DNA of 44,455 bases. Origin: Sphingomonas parva (ex Maeng et al. 2020) (lineage in GTDB: Bacteria > Pseudomonadota > Alphaproteobacteria > Sphingomonadales > Sphingomonadaceae). The stretch is from positions 1 to 44,455 of the forward strand of contig NZ_SPDV01000039.1 of the NCBI RefSeq assembly GCF_004564275.1. Reading direction: 5' to 3'. The notes below the pieces were generated by a model. That model saw only the letters and a program-made list of their open reading frames with translations. It made no database searches and was not told the DNA's origin. Shown here one piece after another: positions 1-44,455 of this stretch; within the stretch, counting starts at the first letter, position 1; each line of letters starts with the position of its first letter. Position numbers and translations under genes: made by a program.

Positions 1-2
1 CG

Positions 3-176
3 CGGCTTCGTACCGGGCTCAGGCGCGAAAGGCTTAGTTCGAAGGCTTTCCTGCTCAGCGAGCTGATTGAGCAACTCTTTGGAGCTCCGGATAACAGTCC
101 GGGAAGCAATGACCGCCTCCTTGTCAGCAGCGCACTGTCGATGTTGCAACCCGAGCCGCCGGCGCAAGACCGATAA
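3..176 (+). CDS. C-terminal end of an unknown protein (5' truncated by the window)
   Basis: An open frame enters from the left edge and ends at a TAA at 174-176, giving about 57 residues. The visible part contains a leucine-rich helix-like stretch (AFLLSELIEQLFG) and a proline-rich tail (PEPPAQDR). I do not recognise a family and only the C-terminus is visible. Codon use is less strongly GC3-biased than in the cys or flagellar genes, so this may be accessory DNA or chance open frame. Confidence 0.3.
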   Translation, partial: RLRTGLRRERLSSKAFLLSELIEQLFGAPDNSPGSNDRLLVSSALSMLQPEPPAQDR

Positions 177-241
177 TTGATCACCCAAATGGTCCACCAT
201 AATCGATTCAAGACAATGGGGGACCCTTTTTATCATTCGCC

Positions 242-457
242 CTACGCACTGTCATCGGGCTGGAGACGCCGGAGATGGTGTCGGTGCAAGAGCAGCGAGT
301 CCTCAAAGTTCACCAGAACCTGCTCTGACAGGGTAGTGTCGGCGCCAACCGACGCGAGATGCGCGATCAGCTCATGCTGGCGAGCAATATGCTTTAAGCC
401 AAGCGTGATATGCCGGCGCACCCGGGCGACCTCATCATCATACATGGCGTCCGCCAT
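242..457 (-). CDS. Small hypothetical protein, 71 aa
   Basis: This small acidic/helical protein starts MADAMYDDEVARVRRHI. It contains the pattern HIARQHELIAHL...GADTTLSEQVL..FEDSLLLHRHHL. I recall that pattern (ARQxELIxxL..G.DT..AE.LL..FE.SL.LH..HL) from short conserved hypothetical proteins of alphaproteobacteria, with no known function. An open frame extends further upstream, but the family-like part begins here; a second ATG at 445 is possible. The start overlaps the end of the minus-strand gene at 438-626 by 20 bases, which suggests translational coupling of a two-gene unit. The plus-strand open frame through the same DNA looks like a shadow, since its translation is low-complexity and arginine-rich. 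Confidence 0.5.
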   Translation of the reverse strand: MADAMYDDEVARVRRHITLGLKHIARQHELIAHLASVGADTTLSEQVLVNFEDSLLLHRHHLRRLQPDDSA

Positions 458-626
458 CCCGATTGCGAGGACTGTTGCGGACGCCGTCAAGCGGAAGCAA
501 GCGTTCCGTTTCCAAGAGGAGTTTGCGCGAGCGGTGCAAGGCTTCCTCAGAAGCCGAAAGGCGCTGTTGCAGACTGCTGATGGGCGTGCTGGCCCGCGTG
601 ACGGACTGAGCATTGGAAGAGGCCAT
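438..626 (-). CDS. Small hypothetical protein, 62 aa
   Basis: This is a 62-residue helical protein beginning MASSNAQSVTRAS. Its central heptad-like segment (SSLQQRLSASEEALHRSRKLLLETERLL) is probably an amphipathic helix. The ATG at 626 has a good Shine-Dalgarno (GGGAG about 9 bases upstream), which is why I prefer it to the longer in-frame extension. It overlaps the following gene at 242-457, so the two are probably co-expressed. I know no function. A product this small in a gene-poor region could also be chance, but the SD and the coupling argue for a real gene. Confidence 0.45.
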   Translation of the reverse strand: MASSNAQSVTRASTPISSLQQRLSASEEALHRSRKLLLETERLLPLDGVRNSPRNRDGGRHV

Positions 627-1443
627 AAAGGTGCTCCCACGTTGCAAGCGGGAGCACGAAGAATGTCTCTCAGGCAGGCGCTCGCTCACGAGTGAATTGC
701 GCCCGATCTCTGGACTCTATCAGATGGGGGCTTGCCGCGCCAATGCAAAGGCAGCTGTCCATCCCCTTCGGCCGCTTATCGCCGAACCTGGGGCGCCACA
801 GAGCGGACTGTCGCCTATCGGTCCCTCGAGCTCCAGAACGGACGATCCCCTCACGGCCACTCTCAGCCGCCCACTGGCGAGCCGATCTCGCTTGACGAGG
901 ACTGCGTGTTCATGTTATGTTCCGCTCACGGTTAGCGGCTTTGTAGCCGCGCTTATGGTCGTCCGGCCGGCCGTGGGTATGCGTCCTGCTCTTTGACGTC
1001 GTGAACGGACACACGTCGCGCCAGGCTCGGGGGTGACGACGGGCCGTGCAGCTGCACGCGAGGGGCTAGTCTTCTGCCACGCGGTGCGCTGCAGCAGGTG
1101 TCAGTGAGCGTGCTGCACCGCAGCACGCTGACCGTAAACAACGGTCGATTTACGGCGTGCAGCGCAGCATTCTAGGGTAAGTCGTGCGGTACGCTCGAGG
1201 CGCTTTTGATGCGGAGCAACACGCTGTTCCAGTCGCCTGCGCGGGCACAGCCACTGCGCCGGTGCCGCGGCACGGCGGCTACGTGCGGGTCTGTCGCGAG
1301 CCTGTGGTGGCTCAATGCGCGATCCGACCGGCGACGCCGCTCATGCGCCGGGATTAGCAGACCTCTTCGGCGCAGGCGGGCACCGCACCGTTTTCCCGTA
1401 AGAACCCCTGTTCTTGACAGGAAATGCGTGGCCGCACCCCGCG
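627..1443. other. Gene-poor stretch with no convincing CDS
   Basis: About 800 bases hold only short open frames on both strands, without credible starts, domains or the strong third-position GC bias of the rest of the window. No tRNA or rRNA was recognised. The only structure I see is the set of inverted repeats around 1107-1155 and a short palindrome at 1407-1421 (CCTGT...ACAGG) just beyond the 3' end of the Lrp-type gene. It may be decayed accessory DNA. Confidence 0.5.
1107..1155. repeat. Nested and competing inverted repeats
   Basis: A perfect 9-bp stem AGCGTGCTG / CAGCACGCT (1107-1115 with 1121-1129, loop CACCG) is followed directly by two mutually exclusive hairpins. One pairs GACCGT (1130-1135) with ACGGTC (1141-1146). 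The other pairs CCGTAAA (1132-1138) with TTTACGG (1149-1155). The arrangement could be a mobile-element end, an RNA switch or a relic. No gene starts directly downstream on the plus strand. Confidence 0.4.
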
Positions 1444-1917
1444 TCAGCGCCCGCCCGTCGCCGCCTCCCCGACCGGATAGGCCGTCGTGTACTTGACCCG
1501 CTCCATCGCGAAGCGGCTGGTCACGTTCTTCAGCGGGAGCAGGGCGACCAGCCGGCGGTAGAAGCCGTCATATTCGGCCATGTTGGCCACGGCGATGCGC
1601 AGCAGATAGTCGACGTCGCCGGCCATGCGGTAGACCTCCATCACCTCCGGCATCGCCTCGACCTCGCGGGCGAAGCGCTCGAGCCATTCCGCGCTATGGT
1701 CGCCGGTCTCGATCTCGACGAACACCGACAGGCCGAGCCCGATCGCGTCCGGATCGACCAGCGCCACCCGCCGGCGGATCACCCCGGTCTCCTCCATCCG
1801 CTGGATCCGCCGCCAGCACGGCGTCTGCGAGAGGTTCACCCGGCTCGCCACCTCGGCGACGGGGAGCGACGAATCCTCCTGGAGGATGGCGAGGATCTTG
1901 CGGTCGGTGGCGTCCAT
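1444..1917 (-). CDS. Lrp/AsnC family transcriptional regulator
   Basis: The 157-residue protein has the standard Lrp/AsnC architecture. An N-terminal winged HTH (MDATDRKILAILQEDSS..., then VAEVASRVNLSQTPCWRRIQRMEETGVI) is followed by a RAM effector domain (FVEIETGDHS...VEAMPEVMEVYRMAGDVDYLLRI). The start at 1917 was chosen because MDATDRKIL is the usual Lrp N-terminus and a GGAG lies just upstream; a longer in-frame extension looks non-coding. It is divergent from cysH across about 260 bases. That suggests, but does not prove, control of the sulfur operon, perhaps sensing an amino acid such as cysteine or methionine. The effector is unknown. Confidence 0.9.
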   Translation of the reverse strand: MDATDRKILAILQEDSSLPVAEVASRVNLSQTPCWRRIQRMEETGVIRRRVALVDPDAIGLGLSVFVEIETGDHSAEWLERFAREVEAMPEVMEVYRMAGDVDYLLRIAVANMAEYDGFYRRLVALLPLKNVTSRFAMERVKYTTAYPVGEAATGGR

Positions 1918-2090
1918 GCGGGCTCCGGGCTGGTGGGGCAGCGAGCGAATCCTTCTCCTCGCTTGCGGCACGTTTGAGCATAATCTTCTACGCCGGCAAG
2001 AGAGTGCGCAAGATGCATGTTATCTCCTCCGGACGCGTTGATCCCCTCTGAAGAGCCGCATATCTGGGCGCTTCCAGAACGACCTAGTGC

Positions 2091-2128
2091 GCGTCGGCCG
2101 CGAGGGGCGAGCTCCTCGCGGTCGGCGT
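2091..2128 (+). promoter_or_regulatory. Stable hairpin in the cysH leader (possible attenuator)
   Basis: The left arm GTCGGCCGCGAGG (2093-2105) pairs with the right arm CCTCGCGGTCGGC (2114-2126) through 13 pairs including two G-U wobbles, and one or two more pairs extend it. A short T-run (GTCGTTTT, then GATTTTTCTC) follows, and cysH starts 49 bases downstream. This is the shape of an intrinsic terminator placed in a leader. I did not recognise a known riboswitch class. Confidence 0.4.
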
Positions 2129-2176
2129 CGTTTTGGAAGATTTTTCTCTTTGGTACCCCGCACGGGGCCCAGGTGC

Positions 2177-2980
2177 ATGATGGTGGAAGCAGAAGGGCCG
2201 TTCGACGCCCGCAGCGAAATTCCCGACGCGATCGATCCGGTGGCCGCGGACCTGCCCGCCGCCGGTCTCGCCGCCCTGATCCACGGCGCCACCATTGCCG
2301 AGCGGCTTCGCGCCGCGGCGCAGGCGATCGACGGCCGGCTGGTCTTCACCACCAGCTTCGGGCTCGAGGACCAATTGATTGCCCACCACATCCTCACCGA
2401 GAAGCTGCCGATCGAAATCGTCACCCTCGACACCGGCCGCCTGTTTCCCTCGACCTACACGCTCTGGCAGGAGACCGAGGAGCGCTACGGCGTCCGCATC
2501 CGCTCCTACCATCCCGATGCCGAAGCGGTCGCCGCGATGGTCGCCGACGCCGGGATCAACGGCTTCTATCACTCGAAGGACGCGCGGATCGCCTGCTGCA
2601 CCGTCCGCAAGGTCGCGCCGCTCGGCCGCGCGCTGGCCGGCGCCGCCGCCTGGGTCACCGGCCTTCGCGCCGACCAGTCCGGCCAGCGCGCGGCGGTGGC
2701 GCTCGCCGCCTGGGATGCCGAGCGCGCGCTGGTCAAGCTCGCCCCGCTCCACGACTGGACGCGCGACCGCGTCGCCGCCGAGGTCGAGGCGCTCGGCGTT
2801 CCAGTCAACCCGCTCCACGCCAGGGGCTTCCTGTCGATCGGCTGCGAGCCCTGCACCCGCGCCCTCCGGCCGGGCGAGCCCGAGCGCGCCGGCCGCTGGT
2901 GGTGGGAGAGCGATGAGGCGAAGGAATGCGGCCTCCACGTCGGCGCCGACGGCCGCCTGGTGCGGAGCAAGGCGGCATGA
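2177..2980 (+). CDS. cysH: Assimilatory APS (adenylylsulfate) reductase CysH
   Basis: CysH reduces adenylylsulfate to sulfite with thioredoxin or glutaredoxin electrons in the cytoplasm. The 267-residue protein shows the PAPS-reductase fold motifs FTTSFGLEDQ and TLDTGRLFP. It also has the cysteines CC at 140-141 and C223/C226 (GCEPCTR), which ligate the [4Fe-4S] cluster in APS-specific enzymes, plus the catalytic cysteine C251 in ECGLH near the C-terminus. PAPS-specific enzymes lack the cluster cysteines, so APS is the likely substrate. The start is one of two adjacent ATGs (2177, 2180); the in-frame upstream extension reads like leader sequence. Its TGA overlaps the cysG ATG by four bases. 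Confidence 0.93.
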   Translation: MMVEAEGPFDARSEIPDAIDPVAADLPAAGLAALIHGATIAERLRAAAQAIDGRLVFTTSFGLEDQLIAHHILTEKLPIEIVTLDTGRLFPSTYTLWQETEERYGVRIRSYHPDAEAVAAMVADAGINGFYHSKDARIACCTVRKVAPLGRALAGAAAWVTGLRADQSGQRAAVALAAWDAERALVKLAPLHDWTRDRVAAEVEALGVPVNPLHARGFLSIGCEPCTRALRPGEPERAGRWWWESDEAKECGLHVGADGRLVRSKAA

Positions 2981-4365
2981 GCGTCCAGACCCTCAGCCCG
3001 GCCGAGACTCCGGCGCGGATCGCACCGCTCCCGAACCTGCCGCTGTTCCACAAGCTGGCGGGCCGCAAGGCGGTGGTCGTCGGCGCGTCGGACGGCGCCG
3101 CCTGGAAGGCCGAATTGCTCGAGGCCGCCGGCGCCGAGGTCGTCCGCCTCGTCTCCGGCTGGCAGCCCGCCGACCTTGAAGGGGCCGCGCTCGCCGTCGC
3201 CGCTCTGGCCGATCGCGGCGAGGCGCTGCGCTTCGTCGCCGCCGCCCGCGCGGCCGGCGCCCCGGTCAACATCATCGACCAGACCGATCTGTGCGACGTC
3301 CAGTTCGGCACGATCGTCAACCGCGCGCCGGTGGTCCTCGCCATCTCGACCGACGGGGCCGCGCCGATGCTCGGCCAGTCGATCCGGGCGCGGATCGAGG
3401 GCGTGCTGCCGCTCGGCCTCTCGGCCTGGGCGAGCGCGGCGCAAGGCTGGCGCGCCCGGCTCAAGCAGCACCTTCCGGACTTCGGGGCGCGCCGCGGCTT
3501 CTGGAAGCGCTTCACCGAGGCCGCCTGGGCGAATGTCGATCGCGCGCCCGCCGAGGCGGACTTCGCCGCGCTGCTCGCCGCGACCCCGGCCGAGCGCCAG
3601 GGCAGCGTCACCCTGGTCGGCGCCGGTCCGGGCGATCCGGAGCTGCTCACCCTCAAGGCCGTCCGCGCGCTGCAGAACGCCACCGTCATCCTCTACGACG
3701 CCCTGGTCGGGCCCGACGTGCTCGAGCTCGCCCGCCGCGAAGCGAAGCGCGTGGCGGTCGGCAAGACCGGCCACGGCCCCTCCTGCAGCCAGGCCGAGAT
3801 CAACGCGATGATCGTCGAGCTCGCTTTGGCGGGGGAGACGGTGGTGCGGCTGAAGGGCGGCGATCCCCTGATCTTCGGGCGCGCCACCGAAGAGATCGAC
3901 GCTTGCAAGGCCGCGGGCGTCCCGGTCTCGATCGTGCCCGGCATCTCGGCCGCCCAGGGCATGGCCGCCTCGCTCGGCCTCTCGCTGACCGAACGCCGGC
4001 GCAGCCGCCGCATCCAGTTCGTCACCGGCCACGGCGCCGACGGCAGGCTCCCGTCCGACATCGACTGGGGCGCGATGGCCGACCGCAAGGCGACGACCAT
4101 CCTCTACATGCCGAGGAAGACGCTCGGCGAGTTCGCCCGCAAGGCGCTGGCCAAGGGCCTCGACCCGGCGACGCCCGCCGTCGCAATGGCCAATGCGACG
4201 CGTCCCGACGAGGCGCGGGTCGCCGGCACGATCGCCGACATCGACGCGCGCGCCCAGGCCCTGCCCGCCGGCGCGCCGGTCGCCATCCTGATCGGCTGGG
4301 TCGCCCGCGACCTCGCCGGCGCCTCCGCCGACCTCATCCCATTCCCGAAGGCCCTCGCGTCATGA
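2977..4365 (+). CDS. cysG: Siroheme synthase CysG (multifunctional)
   Basis: The 462-residue fusion makes siroheme for the sulfite reductase. Residues about 20-200 form the precorrin-2 dehydrogenase/ferrochelatase part ([17 protein letters not shown]...; [28 protein letters not shown]). Residues about 210-455 form the uroporphyrinogen-III C-methyltransferase, with [35 protein letters not shown] and [11 protein letters not shown]. In the first domain the expected Rossmann GxGxxA reads G36-A-S-D-G-A, with serine in place of the second glycine. The residue after the catalytic-type aspartate D101 is Gln rather than Asp. So the NAD+-dependent step may be altered. It overlaps cysH and cysD by four bases each. 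Confidence 0.9.
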
Positions 4366-5288
4366 ATGCCCATTCGTCCCTCGGCACCCGCGCCCTGACC
4401 CACCTCGAGCAGCTCGAGGCGGAGAGCATCGAGATCATGCGCGAGGTGGTCGCCGAGACCGAGCGGCCGGTGATGCTCTATTCGGTCGGCAAGGACAGCG
4501 CGGTGATGCTCCACCTCGCCCGCAAGGCCTTCTTCCCGGCGCCGCCGCCTTTCCCTTTGCTCCATGTCGATACGACCTGGAAGTTCCGGGACATGTACGC
4601 CTTGCGCGACCGGGTCGCGAAGGAAAGCGGCATGGAGCTGCTCGTCTACCGCAACCCCGAGGCCGAGCGGCAGGGGATCAACCCGTTCGACCACGGCGCC
4701 CTCCATACCGACATGTGGAAGACCGAGGGGCTGAAGCAGGCGCTCGATCTCTATGGTTTCGACGCGGCCTTCGGCGGCGCCCGCCGCGACGAGGAGAAGA
4801 GCCGGGCCAAGGAGCGGATCTTCTCCTTCCGATCGGCCGCGCACCGATGGGATCCGAAGAACCAGCGGCCGGAGCTCTGGAGCCTGTACAACGCCCGCAA
4901 GGGGCCGAAGGAGACGATCCGCGTCTTCCCTCTGTCGAACTGGACCGAACTCGACATCTGGCAATACATCTATGCCGAGGACATTCCGATCGTCCCGCTC
5001 TACCTCGCCGCGCCGCGCCCCACCGTGGAGCGCGACGGCCTCATCCTGATGGTCGACGACGATCGCTTCCCGCTGCGGGAGGGGGAGGTGCCGGTCCAGC
5101 GCTCGGTCCGCTTCCGCACGCTCGGCTGCTACCCGCTGACCGGCGCCGTCGAGAGCGAGGCCTCGACCCTCGCCGAGGTCATCCAGGAGATGCTCGTCGC
5201 CACCACCTCCGAGCGTCAGGGCCGCGCCATCGACAAGGACGGCGGCGGCGCGAGCATGGAGCGCAAGAAGCAGGAAGGGTATTTCTGA
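4362..5288 (+). CDS. cysD: Sulfate adenylyltransferase subunit 2 (CysD)
   Basis: CysD is the catalytic subunit of ATP sulfurylase and forms APS from sulfate and ATP together with the GTPase CysN. The 308-residue product carries the PP-loop [17 protein letters not shown], the segments [14 protein letters not shown] and [21 protein letters not shown], and the usual C-terminal end with ERKKQEGYF, all typical and of normal length. Its ATG overlaps the cysG stop (ATGA). Although CysD and CysN normally work as a 1:1 complex, here 190 bases containing palindromic repeats separate the two genes. Confidence 0.96.
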
Positions 5289-5311
5289 CATGATTGCGAG
5301 CAAGCATCTCA

Positions 5312-5331
5312 TCCCGGCGAAGGCCGGGATC
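5312..5331. repeat. Short palindromic intergenic repeat
   Basis: A perfect 8-bp stem, ATCCCGGC / GCCGGGAT with a GAAG loop, lies just after cysD. The sequence type (CATCCCGGCGAAGGCCGGGATC) is one I know as a widespread intergenic palindrome in sphingomonad and caulobacter genomes. It is preceded by a short in-frame ATG, but nothing suggests a real peptide. Confidence 0.6.
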
Positions 5332-5360
5332 TCGGCGACCAAGGGCGCAGGCCTGCAATC

Positions 5361-5472
5361 CTCCCCGGAACGGGGAGGGGGACCGCGCGTAGCGCGGTGG
5401 AGGGGGCCCAGTGCCACGCTCCGAACCCCCTCCACCAGCCTGCGGCTGGTCCCCCTCCCCGCAAGCGGGGAG
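5361..5472. repeat. Large composite inverted repeat between cysD and cysN
   Basis: Two arms of about 46 bases face each other. Each contains its own GC-rich minor hairpin (CGCGCGTAGCGCG on the left, CAGCCTGCGGCTG on the right). The flanking pattern GGGGAGGGGGACC...GGTGGAGGGGG on the left is matched by its complement on the right. The outermost tips, CTCCCCGGAACGGGGAG and CCCCGCAAGCGGGGAG, are hairpins too. The form resembles REP or MITE-like intergenic elements of sphingomonads. It encodes no protein and ends seven bases before the cysN ATG. Confidence 0.75.
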
Positions 5473-5473
5473 G
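5467..5473 (+). promoter_or_regulatory. Shine-Dalgarno of cysN, embedded in the repeat
   Basis: GGGGAGG lies six bases before the cysN ATG at 5479. It is formed by the right tip of the composite inverted repeat, and the same bases pair in the tip hairpin CCCCGC/GCGGGG, so folding could mask the ribosome binding site. Confidence 0.55.
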
Positions 5474-5478
5474 AATAA

Positions 5479-7143
5479 ATGGCCACCGCCCTTCGAGACC
5501 TCACCGCCGCCGACGTCGCCCGCGCCGAGATCGAGGCCTATCTCGACGCCACCGCGCGCAAGTCGCTGCTGCGCTTCATCACCTGCGGCTCGGTCGACGA
5601 CGGCAAGTCGACGCTGATCGGCCGATTGCTCTACGATTCGAAGATGCTGTTCGAGGACCAGCTCGCCGCCCTCGCCAGCGACAGCAAGCGCTCGGGCACG
5701 CAGGGCGAGGCGCTCGATCTCGCTTTGCTCGTCGACGGCCTCGCCGCCGAGCGCGAACAGGGCATCACCATCGACGTCGCCTACCGCTTCTTCACCACCG
5801 ACAAGCGCAAGTTCATCGTCGCCGACACGCCCGGCCACGAGCAATATACCCGTAACATGGTGACCGGCGCCTCGACCGCCGATCTCGCCGTGATCCTGAT
5901 CGATGCGCGCAAGGGCGTGCTGACCCAGACGCGGCGCCACTCCTTCCTCGTCCACCTGCTCGGCATCCGAAGGGTCGTGCTGGCGGTGAACAAGATGGAC
6001 CTGGTCGGCTTCGACCAGGCCCGGTTCGACGCCATCGTCGCCGATTATGCCGCTTTCGCCCGCGAGGTCGGGATCGAGGGCTTCACCGCCATCCCGGTCT
6101 CGGGCCTCACCGGCGACAACGTCACCGGCCGATCGGCCGCCATGCCCTGGTACGACGGGCCGGCGCTGCTCGAGCACCTCGAGAGCGTGCCGGTCGCCGC
6201 CGCGTCGCATGGCGACGAGCCGTTCCGAATGGCGGTGCAATGGGTGAACCGGCCGAACCAGAACTTCCGCGGCTATGCCGGCCGCATCGCCTCCGGGCGG
6301 GTGCGGGTCGGCGACGCCGTCAGCGTGCTGCCCGCCAGCCGCAGCTCGACGATCGCGCGGATCGTCACCTTCGACGGCGATCTCGACGAGGCGATCGCCG
6401 GCCAGTCGGTCACTTTGGTGCTCGCCGACGAGGTCGATTGCTCGCGCGGCGACATCCTCGCCTCGGCCCCGGCCGAGCCGGTCTCGAAGCTCCAGGCGAC
6501 GCTCGTCTGGATGTCGGACGAGGCGATGGTGCCGCATCGCTCCTACTGGCTGAAGATCGGCGCGCAGACGCTCTCCGCCTCGATCGGCGGCATGGGGCCG
6601 ATCGTCGACGTCAACACGATGGAGCAGCGGCGCGGGCTCACCCTGGCGCTGAACGACATCGGCCAGGTCGACATCGATCTCGACCGGCGCATCCCCGGCG
6701 TCCGCTACGCCGACAACCGGCGGCTCGGCGGGTTCATCCTGATCGACAAGGTCACCCACGCGACGGTCGCGGCCGGGCTCGTCCAGGACTTTCCGAAGAG
6801 CGTCCTCAGGGCCGGCGGCGGCGACGAGGACAAGGGCTCGATCCTCTGGATCGCAGGCCCCGGACGGGCCGAGCACGCCCGCCGCGCCGCCGATCGCCTC
6901 GCCGCGCTCGGCCGGCCGGCTTTCGTCCTCGACGCGGCGGCGCTCGCCGATCTGGTCAGCGACCTCGGCGGGGACGCGCGCGCCGAGGCGGTCCGCCGCG
7001 GCCGCGAGGTGGCGAAATTGATGGCGAGGGCGGGGGTGCAGGTTCTCGTCACGCTCGAGGCTTCGGCCGAGGAGGCGCACCCGGGCCGCCGCATCGAGGC
7101 CGGCGCCGGCGAACAGGAAGGGGCGGACGAATGGGTGATCTGA
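5479..7143 (+). CDS. cysN: Sulfate adenylyltransferase subunit 1 (CysN) with a degenerate CysC-like tail
   Basis: CysN is the GTPase subunit of ATP sulfurylase. G-domain motifs are intact: CGSVDDGKSTLIGRLLYDS (P-loop, about 36-54), DTPGHEQYTRNM and NKMD. EF-Tu-like beta-barrel domains follow to about residue 445. The last roughly 100 residues (452-554) align with APS kinase (CysC), keeping landmarks such as SILWIAGPG, LAALGRPAFVLD and RRGREVAKLMARAGVQVLV. However, the kinase P-loop (normally GLSGxGKST) reads GPGRAEHAR and the DGD motif reads DAA, and the C-terminal half of CysC is gone. The APS kinase activity must be lost. This fits a pathway with an APS-type CysH. Confidence 0.93.
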   Translation: MATALRDLTAADVARAEIEAYLDATARKSLLRFITCGSVDDGKSTLIGRLLYDSKMLFEDQLAALASDSKRSGTQGEALDLALLVDGLAAEREQGITIDVAYRFFTTDKRKFIVADTPGHEQYTRNMVTGASTADLAVILIDARKGVLTQTRRHSFLVHLLGIRRVVLAVNKMDLVGFDQARFDAIVADYAAFAREVGIEGFTAIPVSGLTGDNVTGRSAAMPWYDGPALLEHLESVPVAAASHGDEPFRMAVQWVNRPNQNFRGYAGRIASGRVRVGDAVSVLPASRSSTIARIVTFDGDLDEAIAGQSVTLVLADEVDCSRGDILASAPAEPVSKLQATLVWMSDEAMVPHRSYWLKIGAQTLSASIGGMGPIVDVNTMEQRRGLTLALNDIGQVDIDLDRRIPGVRYADNRRLGGFILIDKVTHATVAAGLVQDFPKSVLRAGGGDEDKGSILWIAGPGRAEHARRAADRLAALGRPAFVLDAAALADLVSDLGGDARAEAVRRGREVAKLMARAGVQVLVTLEASAEEAHPGRRIEAGAGEQEGADEWVI

Positions 7144-7177
7144 CCCGCCGCCGCGAGCAACAGGGATCGAATTCGCG

Positions 7178-9004
7178 ATGACCGCAATGCAGACTTTCGC
7201 CGAGGGCGCGCTGACCCTCGAGCAATGGCAGCACGTCGAGGCGCTGGCCGGGACGCTCACCCCGGCGCAGGCGCGCTGGATCAGCGGCTATTTCGCCGGC
7301 CTCGACGCCGGCCTGCTCCGCGCCGGGGCGCCGGCGGGCACTGCAGCCGCGCCGGCCGTGCCGCAGGGCCGGACGCTGACCATCCTCTACGGCACCGAGA
7401 CCGGCAACAGCCGCGATCTCGCCCGCGCGCTCGCCGCTGCGGCAAGCGAGCGCGGCCTCTCGCCCCAGCTCGCCGACATGGCCGATTACAAGACCAGGTT
7501 GCTCAAGGACGAGCAGGACCTGCTGGTCGTGGTCAGCACCTATGGCGAAGGCGATCCGCCGCAGCCGGCGGTCGGCTTCTTCGAGTTCCTCGAAGGCAAG
7601 CGTGCCCCGAAGCTCGACAAGGTCCGCTTCTCCGTCCTTTCGCTCGGCGATTCGACCTACGAGAAATATTGCGAGGCCGGGAAGCGCATCGATCGCCGCC
7701 TCGAGGAACTCGGCGCCAGTCGGATCGGCGATCGGGTCGATTGCGACATCGATTACGAGGAGCCCGCCGCCGCCTGGAGCGGCATCGTCATCGATCGTCT
7801 CGCCGCCGATCTCGCCGCCGCCGCGCCTTCGGCCAGCGGCTTCGCGATCCCGTCGGCCATCCCGACCGCTGCTGCGGCGCCGGTCCACGACAAGAAGAAC
7901 CCGTTCCCGGCGACGGTGATCGAGAACATCTCGATCGTCGGCCGCCACTCGACCAAGGAGACCCGCCACGTCGAGCTCGATCTCGCCGGCTCGGGCCTCG
8001 TCTACGAGCCGGGCGACGCGCTCGGCATCGCCGCCTCGAACGATCCGGCGGTGGTCGCGCAATTGCTCGAGGCGACCGGCCTCTCCGCCGAGGCGCCGGT
8101 CCCGGTCAGGGGCGAGACGCTGACGCTGGCGGAGGCGCTCGGCAGCCGCTTCGAGGTCGCCATCGCCTCGCCGCGCTTCCTCGATCAATGGGCGACGCTC
8201 AGCGGCGCCCGGGAGCTCGCCGAGCTGCGCGCCGAGGATCGCACCGCCGACCGCCTGCTCTTCCTGCGCGGCCACCATGTCGTCGACATCGTCCGCAGAT
8301 ATCCGGTGCCCGGCCTCAACGCCGAGGCGCTGGTCGCCGGCCTGAGGCCGCTCCAGCCGCGCCTCTATTCGATCGCCTCGAGCCTCGCCGCGGCGCCGGA
8401 CGAGGCCCACCTCACCGTCGCCCCGGTCCGCTACGCGCTGCACGGGGAGCCGCGCGCCGGCGTCGCCTCGACCCAGCTCGCCGACCGGATCGAGATCGGC
8501 GACACCCTGCCGGTCTACATCCAGCACAATCCGCACTTCGCGCTGCCGAAGAACGGCGCGCCGATCGTCATGATCGGCGCCGGCACCGGGGTAGCGCCCT
8601 ATCGCGGCTTCCTCCAGGAGCGCGAGGCGACCGGCGCCGGCGGCAGGTCCTGGCTGTTCTTCGGCGAGCGCAACTTTCGCTCCGACTTCCTCTACCAGAC
8701 CGAATGGCAGGGCTGGCTGAAGGAGGGCGTGCTCAGCCGCATGGACGTCGCCTTCTCGCGCGACCGGGGCCAGCCCAAGACCTATGTCCAGCACCGCATG
8801 CTGGAGCAGGCGAAGGACCTCTACGCCTGGCTCGAGGAGGGCGCCCATCTCTACGTCTGCGGCGACGAGAAGAGCATGGCGCGGGACGTCCACGAGACGC
8901 TGATCCGGATCGTGGCCGAGCAGGGCCGCGTCGATCGCGACACCGCCGAAGCCTATGTCCGCAACCTCGCGTCCGACCATCGCTACCAGCGCGACGTCTA
9001 CTGA
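7178..9004 (+). CDS. cysJ: Sulfite reductase [NADPH] flavoprotein subunit (CysJ)
   Basis: The 608-residue flavoprotein passes electrons from NADPH through FAD and FMN to CysI. In order it shows a flavodoxin domain (TILYGTETGNSRDLA; VVSTYGEGDPP; LGDSTYEKYCEAGK), a connecting/FAD domain (RLYSIASS) and an NADPH-binding domain (GAGTGVAPYRGFLQERE; YVCGDEKSMARDV). It ends in the family-typical RYQRDVY. Length is normal. The gene lies 34 bases after cysN and 17 before cysI. No strong Shine-Dalgarno precedes 7178; an ATG three codons further in (7187) is an alternative start. Confidence 0.95.
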   Translation: MTAMQTFAEGALTLEQWQHVEALAGTLTPAQARWISGYFAGLDAGLLRAGAPAGTAAAPAVPQGRTLTILYGTETGNSRDLARALAAAASERGLSPQLADMADYKTRLLKDEQDLLVVVSTYGEGDPPQPAVGFFEFLEGKRAPKLDKVRFSVLSLGDSTYEKYCEAGKRIDRRLEELGASRIGDRVDCDIDYEEPAAAWSGIVIDRLAADLAAAAPSASGFAIPSAIPTAAAAPVHDKKNPFPATVIENISIVGRHSTKETRHVELDLAGSGLVYEPGDALGIAASNDPAVVAQLLEATGLSAEAPVPVRGETLTLAEALGSRFEVAIASPRFLDQWATLSGARELAELRAEDRTADRLLFLRGHHVVDIVRRYPVPGLNAEALVAGLRPLQPRLYSIASSLAAAPDEAHLTVAPVRYALHGEPRAGVASTQLADRIEIGDTLPVYIQHNPHFALPKNGAPIVMIGAGTGVAPYRGFLQEREATGAGGRSWLFFGERNFRSDFLYQTEWQGWLKEGVLSRMDVAFSRDRGQPKTYVQHRMLEQAKDLYAWLEEGAHLYVCGDEKSMARDVHETLIRIVAEQGRVDRDTAEAYVRNLASDHRYQRDVY

Positions 9005-9021
9005 TTTCAGGATCCTCGAAG

Positions 9022-10731
9022 ATGACCACGATCACCGACACCGTCGATCGCAGCACCGACATCTCGCAGCCGCTCGACAGGCTCGGGCCCGACGAGACGC
9101 TGAAGTACAACAGCGACTATCTGCGCGGCACGATCGAGCACGGCCTGCTCGATCGGATCACCGGCAGCGTCAGCTACGAAGACAACAAGCTGATGAAGTT
9201 CCACGGCATCTATCAGCAGGACGATCGCGACATTCGCGACGAGCGGCGGCGGCAGAAGCTGGAGCCGGCCTATACCTTCATGGTCCGCGTGCGGCTGCCC
9301 GGCGGCATCTGCAGCCCCGAGCAATGGCTGAAGATCGACGCGCTCGCCCGCGCCCATGGCGGCAACACGATCCGGCTCACCACCCGCCAGACCTTCCAGT
9401 TCCACTGGGTCCTCAAGGAGGACATCAAGCCCACCATCCAGGGCCTGCACGAGGTGCTGCTCGATACGATCGCGGCGTGCGGCGACGACGCGCGCGGCGT
9501 GATGTGCACCTCCGATCCGTCCGACTCCGCCGTCCATGCCGAGGTCGCCGCGCTCGCCGCCGCGACCAGCCATCACGTCATCCCGCGGGCGCGGGGCTAT
9601 CACGAGATCTGGTACGGAAAGGAGAGGGTGGCGACCTCCGAGGAGGAGGAGCCCTTCTACGGCCGCACCTATCTGCCGCGGAAGTTCAAGATCGGCTTCG
9701 TCATCCCGCCATCGAACGACATCGACGTCTACACCCAGGATCTCGGCTTCATCGCGATCGCCGGACCCGATGGCCTCGAAGGCTTCAACGTCTCGATCGG
9801 CGGCGGCATGGGCCGCACCGACAACGAGCCGCGGACCTATCCGCGCCTGGCCGACGTGATCGGCTTCATCCCCAAGGACCGGCTGATCGAGGCCACCGAC
9901 GCGGTGATGGCGGTGCAGCGCGACTATGGCAACCGCGCCGAGCGCGCCCGCGCCCGCTTCAAATATACGGTCGACGACAAGGGCGTGGAGTGGGTGAAGG
10001 CGGAGATCGAGCGCCGGATGGGCGCGCCGTTCGCCCCGGCGCGGCCGTTCGCCTTCACCTCGAACGGAGACCGGTTCGGCTGGCGCCGGACCGAGACCGG
10101 CCGCTTCGACTACACGCTCTTCATCCAGAACGGACGAGTCTCGAACCTGCCCGGCCGGCCGATGATGGATGGTCTCAGGGCCCTGGCGGGAGTGCATCGC
10201 GGCGCCTTCCGGCTCACCCCGAACCAGAACCTGATCATCGCCGACATCGCCGCGGAAGACCGGCCGGCGATCGAGGCGATCCTCGCCGAGCACGGCCTGG
10301 CCGAGGCCGATCGCCAGAGCGCGCTGCGCCTGAACTCTATCGCCTGCGTCGCGCTGCCGACCTGCGCGCTCGCGATGGCGGAATCGGAGCGCTATCTGCC
10401 GGATCTGATGACCCGCATCGAGGAGATCCTCGCCGCCAACGGGCTTCTCGACGAGCCGATCACGATCCGCATGACCGGCTGCCCGAACGGCTGCGCGCGG
10501 CCCTATGTCGCGGAGATCGCCTTCACCGGCCGGGCTCCCGGCAAGTACAATCTCTATGTCGGCGGCGGCTTCCACGGCGAGCGGCTCAACCGCCTCTATC
10601 GCGAGAATATCGGTGAGGCGGCGATCCTCGAGACGCTCGGCGAGATGCTCGGCCGCTATGCCGCCGAGCGAGCGGCGGGGGAGCATTTCGGCGATTTCGT
10701 CATGCGGGCCGGCTATTTCGACGCGGCCTGA
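9022..10731 (+). CDS. cysI: Sulfite reductase hemoprotein subunit (CysI)
   Basis: The 569-residue siroheme/[4Fe-4S] protein reduces sulfite to sulfide by six electrons. It carries the cluster/siroheme ligand motifs ACVALPTC (C-x5-C) and TGCPNGC (C-x3-C) and the substrate-side segments IRLTTRQTFQFHWV and RGVMCTSDPSDS. The end, FGDFVMRAGYF, is typical. The ATG at 9022 follows cysJ by 17 bases with a moderate SD (GGATCC); the open frame extends far upstream, but that part is only the shadow of cysJ. It is the last gene of the cys operon and converges on the BLUF-like gene with only 15 bases between stops. Confidence 0.96.
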   Translation: MTTITDTVDRSTDISQPLDRLGPDETLKYNSDYLRGTIEHGLLDRITGSVSYEDNKLMKFHGIYQQDDRDIRDERRRQKLEPAYTFMVRVRLPGGICSPEQWLKIDALARAHGGNTIRLTTRQTFQFHWVLKEDIKPTIQGLHEVLLDTIAACGDDARGVMCTSDPSDSAVHAEVAALAAATSHHVIPRARGYHEIWYGKERVATSEEEEPFYGRTYLPRKFKIGFVIPPSNDIDVYTQDLGFIAIAGPDGLEGFNVSIGGGMGRTDNEPRTYPRLADVIGFIPKDRLIEATDAVMAVQRDYGNRAERARARFKYTVDDKGVEWVKAEIERRMGAPFAPARPFAFTSNGDRFGWRRTETGRFDYTLFIQNGRVSNLPGRPMMDGLRALAGVHRGAFRLTPNQNLIIADIAAEDRPAIEAILAEHGLAEADRQSALRLNSIACVALPTCALAMAESERYLPDLMTRIEEILAANGLLDEPITIRMTGCPNGCARPYVAEIAFTGRAPGKYNLYVGGGFHGERLNRLYRENIGEAAILETLGEMLGRYAAERAAGEHFGDFVMRAGYFDAA

Positions 10732-10746
10732 GCAGGCCCGCGGCGC

Positions 10747-11241
10747 TCAGCTCGGGCAGGCCCTGGCGAGCTCGCGGATCATGTAGAGCAGTTGCGACGC
10801 CAGCTCGGCCTGGTCCCGCGCGCCGCGATCGAGCTCGATCAGCGGCGTGATGTATCGGGCCACGTAGAGCGAGCCGCCGCTGTAGACGAGGTCCATTCCC
10901 GGTCGCGGCGGCGCGCCGGCAACGGTCTGTTCGAGCACGACCTTCACCCGCTCGTGACGCGGATCGCCGGCGATGGTGGCCATCACCGCATCGACATGGT
11001 CCTCGGGCCCGTCGACGACTTCGCCGAAATGGCCGCGCGCCGCGACCAGCGCCGAATAGACGCCGAGCGAGGCATTGCGCCGTCGCCCCGCCGCGACGAT
11101 CGCGCGCAGCTGCTCCGCCTCCTCGGTCCGCTCGATGCGGCTGGCGCTGACGAAGAGGAGGGTCTTCAGGGTCGTGCCCTCCTCTGGGCGCCGCCAACCG
11201 GAAGCGGTGCGGGTCTTGCCCTCATGCCGTTTCCGTAACAA
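10747..11241 (-). CDS. BLUF-domain-like protein lacking the photoactive Tyr and Gln
   Basis: The protein (about 140-164 residues) aligns with BLUF blue-light FAD sensors over almost its whole length: LLFVSASR..., the RRRNASLGV helix, HFGEVVDGPEDHVDAVMATI and DPRHERVKVV. In BLUF proteins the strand-1 tyrosine (LIYxS) and the strand-3 glutamine (FxQxxEGP) make the photocycle. Here they read F30 (LLFVS) and Glu (HFGEVVDGP); only the flavin-contacting asparagine (RRRN) remains. It may be a light-insensitive relative or an interaction module. The end given is the first possible TTG (11241). A CTG at 11169 sits 8 bases after a strong GAGGAGG and would start exactly at the domain, so the true start is uncertain. 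Confidence 0.8.
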   Translation of the reverse strand: MLRKRHEGKTRTASGWRRPEEGTTLKTLLFVSASRIERTEEAEQLRAIVAAGRRRNASLGVYSALVAARGHFGEVVDGPEDHVDAVMATIAGDPRHERVKVVLEQTVAGAPPRPGMDLVYSGGSLYVARYITPLIELDRGARDQAELASQLLYMIRELARACPS

Positions 11242-11399
11242 AGTTTCCGAAAGAATTCAATCTTCTGGAAAGTTCGCGGCGGGGCAGCTTATCCCCAGAA
11301 ATCCGCGGTTCTCGGCCCCGATCCGGATTAGTACAGTATCCCATTTTGGCGCCGAATGAGGGTAATGACGGCACCAACGGGGCAGGAGTTCGGAGCCAG

Positions 11400-12062
11400 A
11401 TGCAGCCAATTGTCCATATCGTCGACGACGATCCGTCGGTCAGGGCGTCGATCAGCTTCCTTCTGCGCAGCCACGATTGCGTCAGCGAGATCTATTCGAG
11501 CGCCGAGGAGTTCTTCCGCGACGCGCGCTTCGGGCTCGGCTGCATCCTGCTCGACGTCCGCATGCCGGGGATGGACGGCTTCGCCGCCCAGGCCGAGCTG
11601 ATCCGCCGGGGCGTCGATCTGCCAGTGATCTTCATGAGCGGTCACGGCGACGTTCCCTCGGCCGTTCGGGCGGTGAAGCTCGGCGCCTTCGATTTCCTCG
11701 AGAAGCCGTTCCGCGAGGGCGTGCTGCTGCCGATCGTGCAGCAGGCGTGCGCACTCTCGATGCGCGATCAGCAGCGGCGTGCCCAGCGCAGCGAAGCGGT
11801 GGCGCGCCTCGCCCGCCTCTCCACCCGCGAGACCCAGATCCTGCGCGGTCTCCTCGCCGGCATGACCAACAAGGAGATCGCGCGCCGGTTCGAGATCAGC
11901 CCGCGCACGGTCGAGATGCACCGCGCCAACATGATGCGCGACATGAATTGCGACGCGTTGTCCGATGTCATTCGCCTGGCCATCGAGGCCGAGCTCGAGC
12001 CGCTCGACCGGGCCTCGCCGCCCCAGCACGCCGCCGGGGAGCAGCGCGACCTCGCCGCCTGA
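11400..12062 (+). CDS. FixJ-family response regulator (receiver + LuxR HTH)
   Basis: The 220-residue transcription regulator has a receiver domain (HIVDDDPSVRASI; phospho-acceptor D52 in CILLDVRMPGMDG; SGHGDVP; FLEKPF) and a LuxR/FixJ C-terminal HTH (LSTRETQILRGLLAGMTNKEIARRFEISPRTVEMHRANMM). The start ATG at 11400 gives MQPIVHIVDDD and has a nearby GGAG; the upstream in-frame stretch is non-coding in character. It is divergent from the BLUF-like gene. A cognate kinase is not adjacent, but the FixL-type kinases at 15530-16639 and 19961-22318 are candidates. Confidence 0.92.
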   Translation: MQPIVHIVDDDPSVRASISFLLRSHDCVSEIYSSAEEFFRDARFGLGCILLDVRMPGMDGFAAQAELIRRGVDLPVIFMSGHGDVPSAVRAVKLGAFDFLEKPFREGVLLPIVQQACALSMRDQQRRAQRSEAVARLARLSTRETQILRGLLAGMTNKEIARRFEISPRTVEMHRANMMRDMNCDALSDVIRLAIEAELEPLDRASPPQHAAGEQRDLAA

Positions 12063-12213
12063 AGGCTCTGCGGACGGTGCGTGATCCCGCGCGCGCCGGC
12101 CGCGCCTCGCCGTCGCTCGAAAAAATCCTGCCGACCGCCCTTTCGGAGACACTCTCCCTTGCGGGAACGCGCCCGCACCTTATGCTCGGCGTCGGGCAAA
12201 GAGGTGCGTCTCC

Positions 12214-12600
12214 ATGCGAACCGGAAGCGTGTACCTGGTGGAGGATGATGACGCAGTCCGCGCATCGCTGAGGACGTTGCTCCGGCTGGCGGACTGGACG
12301 GTCACGGATTTCGCCTCCGGCACGGCTTTTGTCGACGCGCTCGCCACGCTCGAACCCGGCTGCGTCATTCTCGACATGCGGATGCCGGACATGGACGGCC
12401 TCGCCGTCATCCAGAAGATGGCCGAGCAGGGCATCGACTGGCCGGTGGTGGTGATGACCGGCCACCCCGATCCCGGCATCGCCGCCGCCGTGCTCAAGCG
12501 CGGCGCGATCGAGTTTCTCGAGAAGCCCTGCCGTGAGGAAGACATGTTCGCGGCGCTCGAGCGCGGCCTCGACGCGCTGGACGGCCGGGCCCGGGGCTGA
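12214..12600 (+). CDS. Single-domain response regulator derived from a FixJ-type protein
   Basis: The 128-residue receiver is complete: YLVEDDDAVRASLRTLL, phospho-acceptor D54 in CVILDMRMPDMDG, MTGHPDPG and FLEKPCREEDM. It ends at a TGA at 12598-12600. Downstream, in the same reading frame, lie remnants of a FixJ DNA-binding domain, so the present product is probably a shortened former transcription factor. It could act as a phosphate sink or protein-interaction regulator for the FixL-type kinases nearby, which is inference. The ATG is supported by a GAGG about nine bases upstream. Confidence 0.88.
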   Translation: MRTGSVYLVEDDDAVRASLRTLLRLADWTVTDFASGTAFVDALATLEPGCVILDMRMPDMDGLAVIQKMAEQGIDWPVVVMTGHPDPGIAAAVLKRGAIEFLEKPCREEDMFAALERGLDALDGRARG

Positions 12601-12780
12601 GGCGACCAATCTCCTGCGTCTGAACCGGTCCCTGTGGTCAGGGGGCGATTGCCGGGCATCCCGGTTCGCACGGCCGAGATGCATCGCACCAGTCTGATCC
12701 GTACGCTGCAGGCGCGCGCGCTCGCCGATGGGGTCCTGCTCGCCACCGAAGCCGGCATGCGGCGCAGGGAAGCGGAGCTG
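12601..12780 (+). pseudogene. Decayed FixJ-type HTH remnant in frame after the receiver
   Basis: After the TGA of the receiver gene the same frame reads VVRGRLPGI, then PVRTAEMHRTSLIRTLQARA and LADGVLLATEAG. This matches the second half of a LuxR/FixJ HTH (SPRTVEMHRANMM...LSDVIRLAIEAE in the neighbour at 11400-12062). The first HTH helices (usually LSxREREVL...GxxNKEIA) are deleted or unrecognisable. So one in-frame stop plus a small deletion broke a full-length regulator. The open frame continues to 12897 but is non-homologous and antisense to the next gene. Confidence 0.7.
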
Positions 12781-12800
12781 CAGCCTGATCGCGCCGCCGC

Positions 12801-15401
12801 TCAGCGCGGCGCGGCGTCGCCCGGAGCGAAGCTGAAGTCGGTCCAGCGGGCGATCCGCTCGGCCGCAGCGTCGGCCGCCACCGGCCGGCCGAAATAATAG
12901 CCCTGGCCCATGCTGCAGCCCTGGGCCGCCAGGCAGACGGCCTGCGTCTCGCTCTCGATGCCCTCGGCGATCGTCCGCAGGCCCAGGCTCTTCCCGAGGC
13001 TGATCAGCGCATTGACGATCGCCGCGTCCTCGGGATCTTCCTCGATGTCGCGAACGAAGCTGCGGTCGATCTTGATGATGTCGACCGGAAAGCGCTTGAG
13101 GTGCGACAGCGAGGCGTAGCCGGTGCCGAAATCGTCCAGGGCGATGCGCACGCCTTCCGACGAGAGCAAGTTGAGCGCGCGATCGACCAGCTCCGAGCCG
13201 CGGCCGAGGAACACCGTCTCCGTCACCTCGAGCTCGAGGCAGGAGGCGGGAACGTCTCCCGCCTTCAGCAGCCCGAGCACGCGCTCGGCGAAATTGTCGC
13301 GCCGGAATTCGGCGGCCGAGGCGTTCACCGCCACCCGGCCGAACGGCAGGCCGCCGTCCAGCCAGCGGCGCATGTCGGCGATCACCCGCTCGAACATACG
13401 ATCGCTGATGCTGGTCGCCAGCTCATTGTCCTCGAACGCGGCGGCGACGCTGCCGGGCAGCTGAAGGCCGCGGTGGCGGTCGCGCCAGCGCAGCAGCGCT
13501 TCGAAGCCGACCAGCTTTCCCGAGTGGAGATCGACCTGCGGCTGGTAGTGCGGCTCGATCGCGTTCGAGGCGAGCGCGCCACGCGCGAGGCTCAGCATCG
13601 ATGCGCGCTGCTGGATGACGGCGCGCATCTCCGGCCGGAACATGGTGACGCGACCACGTCCTTCCGCCTTCGAGACGTAGAGGGCGATGTCGGCGTGCTT
13701 GAACATCGCCTCGGCGCCGTCGAACTCGGCGCGCGAGGTGGTGGCGCCAATGCTGGCGCGGACCTCGATCGACTGGTCTTCGAGGCGGAACGGAATACCG
13801 AGCTGCGCGATGACGCGCTCGGCGATTGCCAGCACCTCTTCGTCGGACGCGGGCTGCGCCAGGAGGATGGCGAACTCGTCGCCGCCGAGCCGCGCCACCG
13901 TGTCGTGCTCGCCCACGGCCTTGCGGATCCTCTCCGCCGAGACCTGGAGGAGCCTGTCGCCGGCATCGTGTCCGAGAGTGTCGTTGATCAGCTTGAAGTC
14001 GTCGAGGTCGACGAGCAGCAGCCCCGCGCAGCAATCCGGGGCGCGGCCGGTGCTGACGGCCTGATGCAGCCGTTCCTGGAAGGTCAGTCGGTTGGCGAGC
14101 CCGGTGAGCGGATCGTGCCGCGCGGCCCAGGTGACCTGGTCCTGCGCCTCCTTGCTCTCGGTGATGTCGCGGATCGCGACGATACTCCGCGTCGTCGTGC
14201 CGCTTTCGTCCCGCACGCGATGGATGTCGAAGGTCAGCCAGCGCACCGCACCCGTGTCGGCGCGGCGGAAGCGGAAGAGCTTGGCGTTCGGCGGGAGCGC
14301 GGGATCCGGATCGTCGCCGTCGATCACGGCGGTCACCACCTTGCGGTCCTCCTCCACGACGCGCTCGAGGAACAGGGCGGTATCGGCGGGGACCTCGGCC
14401 GCGAAACCCAGCATGTCGCGCAATTCGTCCGACCAGCGGCGGGTTCCGGAGGCGTGATCATAATCCCAGATGGCGAGGCCGGTGGCGCGAACGGCGAGGC
14501 GATAGACCTCCTCGACGGAGAGCAGCGCCGCCTCGGCACGTTTTTGATCGTCGATGTCCTCGAGCGTACCGTACCAGCGCACGATCTCGCCTTGCTCGTT
14601 GCGGCGCGCGCCGGCTCGTGCCCGCACCCACAGCCCGCCTCCGTCGAAGCGCCTCATCCGGTATTCGCTGTCGAGGGTCTCGCCGGTCTCGAGCGAATGA
14701 CGCCAGGCGGCCTCGGCCCGTTCCCGGTCGTCCGGATGGACGAACTCCAGCCAGCCGTGGCCGAGCGCGTCGTCGCGCGGCCGGTCGCTGGCCTGGAAGC
14801 CGCGCTGGCTGACCTCGATCAGGCGACCGGAAGGATCGGCGGTCCAGGGGATCTGCGGGCTGAGCTCGACGGTGTAGCGATAATGCTCCTCGCTCTCCCG
14901 AAGCTTTTCCTCGATCGCCTTGCGTTCGGTGATGTCCTGCAGGATGCCGCGGACAGCCGTCACCTGCTTGTGCTCGTCCAGCACCGGGCGGACCTCGGCC
15001 CAGCAGTGGCGGGTCTCGCCGTCGGGACGGATGATGCGGAACTCGGCAGCGTCGTCGCTGCCGCCGGCGATCGTGCTCAGCAGGCGCTGGTGGACGCCGG
15101 CGACATCGTCCGGATGGATGCAGGACAGGGAGCTCTCCAGCGTCGGCTTGTAGGTGGCGCGATCCCGTCCGGCGATCCGGAACATCTCGTCGGACCAGGC
15201 GAATGCCTGCGTTGCGACCGTCCACCGCCAGATGCCGAGCTTGGCGATCCGCTGCGCCTCCGCCAGATCATCGGCCAGGGTCTCGATGCTGGTCGCCAGC
15301 TCCGCGAGCCGTTCCGGGCCCACCGACGCGGTGCGCGGCGGCTCCGTGCGGCGGCGGGGTATCTGCGAGGAAATGTCGTTGTGAGCGTACATGACAGCCA
15401 T
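12801..15401 (-). CDS. PAS-PAS-PAS-GGDEF-EAL c-di-GMP signalling protein
   Basis: The 866-residue protein has three PAS/PAC units (about 45-165, 170-290 and 295-415; PAC endings GILQDITERK, GTLEDIDDQK, AIRDITESKE). A GGDEF domain follows (430-590, motif GGDEF at 506-510) and then an EAL domain (605-855). The EAL residues needed for phosphodiesterase activity are all seen: FEALLRW, VNASAAEF, ELEVTET, ALDDFGTGYASL, IKIDRSFV, AEGIES and QGYYFGRP. Both activities, or a GTP-tuned phosphodiesterase, are possible. No membrane segment was seen, so it is probably cytoplasmic. The start may be 15401 or the ATG three codons on. It lies 128 bases behind the histidine kinase at 15530-16639, same strand, and is probably co-transcribed. 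Confidence 0.93.
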   Translation of the reverse strand: MAVMYAHNDISSQIPRRRTEPPRTASVGPERLAELATSIETLADDLAEAQRIAKLGIWRWTVATQAFAWSDEMFRIAGRDRATYKPTLESSLSCIHPDDVAGVHQRLLSTIAGGSDDAAEFRIIRPDGETRHCWAEVRPVLDEHKQVTAVRGILQDITERKAIEEKLRESEEHYRYTVELSPQIPWTADPSGRLIEVSQRGFQASDRPRDDALGHGWLEFVHPDDRERAEAAWRHSLETGETLDSEYRMRRFDGGGLWVRARAGARRNEQGEIVRWYGTLEDIDDQKRAEAALLSVEEVYRLAVRATGLAIWDYDHASGTRRWSDELRDMLGFAAEVPADTALFLERVVEEDRKVVTAVIDGDDPDPALPPNAKLFRFRRADTGAVRWLTFDIHRVRDESGTTTRSIVAIRDITESKEAQDQVTWAARHDPLTGLANRLTFQERLHQAVSTGRAPDCCAGLLLVDLDDFKLINDTLGHDAGDRLLQVSAERIRKAVGEHDTVARLGGDEFAILLAQPASDEEVLAIAERVIAQLGIPFRLEDQSIEVRASIGATTSRAEFDGAEAMFKHADIALYVSKAEGRGRVTMFRPEMRAVIQQRASMLSLARGALASNAIEPHYQPQVDLHSGKLVGFEALLRWRDRHRGLQLPGSVAAAFEDNELATSISDRMFERVIADMRRWLDGGLPFGRVAVNASAAEFRRDNFAERVLGLLKAGDVPASCLELEVTETVFLGRGSELVDRALNLLSSEGVRIALDDFGTGYASLSHLKRFPVDIIKIDRSFVRDIEEDPEDAAIVNALISLGKSLGLRTIAEGIESETQAVCLAAQGCSMGQGYYFGRPVAADAAAERIARWTDFSFAPGDAAPR

Positions 15402-15476
15402 TGAGCGGCCGGGCGGAATCCCGGCCCTTTCATTCTAGAGCGCCGAGCCTGGGGAGAGTGGCCGGAGAAGGACTTT

Positions 15477-15506
15477 CTGCCGCGATCCTCGCGGGCGAGG
15501 CGGCAG
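15477..15506. repeat. Hairpin between the kinase and the GGDEF-EAL gene
   Basis: CTGCCG and CCTCGC pair with GCGAGG and CGGCAG, with a small asymmetric bulge. The hairpin sits in the 128-base gap between two minus-strand genes. No T-run follows on the minus strand, so it may be an RNA-processing or partial-termination site rather than a full terminator. Confidence 0.35.
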
Positions 15507-15529
15507 CGGCGGGGCTGCTCGGCGCCGGC

Positions 15530-16639
15530 TCAGTCGCTTGCCGTCGGAATTGCGATGCAGAAGCAGGCGCCGCCTTCCTCGTTGGCGGCGGCCCAGAGAC
15601 GGCCGTGCTGCGCCTCGACGATCATCCTGGAGACGGAGAGGCCGATGCCCATGCCTTCCTCCTTGGTCCCGGAGAAGGGCGTGAACAACGTCTCGCGCTC
15701 CTCCTCGCTCAGACCCCGACCGGTATCGCGGACATCGATGCGAACCTCGTCTCCGCTGCGATAGGCGGAGATCCGCAGATGCTTGCGCTCGCATCCGTCC
15801 ATCGCCTCGACGGCGTTGCGGATCAGGTTGATCAGCACCTGCTGCAGCTGCATGCGGTCGAACTGCACCATCAGCTGCGGCGGATGGGTGATGGTCTTGC
15901 GGATCTGGGTGCCCTCGGGGCCGATCAGCGCCACGGCCGCCGCTTCCTCGATCGCTTCGCCGACGTCGACGCGCTCGCGCGCCGCCTTCGATCGCACCGT
16001 CATGTTGCGCAGCCGCCGGATGATGTGGGCGGCACGGGTGGTGTTCTGGCGGGCGGCGGGGATCAGCTCGCGCAGCCGGTCGAGCGCAGGCGGGTCGGCG
16101 TCCAGCGCCATCTCGCATGCGGCCAGATAGTTGGTCACCGCGGCGAGCGGCTGGTTGAGCTCATGCGCCAGCGTTGAGGCCATCGCGCCCATCGCGCTGA
16201 CCCGCGACATGTGGACGAGCTCGGCCTGGAGATTGGCGATCTTCGTCGCGGCCTCCATGCGCGCGCTGATGTCGCGGATGAAGCCGAGGAAGAGAATCTC
16301 CTGGAATCGCCCGGTCAGCATCACCGCGAGCTCGACGGGGATCTCGCTGCCGTCCCGGCGGAGCGCCACCGTCTCGATCTGGCGGCCGAGGATGCCCACC
16401 TCGCCGGCACGGAGAAACCGCTCGAGGCCGGACTTGTGGGCCTGGCGCAGCCGCTCCGGAATGATCAGCTCGCTGAGATCCTGGCCGATCGCCTCGCTGG
16501 CGGTCCACCCGAACAGGCGCTCGCATATCTGGTTCCAGCCGAAGACGGTGCCGTCGGCGCGCATGACCACAACCGCGTCGAGCGCGGTGTCGAGCACGGC
16601 AGCGAGAAGCTGCCCTCCGGTCTCCGGCGAGGTCGGCAT
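15530..16639 (-). CDS. Soluble PAS-domain sensor histidine kinase, FixL type
   Basis: The 369-residue protein has one PAS domain (about 10-125; VVVMRADGTVFGWNQICERLFGW; ALRRDGSEIPVEL; FIRDISAR). A HisKA-type dimerisation helix follows with the phospho-acceptor H159 in STLAHELNQPLAAV. The HATPase_c domain has the N box NLIRNAVEAM, G1 DTGRGLS and G2 GMGIGLSV. No transmembrane segment was seen. The H box matches the FixL/DctB-like subgroup, as in the kinase at 19961. Its partner is unassigned: the FixJ-type regulators at 11400 and 12214 lie on the other side of the GGDEF-EAL gene. It is divergent from the ftsZ pair across 225 bases. Confidence 0.92.
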   Translation of the reverse strand: MPTSPETGGQLLAAVLDTALDAVVVMRADGTVFGWNQICERLFGWTASEAIGQDLSELIIPERLRQAHKSGLERFLRAGEVGILGRQIETVALRRDGSEIPVELAVMLTGRFQEILFLGFIRDISARMEAATKIANLQAELVHMSRVSAMGAMASTLAHELNQPLAAVTNYLAACEMALDADPPALDRLRELIPAARQNTTRAAHIIRRLRNMTVRSKAARERVDVGEAIEEAAAVALIGPEGTQIRKTITHPPQLMVQFDRMQLQQVLINLIRNAVEAMDGCERKHLRISAYRSGDEVRIDVRDTGRGLSEEERETLFTPFSGTKEEGMGIGLSVSRMIVEAQHGRLWAAANEEGGACFCIAIPTASD

Positions 16640-16827
16640 GTGCGCGGCCTACACCGCAGCAGGCGGATTTGGACAGCCCGTATATCTACAAAGCGCGCTC
16701 AATAGCGTGCGCCGCAAGAGGCTGTGGCGAGTCCGGGCCCGCCGCTCCGTAGAATCCCGCTAGGTACACTTCCGCAATATCTCGTCATCAATTCCAAGAA
16801 GTAGTTACCGAGTCATTAACGGAGAGA

Positions 16828-16846
16828 GTCGGCGCTGCTCGCCGAC
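16828..16846 (+). promoter_or_regulatory. Hairpin in the 5' leader of the first ftsZ gene
   Basis: A perfect 7-bp stem GTCGGCG / CGCCGAC with loop CTGCT lies directly before the GCGGGGA Shine-Dalgarno and the ATGs at 16865. It could influence translation or message stability. Confidence 0.4.
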
Positions 16847-16864
16847 GGCCGAGCGGGGATAGTA

Positions 16865-18328
16865 ATGATGATGACCGACGCTGTGAGCAATTACGGTTCC
16901 GAGCTTCGTCCACGTATCTGCGTCGTTGGCGTTGGGGGCGCTGGTGGTAACGCAGTCGCCAACATGATCGAGCACGGCGTGACGGGCGTCGAGTTCATCG
17001 TCGCGAATACCGATGCGCAGGCGCTCAATGCCTCGCCGGTGGAACGCGGCATCCAGCTCGGCCGCGAGATCACCCAGGGTCTCGGCGCGGGCGCCGCTGC
17101 CGAGATCGGCCGCGCCGCCGCGATGGAGTCGCTGGACGAGATCGTCGCCGCCCTCGACGGCGCGCACATGTGCTTCATCGCGGCCGGCATGGGCGGCGGT
17201 ACCGGAACCGGCGCCGCCCCGGTGATCGCCGCCGCGGCGCGTGCCCGCGGCATCCTGACGGTCGGCGTGGTCACCAAGCCGTTCGGCTTCGAGGGCCGCC
17301 GGCGCGCCGCCGCGGCCGAGGAAGGCCTCGCCGCCCTGACGCCGCACGTCGACACGCTGATCGTCATCCCGAACCAGAATCTGTTCCGCGTGGTCTCGCC
17401 GAGCACCACCTTCCGCCAGGCCTTCCGCATGGCCGACGAGGTGCTGGAGCAGGGCGTGCGCAGCATCAGCGACCTCATTCTCATGCCAGGCCTGATCAAC
17501 CTCGATTTCGCCGACGTGCGCACCATCATGCTGTCGATGGGCAAGGCGATGCTCGGCACCGGCGAGGCCAGCGGCGAGCGCCGCGCGACCGACGCCGCGG
17601 AGCGGGCGATCAACAACCCGCTGCTCGACGGCGCCATCCGCGGCGCGCGCGGCCTGATCATCTCGGTGGCCGGCGGCGAAGACATGCGCTTGATGGAGAT
17701 CGACGAGGCGGCGATGCGCATCAAGGACGAGATCCACCCCGACGCCAACATCATCTGGGGCTCGGCGGTCGACCCGGCGCTGGAGGGGCGTATCCGCGTT
17801 TCGATCCTCGCCACCGGCATCGACGGCGAAACCGCTACGGCCGCGGCCGACCAGCTCGAGACGCCGGCGGCAATGCCTTTCGCAGCGTCGCAGGCGGCGC
17901 CGGTCGCCGCCGCCGCGGAGATCGCCGTGTCTCGGTCGACTGCGGTGATTGAGCCTGCGGAACCGATCGCAGAGGCCGCCGAGCCGGTGGAGGAGCCTTT
18001 TTACGAGGTCCAGATCGCCGCACCGTGGGAAGACGGCTACGCCGCCACCGACACGCTGGTTCTCGCAGCCTCCGACGCCGTGACCGTCGAGGGGCCGCGC
18101 ATCGATCCGGCGGCCGCCTTCTTCCGCGAGCCGCGCGGCAGCGACGAAGGACTGATCCTGGTCCAGCCGCCTGCGCCGGCCGCGCCCGCCTTCGCCGCGG
18201 GCGAGTTCGGCGGCGGCCGCCCGGTGCACAAAGCGGTCGCGGCGCCGCTCCGCGGGCCGAGCCTGCTCCAGCGCCTGTCGATGCTGGCGCGCGGCGATGG
18301 CGGCCGCGGCGGCCATCTTCCTCGCTGA
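16865..18328 (+). CDS. FtsZ paralogue 1 (tubulin-like GTPase without canonical C-terminal peptide)
   Basis: The 487-residue protein has a complete FtsZ GTPase core (about 16-320): [12 protein letters not shown] (T1), [20 protein letters not shown] (T3 region), signature GGGTGTG at 110-116, [22 protein letters not shown] and the T7 catalytic loop N212-L-D214-F-A-D217. It should therefore bind GTP, polymerise and hydrolyse. The remaining 165 residues are a proline/alanine/acidic linker. It ends in [15 protein letters not shown] and a short basic tail, without the DIPxFLRRQ-type terminal peptide that normally binds FtsA and other tethers. Context is signalling genes, not a murein/division cluster, so this is probably a second ftsZ. 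Alternative starts are the tandem ATGs at 16865-16873. Confidence 0.88.
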
Positions 18329-18384
18329 TCTGACCGGCGGCGCCGTCGAGGCGTCTGTCCCCTCGCTGTTCGAAGGATCGAGAG

Positions 18385-19791
18385 ATGGTGCTGACCAAGC
18401 TGTTCAAGGCGCGCGACACCGAAGCCCCGGCTGAGGCGCCGGCCATGGCCGAGCTGCGGCCGCGGATCTGCGTGGTGGGCATCGGCGGCGCCGGCTGCAA
18501 TGCGGTCCGGCACATGATCCGCAACGGCCTCGAGCGGGTCGAGTTCGTCGCCTGCGACACCGACGTCCGCGTGCTCGACGCCTCGCCGGCGGAGACCCGG
18601 ATCCTGCTTCGCGAGAAGACCAGCGGCCGTCTTCCGGTCGATCCGCGCCGCCAGTCGCCCGCCGATCGCGCCCTCGACGACGAGATTGCCGAGGCCCTCG
18701 CAGGCGCGCAGATGTGCTTCATCGCCGTCGGCATGGGCGGAGGCACCGGAACCGGCGCGGCGCTGCGGATCGCGTCCTGGGCACGGCGCAACAACATCCT
18801 CACCGTCGCCGCGGCGACCAAGCCGTTCCGCTTCGAAGGCCGCCGCCGCTATCTGGCCGCCGAGCGCGGCATCGAGGAGCTGCGCCGCGCGGTCGATACG
18901 ATGATCGTCATCCCCAACGAGAATCTGCTGCGCTCGACCGGTGCCGAGGCCACGGTCACCGCCGCGTTCGAGGCGGCCGATGCGGTGCTGGAGCAGGGCG
19001 TCCGCTCGATCACCGACCTCATCGTCAACCCCGGTATCGTCAATCTGGACTTCGCCGACGTCCGCGGGATCATGCAGGGCATGGGCAAGGCGGTGCTCGG
19101 CACCGGCGAGGCCGAAGGGGCCGACAGGGCGGTGACGGCCGCGCAATCGGCGGTTTCCAATCCGCTGCTCGACGGCGCACTCGACGGCGCCAACCACCTG
19201 ATCATCTCGATCGTCGGAGGCGAGGACATGCGCCTGATCGAGATCGACGAGGCGGCGCGCTATATCACCGGCCGCGTCCATCCGGAGGCGCAGATCATCT
19301 GGGGCTCGTCGCAGGATCCGGCGATGGACGGCCGCATCCGCGTCTCCGTGGTCGCCACCGGGCTCGACTCCCCGGCCGGGAAGGCGCTGCGGCCGCGGCG
19401 GACCTCCTCCTGCCGCTTCCGCAAGCACCAGGCGCAGCCGAGCGCGATCTACAACCAGGGCTTCTATTTCAGCACCTGCCGCAATTGCGGCGAGGACATG
19501 ATCAGGACCGGCGGCGACTGGCAGGCGGTGCCCAAGGGCCTTCGGGTGGTCTGGCCCGGAAGCGCGCCCGCGGCTTCGGTCCGGCCGGCCGGCAAGAGCC
19601 GTGACGCCCGTCCGGCGTCGCCGAGGCGGGGAACGGCGCGACCGCTGGCGCCGCTTCAGCTCGCGGCGGCGGGCCTTCGCGTCCTGCTGTGGCGCGGCGG
19701 GGACCTGCTGCGCCATTTCCACTGGCGGCGCGCCCACCGCCGCCGCGCCGGAGGCGTCCTTCTGCTTCCTCCGGCACCCGCGACCCGCTGA
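18385..19791 (+). CDS. FtsZ paralogue 2 fused to a zinc-ribbon-like C-terminal domain
   Basis: The 468-residue protein has an FtsZ-like core at about 25-328: VVGIGGAGCNAV, signature GGGTGTG (118-124) and T7 loop N220-L-D222-F-A-D225. Where FtsZ has the NTD motif it has CDTD. The whole glycine-rich T3 loop is replaced by a basic, proline-containing segment (REKTSGRLPVDPRRQ, 76-90), so gamma-phosphate contact and GTP turnover may be impaired. The core runs straight into a domain with C343-x4-H348 and C365-x2-C368 (CRFRKH...CRNCG) and DWQAVPKGLRVVW, a zinc-ribbon-like pattern that I recall from stand-alone sphingomonad hypothetical proteins. A basic, tryptophan-containing tail follows. It lies 56 bases after paralogue 1 with an AAGGA SD, surely in one operon. 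Confidence 0.85.
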   Translation: MVLTKLFKARDTEAPAEAPAMAELRPRICVVGIGGAGCNAVRHMIRNGLERVEFVACDTDVRVLDASPAETRILLREKTSGRLPVDPRRQSPADRALDDEIAEALAGAQMCFIAVGMGGGTGTGAALRIASWARRNNILTVAAATKPFRFEGRRRYLAAERGIEELRRAVDTMIVIPNENLLRSTGAEATVTAAFEAADAVLEQGVRSITDLIVNPGIVNLDFADVRGIMQGMGKAVLGTGEAEGADRAVTAAQSAVSNPLLDGALDGANHLIISIVGGEDMRLIEIDEAARYITGRVHPEAQIIWGSSQDPAMDGRIRVSVVATGLDSPAGKALRPRRTSSCRFRKHQAQPSAIYNQGFYFSTCRNCGEDMIRTGGDWQAVPKGLRVVWPGSAPAASVRPAGKSRDARPASPRRGTARPLAPLQLAAAGLRVLLWRGGDLLRHFHWRRAHRRRAGGVLLLPPAPATR

Positions 19792-19960
19792 GAGCTTGCC
19801 GCGGCTGCGGCAGGTGCCTAGAGCGTCAACGCCCGGTGCGGCGGCGTTCGCGCTGCCGGATCAGGCTGAACCAAGGCTGATCGAAGCTTCGCTGCGATCG
19901 GTCCAACGATGCTCTCGAGGTCTTTAGCGACCGAAATATACAGTAATCTCCGTAGGTTGT

Positions 19961-22318
19961 ATGGCACGTGGTCAGTCGCCAGAGCCGCAGGCGGCGGTGT
20001 TCCTGCCGGTGGGGAAAACGGCAATGGGTATTGAGGCGCAAGATCGGGCGACGACGGCACTTTGCGCCGCGGCCGGCGCCTGCGCCGGGCTGGTCCTCAC
20101 CGGATGGGCGATCGACGCACCGGCGCTGACCGGCTTCGGCAGTCCGCTCACTGCGCAGCCGCTCACCGCCGTCGCCTTCCTCGTCCTGACCGCCGCGATG
20201 CTCTTCGCGCTCGCCGAACGAAAAATGCTGGCGACCCTGCTGGCGGTGGTGCCGGCCCTGATCGGGGCGAGCGCGCTCTTCCAGGAGATTGCGGGGGTCG
20301 CGCTCGGCACCGACACCTTGCTCTTCGCCGATCGCGTGACGCGCCAGGCCTTGCCGGAGCCCGGCCGGCCCTCCACGGCGGTCGCTCTCGGCCTCCTCCT
20401 GCTCAGCGGCGGGGCCGTCGCGGCGACGCGCAAGGGCCTGCGCATGGGGCAGACGGCCGCCGTGCTGGCGATCACCGGCTTCGGCGCGATTGCGGTGGCC
20501 GGGGCCGCCCTGCCGCTGGCTGCCGAGCTGACCGATCCCGCCTTCCGCTATGTCGCCGCGCCTTTGCCGGCGATGATCTGCGGGGTCCTGCTCGCCATCG
20601 CCCTGCTCGGGTGGCGCGGCTCGGTCTGGGAGGGGTTGCTCGCCGGCCTCGGGCTCGACCGGACCCTGCTCCAGGTCGTCCTCCCGTTGCTCGTCGTGAC
20701 TCCGGTCGCCGCCGAGTGGATCGAGGAGCGCGCCAAGGGCGCGGGGCTCGATCCGGTCGTTGCCGGCAGCGTCGAGACCGGGCTCAACATTGCCGCGATG
20801 GCGGCGCTGCTCTTGTGGGTGACGAGCCGGGCGGCGCGCGAGCAGCGGGCCCGAAGGGCGCTGACCCGGGCACTCGATTCCGCCCCGATCGCGCTTACCG
20901 ACACCTCCGGCCTTGTCATCCACTGGTCCAAGGGATGCGAGCAGCTCTACGGCTGGGGCCAGGCAGAAGCGCGCGGCCGGCGGAAGTACGATCTGCTCGC
21001 CTCCGCGACCGGGCAGGATGAGTCCGCCGCCTGGCCGAGCGGCTCCGCGGGCTGGGAAGGCGAGCTGATCGAGCGCAAGCGCGACGGCAGCACCGTCAAC
21101 ATCCTCGAGCGGGCCCGCCTGCTCGAGCCGCGCCACGGCGGCGATCCGGTCTTCGTCCTGTCGATGACCGACATCACCGCGCGGACCCAGGCGGAGGCGG
21201 CGCTCCGCGAGAGCGAGGCGCGGCTCACGCTCGCCATGGACACCAACGATATCGGCATCATCGAATGGGACGCCGTCGCCGGACGGTTCACCCAGTCGCG
21301 GGGCGCCGGGCGCAGCCTCGGTCTCGCCGAGGGCGGGATCAGCAGTCTCGCCGACTGGCGCGCCCGTATCGATCCGGCCGATCGTGCCGCTCTCTTCTCG
21401 CGGATCAACAATGCGATCGCCCGGCAACAGCCCCGCATCCGCTTCCGGCACCGCTTCGTCAGGCCCGACGGCTCGAAGCGCATGCTCGAGACCAGCGCCG
21501 CCTGCTTCTACGATGCCGCCGGCAAGCTCACGCGCCTGATCTGCGTCTACATCGACGTGACCGAGAAGGAGGAATGGGAGAGCCGGCTGGCGCAGCTGCA
21601 GGACGAGGTCATGCACGTCTCGCGCCTCAGCGCAATGGGCGAGATGGCGTCCGGCCTCGCCCACGAGCTCAATCAGCCGCTCACCGCGGTGGTCAATTTT
21701 CTCGGCACCGCCAAGGTCCTGCGCGCCACCGGCGACGACAGCAAGCTCGACGATCTGCTCGCGGCGGCGAGCCAGCAGGCGCTTCGCGCCGGACAGATCA
21801 TCCGCCGCCTGCGCACCTTCGTGTCGCGCGGCACGGTCCAGGAGGAATGGACCTCGATCGGCGAGCTGATCGAGGATTCGATCGCGCTCGCGCTCGCCAG
21901 CCGGGGGCGCAACGACGTCGATCTGCGGATCGAGACCGAGGATCCGGATCAGCTGGTCTGCGCCGATCGCGTCCAGATCCAGCAGGTTCTCGTCAACCTG
22001 CTGCGCAATGCCGCCGAGGCGCTCGATCAGATGCCGCCCGAGCGGCGCGAGATCGTCGTCACGTCGGCGATCGACGGCGATCCGGAACGCCTCCTCGTTT
22101 CCGTGCAGGACAATGGTCCAGGCCTTCCAAAGGAGATGCTGGACAGTCTGTTCACGCCCTTCGTTTCGGGTAAAGAGGGCGGGATGGGCGTCGGCCTCTC
22201 GATCTGCAAGCGCATCGTCGAGGCCCACGGCGGCACGCTGAGAGCCGAGAACAACCAGCACGGGGGCGCGACCTTCCGGTTCACGCTTCAGACCAGACCA
22301 GGAGATGATGAAGTATGA
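19961..22318 (+). CDS. Membrane-bound PAS histidine kinase, FixL type
   Basis: The 785-residue sensor has about eight hydrophobic segments in the first 290 residues (a MASE-like integral membrane region). Two PAS/PAC units follow (about 292-410, ending SMTDITARTQ, and 415-540, ending VYIDVTEKEE). The HisKA helix has phospho-acceptor H568 in GLAHELNQPLTAV, and the HATPase_c domain has NLLRNAAEAL, DNGPGLP and GMGVGLSI. The TGA overlaps the ATG of the FixJ-type regulator at 22315 by four bases, so the two form a kinase-regulator pair. The start is uncertain: an ATG at 20024 has a better SD (GGGGA) and would remove 21 residues. The signal sensed is unknown. Confidence 0.92.
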   Translation: MARGQSPEPQAAVFLPVGKTAMGIEAQDRATTALCAAAGACAGLVLTGWAIDAPALTGFGSPLTAQPLTAVAFLVLTAAMLFALAERKMLATLLAVVPALIGASALFQEIAGVALGTDTLLFADRVTRQALPEPGRPSTAVALGLLLLSGGAVAATRKGLRMGQTAAVLAITGFGAIAVAGAALPLAAELTDPAFRYVAAPLPAMICGVLLAIALLGWRGSVWEGLLAGLGLDRTLLQVVLPLLVVTPVAAEWIEERAKGAGLDPVVAGSVETGLNIAAMAALLLWVTSRAAREQRARRALTRALDSAPIALTDTSGLVIHWSKGCEQLYGWGQAEARGRRKYDLLASATGQDESAAWPSGSAGWEGELIERKRDGSTVNILERARLLEPRHGGDPVFVLSMTDITARTQAEAALRESEARLTLAMDTNDIGIIEWDAVAGRFTQSRGAGRSLGLAEGGISSLADWRARIDPADRAALFSRINNAIARQQPRIRFRHRFVRPDGSKRMLETSAACFYDAAGKLTRLICVYIDVTEKEEWESRLAQLQDEVMHVSRLSAMGEMASGLAHELNQPLTAVVNFLGTAKVLRATGDDSKLDDLLAAASQQALRAGQIIRRLRTFVSRGTVQEEWTSIGELIEDSIALALASRGRNDVDLRIETEDPDQLVCADRVQIQQVLVNLLRNAAEALDQMPPERREIVVTSAIDGDPERLLVSVQDNGPGLPKEMLDSLFTPFVSGKEGGMGVGLSICKRIVEAHGGTLRAENNQHGGATFRFTLQTRPGDDEV

Positions 22319-22935
22319 GCACCCGCACCATCTACGTCGTCGATGACGACGACGATGTCCGGCTCTCGCTGCAGTCGCTGCTCTCGGTGCTTCCCAACAC
22401 TCTGGTGTGGGGCTTCCGCTCTGGAGATGCCTTTCTCGAGCGCGCCGAGGAGCTCGGGCCGGGCGTGATCCTGCTCGATTACCACATGCCGGGCTCGACG
22501 GGGCTGGACGTGCTGAAGGCGATCCAGCCTTATGGCCCCAAGTTCGTGGCGGTGGTGCTGACCGGCCATGGCGAGGTCAGCCTCGCGGTCGAGGCGATGA
22601 AGTCGGGGGCGCTCGATTTCCTCGAGAAGCCCTATGAGCACGATGCGCTGCTCGAGACGCTGAACAGCGCGTCCGCCCAACTGGAAGAGAGCAGCGAGCA
22701 GATCGCCCGGGTCGAGGCGGCCAAGGCGAAGATCGATCGCCTGTCGCAGCGCGAGGTGCAGGTGATGCACGGACTGATCCAGGGCCGTTCGAACAAGGTC
22801 ATCGCCTATGACCTCGATCTCAGCCCGCGGACGATCGAGATCTACCGCGCGAACCTGATGGACAAGCTCGAGGTGAACAACCTCTCCGACATCCTGCGGA
22901 TCGCCTTCACTGCTGGACTGGTACCGAGCGCCTGA
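22315..22935 (+). CDS. FixJ-family response regulator, partner of the upstream kinase
   Basis: The 206-residue regulator has a receiver (YVVDDDDDVRLSLQ; phospho-acceptor D55 in VILLDYHMPGSTG; LTGHGEVSLAV; FLEKPYEHD). A linker helix and a LuxR/FixJ HTH follow (LSQREVQVMHGLIQGRSNKVIAYDLDLSPRTIEIYRANLMDKL). It overlaps the kinase gene by four bases and converges on the GGDEF gene, sharing its last 29 bases with that gene's 3' end. So mutual antisense interference of the two messages is possible. Target genes are unknown; the adjacent ftsZ pair and flagellar genes are candidates by position only. Confidence 0.94.
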   Translation: MSTRTIYVVDDDDDVRLSLQSLLSVLPNTLVWGFRSGDAFLERAEELGPGVILLDYHMPGSTGLDVLKAIQPYGPKFVAVVLTGHGEVSLAVEAMKSGALDFLEKPYEHDALLETLNSASAQLEESSEQIARVEAAKAKIDRLSQREVQVMHGLIQGRSNKVIAYDLDLSPRTIEIYRANLMDKLEVNNLSDILRIAFTAGLVPSA

Positions 22936-23902
22936 TCGCCGGCCGCGGCGGCGGCCTGATTCCGGTATCGACCTCCACGCAGTTCCGGCCGCTCGCCTTC
23001 GCCTTGTAGAGGAGGCGATCGACACGGCGCATCAGCGATTGCTCGCTCTCGCCCGGCTTGGCGGTCGCCACCCCCGCCGAGAACGTGATCTGGCCGATCG
23101 GCGCGCCGGTCTCGCGGTTCTTGAACGGGCTCGCCGCGACCGCGTCGCGCGCCGCGTCGATCAGGCGCGAGACGATCGCGGAGTTGGTCGCGGCGAACAG
23201 CACCGCAAACTCCTCGCCGCCGTAACGCGCCACCATCGCGCCGGCGCAATTGGCCTTGAGCATCTGCGCGACCAGCTTCAGCACCCGGTCGCCGACACCA
23301 TGGCCGTGCGTGTCGTTGATCGATTTGAACCGGTCGATGTCGCAGAGCGCGACGCTGAGGCCGACGCCCGCCTCGCTGAGCGCGGCATAGCGATCCTCGA
23401 ACGCGCGCCGGTTCGAGATCCCGGTCAGGGTGTCGGTGCGCGCTTCCGACTGCGCGTCGACCAGCTTCTGGCGGAGCGCCCGTGCCTCCTCGGTCGCCTG
23501 CTCGAGCCGGGCTTCGGCCAGGCGGCTGCGCTCGATCATGCTTTCGGTGATGCGCACCAGCGCCTTGATCGACGCCGGACCGGCGCCGGCGGCGAGCTGC
23601 TCGGCGCCGAAGATCAGGTCGCCCTGGTAATCGCGGACTTCCTCGCGCGTGGTCTCGGCCACGTTGGCGAGTGCTTCCACCTGGCGCCGCGCGACCTGCA
23701 TCAGCTCCTGCGTCGCGTCCTTCTGCTCGGCGGCGGCATCCGCGTCGGGGAGCGGGCAGATGCTGCTCTCGTCGCTGCCGGTCAGCAGCGCGTGGATGAT
23801 TGCGAAATTTTCGGGAGTCGGATCGAGGCCTCGCGCGAACAAGGCTTCGCCGATCGCGGCAAAGAGCTGCCGTTTCTCCGCTTGTTCGCCTTCCTCGATC
23901 AT
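22907..23902 (-). CDS. Diguanylate cyclase (GGDEF protein)
   Basis: The 331-residue cytoplasmic protein has a helical N-terminal sensory region (about 1-150; RQLFAAIGEALFARGLDPTPENFAIIHALLTG), as in other alphaproteobacterial cyclases of this type. A GGDEF domain follows (155-315) with the metal-binding DIDRFKSINDTHGH and the active-site GGEEF at 228-232, so it should make c-di-GMP. No clear RxxD inhibitory site precedes the GGEEF. The ATG at 23902 gives a family-like N-terminus; a longer frame reaching 24004 would run through the presumed promoter. A TCCTACAAT element at 23971-23963 lies about 60 bases upstream. Confidence 0.9.
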   Translation of the reverse strand: MIEEGEQAEKRQLFAAIGEALFARGLDPTPENFAIIHALLTGSDESSICPLPDADAAAEQKDATQELMQVARRQVEALANVAETTREEVRDYQGDLIFGAEQLAAGAGPASIKALVRITESMIERSRLAEARLEQATEEARALRQKLVDAQSEARTDTLTGISNRRAFEDRYAALSEAGVGLSVALCDIDRFKSINDTHGHGVGDRVLKLVAQMLKANCAGAMVARYGGEEFAVLFAATNSAIVSRLIDAARDAVAASPFKNRETGAPIGQITFSAGVATAKPGESEQSLMRRVDRLLYKAKASGRNCVEVDTGIRPPPRPAIRRSVPVQQ

Positions 23903-23962
23903 CAGACTTAGCGCGTACCTCTGCCGGCAAGTGGTCGCCGGCCGAACCGGTTCCTCCCTGTC

Positions 23963-23971
23963 ATTGTAGGA
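23963..23971 (-). promoter_or_regulatory. TCCTACAAT element upstream of the GGDEF gene
   Basis: Read on the minus strand this is TCCTACAATGA, one mismatch from the TCCTATAAT found before flbT, fliL and the membrane-protein gene at 36762-37019. It suggests that this cyclase shares flagellar regulation. Confidence 0.35.
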
Positions 23972-24000
23972 CCAAAGTTCGCAATGAAGAAGCGCGCGGG

Positions 24001-25071
24001 TCAATCAAAGTAGGCCGCGACGACACCGGCGATCGCGGCCGGATCGATCGCGTCGAGGGCAATCTCCTGTGCCGGGTTGAGGCTGCGGCCGAGCATCGTT
24101 CCATGCTCGTCCAGCGACACTGCGAGCAGGCGGACTCCGCCGCTCTCGCGCACCACCGCCAGACCACCCGCGGCCGGGAAGCGGTCCGGATCGACGACGA
24201 GCGTCGCACTCGCCGGCAAGCCGGCGCCGAGGGTGGGGCGGCAGATCCGCAGCGCGTAGCAGCGCGGGCCCGCGCGGCCCGGCGCCTCCACGCTGCGGCC
24301 GGTCGGAACCAGCGCGAGCAGGCCGTCGGGAAGCGGCGACCCGTAGACCGGCAAGCGGCCGGGCTCCGCCACGGCGGGGGGCTCGGCCGCGGCTTGCGCC
24401 CTCTTGGCCAACTGCGTGCGAAGCTCCGCGACCTTCGAGCGCGTTCTCTCGATCCGCGGCGCGGGTCCGGAGAGCACCGCGATCCGCTCGTCCAGCGCAC
24501 CCGTGCGACGCAGCGCCTCGACTGAGCCGCGCAGCGCCTCGATGCTCTCGACGCCGAACAGGCGCAGCAGGGCCGTCACCACGAACGGGTTCCAGCGATC
24601 AAGACTCTTGTGAGCGTTCTCGAGGCGCGAGAGCACCACCGGCGCGATCCCAAAATCGTGCTCCAGCCGCGCTATGGTGAGCGCCGGATCTCGGCTCCGC
24701 CGGTGGCGGATCGCGGCGGCAAGGGCGATCGCGAAGGCGTCGTCCTCATGCTCGCCACCCCTGATGTGCTGCTCGCTGGCCCAGGCGCCGATGTCGAACC
24801 CCGGATCGTCGATATCGAGGAGCACCGCCTCGGGCGCAGTGTCGAGGGCGGCTGCGATGCGGACGATCTCGTCCGGCCGCGCGACCACCTCGCCGCGCTC
24901 GATCTTCGACAGGCGGATGTACGGGATTTCGGGAACGCGTTGGGCGAGCCCCAGCAGCTTGGCGAAACCCGCCGCCCGGCGGAGCCGTCGCAAGTGATTG
25001 GGAAAGACGATCGAGCGGTGCGGGTCCGTCAGGATCTCCCGCGGGGGGTCCAGCGCTGCGTCCTCCGCCAT
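24001..25071 (-). CDS. Double-HTH regulator with a non-catalytic S24/LexA-like C-terminus
   Basis: The 356-residue protein shows two helix-turn-helix units. The first is at about 24-75 (HLRRLRRAAGFAKLLGLAQ...YIRLSKIERGEVVARPDEIVRIAAAL). The second is at about 118-180 (RHRRSRDPALTIARLEHDFGIAPVVLSRLENAHKSL). A linker follows, then a beta-rich end (CYALRICRPTLGAGLPASATLVVDPDRFPAAGGLAVVRESGGVRLLAVSL) that resembles the S24/LexA/CI peptidase fold. The nucleophile region (GDSM) and the lysine are not recognisable, so self-cleavage is unlikely and a ligand or dimer role is more plausible. It ends next to the GGDEF gene start on the same strand. Function is unknown; a flagellar or lifestyle regulator is inference from position. 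Confidence 0.7.
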   Translation of the reverse strand: MAEDAALDPPREILTDPHRSIVFPNHLRRLRRAAGFAKLLGLAQRVPEIPYIRLSKIERGEVVARPDEIVRIAAALDTAPEAVLLDIDDPGFDIGAWASEQHIRGGEHEDDAFAIALAAAIRHRRSRDPALTIARLEHDFGIAPVVLSRLENAHKSLDRWNPFVVTALLRLFGVESIEALRGSVEALRRTGALDERIAVLSGPAPRIERTRSKVAELRTQLAKRAQAAAEPPAVAEPGRLPVYGSPLPDGLLALVPTGRSVEAPGRAGPRCYALRICRPTLGAGLPASATLVVDPDRFPAAGGLAVVRESGGVRLLAVSLDEHGTMLGRSLNPAQEIALDAIDPAAIAGVVAAYFD

Positions 25072-25137
25072 CGCGCCTCCTGACGATCACGCCGACGATC
25101 AGCGAGGCCGGAAATATCCGCTGATCTCAAGTGCCTG

Positions 25138-25659
25138 TCAATGCGCGGCGCGGCCCGGCCCCTGCATGTCGGACGCGAGGAGGCTCCAGACTCCGCTCGT
25201 GCCGAACGGAATGATGATCGACGCCGACGAGCGCCTTTCGATCTGGTCGAGCAGCCAGTTCCGGCTGAGCCCGGACGGGTGCTCGCCGGAAACGGCCAGG
25301 CCGATGCCGTCGGTGACCAGGCCGATGATCGGCGGCGTGGCGTAAGGCGGCCAGCGCCGCGCGACCTCGCGCAGGGCCTCGGCACCCGCTTCGCGCAGCT
25401 CGGCGAGCGCGCCGCCCGCGTCCCCAATTTCCTCTCCCGGCTCCAGAAACCGGGTCCAGGAGGAGAGGCGCACCGTCGCCTCGGCATCGGCGGAGCAGCG
25501 CGAGACGGTGAGGAGAGGGGCCTGAAGCCGGGCGAGCAGCGCGGCGGCCGGAGCGAGCATGCGTTGCCCGGCGAGAAGCAGCTCGGGCTCGGTGGCGAGG
25601 AGGAGCCGGCCTCTGGCGGACCGGCCGAGCTCCGTCGTTGCGTCATGGCGTGGGCGCAC
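25138..25659 (-). CDS. Hypothetical protein, 173 aa
   Basis: A 173-residue protein of normal codon bias with an apparent GTG start at 25659. I do not recognise a family. It has no signal peptide or membrane segment. Two features stand out: an alpha/beta-like N-terminal part (RLLLATEPELLLAGQRML...LLTVSRC) and a C-terminal part with IIGLVTDGIGLAVSGEHPSG, NWLLDQIERRS and SIIIPFGTSGVWSLLASD. Together they suggest a small globular domain binding a partner or ligand. It lies between the double-HTH regulator and the sigma-like gene, all on the minus strand with gaps of about 65 bases, so a shared regulatory role is possible but unproven. Confidence 0.6.
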   Translation of the reverse strand: MRPRHDATTELGRSARGRLLLATEPELLLAGQRMLAPAAALLARLQAPLLTVSRCSADAEATVRLSSWTRFLEPGEEIGDAGGALAELREAGAEALREVARRWPPYATPPIIGLVTDGIGLAVSGEHPSGLSRNWLLDQIERRSSASIIIPFGTSGVWSLLASDMQGPGRAAH

Positions 25660-25724
25660 GGGGTTTCTTCATGAAAAGGGCGGCGGCCTGGCGGCCGCCG
25701 CCCGAGATGGTCAGCGCGGAGCGA

Positions 25725-26795
25725 TCAGGCGGCCTTGCGGACGTCGACCGGGAAATCGGCGAGGACGGCCGGCTGCTCCTGCTCCACCGCCGGCTCGGGG
25801 CGGATCGCCACCAGGCTGGTCAGGCGGTTGTGCGGAAGCGACGGATCGGGAAGCAGCTCGGGCAGGGCCTCGGCCGGGGCGGCGGCCTCCGGCGCCGGAG
25901 CAGCGGCCTTGCGCGGCTTGGCGCCGGCGGCGGCCGCAGCCTTGTAGTCGGCCATCACGTTGAACTTGGAATTGGTCGCGACCAGCTCGCCCATCGTCTT
26001 GGCGGCGCGCTTGGTGATCTGGCGGACGCGCTCCTTGGTGAGGCCGGTGTCGAGGCCGAGCTCGTCGAGGGTGCCGGTGTCGAACACCCGGCGCTCGACG
26101 ATCTCGCGATTGCGGGCCAGCTTCTCCTCGAGCTTGGCGAGCTCGACCGGATCGATCTCGCGGAAGCGAGGGCGACGCTCCGGAACCTGGTCGCGGATGT
26201 CGCCGGGCTGGTTGGCGATGGCGCGCTTGGCGCGGGGCCGCTTCTTCAGCTGCTCCATGCTCGCCTTGCGCAGGTGGTCGATATATTCGTCGATCAGCGC
26301 GCTGGTGGCAGCCTTCGCCAGATAGGCGGAGGCGTCGGCCTCGGTGGCGGCGAGGGCGTCCTCGTCCTCGATCGTCGCTTCGAACGGCATGTCCTCACCG
26401 TCGAGGTTGCGGTTCAGATCGCCGAGCGAGATGGTCATCGCCTCGACCTTCTTGGCCGACGAGCGCTGGTCGGTCATCAGGCGGAAGCGCAGGCTCTGCA
26501 TCTCGCCGCGGATCTGCCAGTTGACGAAGGTGGTGAACTGCGCCTTCTCGGAGTCATAGGCCTCGATGGCGCGGTGAACGGCGATGGCGGCGGCCTGCTC
26601 GGCGTCTTCCCAATGCGAGACGAGGCCGTACTGGCGGATGAAGTGGCGGATGCGCGGCGCGATCAGCTTCAGGATCGAGGCGAAGGCGCGATCGGTGTTC
26701 GCGCGCTGCCGGGCGGTCGGCTTCGCGCCGGCTTCGGCGCGGTTGGCGATGACGTCGGCCACCAGGGCTTCGAGCGCGATCGTGGTCTTGGACAT
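25725..26795 (-). CDS. Sigma-70-like protein (regions 2 and 4) with C-terminal extension
   Basis: The 356-residue protein has a sigma region-2-like block at about 40-110 (ILKLIAPRIRHFIRQYGLVSHWEDAEQAAAIAVHRAIEAYD...FTTFVNWQIRGEMQSLRFRLM). A basic/acidic linker and a region-4-like HTH at about 225-270 follow (LDELGLDTGLTKERVRQITKRAAKTM). An alanine/proline-rich tail of about 85 residues ends the protein. It is longer than, and unlike, FliA; I recall similar proteins only from sphingomonads. It may direct RNA polymerase to special promoters or bind DNA as a regulator. The ATG at 26795 has a strong GGGGAG SD. It is the first minus-strand gene before the flagellar block, so a role at the shared TCCTATAAT promoters is a testable inference. 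Confidence 0.75.
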   Translation of the reverse strand: MSKTTIALEALVADVIANRAEAGAKPTARQRANTDRAFASILKLIAPRIRHFIRQYGLVSHWEDAEQAAAIAVHRAIEAYDSEKAQFTTFVNWQIRGEMQSLRFRLMTDQRSSAKKVEAMTISLGDLNRNLDGEDMPFEATIEDEDALAATEADASAYLAKAATSALIDEYIDHLRKASMEQLKKRPRAKRAIANQPGDIRDQVPERRPRFREIDPVELAKLEEKLARNREIVERRVFDTGTLDELGLDTGLTKERVRQITKRAAKTMGELVATNSKFNVMADYKAAAAAGAKPRKAAAPAPEAAAPAEALPELLPDPSLPHNRLTSLVAIRPEPAVEQEQPAVLADFPVDVRKAA

Positions 26796-26871
26796 TTCTC
26801 AACTCCCCCCGGGCGAAGCGCACCCCGCGCTTCCGGCCCCCGTTCACGAGGCTGAAATTGCAGGAGGAGAG

Positions 26872-26887
26872 TTAATGCGCCCATTAA
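26872..26887. promoter_or_regulatory. Inverted repeat upstream of the sigma-like gene
   Basis: TTAATG-CGCC-CATTAA is a perfect 6-bp inverted repeat, 77 bases before the sigma-like start, with TCCTATATA directly adjoining (26888-26896). It has the form of an operator. The whole 333-base gap 26796-27128 otherwise holds a GC hairpin at 27082-27104 without a T-run and the element at 27017-27025. Confidence 0.4.
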
Positions 26888-27006
26888 TCCTATATACGGG
26901 CGTGTACGTAAGGGGCCGCCGCAAACGGGCTGCTCGACGGGCACAAAGCCATGTAAATCAGGGATTTAACATTGCAGGCCCTGGCCTTTTGGCCGGGGCT
27001 CCGTAG
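26875..27006 (+). CDS. Possible short basic peptide (43 aa), uncertain
   Basis: An ATG at 26875 is preceded at ideal spacing by a perfect AGGAGG (26862-26867). It opens 43 codons (MRPLILYTGVYVRGRRKRAA...), giving a basic peptide that ends at 27006. It overlaps the inverted repeat and promoter-like elements that more probably serve the divergent sigma-like gene, and its codon use is not typical of the neighbours. It may be a leader peptide, or the SD may be chance. No homologue is known to me. Confidence 0.2.
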   Translation: MRPLILYTGVYVRGRRKRAARRAQSHVNQGFNIAGPGLLAGAP

Positions 27007-27016
27007 TAATGCTTAT

Positions 27017-27025
27017 CTTATAGGA
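27017..27025 (-). promoter_or_regulatory. TCCTATAAG element
   Basis: On the minus strand this reads TCCTATAAGAT, matching the flagellar element. It is 222 bases before the sigma-like gene, with no other minus-strand gene in between, so it may mark a distal promoter of that gene. Confidence 0.3.
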
Positions 27026-27128
27026 TGAGATCGGCGCGACGACTCGTTTCACCAATCTTTCGTGCCGCTCCGCGTCTTTTCGCCCCCGGCATAGCATCGG
27101 GGGCACACGCCGGAAACGAGCGGCGTCG

Positions 27129-28085
27129 TCAGGCCATGAAGCGTTCGGGACGGATGTGCCGCTCGACGAAGCCGAGCAGCCATTGACGGTGCGCCTGGGA
27201 AGCGTCGCCGGCCTGTGCCAGCCGCGCGTGCGCCGCGGCCGATCCGACCTGCGCCTTCAGCAGCACGGCGGCGCGACGATCGTCGATACCGCCCTTCAAA
27301 AACTTGATCGCGTCGCCCGCGCCGAGATGATGCCCGAGATAGGCCGCCTGGGCGATGCGATCGACGTCCTTGCCGATCTCGACGCCGGCATTGCGCAGCC
27401 GTTCGAGATTGCCCTTGGCGTAATCGGCCGTCGCGTGGATCGAGGTCTCGCCGTCATAGCGGAGGGCGAGCAGCTCCGAGCGCGCGTGCTTCAGCACCTT
27501 GCCCGATTCGGACAGCCAGCCGCGGTTGCGCGCGACCTGGTTGAGCCAGGTTCCGGGCCGTTCCGCCTCGCCGATCCAGGTGCCGGCGAGAAACTGGCCG
27601 AGGCCCGCCGCGCTCGAGCGCGGATTGCGCGAATAAAGCTTCCAGCTGCCGTCGCGGCCCTTCGCCGCCTCGGCATCGACGATCGCGGCGAGCGCCGGCG
27701 TCGGGATGCCGGTGCGTTGCGCGGCCCGCTCGAGACTGGCCTGGTGCTGCGCGTTGGGGCCGAGCCCTGCCGCTTTCACCACCTCGGCGTTGCTTGCCGG
27801 CGATGTCGCATTCGCTGCCGCCGGCATCGGCGCTTGCTGAACCGGCTGGCCCGAACGCATCGCGGATGTGGGGCCGGCATCGTCGCGGCCGAGCACCGCC
27901 AGGAGGGATTCGAGATTTGCGGCGAGCGGACCGGAGGACTGGGCCTGCTGCGGCGCCTCGGGCGACGCGCCGTCGCCAAGTGCAGCGCGCCACAGGCGCC
28001 CACTGAGCTCGGTGCGGGCCTGGGTATAGATCAGTTCCGCCTTCTGCTCCGGGCGAAGCCGGTCGAGGTCCATCCGCCCGATCAT
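27129..28085 (-). CDS. Flagellar-cluster lytic transglycosylase-like / peptidoglycan hydrolase
   Basis: The 318-residue protein begins MIGRMDLDRLRPEQKAELIY. After an alanine/glutamine-rich linker it has a lysozyme-like domain from about residue 130. The domain contains GIPTPALAAIVDAEAAK (a likely catalytic Glu), SRNPRSSAAGLGQFLAGTWIGEAERPG and LGHHLGAGDAIKFL. This is the pattern of peptidoglycan-degrading enzymes used to open the cell wall, here most likely for the flagellar rod. No signal peptide is obvious, so export may go through the flagellar secretion route, as for FlgJ. Its ATG overlaps the fliJ TGA, making it the last gene of flbT-fliI-fliJ. The rod-cap part of FlgJ is not evident. 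Confidence 0.75.
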   Translation of the reverse strand: MIGRMDLDRLRPEQKAELIYTQARTELSGRLWRAALGDGASPEAPQQAQSSGPLAANLESLLAVLGRDDAGPTSAMRSGQPVQQAPMPAAANATSPASNAEVVKAAGLGPNAQHQASLERAAQRTGIPTPALAAIVDAEAAKGRDGSWKLYSRNPRSSAAGLGQFLAGTWIGEAERPGTWLNQVARNRGWLSESGKVLKHARSELLALRYDGETSIHATADYAKGNLERLRNAGVEIGKDVDRIAQAAYLGHHLGAGDAIKFLKGGIDDRRAAVLLKAQVGSAAAHARLAQAGDASQAHRQWLLGFVERHIRPERFMA

Positions 28086-28519
28086 CGGCCGCGCTCCTGC
28101 GCCGCAAGGCGGCGGGCGCGGAGCAGCGCGGCGGTGGAGAGATCGTCGACCATCGCCTGCTCGGCGGTGGCGGCTGCGCGTTCCTCGGCGGCACGGAAGC
28201 TTTCGGCGGCGGTCTCCATCGCGCGTTTCGATCCGAACACCTCCATCGCCTCGTCGCGCAGGCTGTCGAGGCGCGCGGCCGATGCGACGCGATCGTGCTC
28301 CAGCCGCTCGCGCAAGGAGCGCATCCGGCTGACGTAAGCGAAGCTCGACATCATCGGATCGATGGCGGCGGCATGAACTTCCGCGATCGCGCTCTGGATC
28401 GCGTCCTCGCGCGCCTTCTCGATCGCGACGAGCTTGCCCGTCTCGGCGCCGATGGCCATGCCGACGCGATCGATCTCGCGCTGCTGGAGCCGAAGTGCGG
28501 TGTCGAACGGAGTCTTCAT
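28082..28519 (-). CDS. fliJ: Flagellar export protein FliJ
   Basis: The 145-residue protein is almost entirely helical and charged (LQQREIDRVGMAIGAETGKLVAIEK..., RMRSLRERLEHDRVASAARLDSLRDEAMEVF), as expected for the FliJ coiled coil. FliJ inserts into the FliI hexamer and couples it to the FlhA export gate. Sequence identity in this family is low; the call rests on size, coiled-coil nature and position directly after fliI with a four-base ATGA overlap. Confidence 0.8.
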   Translation of the reverse strand: MKTPFDTALRLQQREIDRVGMAIGAETGKLVAIEKAREDAIQSAIAEVHAAAIDPMMSSFAYVSRMRSLRERLEHDRVASAARLDSLRDEAMEVFGSKRAMETAAESFRAAEERAAATAEQAMVDDLSTAALLRARRLAAQERGR

Positions 28520-29865
28520 GCGTCACCTTCTGCGTCGCCGCCTTGGCCGGCGTCGGAAACGAGGATGGACTGGAGCATCGCAAAGCTCTCGGCCGCGAAG
28601 CCGCGATCGTTCTTGCCCTGCTTGAGCAGGGTCTCGATGGCCGGGGCGAGGGCGATCGCCTGATCGACCTCCGCCCGCGTGCCTTCCTTATAGGCACCGA
28701 GACGGATCATCTCTTCCATGTCGCCATAAGTGGAGAGCGCGCGCCGGGCTTCGGTGCGCAGCAGGTTTTCCTCCGGGCTGTGGGCGGCGGGCAGCGTCCG
28801 CGACACCGATTTCAGCACGTCGATGGCGGGGTAGCGCCCGCGATCGGCGATGCGGCGGCTCATCACGACGTGCCCGTCGAGAATGCCGCGCACCGCGTCG
28901 GCCACCGGCTCGTTGTGATCGTCGCCGTCGACGAGCACGGTGAACAGGCCGGTGATGCTGCCCTCGCCCGCCCGGCCGGGACCGGCGCGCTCGAGCAGGC
29001 GCGGCAGTTCGGCGAAGACGGTGGGCGTATAACCTTTGGTCGCCGGCGGCTCGCCGCTGGCCAGGCCGATCTCGCGCTGCGCCATGGCGAAGCGGGTGAC
29101 CGAGTCCATCAGGCAGAGCACGCGCTTGCCCTGGGCGCGGAAATGCTCGGCGACGGCCAGGGTCGTCCAGGCGGCCTGCCGCCGCATCAGCGCCGGCTCG
29201 TCGGACGTGGCGACGACGACGACGCTGCGGGCGAGGCCCTCCGGCCCGAGATCGTCCTCGATGAATTCCTGCACCTCGCGTCCGCGTTCGCCGATCAGGC
29301 CGATCACCGCGACGTCGCATTCCGTCCAGCGCGCGAGCATGGAGAGCAGCACCGATTTGCCGACGCCGGATCCGGCGAACAGGCCGAGGCGCTGGCCGAC
29401 GCAGAGCGGTGCGAAGATGTCGAGCGCGCGCACGCCGGTCTGGATCTTGGCGCCGACGCGAGCGCGGGAGGCCGCCGGCGGCGGGGCCGCCTTGATCGGA
29501 CGCGGCACCTCGCCGCGGGGCAGGGGCCCCTTACCGTCGACGGCGCGGCCGAGGCCGTCAACCGTGCGGCCGAGCCAGGCGTCGCAGGGGCGCAGCGCGA
29601 AGCGTCCGGCCATCAGGTCGGCGCGCGCGCCGGAGGTGATGCCCTGCGGATCGCTGAACGGCATGCACTGGGCGATGCCGCGATCCAGGCCGGTGACTTC
29701 CGCCTCCACCGGGGCGTCCAGGCCCTCGATGCGGAGCCGGGCGCCGATCTGGGCGGCGCCGACCAGGCCCTCTACCTCGATCAGAGCGCCGCGCACGGCG
29801 ACGACCCGCCCGAACCGGAGGTCGGGCGAGACGTCCCTCAGCGCCGCGGCGGCTGCTGCGAGCAT
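28516..29865 (-). CDS. fliI: Flagellum-specific ATPase FliI
   Basis: The 449-residue type III export ATPase energises substrate delivery at the cytoplasmic face of the basal body. It carries the Walker A GLFAGSGVGKSVLLSML, GLIGERGREVQEFIEDDLG, Walker B RVLCLMDSVTRFAMAQREIGLA, the segment GSITGLFTVLVDGDDHNEP and the C-terminal YGDMEEMIRLGAYKEG. The start at 29865 (MLAAAAAALRD) gives the family length; an in-frame upstream extension overlaps flbT. It follows flbT by five bases and overlaps fliJ. Confidence 0.94.
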   Translation of the reverse strand: MLAAAAAALRDVSPDLRFGRVVAVRGALIEVEGLVGAAQIGARLRIEGLDAPVEAEVTGLDRGIAQCMPFSDPQGITSGARADLMAGRFALRPCDAWLGRTVDGLGRAVDGKGPLPRGEVPRPIKAAPPPAASRARVGAKIQTGVRALDIFAPLCVGQRLGLFAGSGVGKSVLLSMLARWTECDVAVIGLIGERGREVQEFIEDDLGPEGLARSVVVVATSDEPALMRRQAAWTTLAVAEHFRAQGKRVLCLMDSVTRFAMAQREIGLASGEPPATKGYTPTVFAELPRLLERAGPGRAGEGSITGLFTVLVDGDDHNEPVADAVRGILDGHVVMSRRIADRGRYPAIDVLKSVSRTLPAAHSPEENLLRTEARRALSTYGDMEEMIRLGAYKEGTRAEVDQAIALAPAIETLLKQGKNDRGFAAESFAMLQSILVSDAGQGGDAEGDA

Positions 29866-29870
29866 GACGT

Positions 29871-30272
29871 TCAGGCGGCCGCGGCGGTGGCGAGCAGATC
29901 GGCTTCGTAGTTGATCAGCCACCGGCAGTCGGCGAGCGCCGCATAATATTTTCCGCAGGCGACCTTCTGGGCGAAGGCGACGCAGGTGGATTGGGCGTCG
30001 GGGCTGGTGAGCGCGCCGATCAGATCGCGAACCAGCGCCACGATCGAATCCTGGTGCGCTTCGCGATTGGTCTCGTCGATATAGGCCATCATGCAGGCGA
30101 AATAGAGACGGCGGGCCGGCGTGTTCGCCTCCTCGGGCGTCATCACGTCCTGGCCGCGCAGCACGCAGGCGTCGTTTTCCAGGCGCAGATCGGTGCGTCC
30201 CACGGAGCGCAGCACTGCGCCGTTGACGATCACCTTCTCGCCGTCGCGCAGGGAAATGCGGAGCGTCATCAT
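29871..30272 (-). CDS. flbT: Flagellar biosynthesis repressor FlbT
   Basis: The 133-residue protein shows the FlbT hallmarks: LRISLRDGEKVIVNGAVLRS, then LRGQDVMTPEEANTPARRLYFACMMAYID. In Caulobacter FlbT binds the 5' leader of flagellin mRNA and limits its translation and stability; FlaF, its usual partner, is not seen here. The flagellin gene of this window lies 13 kb away. Two adjacent ATGs (30272, 30269) follow an AGGA. It is divergent from flgE and begins the flbT-fliI-fliJ-lytic enzyme unit, with a TCCTATAAT element 24 bases upstream. Confidence 0.93.
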   Translation of the reverse strand: MMTLRISLRDGEKVIVNGAVLRSVGRTDLRLENDACVLRGQDVMTPEEANTPARRLYFACMMAYIDETNREAHQDSIVALVRDLIGALTSPDAQSTCVAFAQKVACGKYYAALADCRWLINYEADLLATAAAA

Positions 30273-30296
30273 CTCATCCTTCAGCCGTTTGACTGG

Positions 30297-30305
30297 ATTA
30301 TAGGA
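30297..30305 (-). promoter_or_regulatory. TCCTATAAT element upstream of flbT
   Basis: Minus-strand TCCTATAATCC contains a TATAAT -10-like core, but no TTGACA-like -35 at 16-18 bases. The same TCCTATAAT occurs before fliL (40521-40513) and the gene at 36762-37019 (37057-37049). Confidence 0.45.
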
Positions 30306-30332
30306 GCGAAGCGGAAGCGCGACGCGGAACTA

Positions 30333-30345
30333 GGCAAATTTTGCC
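30333..30345. promoter_or_regulatory. Palindromic operator candidate GGCAAATTTTGCC
   Basis: This is a 13-bp palindrome (6-bp arms, one central base) in the flbT/flgE intergenic region. A near-identical palindrome, GGCAAAGTTTGCC, lies in the fliL/flgF intergenic region at 40531-40543. Both sit downstream (plus strand) of an ATTATAGGA element. Confidence 0.5.
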
Positions 30346-30370
30346 CATTGTTGGGCCGACCCGATCCTCA

Positions 30371-30379
30371 TTCTACAAT
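30371..30379 (+). promoter_or_regulatory. TTCTACAAT element upstream of flgE
   Basis: Plus-strand TTCTACAATGG, about 62 bases before the flgE start, resembles the minus-strand TCCTACAATGA before the GGDEF gene and the TCCTATAAT elements elsewhere. Confidence 0.3.
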
Positions 30380-30441
30380 GGATCAGAACCCCAGGTGCGT
30401 GCGCAGAACGCCGGCCGACCAACAGTGTCAGGAGAACGAAG

Positions 30442-31731
30442 TTGAGCCTCTATTCCGCGCTTTATGCCGGCGTGTCGGGCCTTTCTGCGCAATCGAGCGC
30501 GATGGCCGGCGTCGCCGACAACATCACCAACATCAACACCGTCGGTTACAAGGGCGTGCAGACCGAGTTCCGCACCCTCGTCACCGACGGCCGCGCCAAG
30601 ACCAGCTATTCGGCCGGCGGCGTGACCGCCGCGCCGCAGGCGCTGATCTCGAAGCAGGGCATGCTCCAGTCCTCGTCGAGCGACACCGACATCGCGATCG
30701 ACGGCGCCGGCTTCTTCGTCGTGCGCGCGGGTAGCGCGCCGAGCAGCGAGGTGAGCTTTACCCGCGCCGGCTCGTTCAAGCCCGACGCCGAAGGCTATCT
30801 GCGCAACACGAGCGGCCTCATTCTCCAGGGCTGGCGTCTCGACACGCAGGGCAATTATCTCGACACCGGCAGCCTCGACACGCTCGAGCCGGTCCGTCTC
30901 AGCGATCTCACCGGCACCGCGATGCCGACCTCGAAGCTCGAGATCCGCGCCAACCTGCAGTCGACCACGCCGATCAACCCGGCGGCCGGCACCTATGTTG
31001 CCGGTCAGATGCAGTCGGGCGCCGTGACGCCGGATTTTTCGCGCGCGCTGGACGTCTATGATGCGCAGGGCACCGCCCACCGCGTCACCGTCGGTTTCAT
31101 CAAGACCGGTGCGAACACCTGGCAGTCGGAGATCTACGGCCAGGCCGGCGACGTCACCACGCCGCTGCTCGCCTCGGGCACCGTCACGTTCGACGGCGAA
31201 GGCAATCTCGCCACCCTGCCGGCCAGCTTCAACGCGCTGACCATCAACTGGACGAACGGCGCCGCGCCGCTCAACGTCGATCTGAACCTCGGCGATCCGG
31301 GCTCGCTCAACGGCCTCACCCAGTTCGGCAGCGAATCCGCGCTGATCTCGTCGATCGTCGACGGCGGCGTGCTCGGCAACCTGGCCTCGATCGAGGTGTC
31401 GAAGACCGGCCGCGTCAGCGCCGTGTTCGACGACGGCACCACCCGCGAGGTGTTCCAGCTGCCGATCGCCACCTTCGCCAATCCGAACGGTCTCACCCGC
31501 GTCTCGGGCAACGCCTTCCAGATGTCGGCCCAGTCGGGCAACGTGGCGATCAACAAGGCCGGCGCGCTCGGCGCCGGCATGATCGCCAGCGGCTCGCTCG
31601 AGGCGTCGAACGTCGATCTCGCCGGCGAGTTCACCAACATGATCCGCTTCCAGCGCGCCTACAGCGCCTCGTCGAAGATCATCACCACCGTCGACGACAT
31701 GCTCCAGGAAGTCAGCAACCTGAAGCGCTAA
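30442..31731 (+). CDS. flgE: Flagellar hook protein FlgE
   Basis: The 429-residue hook subunit has the conserved rod/hook N-terminus (SLYSALYAGVSGLSAQSSAMAGVADNITNINTVGYKG). The middle hook domains follow (VSFTRAGSFKPDAEGYL; DVYDAQGTAHRVTVGF). The C-terminal flg_bbr_C helix reads GSLEASNVDLAGEFTNMIRFQRAYSASSKIITTVDDMLQE. Exported by the flagellar type III system, it polymerises outside the cell. The TTG start at 30442 is supported by AGGAG at seven-base spacing. flgD, usually just upstream, is absent; instead flbT is divergent. Confidence 0.95.
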   Translation: MSLYSALYAGVSGLSAQSSAMAGVADNITNINTVGYKGVQTEFRTLVTDGRAKTSYSAGGVTAAPQALISKQGMLQSSSSDTDIAIDGAGFFVVRAGSAPSSEVSFTRAGSFKPDAEGYLRNTSGLILQGWRLDTQGNYLDTGSLDTLEPVRLSDLTGTAMPTSKLEIRANLQSTTPINPAAGTYVAGQMQSGAVTPDFSRALDVYDAQGTAHRVTVGFIKTGANTWQSEIYGQAGDVTTPLLASGTVTFDGEGNLATLPASFNALTINWTNGAAPLNVDLNLGDPGSLNGLTQFGSESALISSIVDGGVLGNLASIEVSKTGRVSAVFDDGTTREVFQLPIATFANPNGLTRVSGNAFQMSAQSGNVAINKAGALGAGMIASGSLEASNVDLAGEFTNMIRFQRAYSASSKIITTVDDMLQEVSNLKR

Positions 31732-31737
31732 TGCCTC

Positions 31738-31765
31738 CGGCCCGGCCGCTCACCCGGCCGGGCCG
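31738..31765. repeat. Perfect 11-bp hairpin between flgE and flgK
   Basis: CGGCCCGGCCG pairs with CGGCCGGGCCG across a six-base loop, seven bases after the flgE stop. There is no T-run, so it may be an RNA stabiliser or partial terminator that keeps hook message levels above those of flgK-flgL. Confidence 0.5.
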
Positions 31766-31798
31766 CAAATTCCCTGAAGTGTGAAGGAAACGATCGGC

Positions 31799-33886
31799 GT
31801 GTCTTTGAACGAGATCCTCGGGTCAGCGATATCGGGCCTCTCCGCGTCCCAGGCGGGGCTGCGCTCGGTCTCGAACAACATCGCCAACGTCGATACGCCG
31901 GGCTATGCGCGCGAGCGCGTGGCGCTGAGCGCCGCCGTGACCAACGGCCGCGTCAACGGCGTCGTCGTCGGCGAGCCGGAGCGTATCGCTGATCGCTTCC
32001 TCGAAATGAGCGTCTACCGCCGTTCCGGCGACATGGGCCAGTCGGAGGTCACTGCGACCTATCTCGACCGGCTCCAGTCGCTGCTCGGCCAGCCGGGCGC
32101 GGAGGGCGGCCTTCCGGCGCGGCTCGACGCGATCTCCGCCTCGGCGGTGCGGCTGACCAGCGGCACCGCCGCCAGCCAGGTGATCTCCGCCTTCACCGGC
32201 GACGTCGAGGATGCGATCGTCTCGATGCGCCAGCTCGACGGCGACGTCGCGACGATGCGCACCGACGTGGAGGCCGAGGTCGGCTATACCGTCGAGCGCG
32301 TCAATGCGCTGCTCGGCCGGATCCACGAGCTCAACGACAACGTCGCCCGCCTCCAGGGCCTCGGCAAGAGCCCCGCCGGCGCGATCGACCAGCGCGTCGC
32401 CGCGCTCGAGGAGCTCAGCTCCCTGATCAAGGTCACCGTGCGCGACCAGCCGGACGGGCGCGTGATCCTCGAGACGCCGCAGGGCCAGACGCTCCTCGAC
32501 AGGAGGGTTCGCCAGCTCGATTATGCGGTCGCCGGAACCGGCGTCGCGCAGCACGTCTACCCTCCGATCACCATTCGTTTCGCGGAGCCGAACGGCACGA
32601 TGGGACCGGCGACGGGCGACAAGATCGACAGCGCCGCGATCGGCGGAAAGCTCGGCGGGCTGATCGACCTTCGCGACCGTGCCCTGCCCCAGTTTTCCGA
32701 CAAGCTCGGCGTCCTGTTCGGCGGCCTCGCCCAGACCCTGAACGCCGCCTCGAACGCGAGCACGTCGCTGCCCGCGCCGGCGCAGCTCGAAGGCCGCTCC
32801 ACGGGCCTCACCGGCACCGACCGGCTCGGCTTCACCGGTTCCACCACCTTCGCCGTGGTCAAGAGCAATGGCGAGCTCGTCGCCAAGACGAGCATCGATT
32901 TCTCGACGCTCGCCACGGTCAACGATGCCGTCGCCGCGATCAACGCGGGCCTCGGCGGCGCAGGCACCGCGACCTTCACCGGCGGCAAGCTGGTGATCGC
33001 CGCGAGTGCGGCCGGGAACGGAGTCGCCACCGGCCAGGACGAGACCAACCCGAGCAGTCGCGCCGGCGTCGGCTTCGCGCAATATTTCGGCCTCAACGAC
33101 CTGGTTCGCACCCCGGAGAGCACGCTCGTGCCGTCGGGCTTCGTCGGCACCGATCCGCACGGCTTCTCGCCCGGGCAGAGCGCCGAGATCGTGCTGCGCG
33201 ACGCCTCGGGCCGGTCGTTGACCCGCTTCACGCTGACGCCGACCGGCACCAGCTTCAACGACGTTCTCACCCAGCTCAACGCGAGCCCGCTCGGCGGCTT
33301 CGGCGCGTTCGCGCTCGACACCAAGGGCAGGATCCAGTTCCAACCCAACCCGATGGTGACGGGGGCGTCGCTGTCGATCGTCTCCGACACCACCGATCGC
33401 TTCGGCACCGGCCGCTCGTTCACCGCGCTCAGCGGCCTCACCGGCGCGTCGATGGGCCTCAACCAGGCCGAGCTGCCCAAGCAGATCGCCGACAATCCCG
33501 CCGCCGTTCCGCTCGCCAAGCTGCAGATCGGCGCCGCGGTGGGCGAGCGCGCGATCGGCCAGAGCGACATGCGCGGCGCGACCGCGTTCATTGACGAGCT
33601 GGCGAAGCCGATGGATCTCGGCCGCGAGGGCGTGGCGACGATCGAGCGCTACTCAGGCCTCCTGCTCGGCGGCGCCGGCGCGGAAGCCGCGCGCGCGGCC
33701 GAGCGCTATGACGACGCGTCGGCGCGACGCGACGACGCGGTCAACCGCCGCGACAGCTTCGGCGGCGTCAACATCGACGAGGAGCTCGCCCAGATGGTCG
33801 TGCTCCAGAACAGCTATTCGGCGGCGGCCCGGGTGATCACCACCGCCAGCGAAATGTACGACACCCTGATCAACATGATCCGCTGA
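31799..33886 (+). CDS. flgK: Hook-filament junction protein FlgK (HAP1)
   Basis: The 695-residue hook-associated protein has the N-terminal SAISGLSASQAGLRSVSNNIANVDTPGYARERV. Helical segments follow to about 220, then a long variable middle, and the C-terminal helix VNIDEELAQMVVLQNSYSAAARVITTASEMYDTLINMI. It forms the first junction ring between hook and filament. The GTG at 31799 (VSLNEIL) has a GGAAA SD; an earlier in-frame GTG at 31781 would add six residues. flgL follows after eight bases. Confidence 0.94.
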   Translation: MSLNEILGSAISGLSASQAGLRSVSNNIANVDTPGYARERVALSAAVTNGRVNGVVVGEPERIADRFLEMSVYRRSGDMGQSEVTATYLDRLQSLLGQPGAEGGLPARLDAISASAVRLTSGTAASQVISAFTGDVEDAIVSMRQLDGDVATMRTDVEAEVGYTVERVNALLGRIHELNDNVARLQGLGKSPAGAIDQRVAALEELSSLIKVTVRDQPDGRVILETPQGQTLLDRRVRQLDYAVAGTGVAQHVYPPITIRFAEPNGTMGPATGDKIDSAAIGGKLGGLIDLRDRALPQFSDKLGVLFGGLAQTLNAASNASTSLPAPAQLEGRSTGLTGTDRLGFTGSTTFAVVKSNGELVAKTSIDFSTLATVNDAVAAINAGLGGAGTATFTGGKLVIAASAAGNGVATGQDETNPSSRAGVGFAQYFGLNDLVRTPESTLVPSGFVGTDPHGFSPGQSAEIVLRDASGRSLTRFTLTPTGTSFNDVLTQLNASPLGGFGAFALDTKGRIQFQPNPMVTGASLSIVSDTTDRFGTGRSFTALSGLTGASMGLNQAELPKQIADNPAAVPLAKLQIGAAVGERAIGQSDMRGATAFIDELAKPMDLGREGVATIERYSGLLLGGAGAEAARAAERYDDASARRDDAVNRRDSFGGVNIDEELAQMVVLQNSYSAAARVITTASEMYDTLINMIR

Positions 33887-33894
33887 GAGGTATT

Positions 33895-34803
33895 ATGACC
33901 CGCGTCGCCACCATCCCGATCCAGCGCAACCTTTCCAGCGCGATCATGCGCAGCCAGCAGAAGCTCGCCGAGACGCAGCTGCAGCTCGCAACCACCAAGA
34001 AGGCGCGCGACTATGCGGCGCTGGGCACCGAAACGGTGCGCCACATCTCGGCGCGCACCCTGCTCGCCAAGCAGGAGGCGCAGAGCGACGTGCTGACGAC
34101 GCTCGGCACCACGCTCACCCTCTACGATGCCAACATGAGCGGCATCGAGACCGCGGCGAGCGAGCTGCGCCAGTCGCTGCTCGAAGCGATCGGCACCAAT
34201 TCCTCGGGCGGCCTCCAGGAGGCGATCGAGCAGGCCTTTTCGGCGTACCGCAACGGCCTCAACGCCTCGGAAGGCGGGCAGCCGCTGTTCGCCGGCTCGC
34301 GTACCGATGCGCCGCCGTTCAAGGCCGATACCCTGGCCGACACCCTGGCCCTCACCACCGCCACGGCCTTCACCGACGATACGATCCGTCCGACCGCGCG
34401 CGTCGCGGAAGGCTTCGACGTCCAATATGGCGCCGGCGCGAGCGAGATCGGCACCGGCCTGTTCATCGCCTTCCAGAAGCTGGCGACCGCGGGCTCGATC
34501 GGCCTCGTTCCCACCGATGCGCAGATGACGGTCCTCAAGGACGCGGTGGGTCTGATCGAGACGGGCCTCGACGAGCTGCGCGACGTCAATGCCGAGAACG
34601 GCCGCAAGCAGAAGCAGATCGAATCGATCGCGGTGCGCGGCGAAGAGCGCACCCTGCTGCTCAAGGACGTGATCGGCCGCAACGAGGACGCCAACCTCGC
34701 CGAGGTGGCGAACGATCTCGCCCAGCAGCAGACGACGCTGCGCGCCTCCTACTCGGTCTTCTCTCAGCTCTCCGCTTTGTCGCTGACCGAATATCTCCGC
34801 TGA
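33895..34803 (+). CDS. flgL: Hook-filament junction protein FlgL (HAP3)
   Basis: The 302-residue flagellin-like protein has the N-terminal helix PIQRNLSSAIMRSQQKLAETQLQLATTKKARDYAALG and the C-terminal helix LAEVANDLAQQQTTLRASYSVFSQLSALSLTEYL. The C-terminal pattern is shared with flagellins and FlgL. It forms the second junction ring on which the filament grows. It ends before a palindrome and a strong terminator at 34808-34888. Confidence 0.9.
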   Translation: MTRVATIPIQRNLSSAIMRSQQKLAETQLQLATTKKARDYAALGTETVRHISARTLLAKQEAQSDVLTTLGTTLTLYDANMSGIETAASELRQSLLEAIGTNSSGGLQEAIEQAFSAYRNGLNASEGGQPLFAGSRTDAPPFKADTLADTLALTTATAFTDDTIRPTARVAEGFDVQYGAGASEIGTGLFIAFQKLATAGSIGLVPTDAQMTVLKDAVGLIETGLDELRDVNAENGRKQKQIESIAVRGEERTLLLKDVIGRNEDANLAEVANDLAQQQTTLRASYSVFSQLSALSLTEYLR

Positions 34804-34807
34804 TCAG

Positions 34808-34847
34808 GTCATCCGGGCCCGCGCCTGAAAGCGCGGGCCCGGATGAC
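34808..34847. repeat. Perfect 17-bp palindrome after flgL
   Basis: The arms GTCATCCGGGCCCGCGC and GCGCGGGCCCGGATGAC flank a CTGAAA loop. Its outer GTCATCC...GGATGAC resembles the palindromic intergenic repeats typical of sphingomonads, and relates to the element at 5312-5331. It may also act as a first terminator stem. Confidence 0.6.
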
Positions 34848-34857
34848 GAGCAAGGAA

Positions 34858-34888
34858 AAAGGCCGGGCGCTGGCAGCGCCCGGCCTTT
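34858..34888. terminator. Bidirectional intrinsic terminator between flgL and the TPR gene
   Basis: AAAGGCCGGGCGC pairs with GCGCCCGGCCTTT over a five-base loop. The A-run on the left and T-run on the right allow termination of both converging transcripts. Confidence 0.85.
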
Positions 34889-34914
34889 CTTCGTTTTGGC
34901 AGATGCCTGGAGCT

Positions 34915-36765
34915 TCAGCTCTTCTTCGAGACCTCGAGGAGGTCCGCAATCTCGCCCGCGGGGCTGGCCGATGGGATCGCCGCCATCGCCTTGCCGAGCT
35001 TCTCGGGATCGACGGCGCTCACCTCGCTGGTCAGCGCATCGAACGCCGCCGCCGTCGGCAGCGACGCGAAAGCGCCGGCATAGCGGGCACGCAGCTCGGC
35101 GATCTCGGGCTCCCGTCCAGTCATCGCGAGCGCGACGGCGTGCCGGAGGATCGTCGCCTGGGCGACGTCGCTCAGCCTTCCGGCGGCCGGGAGGCTGGGG
35201 GCAGTCGCGGCGGCGAGCGCATTCCAGTCGCGCGCCTTCCACAGGATCTCCGCCTGCAGCAGGCCGCCGTTCGGCACCTCCTGGAGCACGGCGAAGGCCT
35301 CGGCGGTGCGGCCGAGCTGGGTCAGCGCCACCGCTTCCATGCGGTAGCGTTCCCACAGCATCTCGCGCGGATAGATCACGTCGGTGGTCTTGCGGATGGC
35401 CGCCAGCGCGCGATCGGGACGTCCGGCCAGGATGTGCAGCGTCGCCACCTTGGCGGAGAGCGGACCCTTGGCGAGATCGTGGGCGCGGGCGAACAATTGA
35501 TGCTCGAGGAGCTCGGCCGCCTTTTCGTAGAGCCCGGCGCTCTGCAGCCGGTCGGCGAAGCGGTTGACGAGCAGGTCGCCCTCGGCCCCGAGCGGGGCGA
35601 GGGCGCGGAAATCCCAGTAAAGGCCCAGCGCCTGGTCGAGCGGCATTCCGTTGGCCGGATCGAGCACGGCGGTGAGCTTGGCCTGCAGCTCCGCCGCGAG
35701 CGGCGGCCCGGCGGCGCCGAGCTCGAAATAGTTGAACAGGGTCGAGCCGGCCGAGAGGGCGCCGCGAACGTCACCCGCCTCGGTGCTCAGCCGGTAGCTG
35801 AGCTCGAGCGCGCGCCGCTCGATCGGGCCGCCGCGCCAACTGTAGCGGATGCGATCGAGCTTTTCGATCGCCGCTTTGGCCGACATGTCCTTGCGCGCGA
35901 CCGCCGCCTCGATCGCGCTGAGATCGGCGTCGATCCGTTGCTCCTCGCTGCCGCTGCTGGCGACGCGGCCGAGCTGGATTCGCGCGTCGCCGGGTTTGCC
36001 GAGCATCAGGAATGCGCGCCCGCGCAGCAGGTCGCCGGCCGGATCGCCATTGGGCACCTGGCGCAGGGTGGTGACGGCAAGATCGGCGCGACCGGTCTCG
36101 ATCGCGGCGGCGGCGGCGGCGAGGGCGAAGCGCCGCCGCTCGGCCGTCGGGCGGCCGTTGAGCGCGGGCAGGGCGCAGTTGAGCTGGGACAGCGCCTGGG
36201 CGGCGAAGCCGGACTCGGCCAGCACCAGCATGCGCCAGGCGCAAGCCTCGGAATTGCTCGCCAGTCCGGGGCCGACCAGCGCGCTCAGCGCTTCCTCGGG
36301 ACGGCGCATCTGGGCGAAAGCGGCGCCCTTGGCCAGCCGAAAGGTGTCGACGAGCGCGAGATCCGGATCGTCGCTTTCCATCACTTCCAGGACACCGGCG
36401 GCATCGCTGCCCAGCCCTTGGCCGATCAGGCTCGCCGCGTAGCGCCAGCGGGCTCGCTGGCGGCTCTCCGCATCGGCAAGCGCGAGCGCCTTCCAGGCAT
36501 CCTCGTGGCTGACATAGGTCCAGGCCTCGCGGCCGTTCGGGGCAGGCGCTTCGGAAAGCTCGTTGGCGAAGCCGGGCAGCCGCCCCTCGCTGCGGCGCTC
36601 GGCCGGCAACGGTGCCGGGGCGGCGGCGGGGCTCGCCAACGGCGGCTGTGCTTCGCCGCCGATCAGCGCTTCGGTTTCGGCGGCATGCTGGTCTTCCGGC
36701 GCCTGGGCGAAGACGGCGGCCGAGAGGGCGGCCGCCGCGGCCGCCGCATAGAGACGTGGCTTCAT
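34915..36765 (-). CDS. Exported TPR-like repeat protein of the flagellar cluster
   Basis: The 616-residue protein begins with a signal peptide (MKPRLYAAAAAAALSAAVFA, probable cleavage near AFA-QA). A proline/alanine-rich stretch follows, and then more than 450 residues of helical repeats rich in alanine, leucine and arginine (TFRLAKGAAFAQMRRPEEALSAL, LLRGRAFLMLGKPGDARIQL, TLHILAGRPDRALAAI). These are typical of TPR-like scaffolds. No catalytic motif was seen. Its ATG overlaps the stop of the membrane-protein gene at 36762-37019. That pair has a TCCTATAAT element like fliL and flbT, so a periplasmic scaffold for motor or stator assembly is a reasonable inference. The specific family is unknown to me. 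Confidence 0.75.
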   Translation of the reverse strand: MKPRLYAAAAAAALSAAVFAQAPEDQHAAETEALIGGEAQPPLASPAAAPAPLPAERRSEGRLPGFANELSEAPAPNGREAWTYVSHEDAWKALALADAESRQRARWRYAASLIGQGLGSDAAGVLEVMESDDPDLALVDTFRLAKGAAFAQMRRPEEALSALVGPGLASNSEACAWRMLVLAESGFAAQALSQLNCALPALNGRPTAERRRFALAAAAAAIETGRADLAVTTLRQVPNGDPAGDLLRGRAFLMLGKPGDARIQLGRVASSGSEEQRIDADLSAIEAAVARKDMSAKAAIEKLDRIRYSWRGGPIERRALELSYRLSTEAGDVRGALSAGSTLFNYFELGAAGPPLAAELQAKLTAVLDPANGMPLDQALGLYWDFRALAPLGAEGDLLVNRFADRLQSAGLYEKAAELLEHQLFARAHDLAKGPLSAKVATLHILAGRPDRALAAIRKTTDVIYPREMLWERYRMEAVALTQLGRTAEAFAVLQEVPNGGLLQAEILWKARDWNALAAATAPSLPAAGRLSDVAQATILRHAVALAMTGREPEIAELRARYAGAFASLPTAAAFDALTSEVSAVDPEKLGKAMAAIPSASPAGEIADLLEVSKKS

Positions 36766-37019
36766 TGCGGCAGCGACGGCAGGACCAGCAGCGTGAACGC
36801 GATTCCGCCGGAAGCGCAGCACATCAGGAATAGCACGACGGGCACGAAGGCGAGGGCGCCGGTCTGAACCACCGCGGCGGGCTCGGGCGCCGCGACGCGA
36901 TCGGCGGCAGTGCCGTCGGCGGCCTCCGGATCCAAGTCGGTCCGGCGGCGGAGGGGCTGCGCCCCCGCGTCGCGCTGACCGATGACTCTGACTTTTCCTG
37001 GCTTCTGGTCGCGGCTCAT
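36762..37019 (-). CDS. Small single-span membrane protein
   Basis: The 85-residue protein has a charged N-terminal half (MSRDQKPGKVRVIGQRD...) and one hydrophobic span near the C-terminus (GALAFVPVVLFLMCCASGGIAFTLLVL). A cytoplasmic N-terminus with a C-terminal anchor is likely. A strong SD (GGAGG) precedes 37019. The gene overlaps the exported TPR gene by four bases (ATGA), so their products may form one complex across the inner membrane. It is divergent from the exported protein gene at 37121. I do not recognise a family. Confidence 0.7.
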   Translation of the reverse strand: MSRDQKPGKVRVIGQRDAGAQPLRRRTDLDPEAADGTAADRVAAPEPAAVVQTGALAFVPVVLFLMCCASGGIAFTLLVLPSLPQ

Positions 37020-37048
37020 CCCAGTCCTCCGGGTAACGATTTGTTTCT

Positions 37049-37057
37049 ATTATAGGA
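37049..37057 (-). promoter_or_regulatory. TCCTATAAT element upstream of the membrane-protein/TPR operon
   Basis: Minus-strand TCCTATAATAG is identical over eleven bases to the element before fliL. It lies 30 bases before the start at 37019. It is also within the divergent promoter region of 37121-37531. Confidence 0.5.
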
Positions 37058-37120
37058 TGAAAAGAGCGGCATGCGGTCGCGGTGTAAGGCGGCCGAAAGA
37101 GAAAAAAGGGGAACAGGAAA

Positions 37121-37531
37121 GTGCCGCTTTCGCCGAAACGACTTCTCGTCGCCGCGAGCGTTCTCGCCGTGGCGGCAGCCGGCGGTGCGGGCATGGCGCT
37201 CGCGTCGGACGGCAGCGAAGCTGCCGCCGGAGGCGCCTTCGTCCCGCTCGAGGACGTGGTCGTGCCGATCGTCAGCAGCGATCGTGTCGAAGGCACGTTG
37301 CGCGTGCGGATGGTCGTCGAGACCGCCGACGAAGCCGCGGTCAGCGAGCGTCTGCCGGAGCTTCGCGCCGCCAGCCTTGCCGCTGCCGTCGAGCATTCGC
37401 GGCTTTATGCCTCCGCGCTGGCGCCGGTGAATGCCGAGCAGCTCGGCGGCGACATGACCGCCGCGCTCAAGCAGGCCAATCCGGCGGTCGGACGTGTCCT
37501 CCTCACCGAGGTCGGCGCCTTCGCCATCTGA
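37121..37531 (+). CDS. Small exported protein, weakly FliL-like
   Basis: The 136-residue protein has an N-terminal signal or anchor (LLVAASVLAVAAAGGAGMALAS) and a periplasmic part. It contains FVPLEDVVVPIVSSDRVEGTLRVRMVVETAD, paired strands as in FliL/SPFH-like proteins, and ends VGRVLLTEVGAFAI. FliL itself is encoded at 39950-40450, so this would be a second, divergent member or an unrelated flagellar accessory protein. The GTG start at 37121 follows an AGGA. A clear terminator (37570-37607) ends the unit. Confidence 0.65.
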   Translation: MPLSPKRLLVAASVLAVAAAGGAGMALASDGSEAAAGGAFVPLEDVVVPIVSSDRVEGTLRVRMVVETADEAAVSERLPELRAASLAAAVEHSRLYASALAPVNAEQLGGDMTAALKQANPAVGRVLLTEVGAFAI

Positions 37532-37569
37532 CGCGCAGGCGTCCGCTCCAACATCTCGACTGGAGACGC

Positions 37570-37607
37570 GCCGGCGTACCTGGTGATCCCGGGTACGCCG
37601 GCTTTCT
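37570..37607 (+). terminator. Intrinsic terminator after 37121-37531
   Basis: GCCGGCGTACC (37570-37580) pairs with GGTACGCCGGC (37592-37602), followed by TTTCT. It ends the plus-strand message just before the converging motE gene. Confidence 0.75.
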
Positions 37608-37609
37608 CG

Positions 37610-38179
37610 TCAGCGCGCATTTCCGGCGGCGGGAGCCGCGGCCGGCGCCGGCCTTGCGGCGCGCGGTGCCGGCTGGGGCAGGGCCTTCTGCGCGTTCTTC
37701 CCCGCCATCGCCATGCTGAGGCGGGCGGCGGCGTCCGGGCTCATGCTGGCAAGGATCGAGGCGGTGGCGCGATCGCGCATCCGCTGCGCCACCTGCACCT
37801 GGACGTCGAGCTCGAGCTGCTCGAAGACTCGCGCCGCCTTGGCCGGCTTCATCGTCTGGTAGATGCGCGCCAGGGAATCATACGGCCCCTCTTCCTCTTC
37901 GGCGGCCTTGCCCGCCGCGGCCGCCTTGGGCGCGTTCTGCTTCGCCAGCATCTCGGCCTTGAGGCGCTCCTCAGCCGCGCGTGCGGCCTGCTCGCGAAGG
38001 TCGAGCGCGCGGTTGCGCTCGGCCGCCGCGCGGTCGCGGTCCTTCACCGATTGCTTGATCGAGACTCCCATCCGGGTCTCCTGGGGCGCGGCGGGCGCGG
38101 AGATGGCAACGCCGTTGGCGACGATCGCCAGGGCCGCCATTCCGGCGAGGAGCGGGAGCAGGGGAGGACGCCTGGACAT
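37610..38179 (-). CDS. motE: MotE-like flagellar protein (MgtE-N-type domain)
   Basis: The 189-residue protein has an N-terminal hydrophobic signal/anchor (LLPLLAGMAALAIVANGVAI), a charged coiled coil (KDRDRAAAERNRALDLREQAARAAEERLK) and an MgtE N-terminal-like helical domain. That domain reads YDSLARIYQTMKPAKAARVFEQLELDVQVQVAQRM followed by ASILASMSPDAAARL, as in MotE. In rhizobia MotE is the periplasmic chaperone of the motility protein MotC. Here it is the last gene of the fliL-fliM-DUF6468-motE unit; its ATG overlaps the previous stop by one base. MotA/MotB are not in the window. Confidence 0.85.
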   Translation of the reverse strand: MSRRPPLLPLLAGMAALAIVANGVAISAPAAPQETRMGVSIKQSVKDRDRAAAERNRALDLREQAARAAEERLKAEMLAKQNAPKAAAAGKAAEEEEGPYDSLARIYQTMKPAKAARVFEQLELDVQVQVAQRMRDRATASILASMSPDAAARLSMAMAGKNAQKALPQPAPRAARPAPAAAPAAGNAR

Positions 38180-38697
38180 CAGACGGTCTCGACCTTGGCT
38201 GCCGAAGCCGCGGCAGCGGGGCGCTTGCTCCGCACCGGCGACTTGGCGCGGGGCCGCGACGTCTTCACCACCGGCCTCGGCAGCGGCGTCTCGGACGCGG
38301 TCTTCACCGGCTCACGGGGCGCCTGCGGCGCGGCCGCCTTCGGTTCGGCCTGTTTGGCGTCTGCCTGCTTCGCGGGCTGCTTCGGAGCGGCCTCGACCGT
38401 CTCGACGATGCGCTCGGCCACCGCATTGGCGATGCCGACCATGACGGTCAGCTCCTCGCGCATCTCCTCGCCCTTGGCGACGGTGCGGGCGTTGGCCGCA
38501 CCCTCGGTGCGCAGCGTCTCCTTGAGATCGCCGAGAACGACGCGCGCCTGGGCGGTCGACTTGTCGAGCGCGTCGACGACGTCCTTGAGGCCGCCCTTCT
38601 TCAGCGTCTCGAAGCTCCGCATCATCCGCACGCTCTGTACGAGAACGGCACCGCAAAGCAGGATCAGAACGACGTTGGTCAGCGTGGCGAAGGTCAT
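38179..38697 (-). CDS. DUF6468-like membrane-anchored flagellar protein
   Basis: The 172-residue protein has one N-terminal membrane span (TFATLTNVVLILLCGAVLVQSV). A helical segment follows (SFETLKKGGLKDVVDALDKSTAQARVVLGDLKETL), then an alanine/lysine/proline-rich tail. Proteins of this shape, which I know as DUF6468, sit between fliM and motE in many alphaproteobacterial flagellar clusters; their function is not established. The ATG overlaps the fliM stop by four bases and the stop overlaps motE. The cytoplasmic helix may contact the C ring. Confidence 0.75.
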   Translation of the reverse strand: MTFATLTNVVLILLCGAVLVQSVRMMRSFETLKKGGLKDVVDALDKSTAQARVVLGDLKETLRTEGAANARTVAKGEEMREELTVMVGIANAVAERIVETVEAAPKQPAKQADAKQAEPKAAAPQAPREPVKTASETPLPRPVVKTSRPRAKSPVRSKRPAAAASAAKVETV

Positions 38698-39953
38698 TTC
38701 GGGAGCCCCTTCGAGATGTCATTGAGGATTCGAACGGCGATGCTGTTGTTGCGCTGGCCGATATGCGCGTGCCCGAGAGGGACGCCGCCGCAATGGACTT
38801 CCAGCGGATCGTCCGGTCCGGAGGCGAGGGCCAGGGTCTGGCCGATCTCGAGGCTCATCACGTCGCGCAGGCTGAGCTCCTGCTCGCCCAGCACGACGTC
38901 GACCGAGACCTCGGTCTGCCGGATCTGCGAGGCCATATGGTCCTCCCACATCCGGTCGCGGCCGAGCTTCTCGCCCATGAAGCGCTGGATCAGCTTGTCG
39001 CGGACCGGCTCCATCGTCGCATAAGGCAGGAGCAGGCTGAACTTGCCGCCGCGGCCTTCCATGTCGACGCGGAAGGTCGCGACCGCGCAGATGTTGGTCG
39101 GCCCTGCGATCGCCGCGAAGCGCGGGCTGGTCTCGATGCGCTCGAGATTGAGGCTCACCGGGGTGATCGGCTCGAACGACTGGCCGAAATCCTGGAGTGC
39201 GAGCACCAGCATCTTGGAGACGAGGTTGGTCTCGATCGTGGTGAAGCCGCGGCCTTCGATGCGCAGCGTCTCGGTGCCCTTGCGGCCGCCGAGCAGAGCG
39301 TCGACGACGGCGTAGATCAGGCTCGATTCCACCGTGACGACGCCGTAATTCTCCCACTCCTGGACGTTGAACACGCCGATCATCGCGGGCAGCGCGACGC
39401 GGTTCATGAAGTCGCCGAAGCGGACGGAGGTGATCTCCTCGAGGCTCACGTCGATCGCGTCGGAGGTGAGGTTGCGCATGCTGGTGGCGAAGACGCGCAC
39501 CATCCGCTCGCACACCACCTCGAGCATCGGCAGGCGCTCGTGATTGATGATCTTGGATTCGATGACGGCGCGAAGGCCGCTCTTCTTCGCCGTCGACATC
39601 GCCGCGTCGAAGCCGAACAGGGCATCGATGTCGGCCTGGTCGAACGGCGAGTCCGAGCCGCCGGCCGCCATGATCGGCGGATCGGGAAGGACGAAATCGT
39701 CGAAGCCGTCGTCGGCAGGCGCATCGCCGGGGAGGGGGATTTCCTCGAACGCGGCGGTTTCCGGCGCGTCGCCCGGCAGCGGGATCTCCTCGAACGGCTC
39801 GGCCGCAGCGGCATCGGCCGCAGCCTCGTCGTCGGCGACGGCGCGCGCTTCCTCGCCCTCGCCGTCGGCGGTGCCGCGGGCGAAGTCGAGCGCTTCCTCG
39901 ATCGCCGCGGCGTCTTCCGCCTCGGCCTTCGGCTGGTCCTGGGCTTCGCTCAT
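38694..39953 (-). CDS. fliM: Flagellar motor switch protein FliM with acidic N-terminal extension
   Basis: The 419-residue C-ring protein has the FliM middle domain (ERMVRVFATSMRNLTSDAIDVSLEEITSVRFGDF; VTVESSLIYAVVDALLGG). It ends in a SpoA-type C-terminal domain (VSVDVVLGEQELSLRDVMSLEIGQTLAL). The CheY-binding-type peptide is at about 104-115 (FDQADIDALFGF) instead of the extreme N-terminus. It follows roughly 100 acidic residues that include two exact copies of FEEIPLPGDAP (54-64 and 69-79). The start at 39953 overlaps fliL (ATGA), which supports it. FliM binds phosphorylated CheY and sets rotation direction; the extension is unusual. Confidence 0.94.
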   Translation of the reverse strand: MSEAQDQPKAEAEDAAAIEEALDFARGTADGEGEEARAVADDEAAADAAAAEPFEEIPLPGDAPETAAFEEIPLPGDAPADDGFDDFVLPDPPIMAAGGSDSPFDQADIDALFGFDAAMSTAKKSGLRAVIESKIINHERLPMLEVVCERMVRVFATSMRNLTSDAIDVSLEEITSVRFGDFMNRVALPAMIGVFNVQEWENYGVVTVESSLIYAVVDALLGGRKGTETLRIEGRGFTTIETNLVSKMLVLALQDFGQSFEPITPVSLNLERIETSPRFAAIAGPTNICAVATFRVDMEGRGGKFSLLLPYATMEPVRDKLIQRFMGEKLGRDRMWEDHMASQIRQTEVSVDVVLGEQELSLRDVMSLEIGQTLALASGPDDPLEVHCGGVPLGHAHIGQRNNSIAVRILNDISKGLPK

Positions 39954-40450
39954 TGCTGGATCAGATCCTGGATGAGGACGTCGGTGACGACGCCGCGGCC
40001 GGCGACGCGGGCGGCACGCGACAGCATTTCTTCCTTCAGGCGGAAGACCGCGGCCGAGCCGGCGAGATCTTCCGGCCGCAGCTCGCGCAGGAAGGGCTGG
40101 AAGCCGTCGAGGATCAGCGGCAGCTTCTCGGTGATCACGTCCTCGTTGGCCGGATCCTGGGCGACGAGGATGAAGCGCAGCTTCAGGAAGCGCGGCTTGC
40201 CGTCGCCGCTGCGCAGGTTCACCGTCATCGGCGGCACCTCCACATAGGCACCGGCCTCGGGCGCCGCTTCGTGCGCGGCCTCCTCGCCTTCACCGCCGCC
40301 GCCGAGCATCGTCCAGGCGGCGGCGCCGCCGCCCCCCGCTACGAGAAGGCCGGCCGCCGCGATCGCGATCAGCTTGCCCTTCTTCTTGCCGGGATGGGCG
40401 GTCTGCGGCGCCACGTCGTCCGGGGCTTCGTCTTTGACTGGCTCTGACAC
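39950..40450 (-). CDS. fliL: Flagellar basal-body protein FliL
   Basis: The 166-residue protein has a lysine-rich cytoplasmic start (HPGKKKGKLI), one membrane span (AIAAAGLLVAGGGGAAAWTML) and a periplasmic FliL domain. The domain reads YVEVPPMTVNLRSGDGKPRFLKLRFILVAQ, then LPLILDGFQPFLRELRPEDL and RGVVTDVLIQDLIQQ. FliL rings surround stator units. The GTG start at 40450 is preceded by AGGA. It is first in the fliL-fliM-DUF6468-motE operon and divergent from flgF, sharing a regulatory region with a TCCTATAAT element and a GGCAAAGTTTGCC palindrome. Confidence 0.94.
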   Translation of the reverse strand: MSEPVKDEAPDDVAPQTAHPGKKKGKLIAIAAAGLLVAGGGGAAAWTMLGGGGEGEEAAHEAAPEAGAYVEVPPMTVNLRSGDGKPRFLKLRFILVAQDPANEDVITEKLPLILDGFQPFLRELRPEDLAGSAAVFRLKEEMLSRAARVAGRGVVTDVLIQDLIQQ

Positions 40451-40512
40451 TCTCGATCCTCGTGTGTGCGAAAAAGAGGGCGCCTGCCGCCGCTCTTGGT
40501 CCCTTTCCCGCT

Positions 40513-40521
40513 ATTATAGGA
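40513..40521 (-). promoter_or_regulatory. TCCTATAAT element upstream of fliL
   Basis: Minus-strand TCCTATAATAG, about 63 bases before the fliL GTG, is identical to the element at 37057-37047. It is 9 bases from the palindrome at 40531-40543. Confidence 0.5.
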
Positions 40522-40530
40522 CGGGTGGGC

Positions 40531-40543
40531 GGCAAAGTTTGCC
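40531..40543. promoter_or_regulatory. Palindromic operator candidate GGCAAAGTTTGCC
   Basis: A 13-bp palindrome, 41 bases before flgF and close to the presumed fliL promoter, twin of the palindrome at 30333-30345. Its position would allow control of both divergent units. Confidence 0.5.
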
Positions 40544-40583
40544 TACCGGGCTTTTCGCCGAAGATTTTTGGAAGAGGTGCCGA

Positions 40584-41327
40584 ATGGACGTATCCGCATA
40601 TGTTCTGTTGAGCCACGAACAGGCGCTCCGCAGACGGCTCGACGTCGCCGCCAACAATATGGCGAACAGCAGCACGATCGGGTTCAAGCGCGAGCAGCCG
40701 CTCTTCCATGAATATGTCGAGCGCGCCGACGAAGCCCAGGTGAAGGACGCCCGCACGACGTCGTTCGTGCTCGATTACGGCGCGGTCCACGACAGCAGCC
40801 AGGGCGCGTTCCAGGCGACCGGCAATCCGCTCGACGTGATGATCGACGGCCCCGGCTATCTGTCCGTGCAGACCCCGGACGGCGGCGTCGCCTTTACGCG
40901 GGCGGGCATGATCAAGATGCGCGAGGATGGGCAGCTGGTCACGTCCGGCGGGCAGCCGATCCTCGGCGAGGGCGGCCGCCCGATCAATGTGCCGGAGGAC
41001 CAGCGCGGCCAGCTCGCGATCACCGCCAACGGCACCGTGATGAGCCCCCAGGGCGCGCTCGGCCGCCTGACCGTCACCGTGTTCGACGACGAGCGCGGCG
41101 TCGATCCGCGCGGCGACGGCCTGATGACTGGCGCCGGCGGCCGCGAGCTCGCTGCGGCCGAGACCAAGCTCAAGGTCGGCGGCGTCGAAGGATCGAACGT
41201 CCAGCCGATCGTCGAGACGACGGCGATGGTAGAGATCCTGCGCTCCTACCAGTCGAGCCAGCGCATGTCCGAGAGCCTCAACGAAATGCGAAAAGGCGCG
41301 ATCAGCCGCCTCGGCCGCATCAACTGA
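40584..41327 (+). CDS. flgF: Flagellar proximal rod protein FlgF
   Basis: The 247-residue rod protein has the N-terminal rod motif LSHEQALRRRLDVAANNMANSSTIGFKRE, the central segment GPGYLSVQTPDGGVAFTRAGMIKMREDGQLVTS and the C-terminal helix GSNVQPIVETTAMVEILRSYQSSQRMSES. It is exported and builds the proximal rod with FlgB and FlgC, whose genes are not here. The ATG at 40584 has a GGAAGAGG SD; the open frame continues upstream, but only through fliL antisense sequence. It is followed by flgG after 39 bases. Confidence 0.94.
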   Translation: MDVSAYVLLSHEQALRRRLDVAANNMANSSTIGFKREQPLFHEYVERADEAQVKDARTTSFVLDYGAVHDSSQGAFQATGNPLDVMIDGPGYLSVQTPDGGVAFTRAGMIKMREDGQLVTSGGQPILGEGGRPINVPEDQRGQLAITANGTVMSPQGALGRLTVTVFDDERGVDPRGDGLMTGAGGRELAAAETKLKVGGVEGSNVQPIVETTAMVEILRSYQSSQRMSESLNEMRKGAISRLGRIN

Positions 41328-41336
41328 TCCTATAAG
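41328..41336 (+). promoter_or_regulatory. TCCTATAAG element between flgF and flgG
   Basis: TCCTATAAG begins immediately after the flgF stop codon, 31 bases before the flgG ATG. In sequence and distance it matches the elements of flbT and the gene at 36762-37019, so flgG-flgA-flgH may have an internal promoter. Confidence 0.4.
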
Positions 41337-41366
41337 TCTTCCAAAGCCACACGAAAGGGCACGCTC

Positions 41367-42152
41367 ATGCGATCGCTTTCCATCGCCGGCACCGGCATGC
41401 TTGCGCAGCAGACCAACGTCGACGTCATCTCGAACAACATCGCCAACATGAACACGACCGCGTTCAAGCGGCAGCGTGCCGAGTTCCAGGACCTGCTCTA
41501 TCAGCAGGTCTCGCGTCCCGGCGCGGCCGCTGGCGGCGCCGACAATCGGGCGCCGTCCGGCATCCAGATCGGCTCGGGCGTCAAGACCGGCGGCGTGTAT
41601 CGCATCGCCGAGCAGGGCGCGATGACCCAGACGTCGAACCGCTATGACGTGGCGATCGACGGCCAGGGCTATTTCCAGATCACCATGCCCTCGGGCGAGG
41701 TCGCCTACACCCGCGCCGGCTCGTTCCAGCTGTCCGACCAGGGCGAGCTCGTCACCACCGACGGCTATCCGGTCGCACCGGGCATCGTCGTGCCGCAGGG
41801 CGCAGTCGACGTCGTCGTCTCCAAGACCGGCCAGGTCCAGGTGAAGATGCCGGGCGAGGCCGAGATGCAGAATGTCGGCCAGATCGAGCTCGCGACCTTC
41901 GTCAACGAGGCCGGCCTCGAGGCGGTCGGCGGCAACATGTTCCTGCAGACCGCGGCCTCCGGCCAGCCGACCGTCGCCGTCCCCGGCGAGCCGGGCTTCG
42001 GCACCGTCGTCCAGGGCTTCCTCGAAGCGTCGAACGTCAATCCGGTCTCCGAGATCACCGCGCTGATCACCGCCCAGCGGGCCTATGAGATGAACAGCCG
42101 CGTGGTGAAGACGGCCGACGAGATGCTCGCGACCTCGGCGCAGCTGCGGTGA
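41367..42152 (+). CDS. flgG: Flagellar distal rod protein FlgG
   Basis: The 261-residue rod protein has the N-terminus MRSLSIAGTGMLAQQTNVDVISNNIANMNTTAFKRQRAEFQDLLYQ. The centre has GQGYFQITMPSGEVAYTRAGSFQLSDQGELVTTDGY, and the C-terminal helix has ASNVNPVSEITALITAQRAYEMNSRVVKTADEML. Sequence and length match typical FlgG. It forms the distal rod that runs through the P and L rings. Its TGA overlaps the flgA GTG by four bases. Confidence 0.96.
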   Translation: MRSLSIAGTGMLAQQTNVDVISNNIANMNTTAFKRQRAEFQDLLYQQVSRPGAAAGGADNRAPSGIQIGSGVKTGGVYRIAEQGAMTQTSNRYDVAIDGQGYFQITMPSGEVAYTRAGSFQLSDQGELVTTDGYPVAPGIVVPQGAVDVVVSKTGQVQVKMPGEAEMQNVGQIELATFVNEAGLEAVGGNMFLQTAASGQPTVAVPGEPGFGTVVQGFLEASNVNPVSEITALITAQRAYEMNSRVVKTADEMLATSAQLR

Positions 42153-42607
42153 CCCTCCGCCGCGCCTTCCTTCTCGCCGCCCTGCTGGGCGGCGCGGTCC
42201 CGGCCTCGGCGCAGACCGCGCCGGCCGCGGCCGACGTGGCCGTGCTCGTTCGCGACGTCGAGAAGGGCGAGCTCCTCTCGGCCGGCGACTTCACGATCGA
42301 GCCGCGGCCGCTCTCCCAGGCGCGCGGCGCGGTCGACATCGGCGCGGCCGCCGGCAAGGAGGCGCTTCGCCGCCTGCGCGCCGGCTCGACCGTCCGCACC
42401 GGCGATCTGATCCGGCCCCAGCTCGTCCGTCGCGGCGAGCCGGTCTCGATCAACGTCCGCAGCGGCGGCCTCACCATCACGGCGCAGGGCAAGGCGCTTT
42501 CCGGCGGCGCGCAGGGCGAGCTCGTCCGCGTGGTCAACACCGCGACCAATCGGACACTCGACGGCATCGTCGAGAAGGCGGGCAGCGTCCGCATCGCGGC
42601 CCAGTAA
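42149..42607 (+). CDS. flgA: P-ring assembly chaperone FlgA
   Basis: The 152-residue periplasmic protein has a signal peptide (RRAFLLAALLGGAVPASA, cleavage before QTAP). An SAF/beta-clip-type domain follows (VAVLVRDVEKGELLSAGDFTIEPRPL; VRTGDLIRPQLVRRGEPVSINVRSGGLTITAQGKAL; NRTLDGIVEKAGSVRI). It is shorter than enterobacterial FlgA, as is common in alphaproteobacteria. It helps FlgI assemble the P ring; flgI is not in the window. The GTG start lies within the flgG stop (GTGA). Confidence 0.88.
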   Translation: MTLRRAFLLAALLGGAVPASAQTAPAAADVAVLVRDVEKGELLSAGDFTIEPRPLSQARGAVDIGAAAGKEALRRLRAGSTVRTGDLIRPQLVRRGEPVSINVRSGGLTITAQGKALSGGAQGELVRVVNTATNRTLDGIVEKAGSVRIAAQ

Positions 42608-42622
42608 CCAGCGGAGTCTTTC

Positions 42623-43399
42623 ATGAAGAAGCTCGTCACCGTCCTGGCGCTTGCCGTCTGTCTCTCCGGCTGCGGTGCGGCCGGTCGCCTCAAGGCGGTC
42701 GGAAAGGCGCCCAAGCTCAGCCCGACCGGCGAAACCTATGCATCCGAGATCGAGCCGTCGCTCGGCGATGCGGCGGCGGCGCGTCGCGCGGCCGAAGCAC
42801 CCGCGCCGGCTTATGGCCAGCCGCAGCCGCAGGCGCCCAGCGCCTCGCTGTTCCGCACAGGCGCCAGCGCCCTGTTCCAGGATCAGCGCGCGGCGCGGCT
42901 CGGCGACATCCTGACCATCCGGATCAACATCCAGGATCGTGCCAGCGTCGACAATTCCACCTCGCGCAGCCGCTCGGGGGGCGAGACCGCCGGCCTCGCC
43001 GCGCTGCTCGGCCTCGAGAACCCGCTGAAGAAGGTGCTTCCGGGCTCGAACAACGACACGTCGAAGCTGGTCGATGCGAAGTCGACCTCGACCTCCAACG
43101 GTGCCGGCAACACCAGCCGGAGCGAGCAGATCAACATGACGATGGCCGCGATCGTCACCCAGGTGCTGCCCAACGGCAATCTGATGATCCGCGGCAAGCA
43201 GGAAGTCCGCGTCAACTTCGAGCTCCGCGAGCTGGTCGTGACCGGCATCGTGCGCCCGCAGGACATCGCCCGCGACAACACGATCCGGCACAGCCAGATC
43301 GCCGAGGCCCGCGTGATCTACGGCGGCCGCGGCCAGCTCACCGACGTCCAGCAAGCGCGCTGGGGCCAGCAGATCTACGACGCGCTCTTTCCGTTCTGA
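42623..43399 (+). CDS. flgH: Flagellar L-ring lipoprotein FlgH
   Basis: The 258-residue outer-membrane lipoprotein has signal peptide MKKLVTVLALAVCLSGC with lipobox LSGC (lipidated C17). Characteristic FlgH segments follow: SASLFRTGASALFQDQRAARLGDILTIRINIQD, the serine/asparagine-rich middle, and MIRGKQEVRVNFELRELVVTGIVRPQDI. It forms the L ring around the rod. It lies 15 bases after flgA and ends in a clear terminator. flgI and flgJ, often next, do not follow; the flagellin gene does. Confidence 0.95.
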   Translation: MKKLVTVLALAVCLSGCGAAGRLKAVGKAPKLSPTGETYASEIEPSLGDAAAARRAAEAPAPAYGQPQPQAPSASLFRTGASALFQDQRAARLGDILTIRINIQDRASVDNSTSRSRSGGETAGLAALLGLENPLKKVLPGSNNDTSKLVDAKSTSTSNGAGNTSRSEQINMTMAAIVTQVLPNGNLMIRGKQEVRVNFELRELVVTGIVRPQDIARDNTIRHSQIAEARVIYGGRGQLTDVQQARWGQQIYDALFPF

Positions 43400-43421
43400 T
43401 CGTACGGTTTGCCAGTTGAAG

Positions 43422-43453
43422 AGCCGCAGGGGCGGGTGCTCCTGCGGCTTTTT
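43422..43453 (+). terminator. Intrinsic terminator after flgH
   Basis: AGCCGCAGG (43422-43430) pairs with CCTGCGGCT (43441-43449), followed by TTTTT. It ends the flgF/flgG-flgA-flgH message before the flagellin promoter region. Confidence 0.88.
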
Positions 43454-43694
43454 GACGTTCAGCGCTCCGGCACTACCTCAAAAAGTCGTCTTTCCGCGAC
43501 TATCCGGAGACTGCGCAGCTCAGGGACTTAGCTGGTAACCCACGCATTAACTTCAAAAAAATCGTCCACGCGCTTGGGCCGGTGGAATTTCGTTTCCAGA
43601 ATGAGACTGCGGGAAGGGGCTTTCTCTTCCGTCGAGGGTCGGCGCATCCGATCCGGGCCGCAGAACTCGGCCCAATTCCAAGAAGGAAAAGACG
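43454..43694 (+). promoter_or_regulatory. Flagellin promoter and 5' leader region
   Basis: About 240 bases separate the flgH terminator from flagellin. It contains a small hairpin (AGTCG...CGACT, 43484-43501), an A-rich stretch near 43550-43560 and an AAGGA Shine-Dalgarno at 43683-43687. I could not assign a sigma-54 or sigma-28 promoter with correct spacing, nor a TCCTATAAT element. The transcribed part is the presumed target of FlbT, by analogy with Caulobacter. Confidence 0.45.
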
Positions 43695-44455
43695 ATGGGT
43701 TTCTCCGTCAACACCAACACCGGCGCGATGGCCGCTCTCCAGAACCTGAGCGCGACCAACCGTGGCCTCGAGACCACGCAGAGCCGCATCAACACCGGCC
43801 TGCGCGTTTCCGGCACCAAGGACGACTCGGCGTCGTACACGATCGCCCAGAAGCTCCGTGGTGACGTCGGCGGCCTCACCGCCGTGACTTCGTCGCTTTC
43901 GCGCGCGAAGAGCACGGTCGATGTTGCCGTCGCTGGTGCCGAGCAGATCTCCGATCTGATGAACCAGATGAAGACCAAGGTCCTCGAGGGCAGCGATGCC
44001 GGCCTCGATACTGCGTCGAAGACGCAGATCACTGCGGACGTCACCGCGCTCCAGAACCAGATCCGGTCGATCATCAAGTCGTCGTCGTTCAACGGCACGA
44101 ACCTGCTCGACAACAGCTCGGGCGCCACGGCTTCGGTCGCGGCCCTCAAGTCGGCGGACACCACCGACACGCTGACGGTTGCGCACACCGATCTGGCTTC
44201 GTCGCTCGGCAACGTCGCCAGCGGCACGGTCACCATGGCGGACTTCGCCACGGCGGAAGCCAACATGAAGACGCTGCTCAGCACGCTGGGTTCGGCTTCG
44301 CGTCAGATCGACGGTCAGCTGAGCTTCACCAGCAAGCTGTCCGACGTGATCGAGAGCGGCATCGGCAACCTCGTCGACGCCGATCTGGCCAAGGAATCGG
44401 CGAAGCTTCAGGCCCTGCAGGTCAAGCAGCAGCTTGGTCTCCAGGCTCTGTCGAT
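43695..44455 (+). CDS. fliC: Flagellin (3' end cut by the window)
   Basis: 253 residues of the filament subunit are visible. They comprise the conserved N-terminal D0/D1 helices (GFSVNTNTGAMAALQNLSATNRGLETTQSRINTGLRVSG), a short central region and the C-terminal helices (LSFTSKLSDVIESGIGNLVDADLAKESAKLQALQVKQQLGLQALS). Only about 15-20 residues should be missing, so this is a short flagellin of about 270 residues without a long surface domain. Codon use is more selective than in neighbours, with fewer rare codons, as expected for a highly expressed gene. The ATG at 43695 has a strong AAGGA SD. Confidence 0.95.
   Translation, partial: MGFSVNTNTGAMAALQNLSATNRGLETTQSRINTGLRVSGTKDDSASYTIAQKLRGDVGGLTAVTSSLSRAKSTVDVAVAGAEQISDLMNQMKTKVLEGSDAGLDTASKTQITADVTALQNQIRSIIKSSSFNGTNLLDNSSGATASVAALKSADTTDTLTVAHTDLASSLGNVASGTVTMADFATAEANMKTLLSTLGSASRQIDGQLSFTSKLSDVIESGIGNLVDADLAKESAKLQALQVKQQLGLQALS

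Follow-up and report, generated by a model that had tools for sequence, protein, structure and literature searches.

Bacteria usually carry one FtsZ (PMC11285052), which is anchored via a short conserved end (PMC12583498), according to the excerpts of these papers that are cited here. Which role, then, is played by two FtsZ-like genes that lie side by side amid signalling genes? Both genes, here termed Za and Zb, are encoded on the plus strand of the window, i.e. the whole stretch of Sphingomonas parva DNA that was analysed (44,455 nucleotides), and are separated by a gap of 56 bases:

16865..18328, plus strand: Za, FtsZ paralogue of 487 aa with intact T1-T7 loops and without a DIPxFL end
18385..19791, plus strand: Zb, FtsZ paralogue of 468 aa fused to a ribbon-helix module

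In both proteins the Pfam domains Tubulin and FtsZ_C were detected above the curated cut-offs, and FtsZ_C was matched end to end. The NCBIfam model TIGR00065 (ftsZ) scored 395.1 bits with Za and 317.5 bits with Zb at a cut-off of 295.2. Coordinates, gap and domain matches thus bear out the preliminary description of this DNA, which had recognised two adjacent FtsZ-like genes.

The absence of any other ftsZ would have made this pair the division gene, and the genome (4.49 Mb, 111 contigs) was searched for an ftsZ of the dcw cluster. Four FtsZ matches were obtained. Contig C21 carries a dcw-type cluster that extends from an mraZ-like gene to ftsA and ftsZ; apart from ftsZ and mraZ, its genes were named by eye. 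The ftsZ product of this cluster ends in DPLDIPRFLGRQNNQ. Since this separate dcw ftsZ with a DIPRFL end is present, Za and Zb were ruled out as the division gene, and the pair indeed lies outside a cell-wall/division cluster, as had been described. The fourth FtsZ is located on contig C5, flanked by a response-regulator-like gene on one side and a PAS kinase on the other. In its core, Za has ∼70% identity to the dcw FtsZ, and its invariant positions are nearly intact. Comparison with the dcw FtsZ of the same genome, which ends in DIPRFL, also substantiates the earlier observation that Za has no terminal DIPxFL-type peptide.

The nucleotide-binding loops of the two proteins were compared by sequence and alignment:

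17498..17515, plus strand: T7 loop of Za, N-L-D-F-A-D
18619..18654, plus strand: rebuilt T3 segment of Zb, basic and shortened, in place of the glycine-rich loop
19042..19059, plus strand: T7 loop of Zb, N-L-D-F-A-D, kept

Za contains both the T3 glycine loop and the T4 motif GGGTGTG. In Zb the T3 loop is replaced by a basic segment in all three genomes that carry the pair, as the preliminary description had it for the window, and GGGTGTG is kept. The T7 motif N-x-D-x-x-D is intact in Za and Zb of 3/3 genomes; its presence in both proteins, together with GGGTGTG, had been correctly noted before. At 136 columns that are invariant among 31 dcw FtsZs, Za departs 6 times and Zb 23 times, where a departure was counted only if all three genomes depart. 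Nine of the 23 Zb departures fall at dcw residues 70-92 (T3 region), and in T2 of Zb an N is changed to D. The excess of Zb changes in the N-terminal over the C-terminal half (16/70 versus 7/66) was not significant (p 0.07). The FtsZ active site forms between two subunits, the T7 aspartates acting on the nucleotide of the neighbour (PMC8936486, as excerpted). By this logic Zb, with its T7 kept, can complete the site of a neighbouring subunit, while its own nucleotide face is changed.

In alpha/beta-tubulin, the locked nucleotide results from a defective T7 in the partner subunit. The preliminary description had suggested that the pair could form a co-polymer of this type or of the BtubA/B type, here taken as obligate, with one active and one GTP-locked subunit. 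Two diverged paralogues, located side by side in 3/3 genomes, are in line with such a model. However, T7 is intact in both proteins, so that a defective partner cannot account for a locked site, and the change affects the nucleotide face of Zb itself (T2, T3). This argues against a GTP-locked subunit, and by the mark of a defective T7 Za and Zb do not classify as a pair of either type. Furthermore, BtubA/B are tubulins, unlike Za and Zb, which are FtsZs, and we regard this model as very improbable. A side observation concerns the extra FtsZ of genome G202, which shows the opposite of Zb, with T3 intact and T7 degenerate.

Beyond its FtsZ core, Zb contains two further features:

19390..19557, plus strand: ribbon domain of Zb, C-x4-H ... 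C-x2-C (24-sequence alignment; dN/dS 0.02-0.04)
19660..19740, plus strand: C-terminal hydrophobic helix of Zb, residues ∼426-452 (low-confidence model)

The preliminary description had stated that both proteins are without a recognisable tether peptide. This applies to Za; for Zb, the added ribbon domain and the hydrophobic helix had been overlooked. The ribbon domain starts at approximately residue 336, and C-x4-H, N, C-x2-C, P, G and W are invariant in the 24-sequence alignment. The conserved C and H residues are predicted to bind zinc. A Pfam match was not obtained for the domain, an NCBIfam match to a zinc-finger family was weak and below the cut-off (E 0.041), and none of the solved structures was a convincing relative (best E 0.33). 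The ribbon family consists mostly of stand-alone proteins, with at least one member in 17 of 26 genomes of the genus and five copies in the genome under study, Zb included. Ribbon matches were also obtained in 39/119 genomes of the family sample, those outside the genus being mostly weak.

Members of the family differ widely in their tails. Homology of Zb to the stand-alone ribbon proteins extends past the domain into the helix. A tail profile made from the three stand-alone ribbon proteins that adjoin an extra ftsZ in G004, G020 and G021 scored the three Zb tails with 21.6, 18.2 and 13.3 bits. Among 1000 shuffles per Zb tail 0, 0 and 1, respectively, attained the real score, and other ribbon tails scored at most 5.2 bits. 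This tail homology leads us to the conclusion that in Zb an FtsZ has been fused to a ribbon-helix protein. The structure model of the Zb tail was poor (mean pLDDT 54) and that of the FtsZ core fair (most blocks 70-92).

Several stand-alone ribbon proteins carry a strongly hydrophobic, tail-anchor-like 19-mer near their end, as judged by the Kyte-Doolittle mean (G018, 2.34; G010, 1.95 and 2.31; G006, 1.74 and 2.24; contig C69 of G000, 2.35). In the ribbon type closest to Zb (G020, G004, G021) this mean is 1.1-1.4, and in Zb it is 1.0-1.3. A search of Zb for an amphipathic helix gave a helical moment that was not above shuffles. The Zb helix is hence neither strongly hydrophobic nor clearly amphipathic, and not clearly of the membrane type. 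Together with an arginine-rich outer tail, the conserved possible zinc ligands and the quite different tails within the ribbon family, this would suit a tail that, instead of binding the membrane, interacts with another protein or with nucleic acid, or is a redox sensor, and links FtsZ filaments to a cytoplasmic target. We consider such a function unlikely, as it sits badly with the hydrophobic 19-mer at the end of several stand-alone relatives, including the G018 protein (2.34) that is encoded in line with ftsZ.

Seven of the eight single-copy loci in sister genomes have a ribbon gene no further than 2 kb from the extra ftsZ (G004, G006, G010, G018, G020, G021 and G002; the exception is G023), and the copy in G002 is a 50-residue remnant. 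The calculated chance of this adjacency (∼4e-17) is too small a value, since the pattern was seen before the test and the genomes are related; the direction, an adjacency above chance, is plain. A ribbon gene was not found near the three C5-type loci or the G202 locus. The stand-alone form of the Zb module encoded beside extra ftsZ genes often has a membrane-anchor-like end.

The ribbon gene is often accompanied by a second MraZ: its neighbour is a MraZ homologue in G006, G018 and G020 (above the Pfam cut-off) and in G010 (just below it, 22.3 bits); the protein at the corresponding position in G004 has no Pfam match. The genes point in one direction, in the order MraZ, ribbon, FtsZ in G018 and FtsZ, MraZ, ribbon in G006 and G010. 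MraZ is absent from the Za-Zb locus. Pairs of MraZ and ribbon genes without an extra FtsZ nearby occur on contig C69 of the genome under study and in G011, which has one FtsZ only. The ribbon protein is therefore not an exclusive partner of FtsZ and may serve other partners too. Since it is fused to FtsZ in one lineage and encoded next to it in others, the ribbon protein is likely to be functionally connected with the extra FtsZ. On a more far-reaching reading, which we find doubtful, the genus possesses a second FtsZ module under signal control, consisting of a MraZ homologue, a ribbon protein as dedicated FtsZ anchor and an extra FtsZ, and in the lineage of the window the anchor became part of Zb, which would anchor or cap Za filaments. 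The anchor would first have been fused to the duplicated FtsZ and the nucleotide face rebuilt afterwards. If true, Zb would represent a self-anchored bacterial FtsZ, and we found no description of such a kind.

The Za-Zb pair was found in 3 of the 26 genomes of the genus, namely the window's genome, G014 and G015. G014 is Sphingomonas, now Allosphingosinicella, deserti. A survey of synteny, proposed in the preliminary description, revealed that the two genes are kept side by side in 3/3 of these genomes. Kinase, regulator, GGDEF and sigma-factor neighbours are arranged in the same order in G014 and G015, with one additional regulator gene in both and two minor genes uncalled in G015. As Za and Zb occur together in every genome that bears them, a joint function is likely.

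At least two FtsZ matches were obtained in 10/26 genomes of the genus; two of the three in G006 look like pieces of the dcw gene at contig ends. G023 (81% complete) has a single match, which is of the extra type. Among the 219 genomes of the family sample (215 outside the genus), a second complete FtsZ was present in G202 only and three genomes had no match; two side-by-side matches in G032 were read as one broken gene. Twenty-four genomes of other families contain one FtsZ each. A scan of genome contigs with Zb gave, among the 80 of 110 loci listed, one ortholog (L085, again from Sphingomonas, now Allosphingosinicella, deserti), and the remaining 79 were ftsZ genes of Bifidobacteriaceae.

Fifty FtsZ cores were placed in a tree, in which the 17 extra FtsZs share a single branch (support 97/90). 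The larger group around this branch (97/92) otherwise comprises housekeeping FtsZs, from the genus itself and from two further genera of its family. Za and Zb are united with the C5 type in a subgroup (100/97). Import of the extra FtsZs from outside the family was considered and is not favoured, since in this tree they group with FtsZs of the family. By this tree, built without the Rhizobiales and magnetosome FtsZ paralogues (Agrobacterium, Magnetospirillum), Za and Zb appear to have arisen by duplication within this bacterial family. The stem of Zb is very long (3.2 changes per column) and its tips are short (0.04-0.2), which has the shape of a burst of change followed by constraint; the exact position of Zb in the clade is unsure (stem 3.2, support 95/74). 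The extra FtsZ of G202 defied placement (branch length 7.7).

Selection was estimated as pairwise dN/dS (NG86) between the three pair-bearing genomes. Core values were 0.07-0.22 for Za, 0.04-0.14 for Zb and 0-0.017 for the dcw FtsZ. The ribbon domain of Zb (60 codons) had a dN/dS of 0.02-0.04, a constraint at least equal to that of the Zb core, and the outer tail was the least constrained part of Zb (0.27-0.56). These values indicate that the pair is under purifying selection and that Zb is not decaying. Redundant duplicates that are being lost, with no distinct role, could account for the patchy presence of the pair (3/26) and for the ribbon remnant beside the G002 ftsZ. With dN/dS well below 1 in both cores and in the ribbon domain, and with synteny and an upstream element kept, this explanation is hardly credible.

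The pair is embedded in the following neighbourhood:

12801..15401, minus strand: PAS-GGDEF-EAL protein
15530..16639, minus strand: PAS histidine kinase (PAS-HisKA-HATPase), divergent from Za
16746..16779, plus strand: conserved element upstream of Za, CCGTAGAATC ... TAGGTAC-NN-TTCCGCAATA, in 3/3 pair genomes
19961..22318, plus strand: PAS histidine kinase (PAS-HisKA-HATPase) downstream of Zb, at the same place in G014 and G015
22315..22935, plus strand: FixJ-type response regulator (receiver + LuxR HTH), 4-base overlap with the kinase gene

Altogether, the scanned neighbours comprise two PAS-HisKA-HATPase kinases, three receiver-domain proteins (two with a LuxR-type HTH), the PAS-GGDEF-EAL protein and a GGDEF protein. 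Kinases do flank the pair as first described, and their label 'FixL-type' reflects domain architecture. Two-component or LuxR-type regulator-like genes lie within ∼5 kb of 13 of 15 extra-FtsZ loci, i.e. 6/8 single-copy loci (not G002 and G023), 3/3 Za-Zb loci, 3/3 C5-type loci and G202; these calls were mostly made by similarity to genes of the window, one by Pfam and two at C5-type loci by eye. The order FtsZ, kinase, FixJ in G202 equals the order Zb, kinase, FixJ found here. Since genes of this kind abound in these genomes, this uncontrolled count is suggestive only. The upstream element is a possible promoter or regulator site: a search of the window for TAGGTACNNTTCCGCAATA that tolerated up to 3 mismatches gave a single site (0 expected), and among the other scanned loci an element of this type was found at none besides L070 and L073. 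Further along, the window enters a flagellar region; a specific flagellar link was rejected, with flagellin in 20/26 genomes of the genus versus 3/26 for the pair.

Starting from the gene content, fusion, synteny, selection and loop changes seen here, we tentatively propose, at somewhat less than an even chance, that Za and Zb constitute a signal-regulated accessory FtsZ filament, with Za as the GTPase-competent subunit and Zb bringing its own attachment module. Za and Zb are probably co-transcribed and under two-component control. With a complete nucleotide face and T7, Za would be competent for GTP hydrolysis and would have no tether of its own. The two proteins would co-assemble, and Zb, through its T7, would make the active site of its neighbour complete. 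Due to its rebuilt T2/T3 face, Zb likely senses or holds GTP differently, and it may end or modulate the filament. The FtsA-binding peptide would have been exchanged in Zb for the fused ribbon-plus-helix module, which could plausibly tether the Za/Zb filament, either to the membrane itself or to a partner located there. Such a second, signal-switched FtsZ structure would act on the envelope or on division timing, and possibly mixes with the housekeeping FtsZ.

For 16 extra FtsZs the C-terminus could be inspected, and a DIPxFL end is missing from every one; the 17th (G023) stops after its core. This also fits the main rival of our proposal, a brake on division, in which extra FtsZs that lack the FtsA-binding end are built into the housekeeping filament, so that its anchoring is diluted, and a separate filament does not exist; the two-component system would thereby slow or relocate division under some condition. 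The close similarity of the Za core to the dcw FtsZ speaks for this explanation, as does Agrobacterium, where according to the excerpt of PMC13170164 only the full-length one of three FtsZs is essential and localises independently. It leaves unexplained, however, both the rebuilt nucleotide face of Zb and its strongly conserved fused ribbon domain, and we judge it rather unlikely. A brake and an accessory filament can both be true.

Pairs of FtsZ paralogues are known from other systems, which are compared here as far as the cited excerpts describe them. Of chloroplast FtsZ1/FtsZ2 (FtsZA/FtsZB in red algae), one binds the membrane directly and weakly, and the other binds a membrane protein (PMC11285052). 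OdinFtsZ1 of Odinarchaeota binds the membrane directly via an N-terminal amphipathic helix, and the other FtsZ uses SepF (PMC12583498). Both systems resemble the accessory filament proposed here in that tethering is divided between two paralogues, in chloroplasts by their C-termini. Unlike either system, Za and Zb are extra to a housekeeping FtsZ and the T3 loop of Zb is rebuilt. They further differ from the chloroplast pair by the fused ribbon domain of Zb and the absence of a DIPxFL peptide from both proteins, and from the Odinarchaeota pair by a C-terminal module with a ribbon domain as putative tether. Extra FtsZs beside a full-length one also occur in other Alphaproteobacteria, in Agrobacterium (PMC13170164) and as FtsZm in Magnetospirillum (PMC7676999). 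In contrast to these, the present genes are set apart by a duplication internal to the family, a fused ribbon tail and a signalling/MraZ setting. The FtsZl1 and FtsZl2 families, which are related to FtsZ, occur alongside a conventional FtsZ (PMC2875224), as Za and Zb do. An assignment to these divergent families, which have no recognisable FtsZ C-terminal domain, was rejected: FtsZ_C is matched end to end in Za and Zb, and both are close to the housekeeping FtsZ.

In the open-licence literature we found neither a paper on the Za/Zb pair or the ribbon protein nor one combining Allosphingosinicella and FtsZ. Extra FtsZs that repeatedly are without the conserved end and adjoin, or are fused to, one small protein family offer a natural experiment for studying how the anchoring and regulation of a cytoskeletal filament can change, and the ribbon protein is a candidate FtsZ partner without a Pfam family. 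The locus is also a trap for annotation: Zb passes the NCBIfam cut-off as 'cell division protein FtsZ', and the division gene lies elsewhere.

The genome of S. parva encodes a fourth FtsZ on contig C5, and this type also occurs in G014 and G015, the two other genomes carrying the Za-Zb pair. It is without the DIPxFL end. A gene resembling a response regulator lies on one side of it and a PAS kinase gene on the other. A further, very divergent extra FtsZ occurs in another genus (G202). Here T3 is intact and T7 is degenerate, with N-x-D-x-x-D lost; the loop change mirrors that in Zb. The kinase-FixJ pair directly downstream resembles the pair 3' of Zb.

L078 7564-9030 (contig C5), fourth FtsZ
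L187 6481-8037 (G202), very divergent extra FtsZ

A ribbon gene, of the family fused in Zb, also follows an MraZ-like gene at five loci. In these pairs its tail is anchor-like, a divergent response regulator adjoins, and no extra ftsZ lies nearby. G002 has such an intact pair (L184) and, on a different contig, a ribbon remnant adjoining an extra ftsZ.

L079 2259-3172 (own contig C69), MraZ-ribbon pair
L083 2543-3441, MraZ-ribbon pair
L084 6643-7550, MraZ-ribbon pair
L184 5623-6572, MraZ-ribbon pair
L185 6478-7349, MraZ-ribbon pair
L065 6592-6744 (G002), ribbon remnant, 50 residues

Ribbon-family reading frames of 462-565 residues were seen at L051, L047 and L057; their long tails are of low complexity or otherwise unrelated.

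Judged by eye, one part of the window looks like a flagellar region, of which only the flagellin at 43707 is confirmed.

Window 30502-44453, putative flagellar gene cluster
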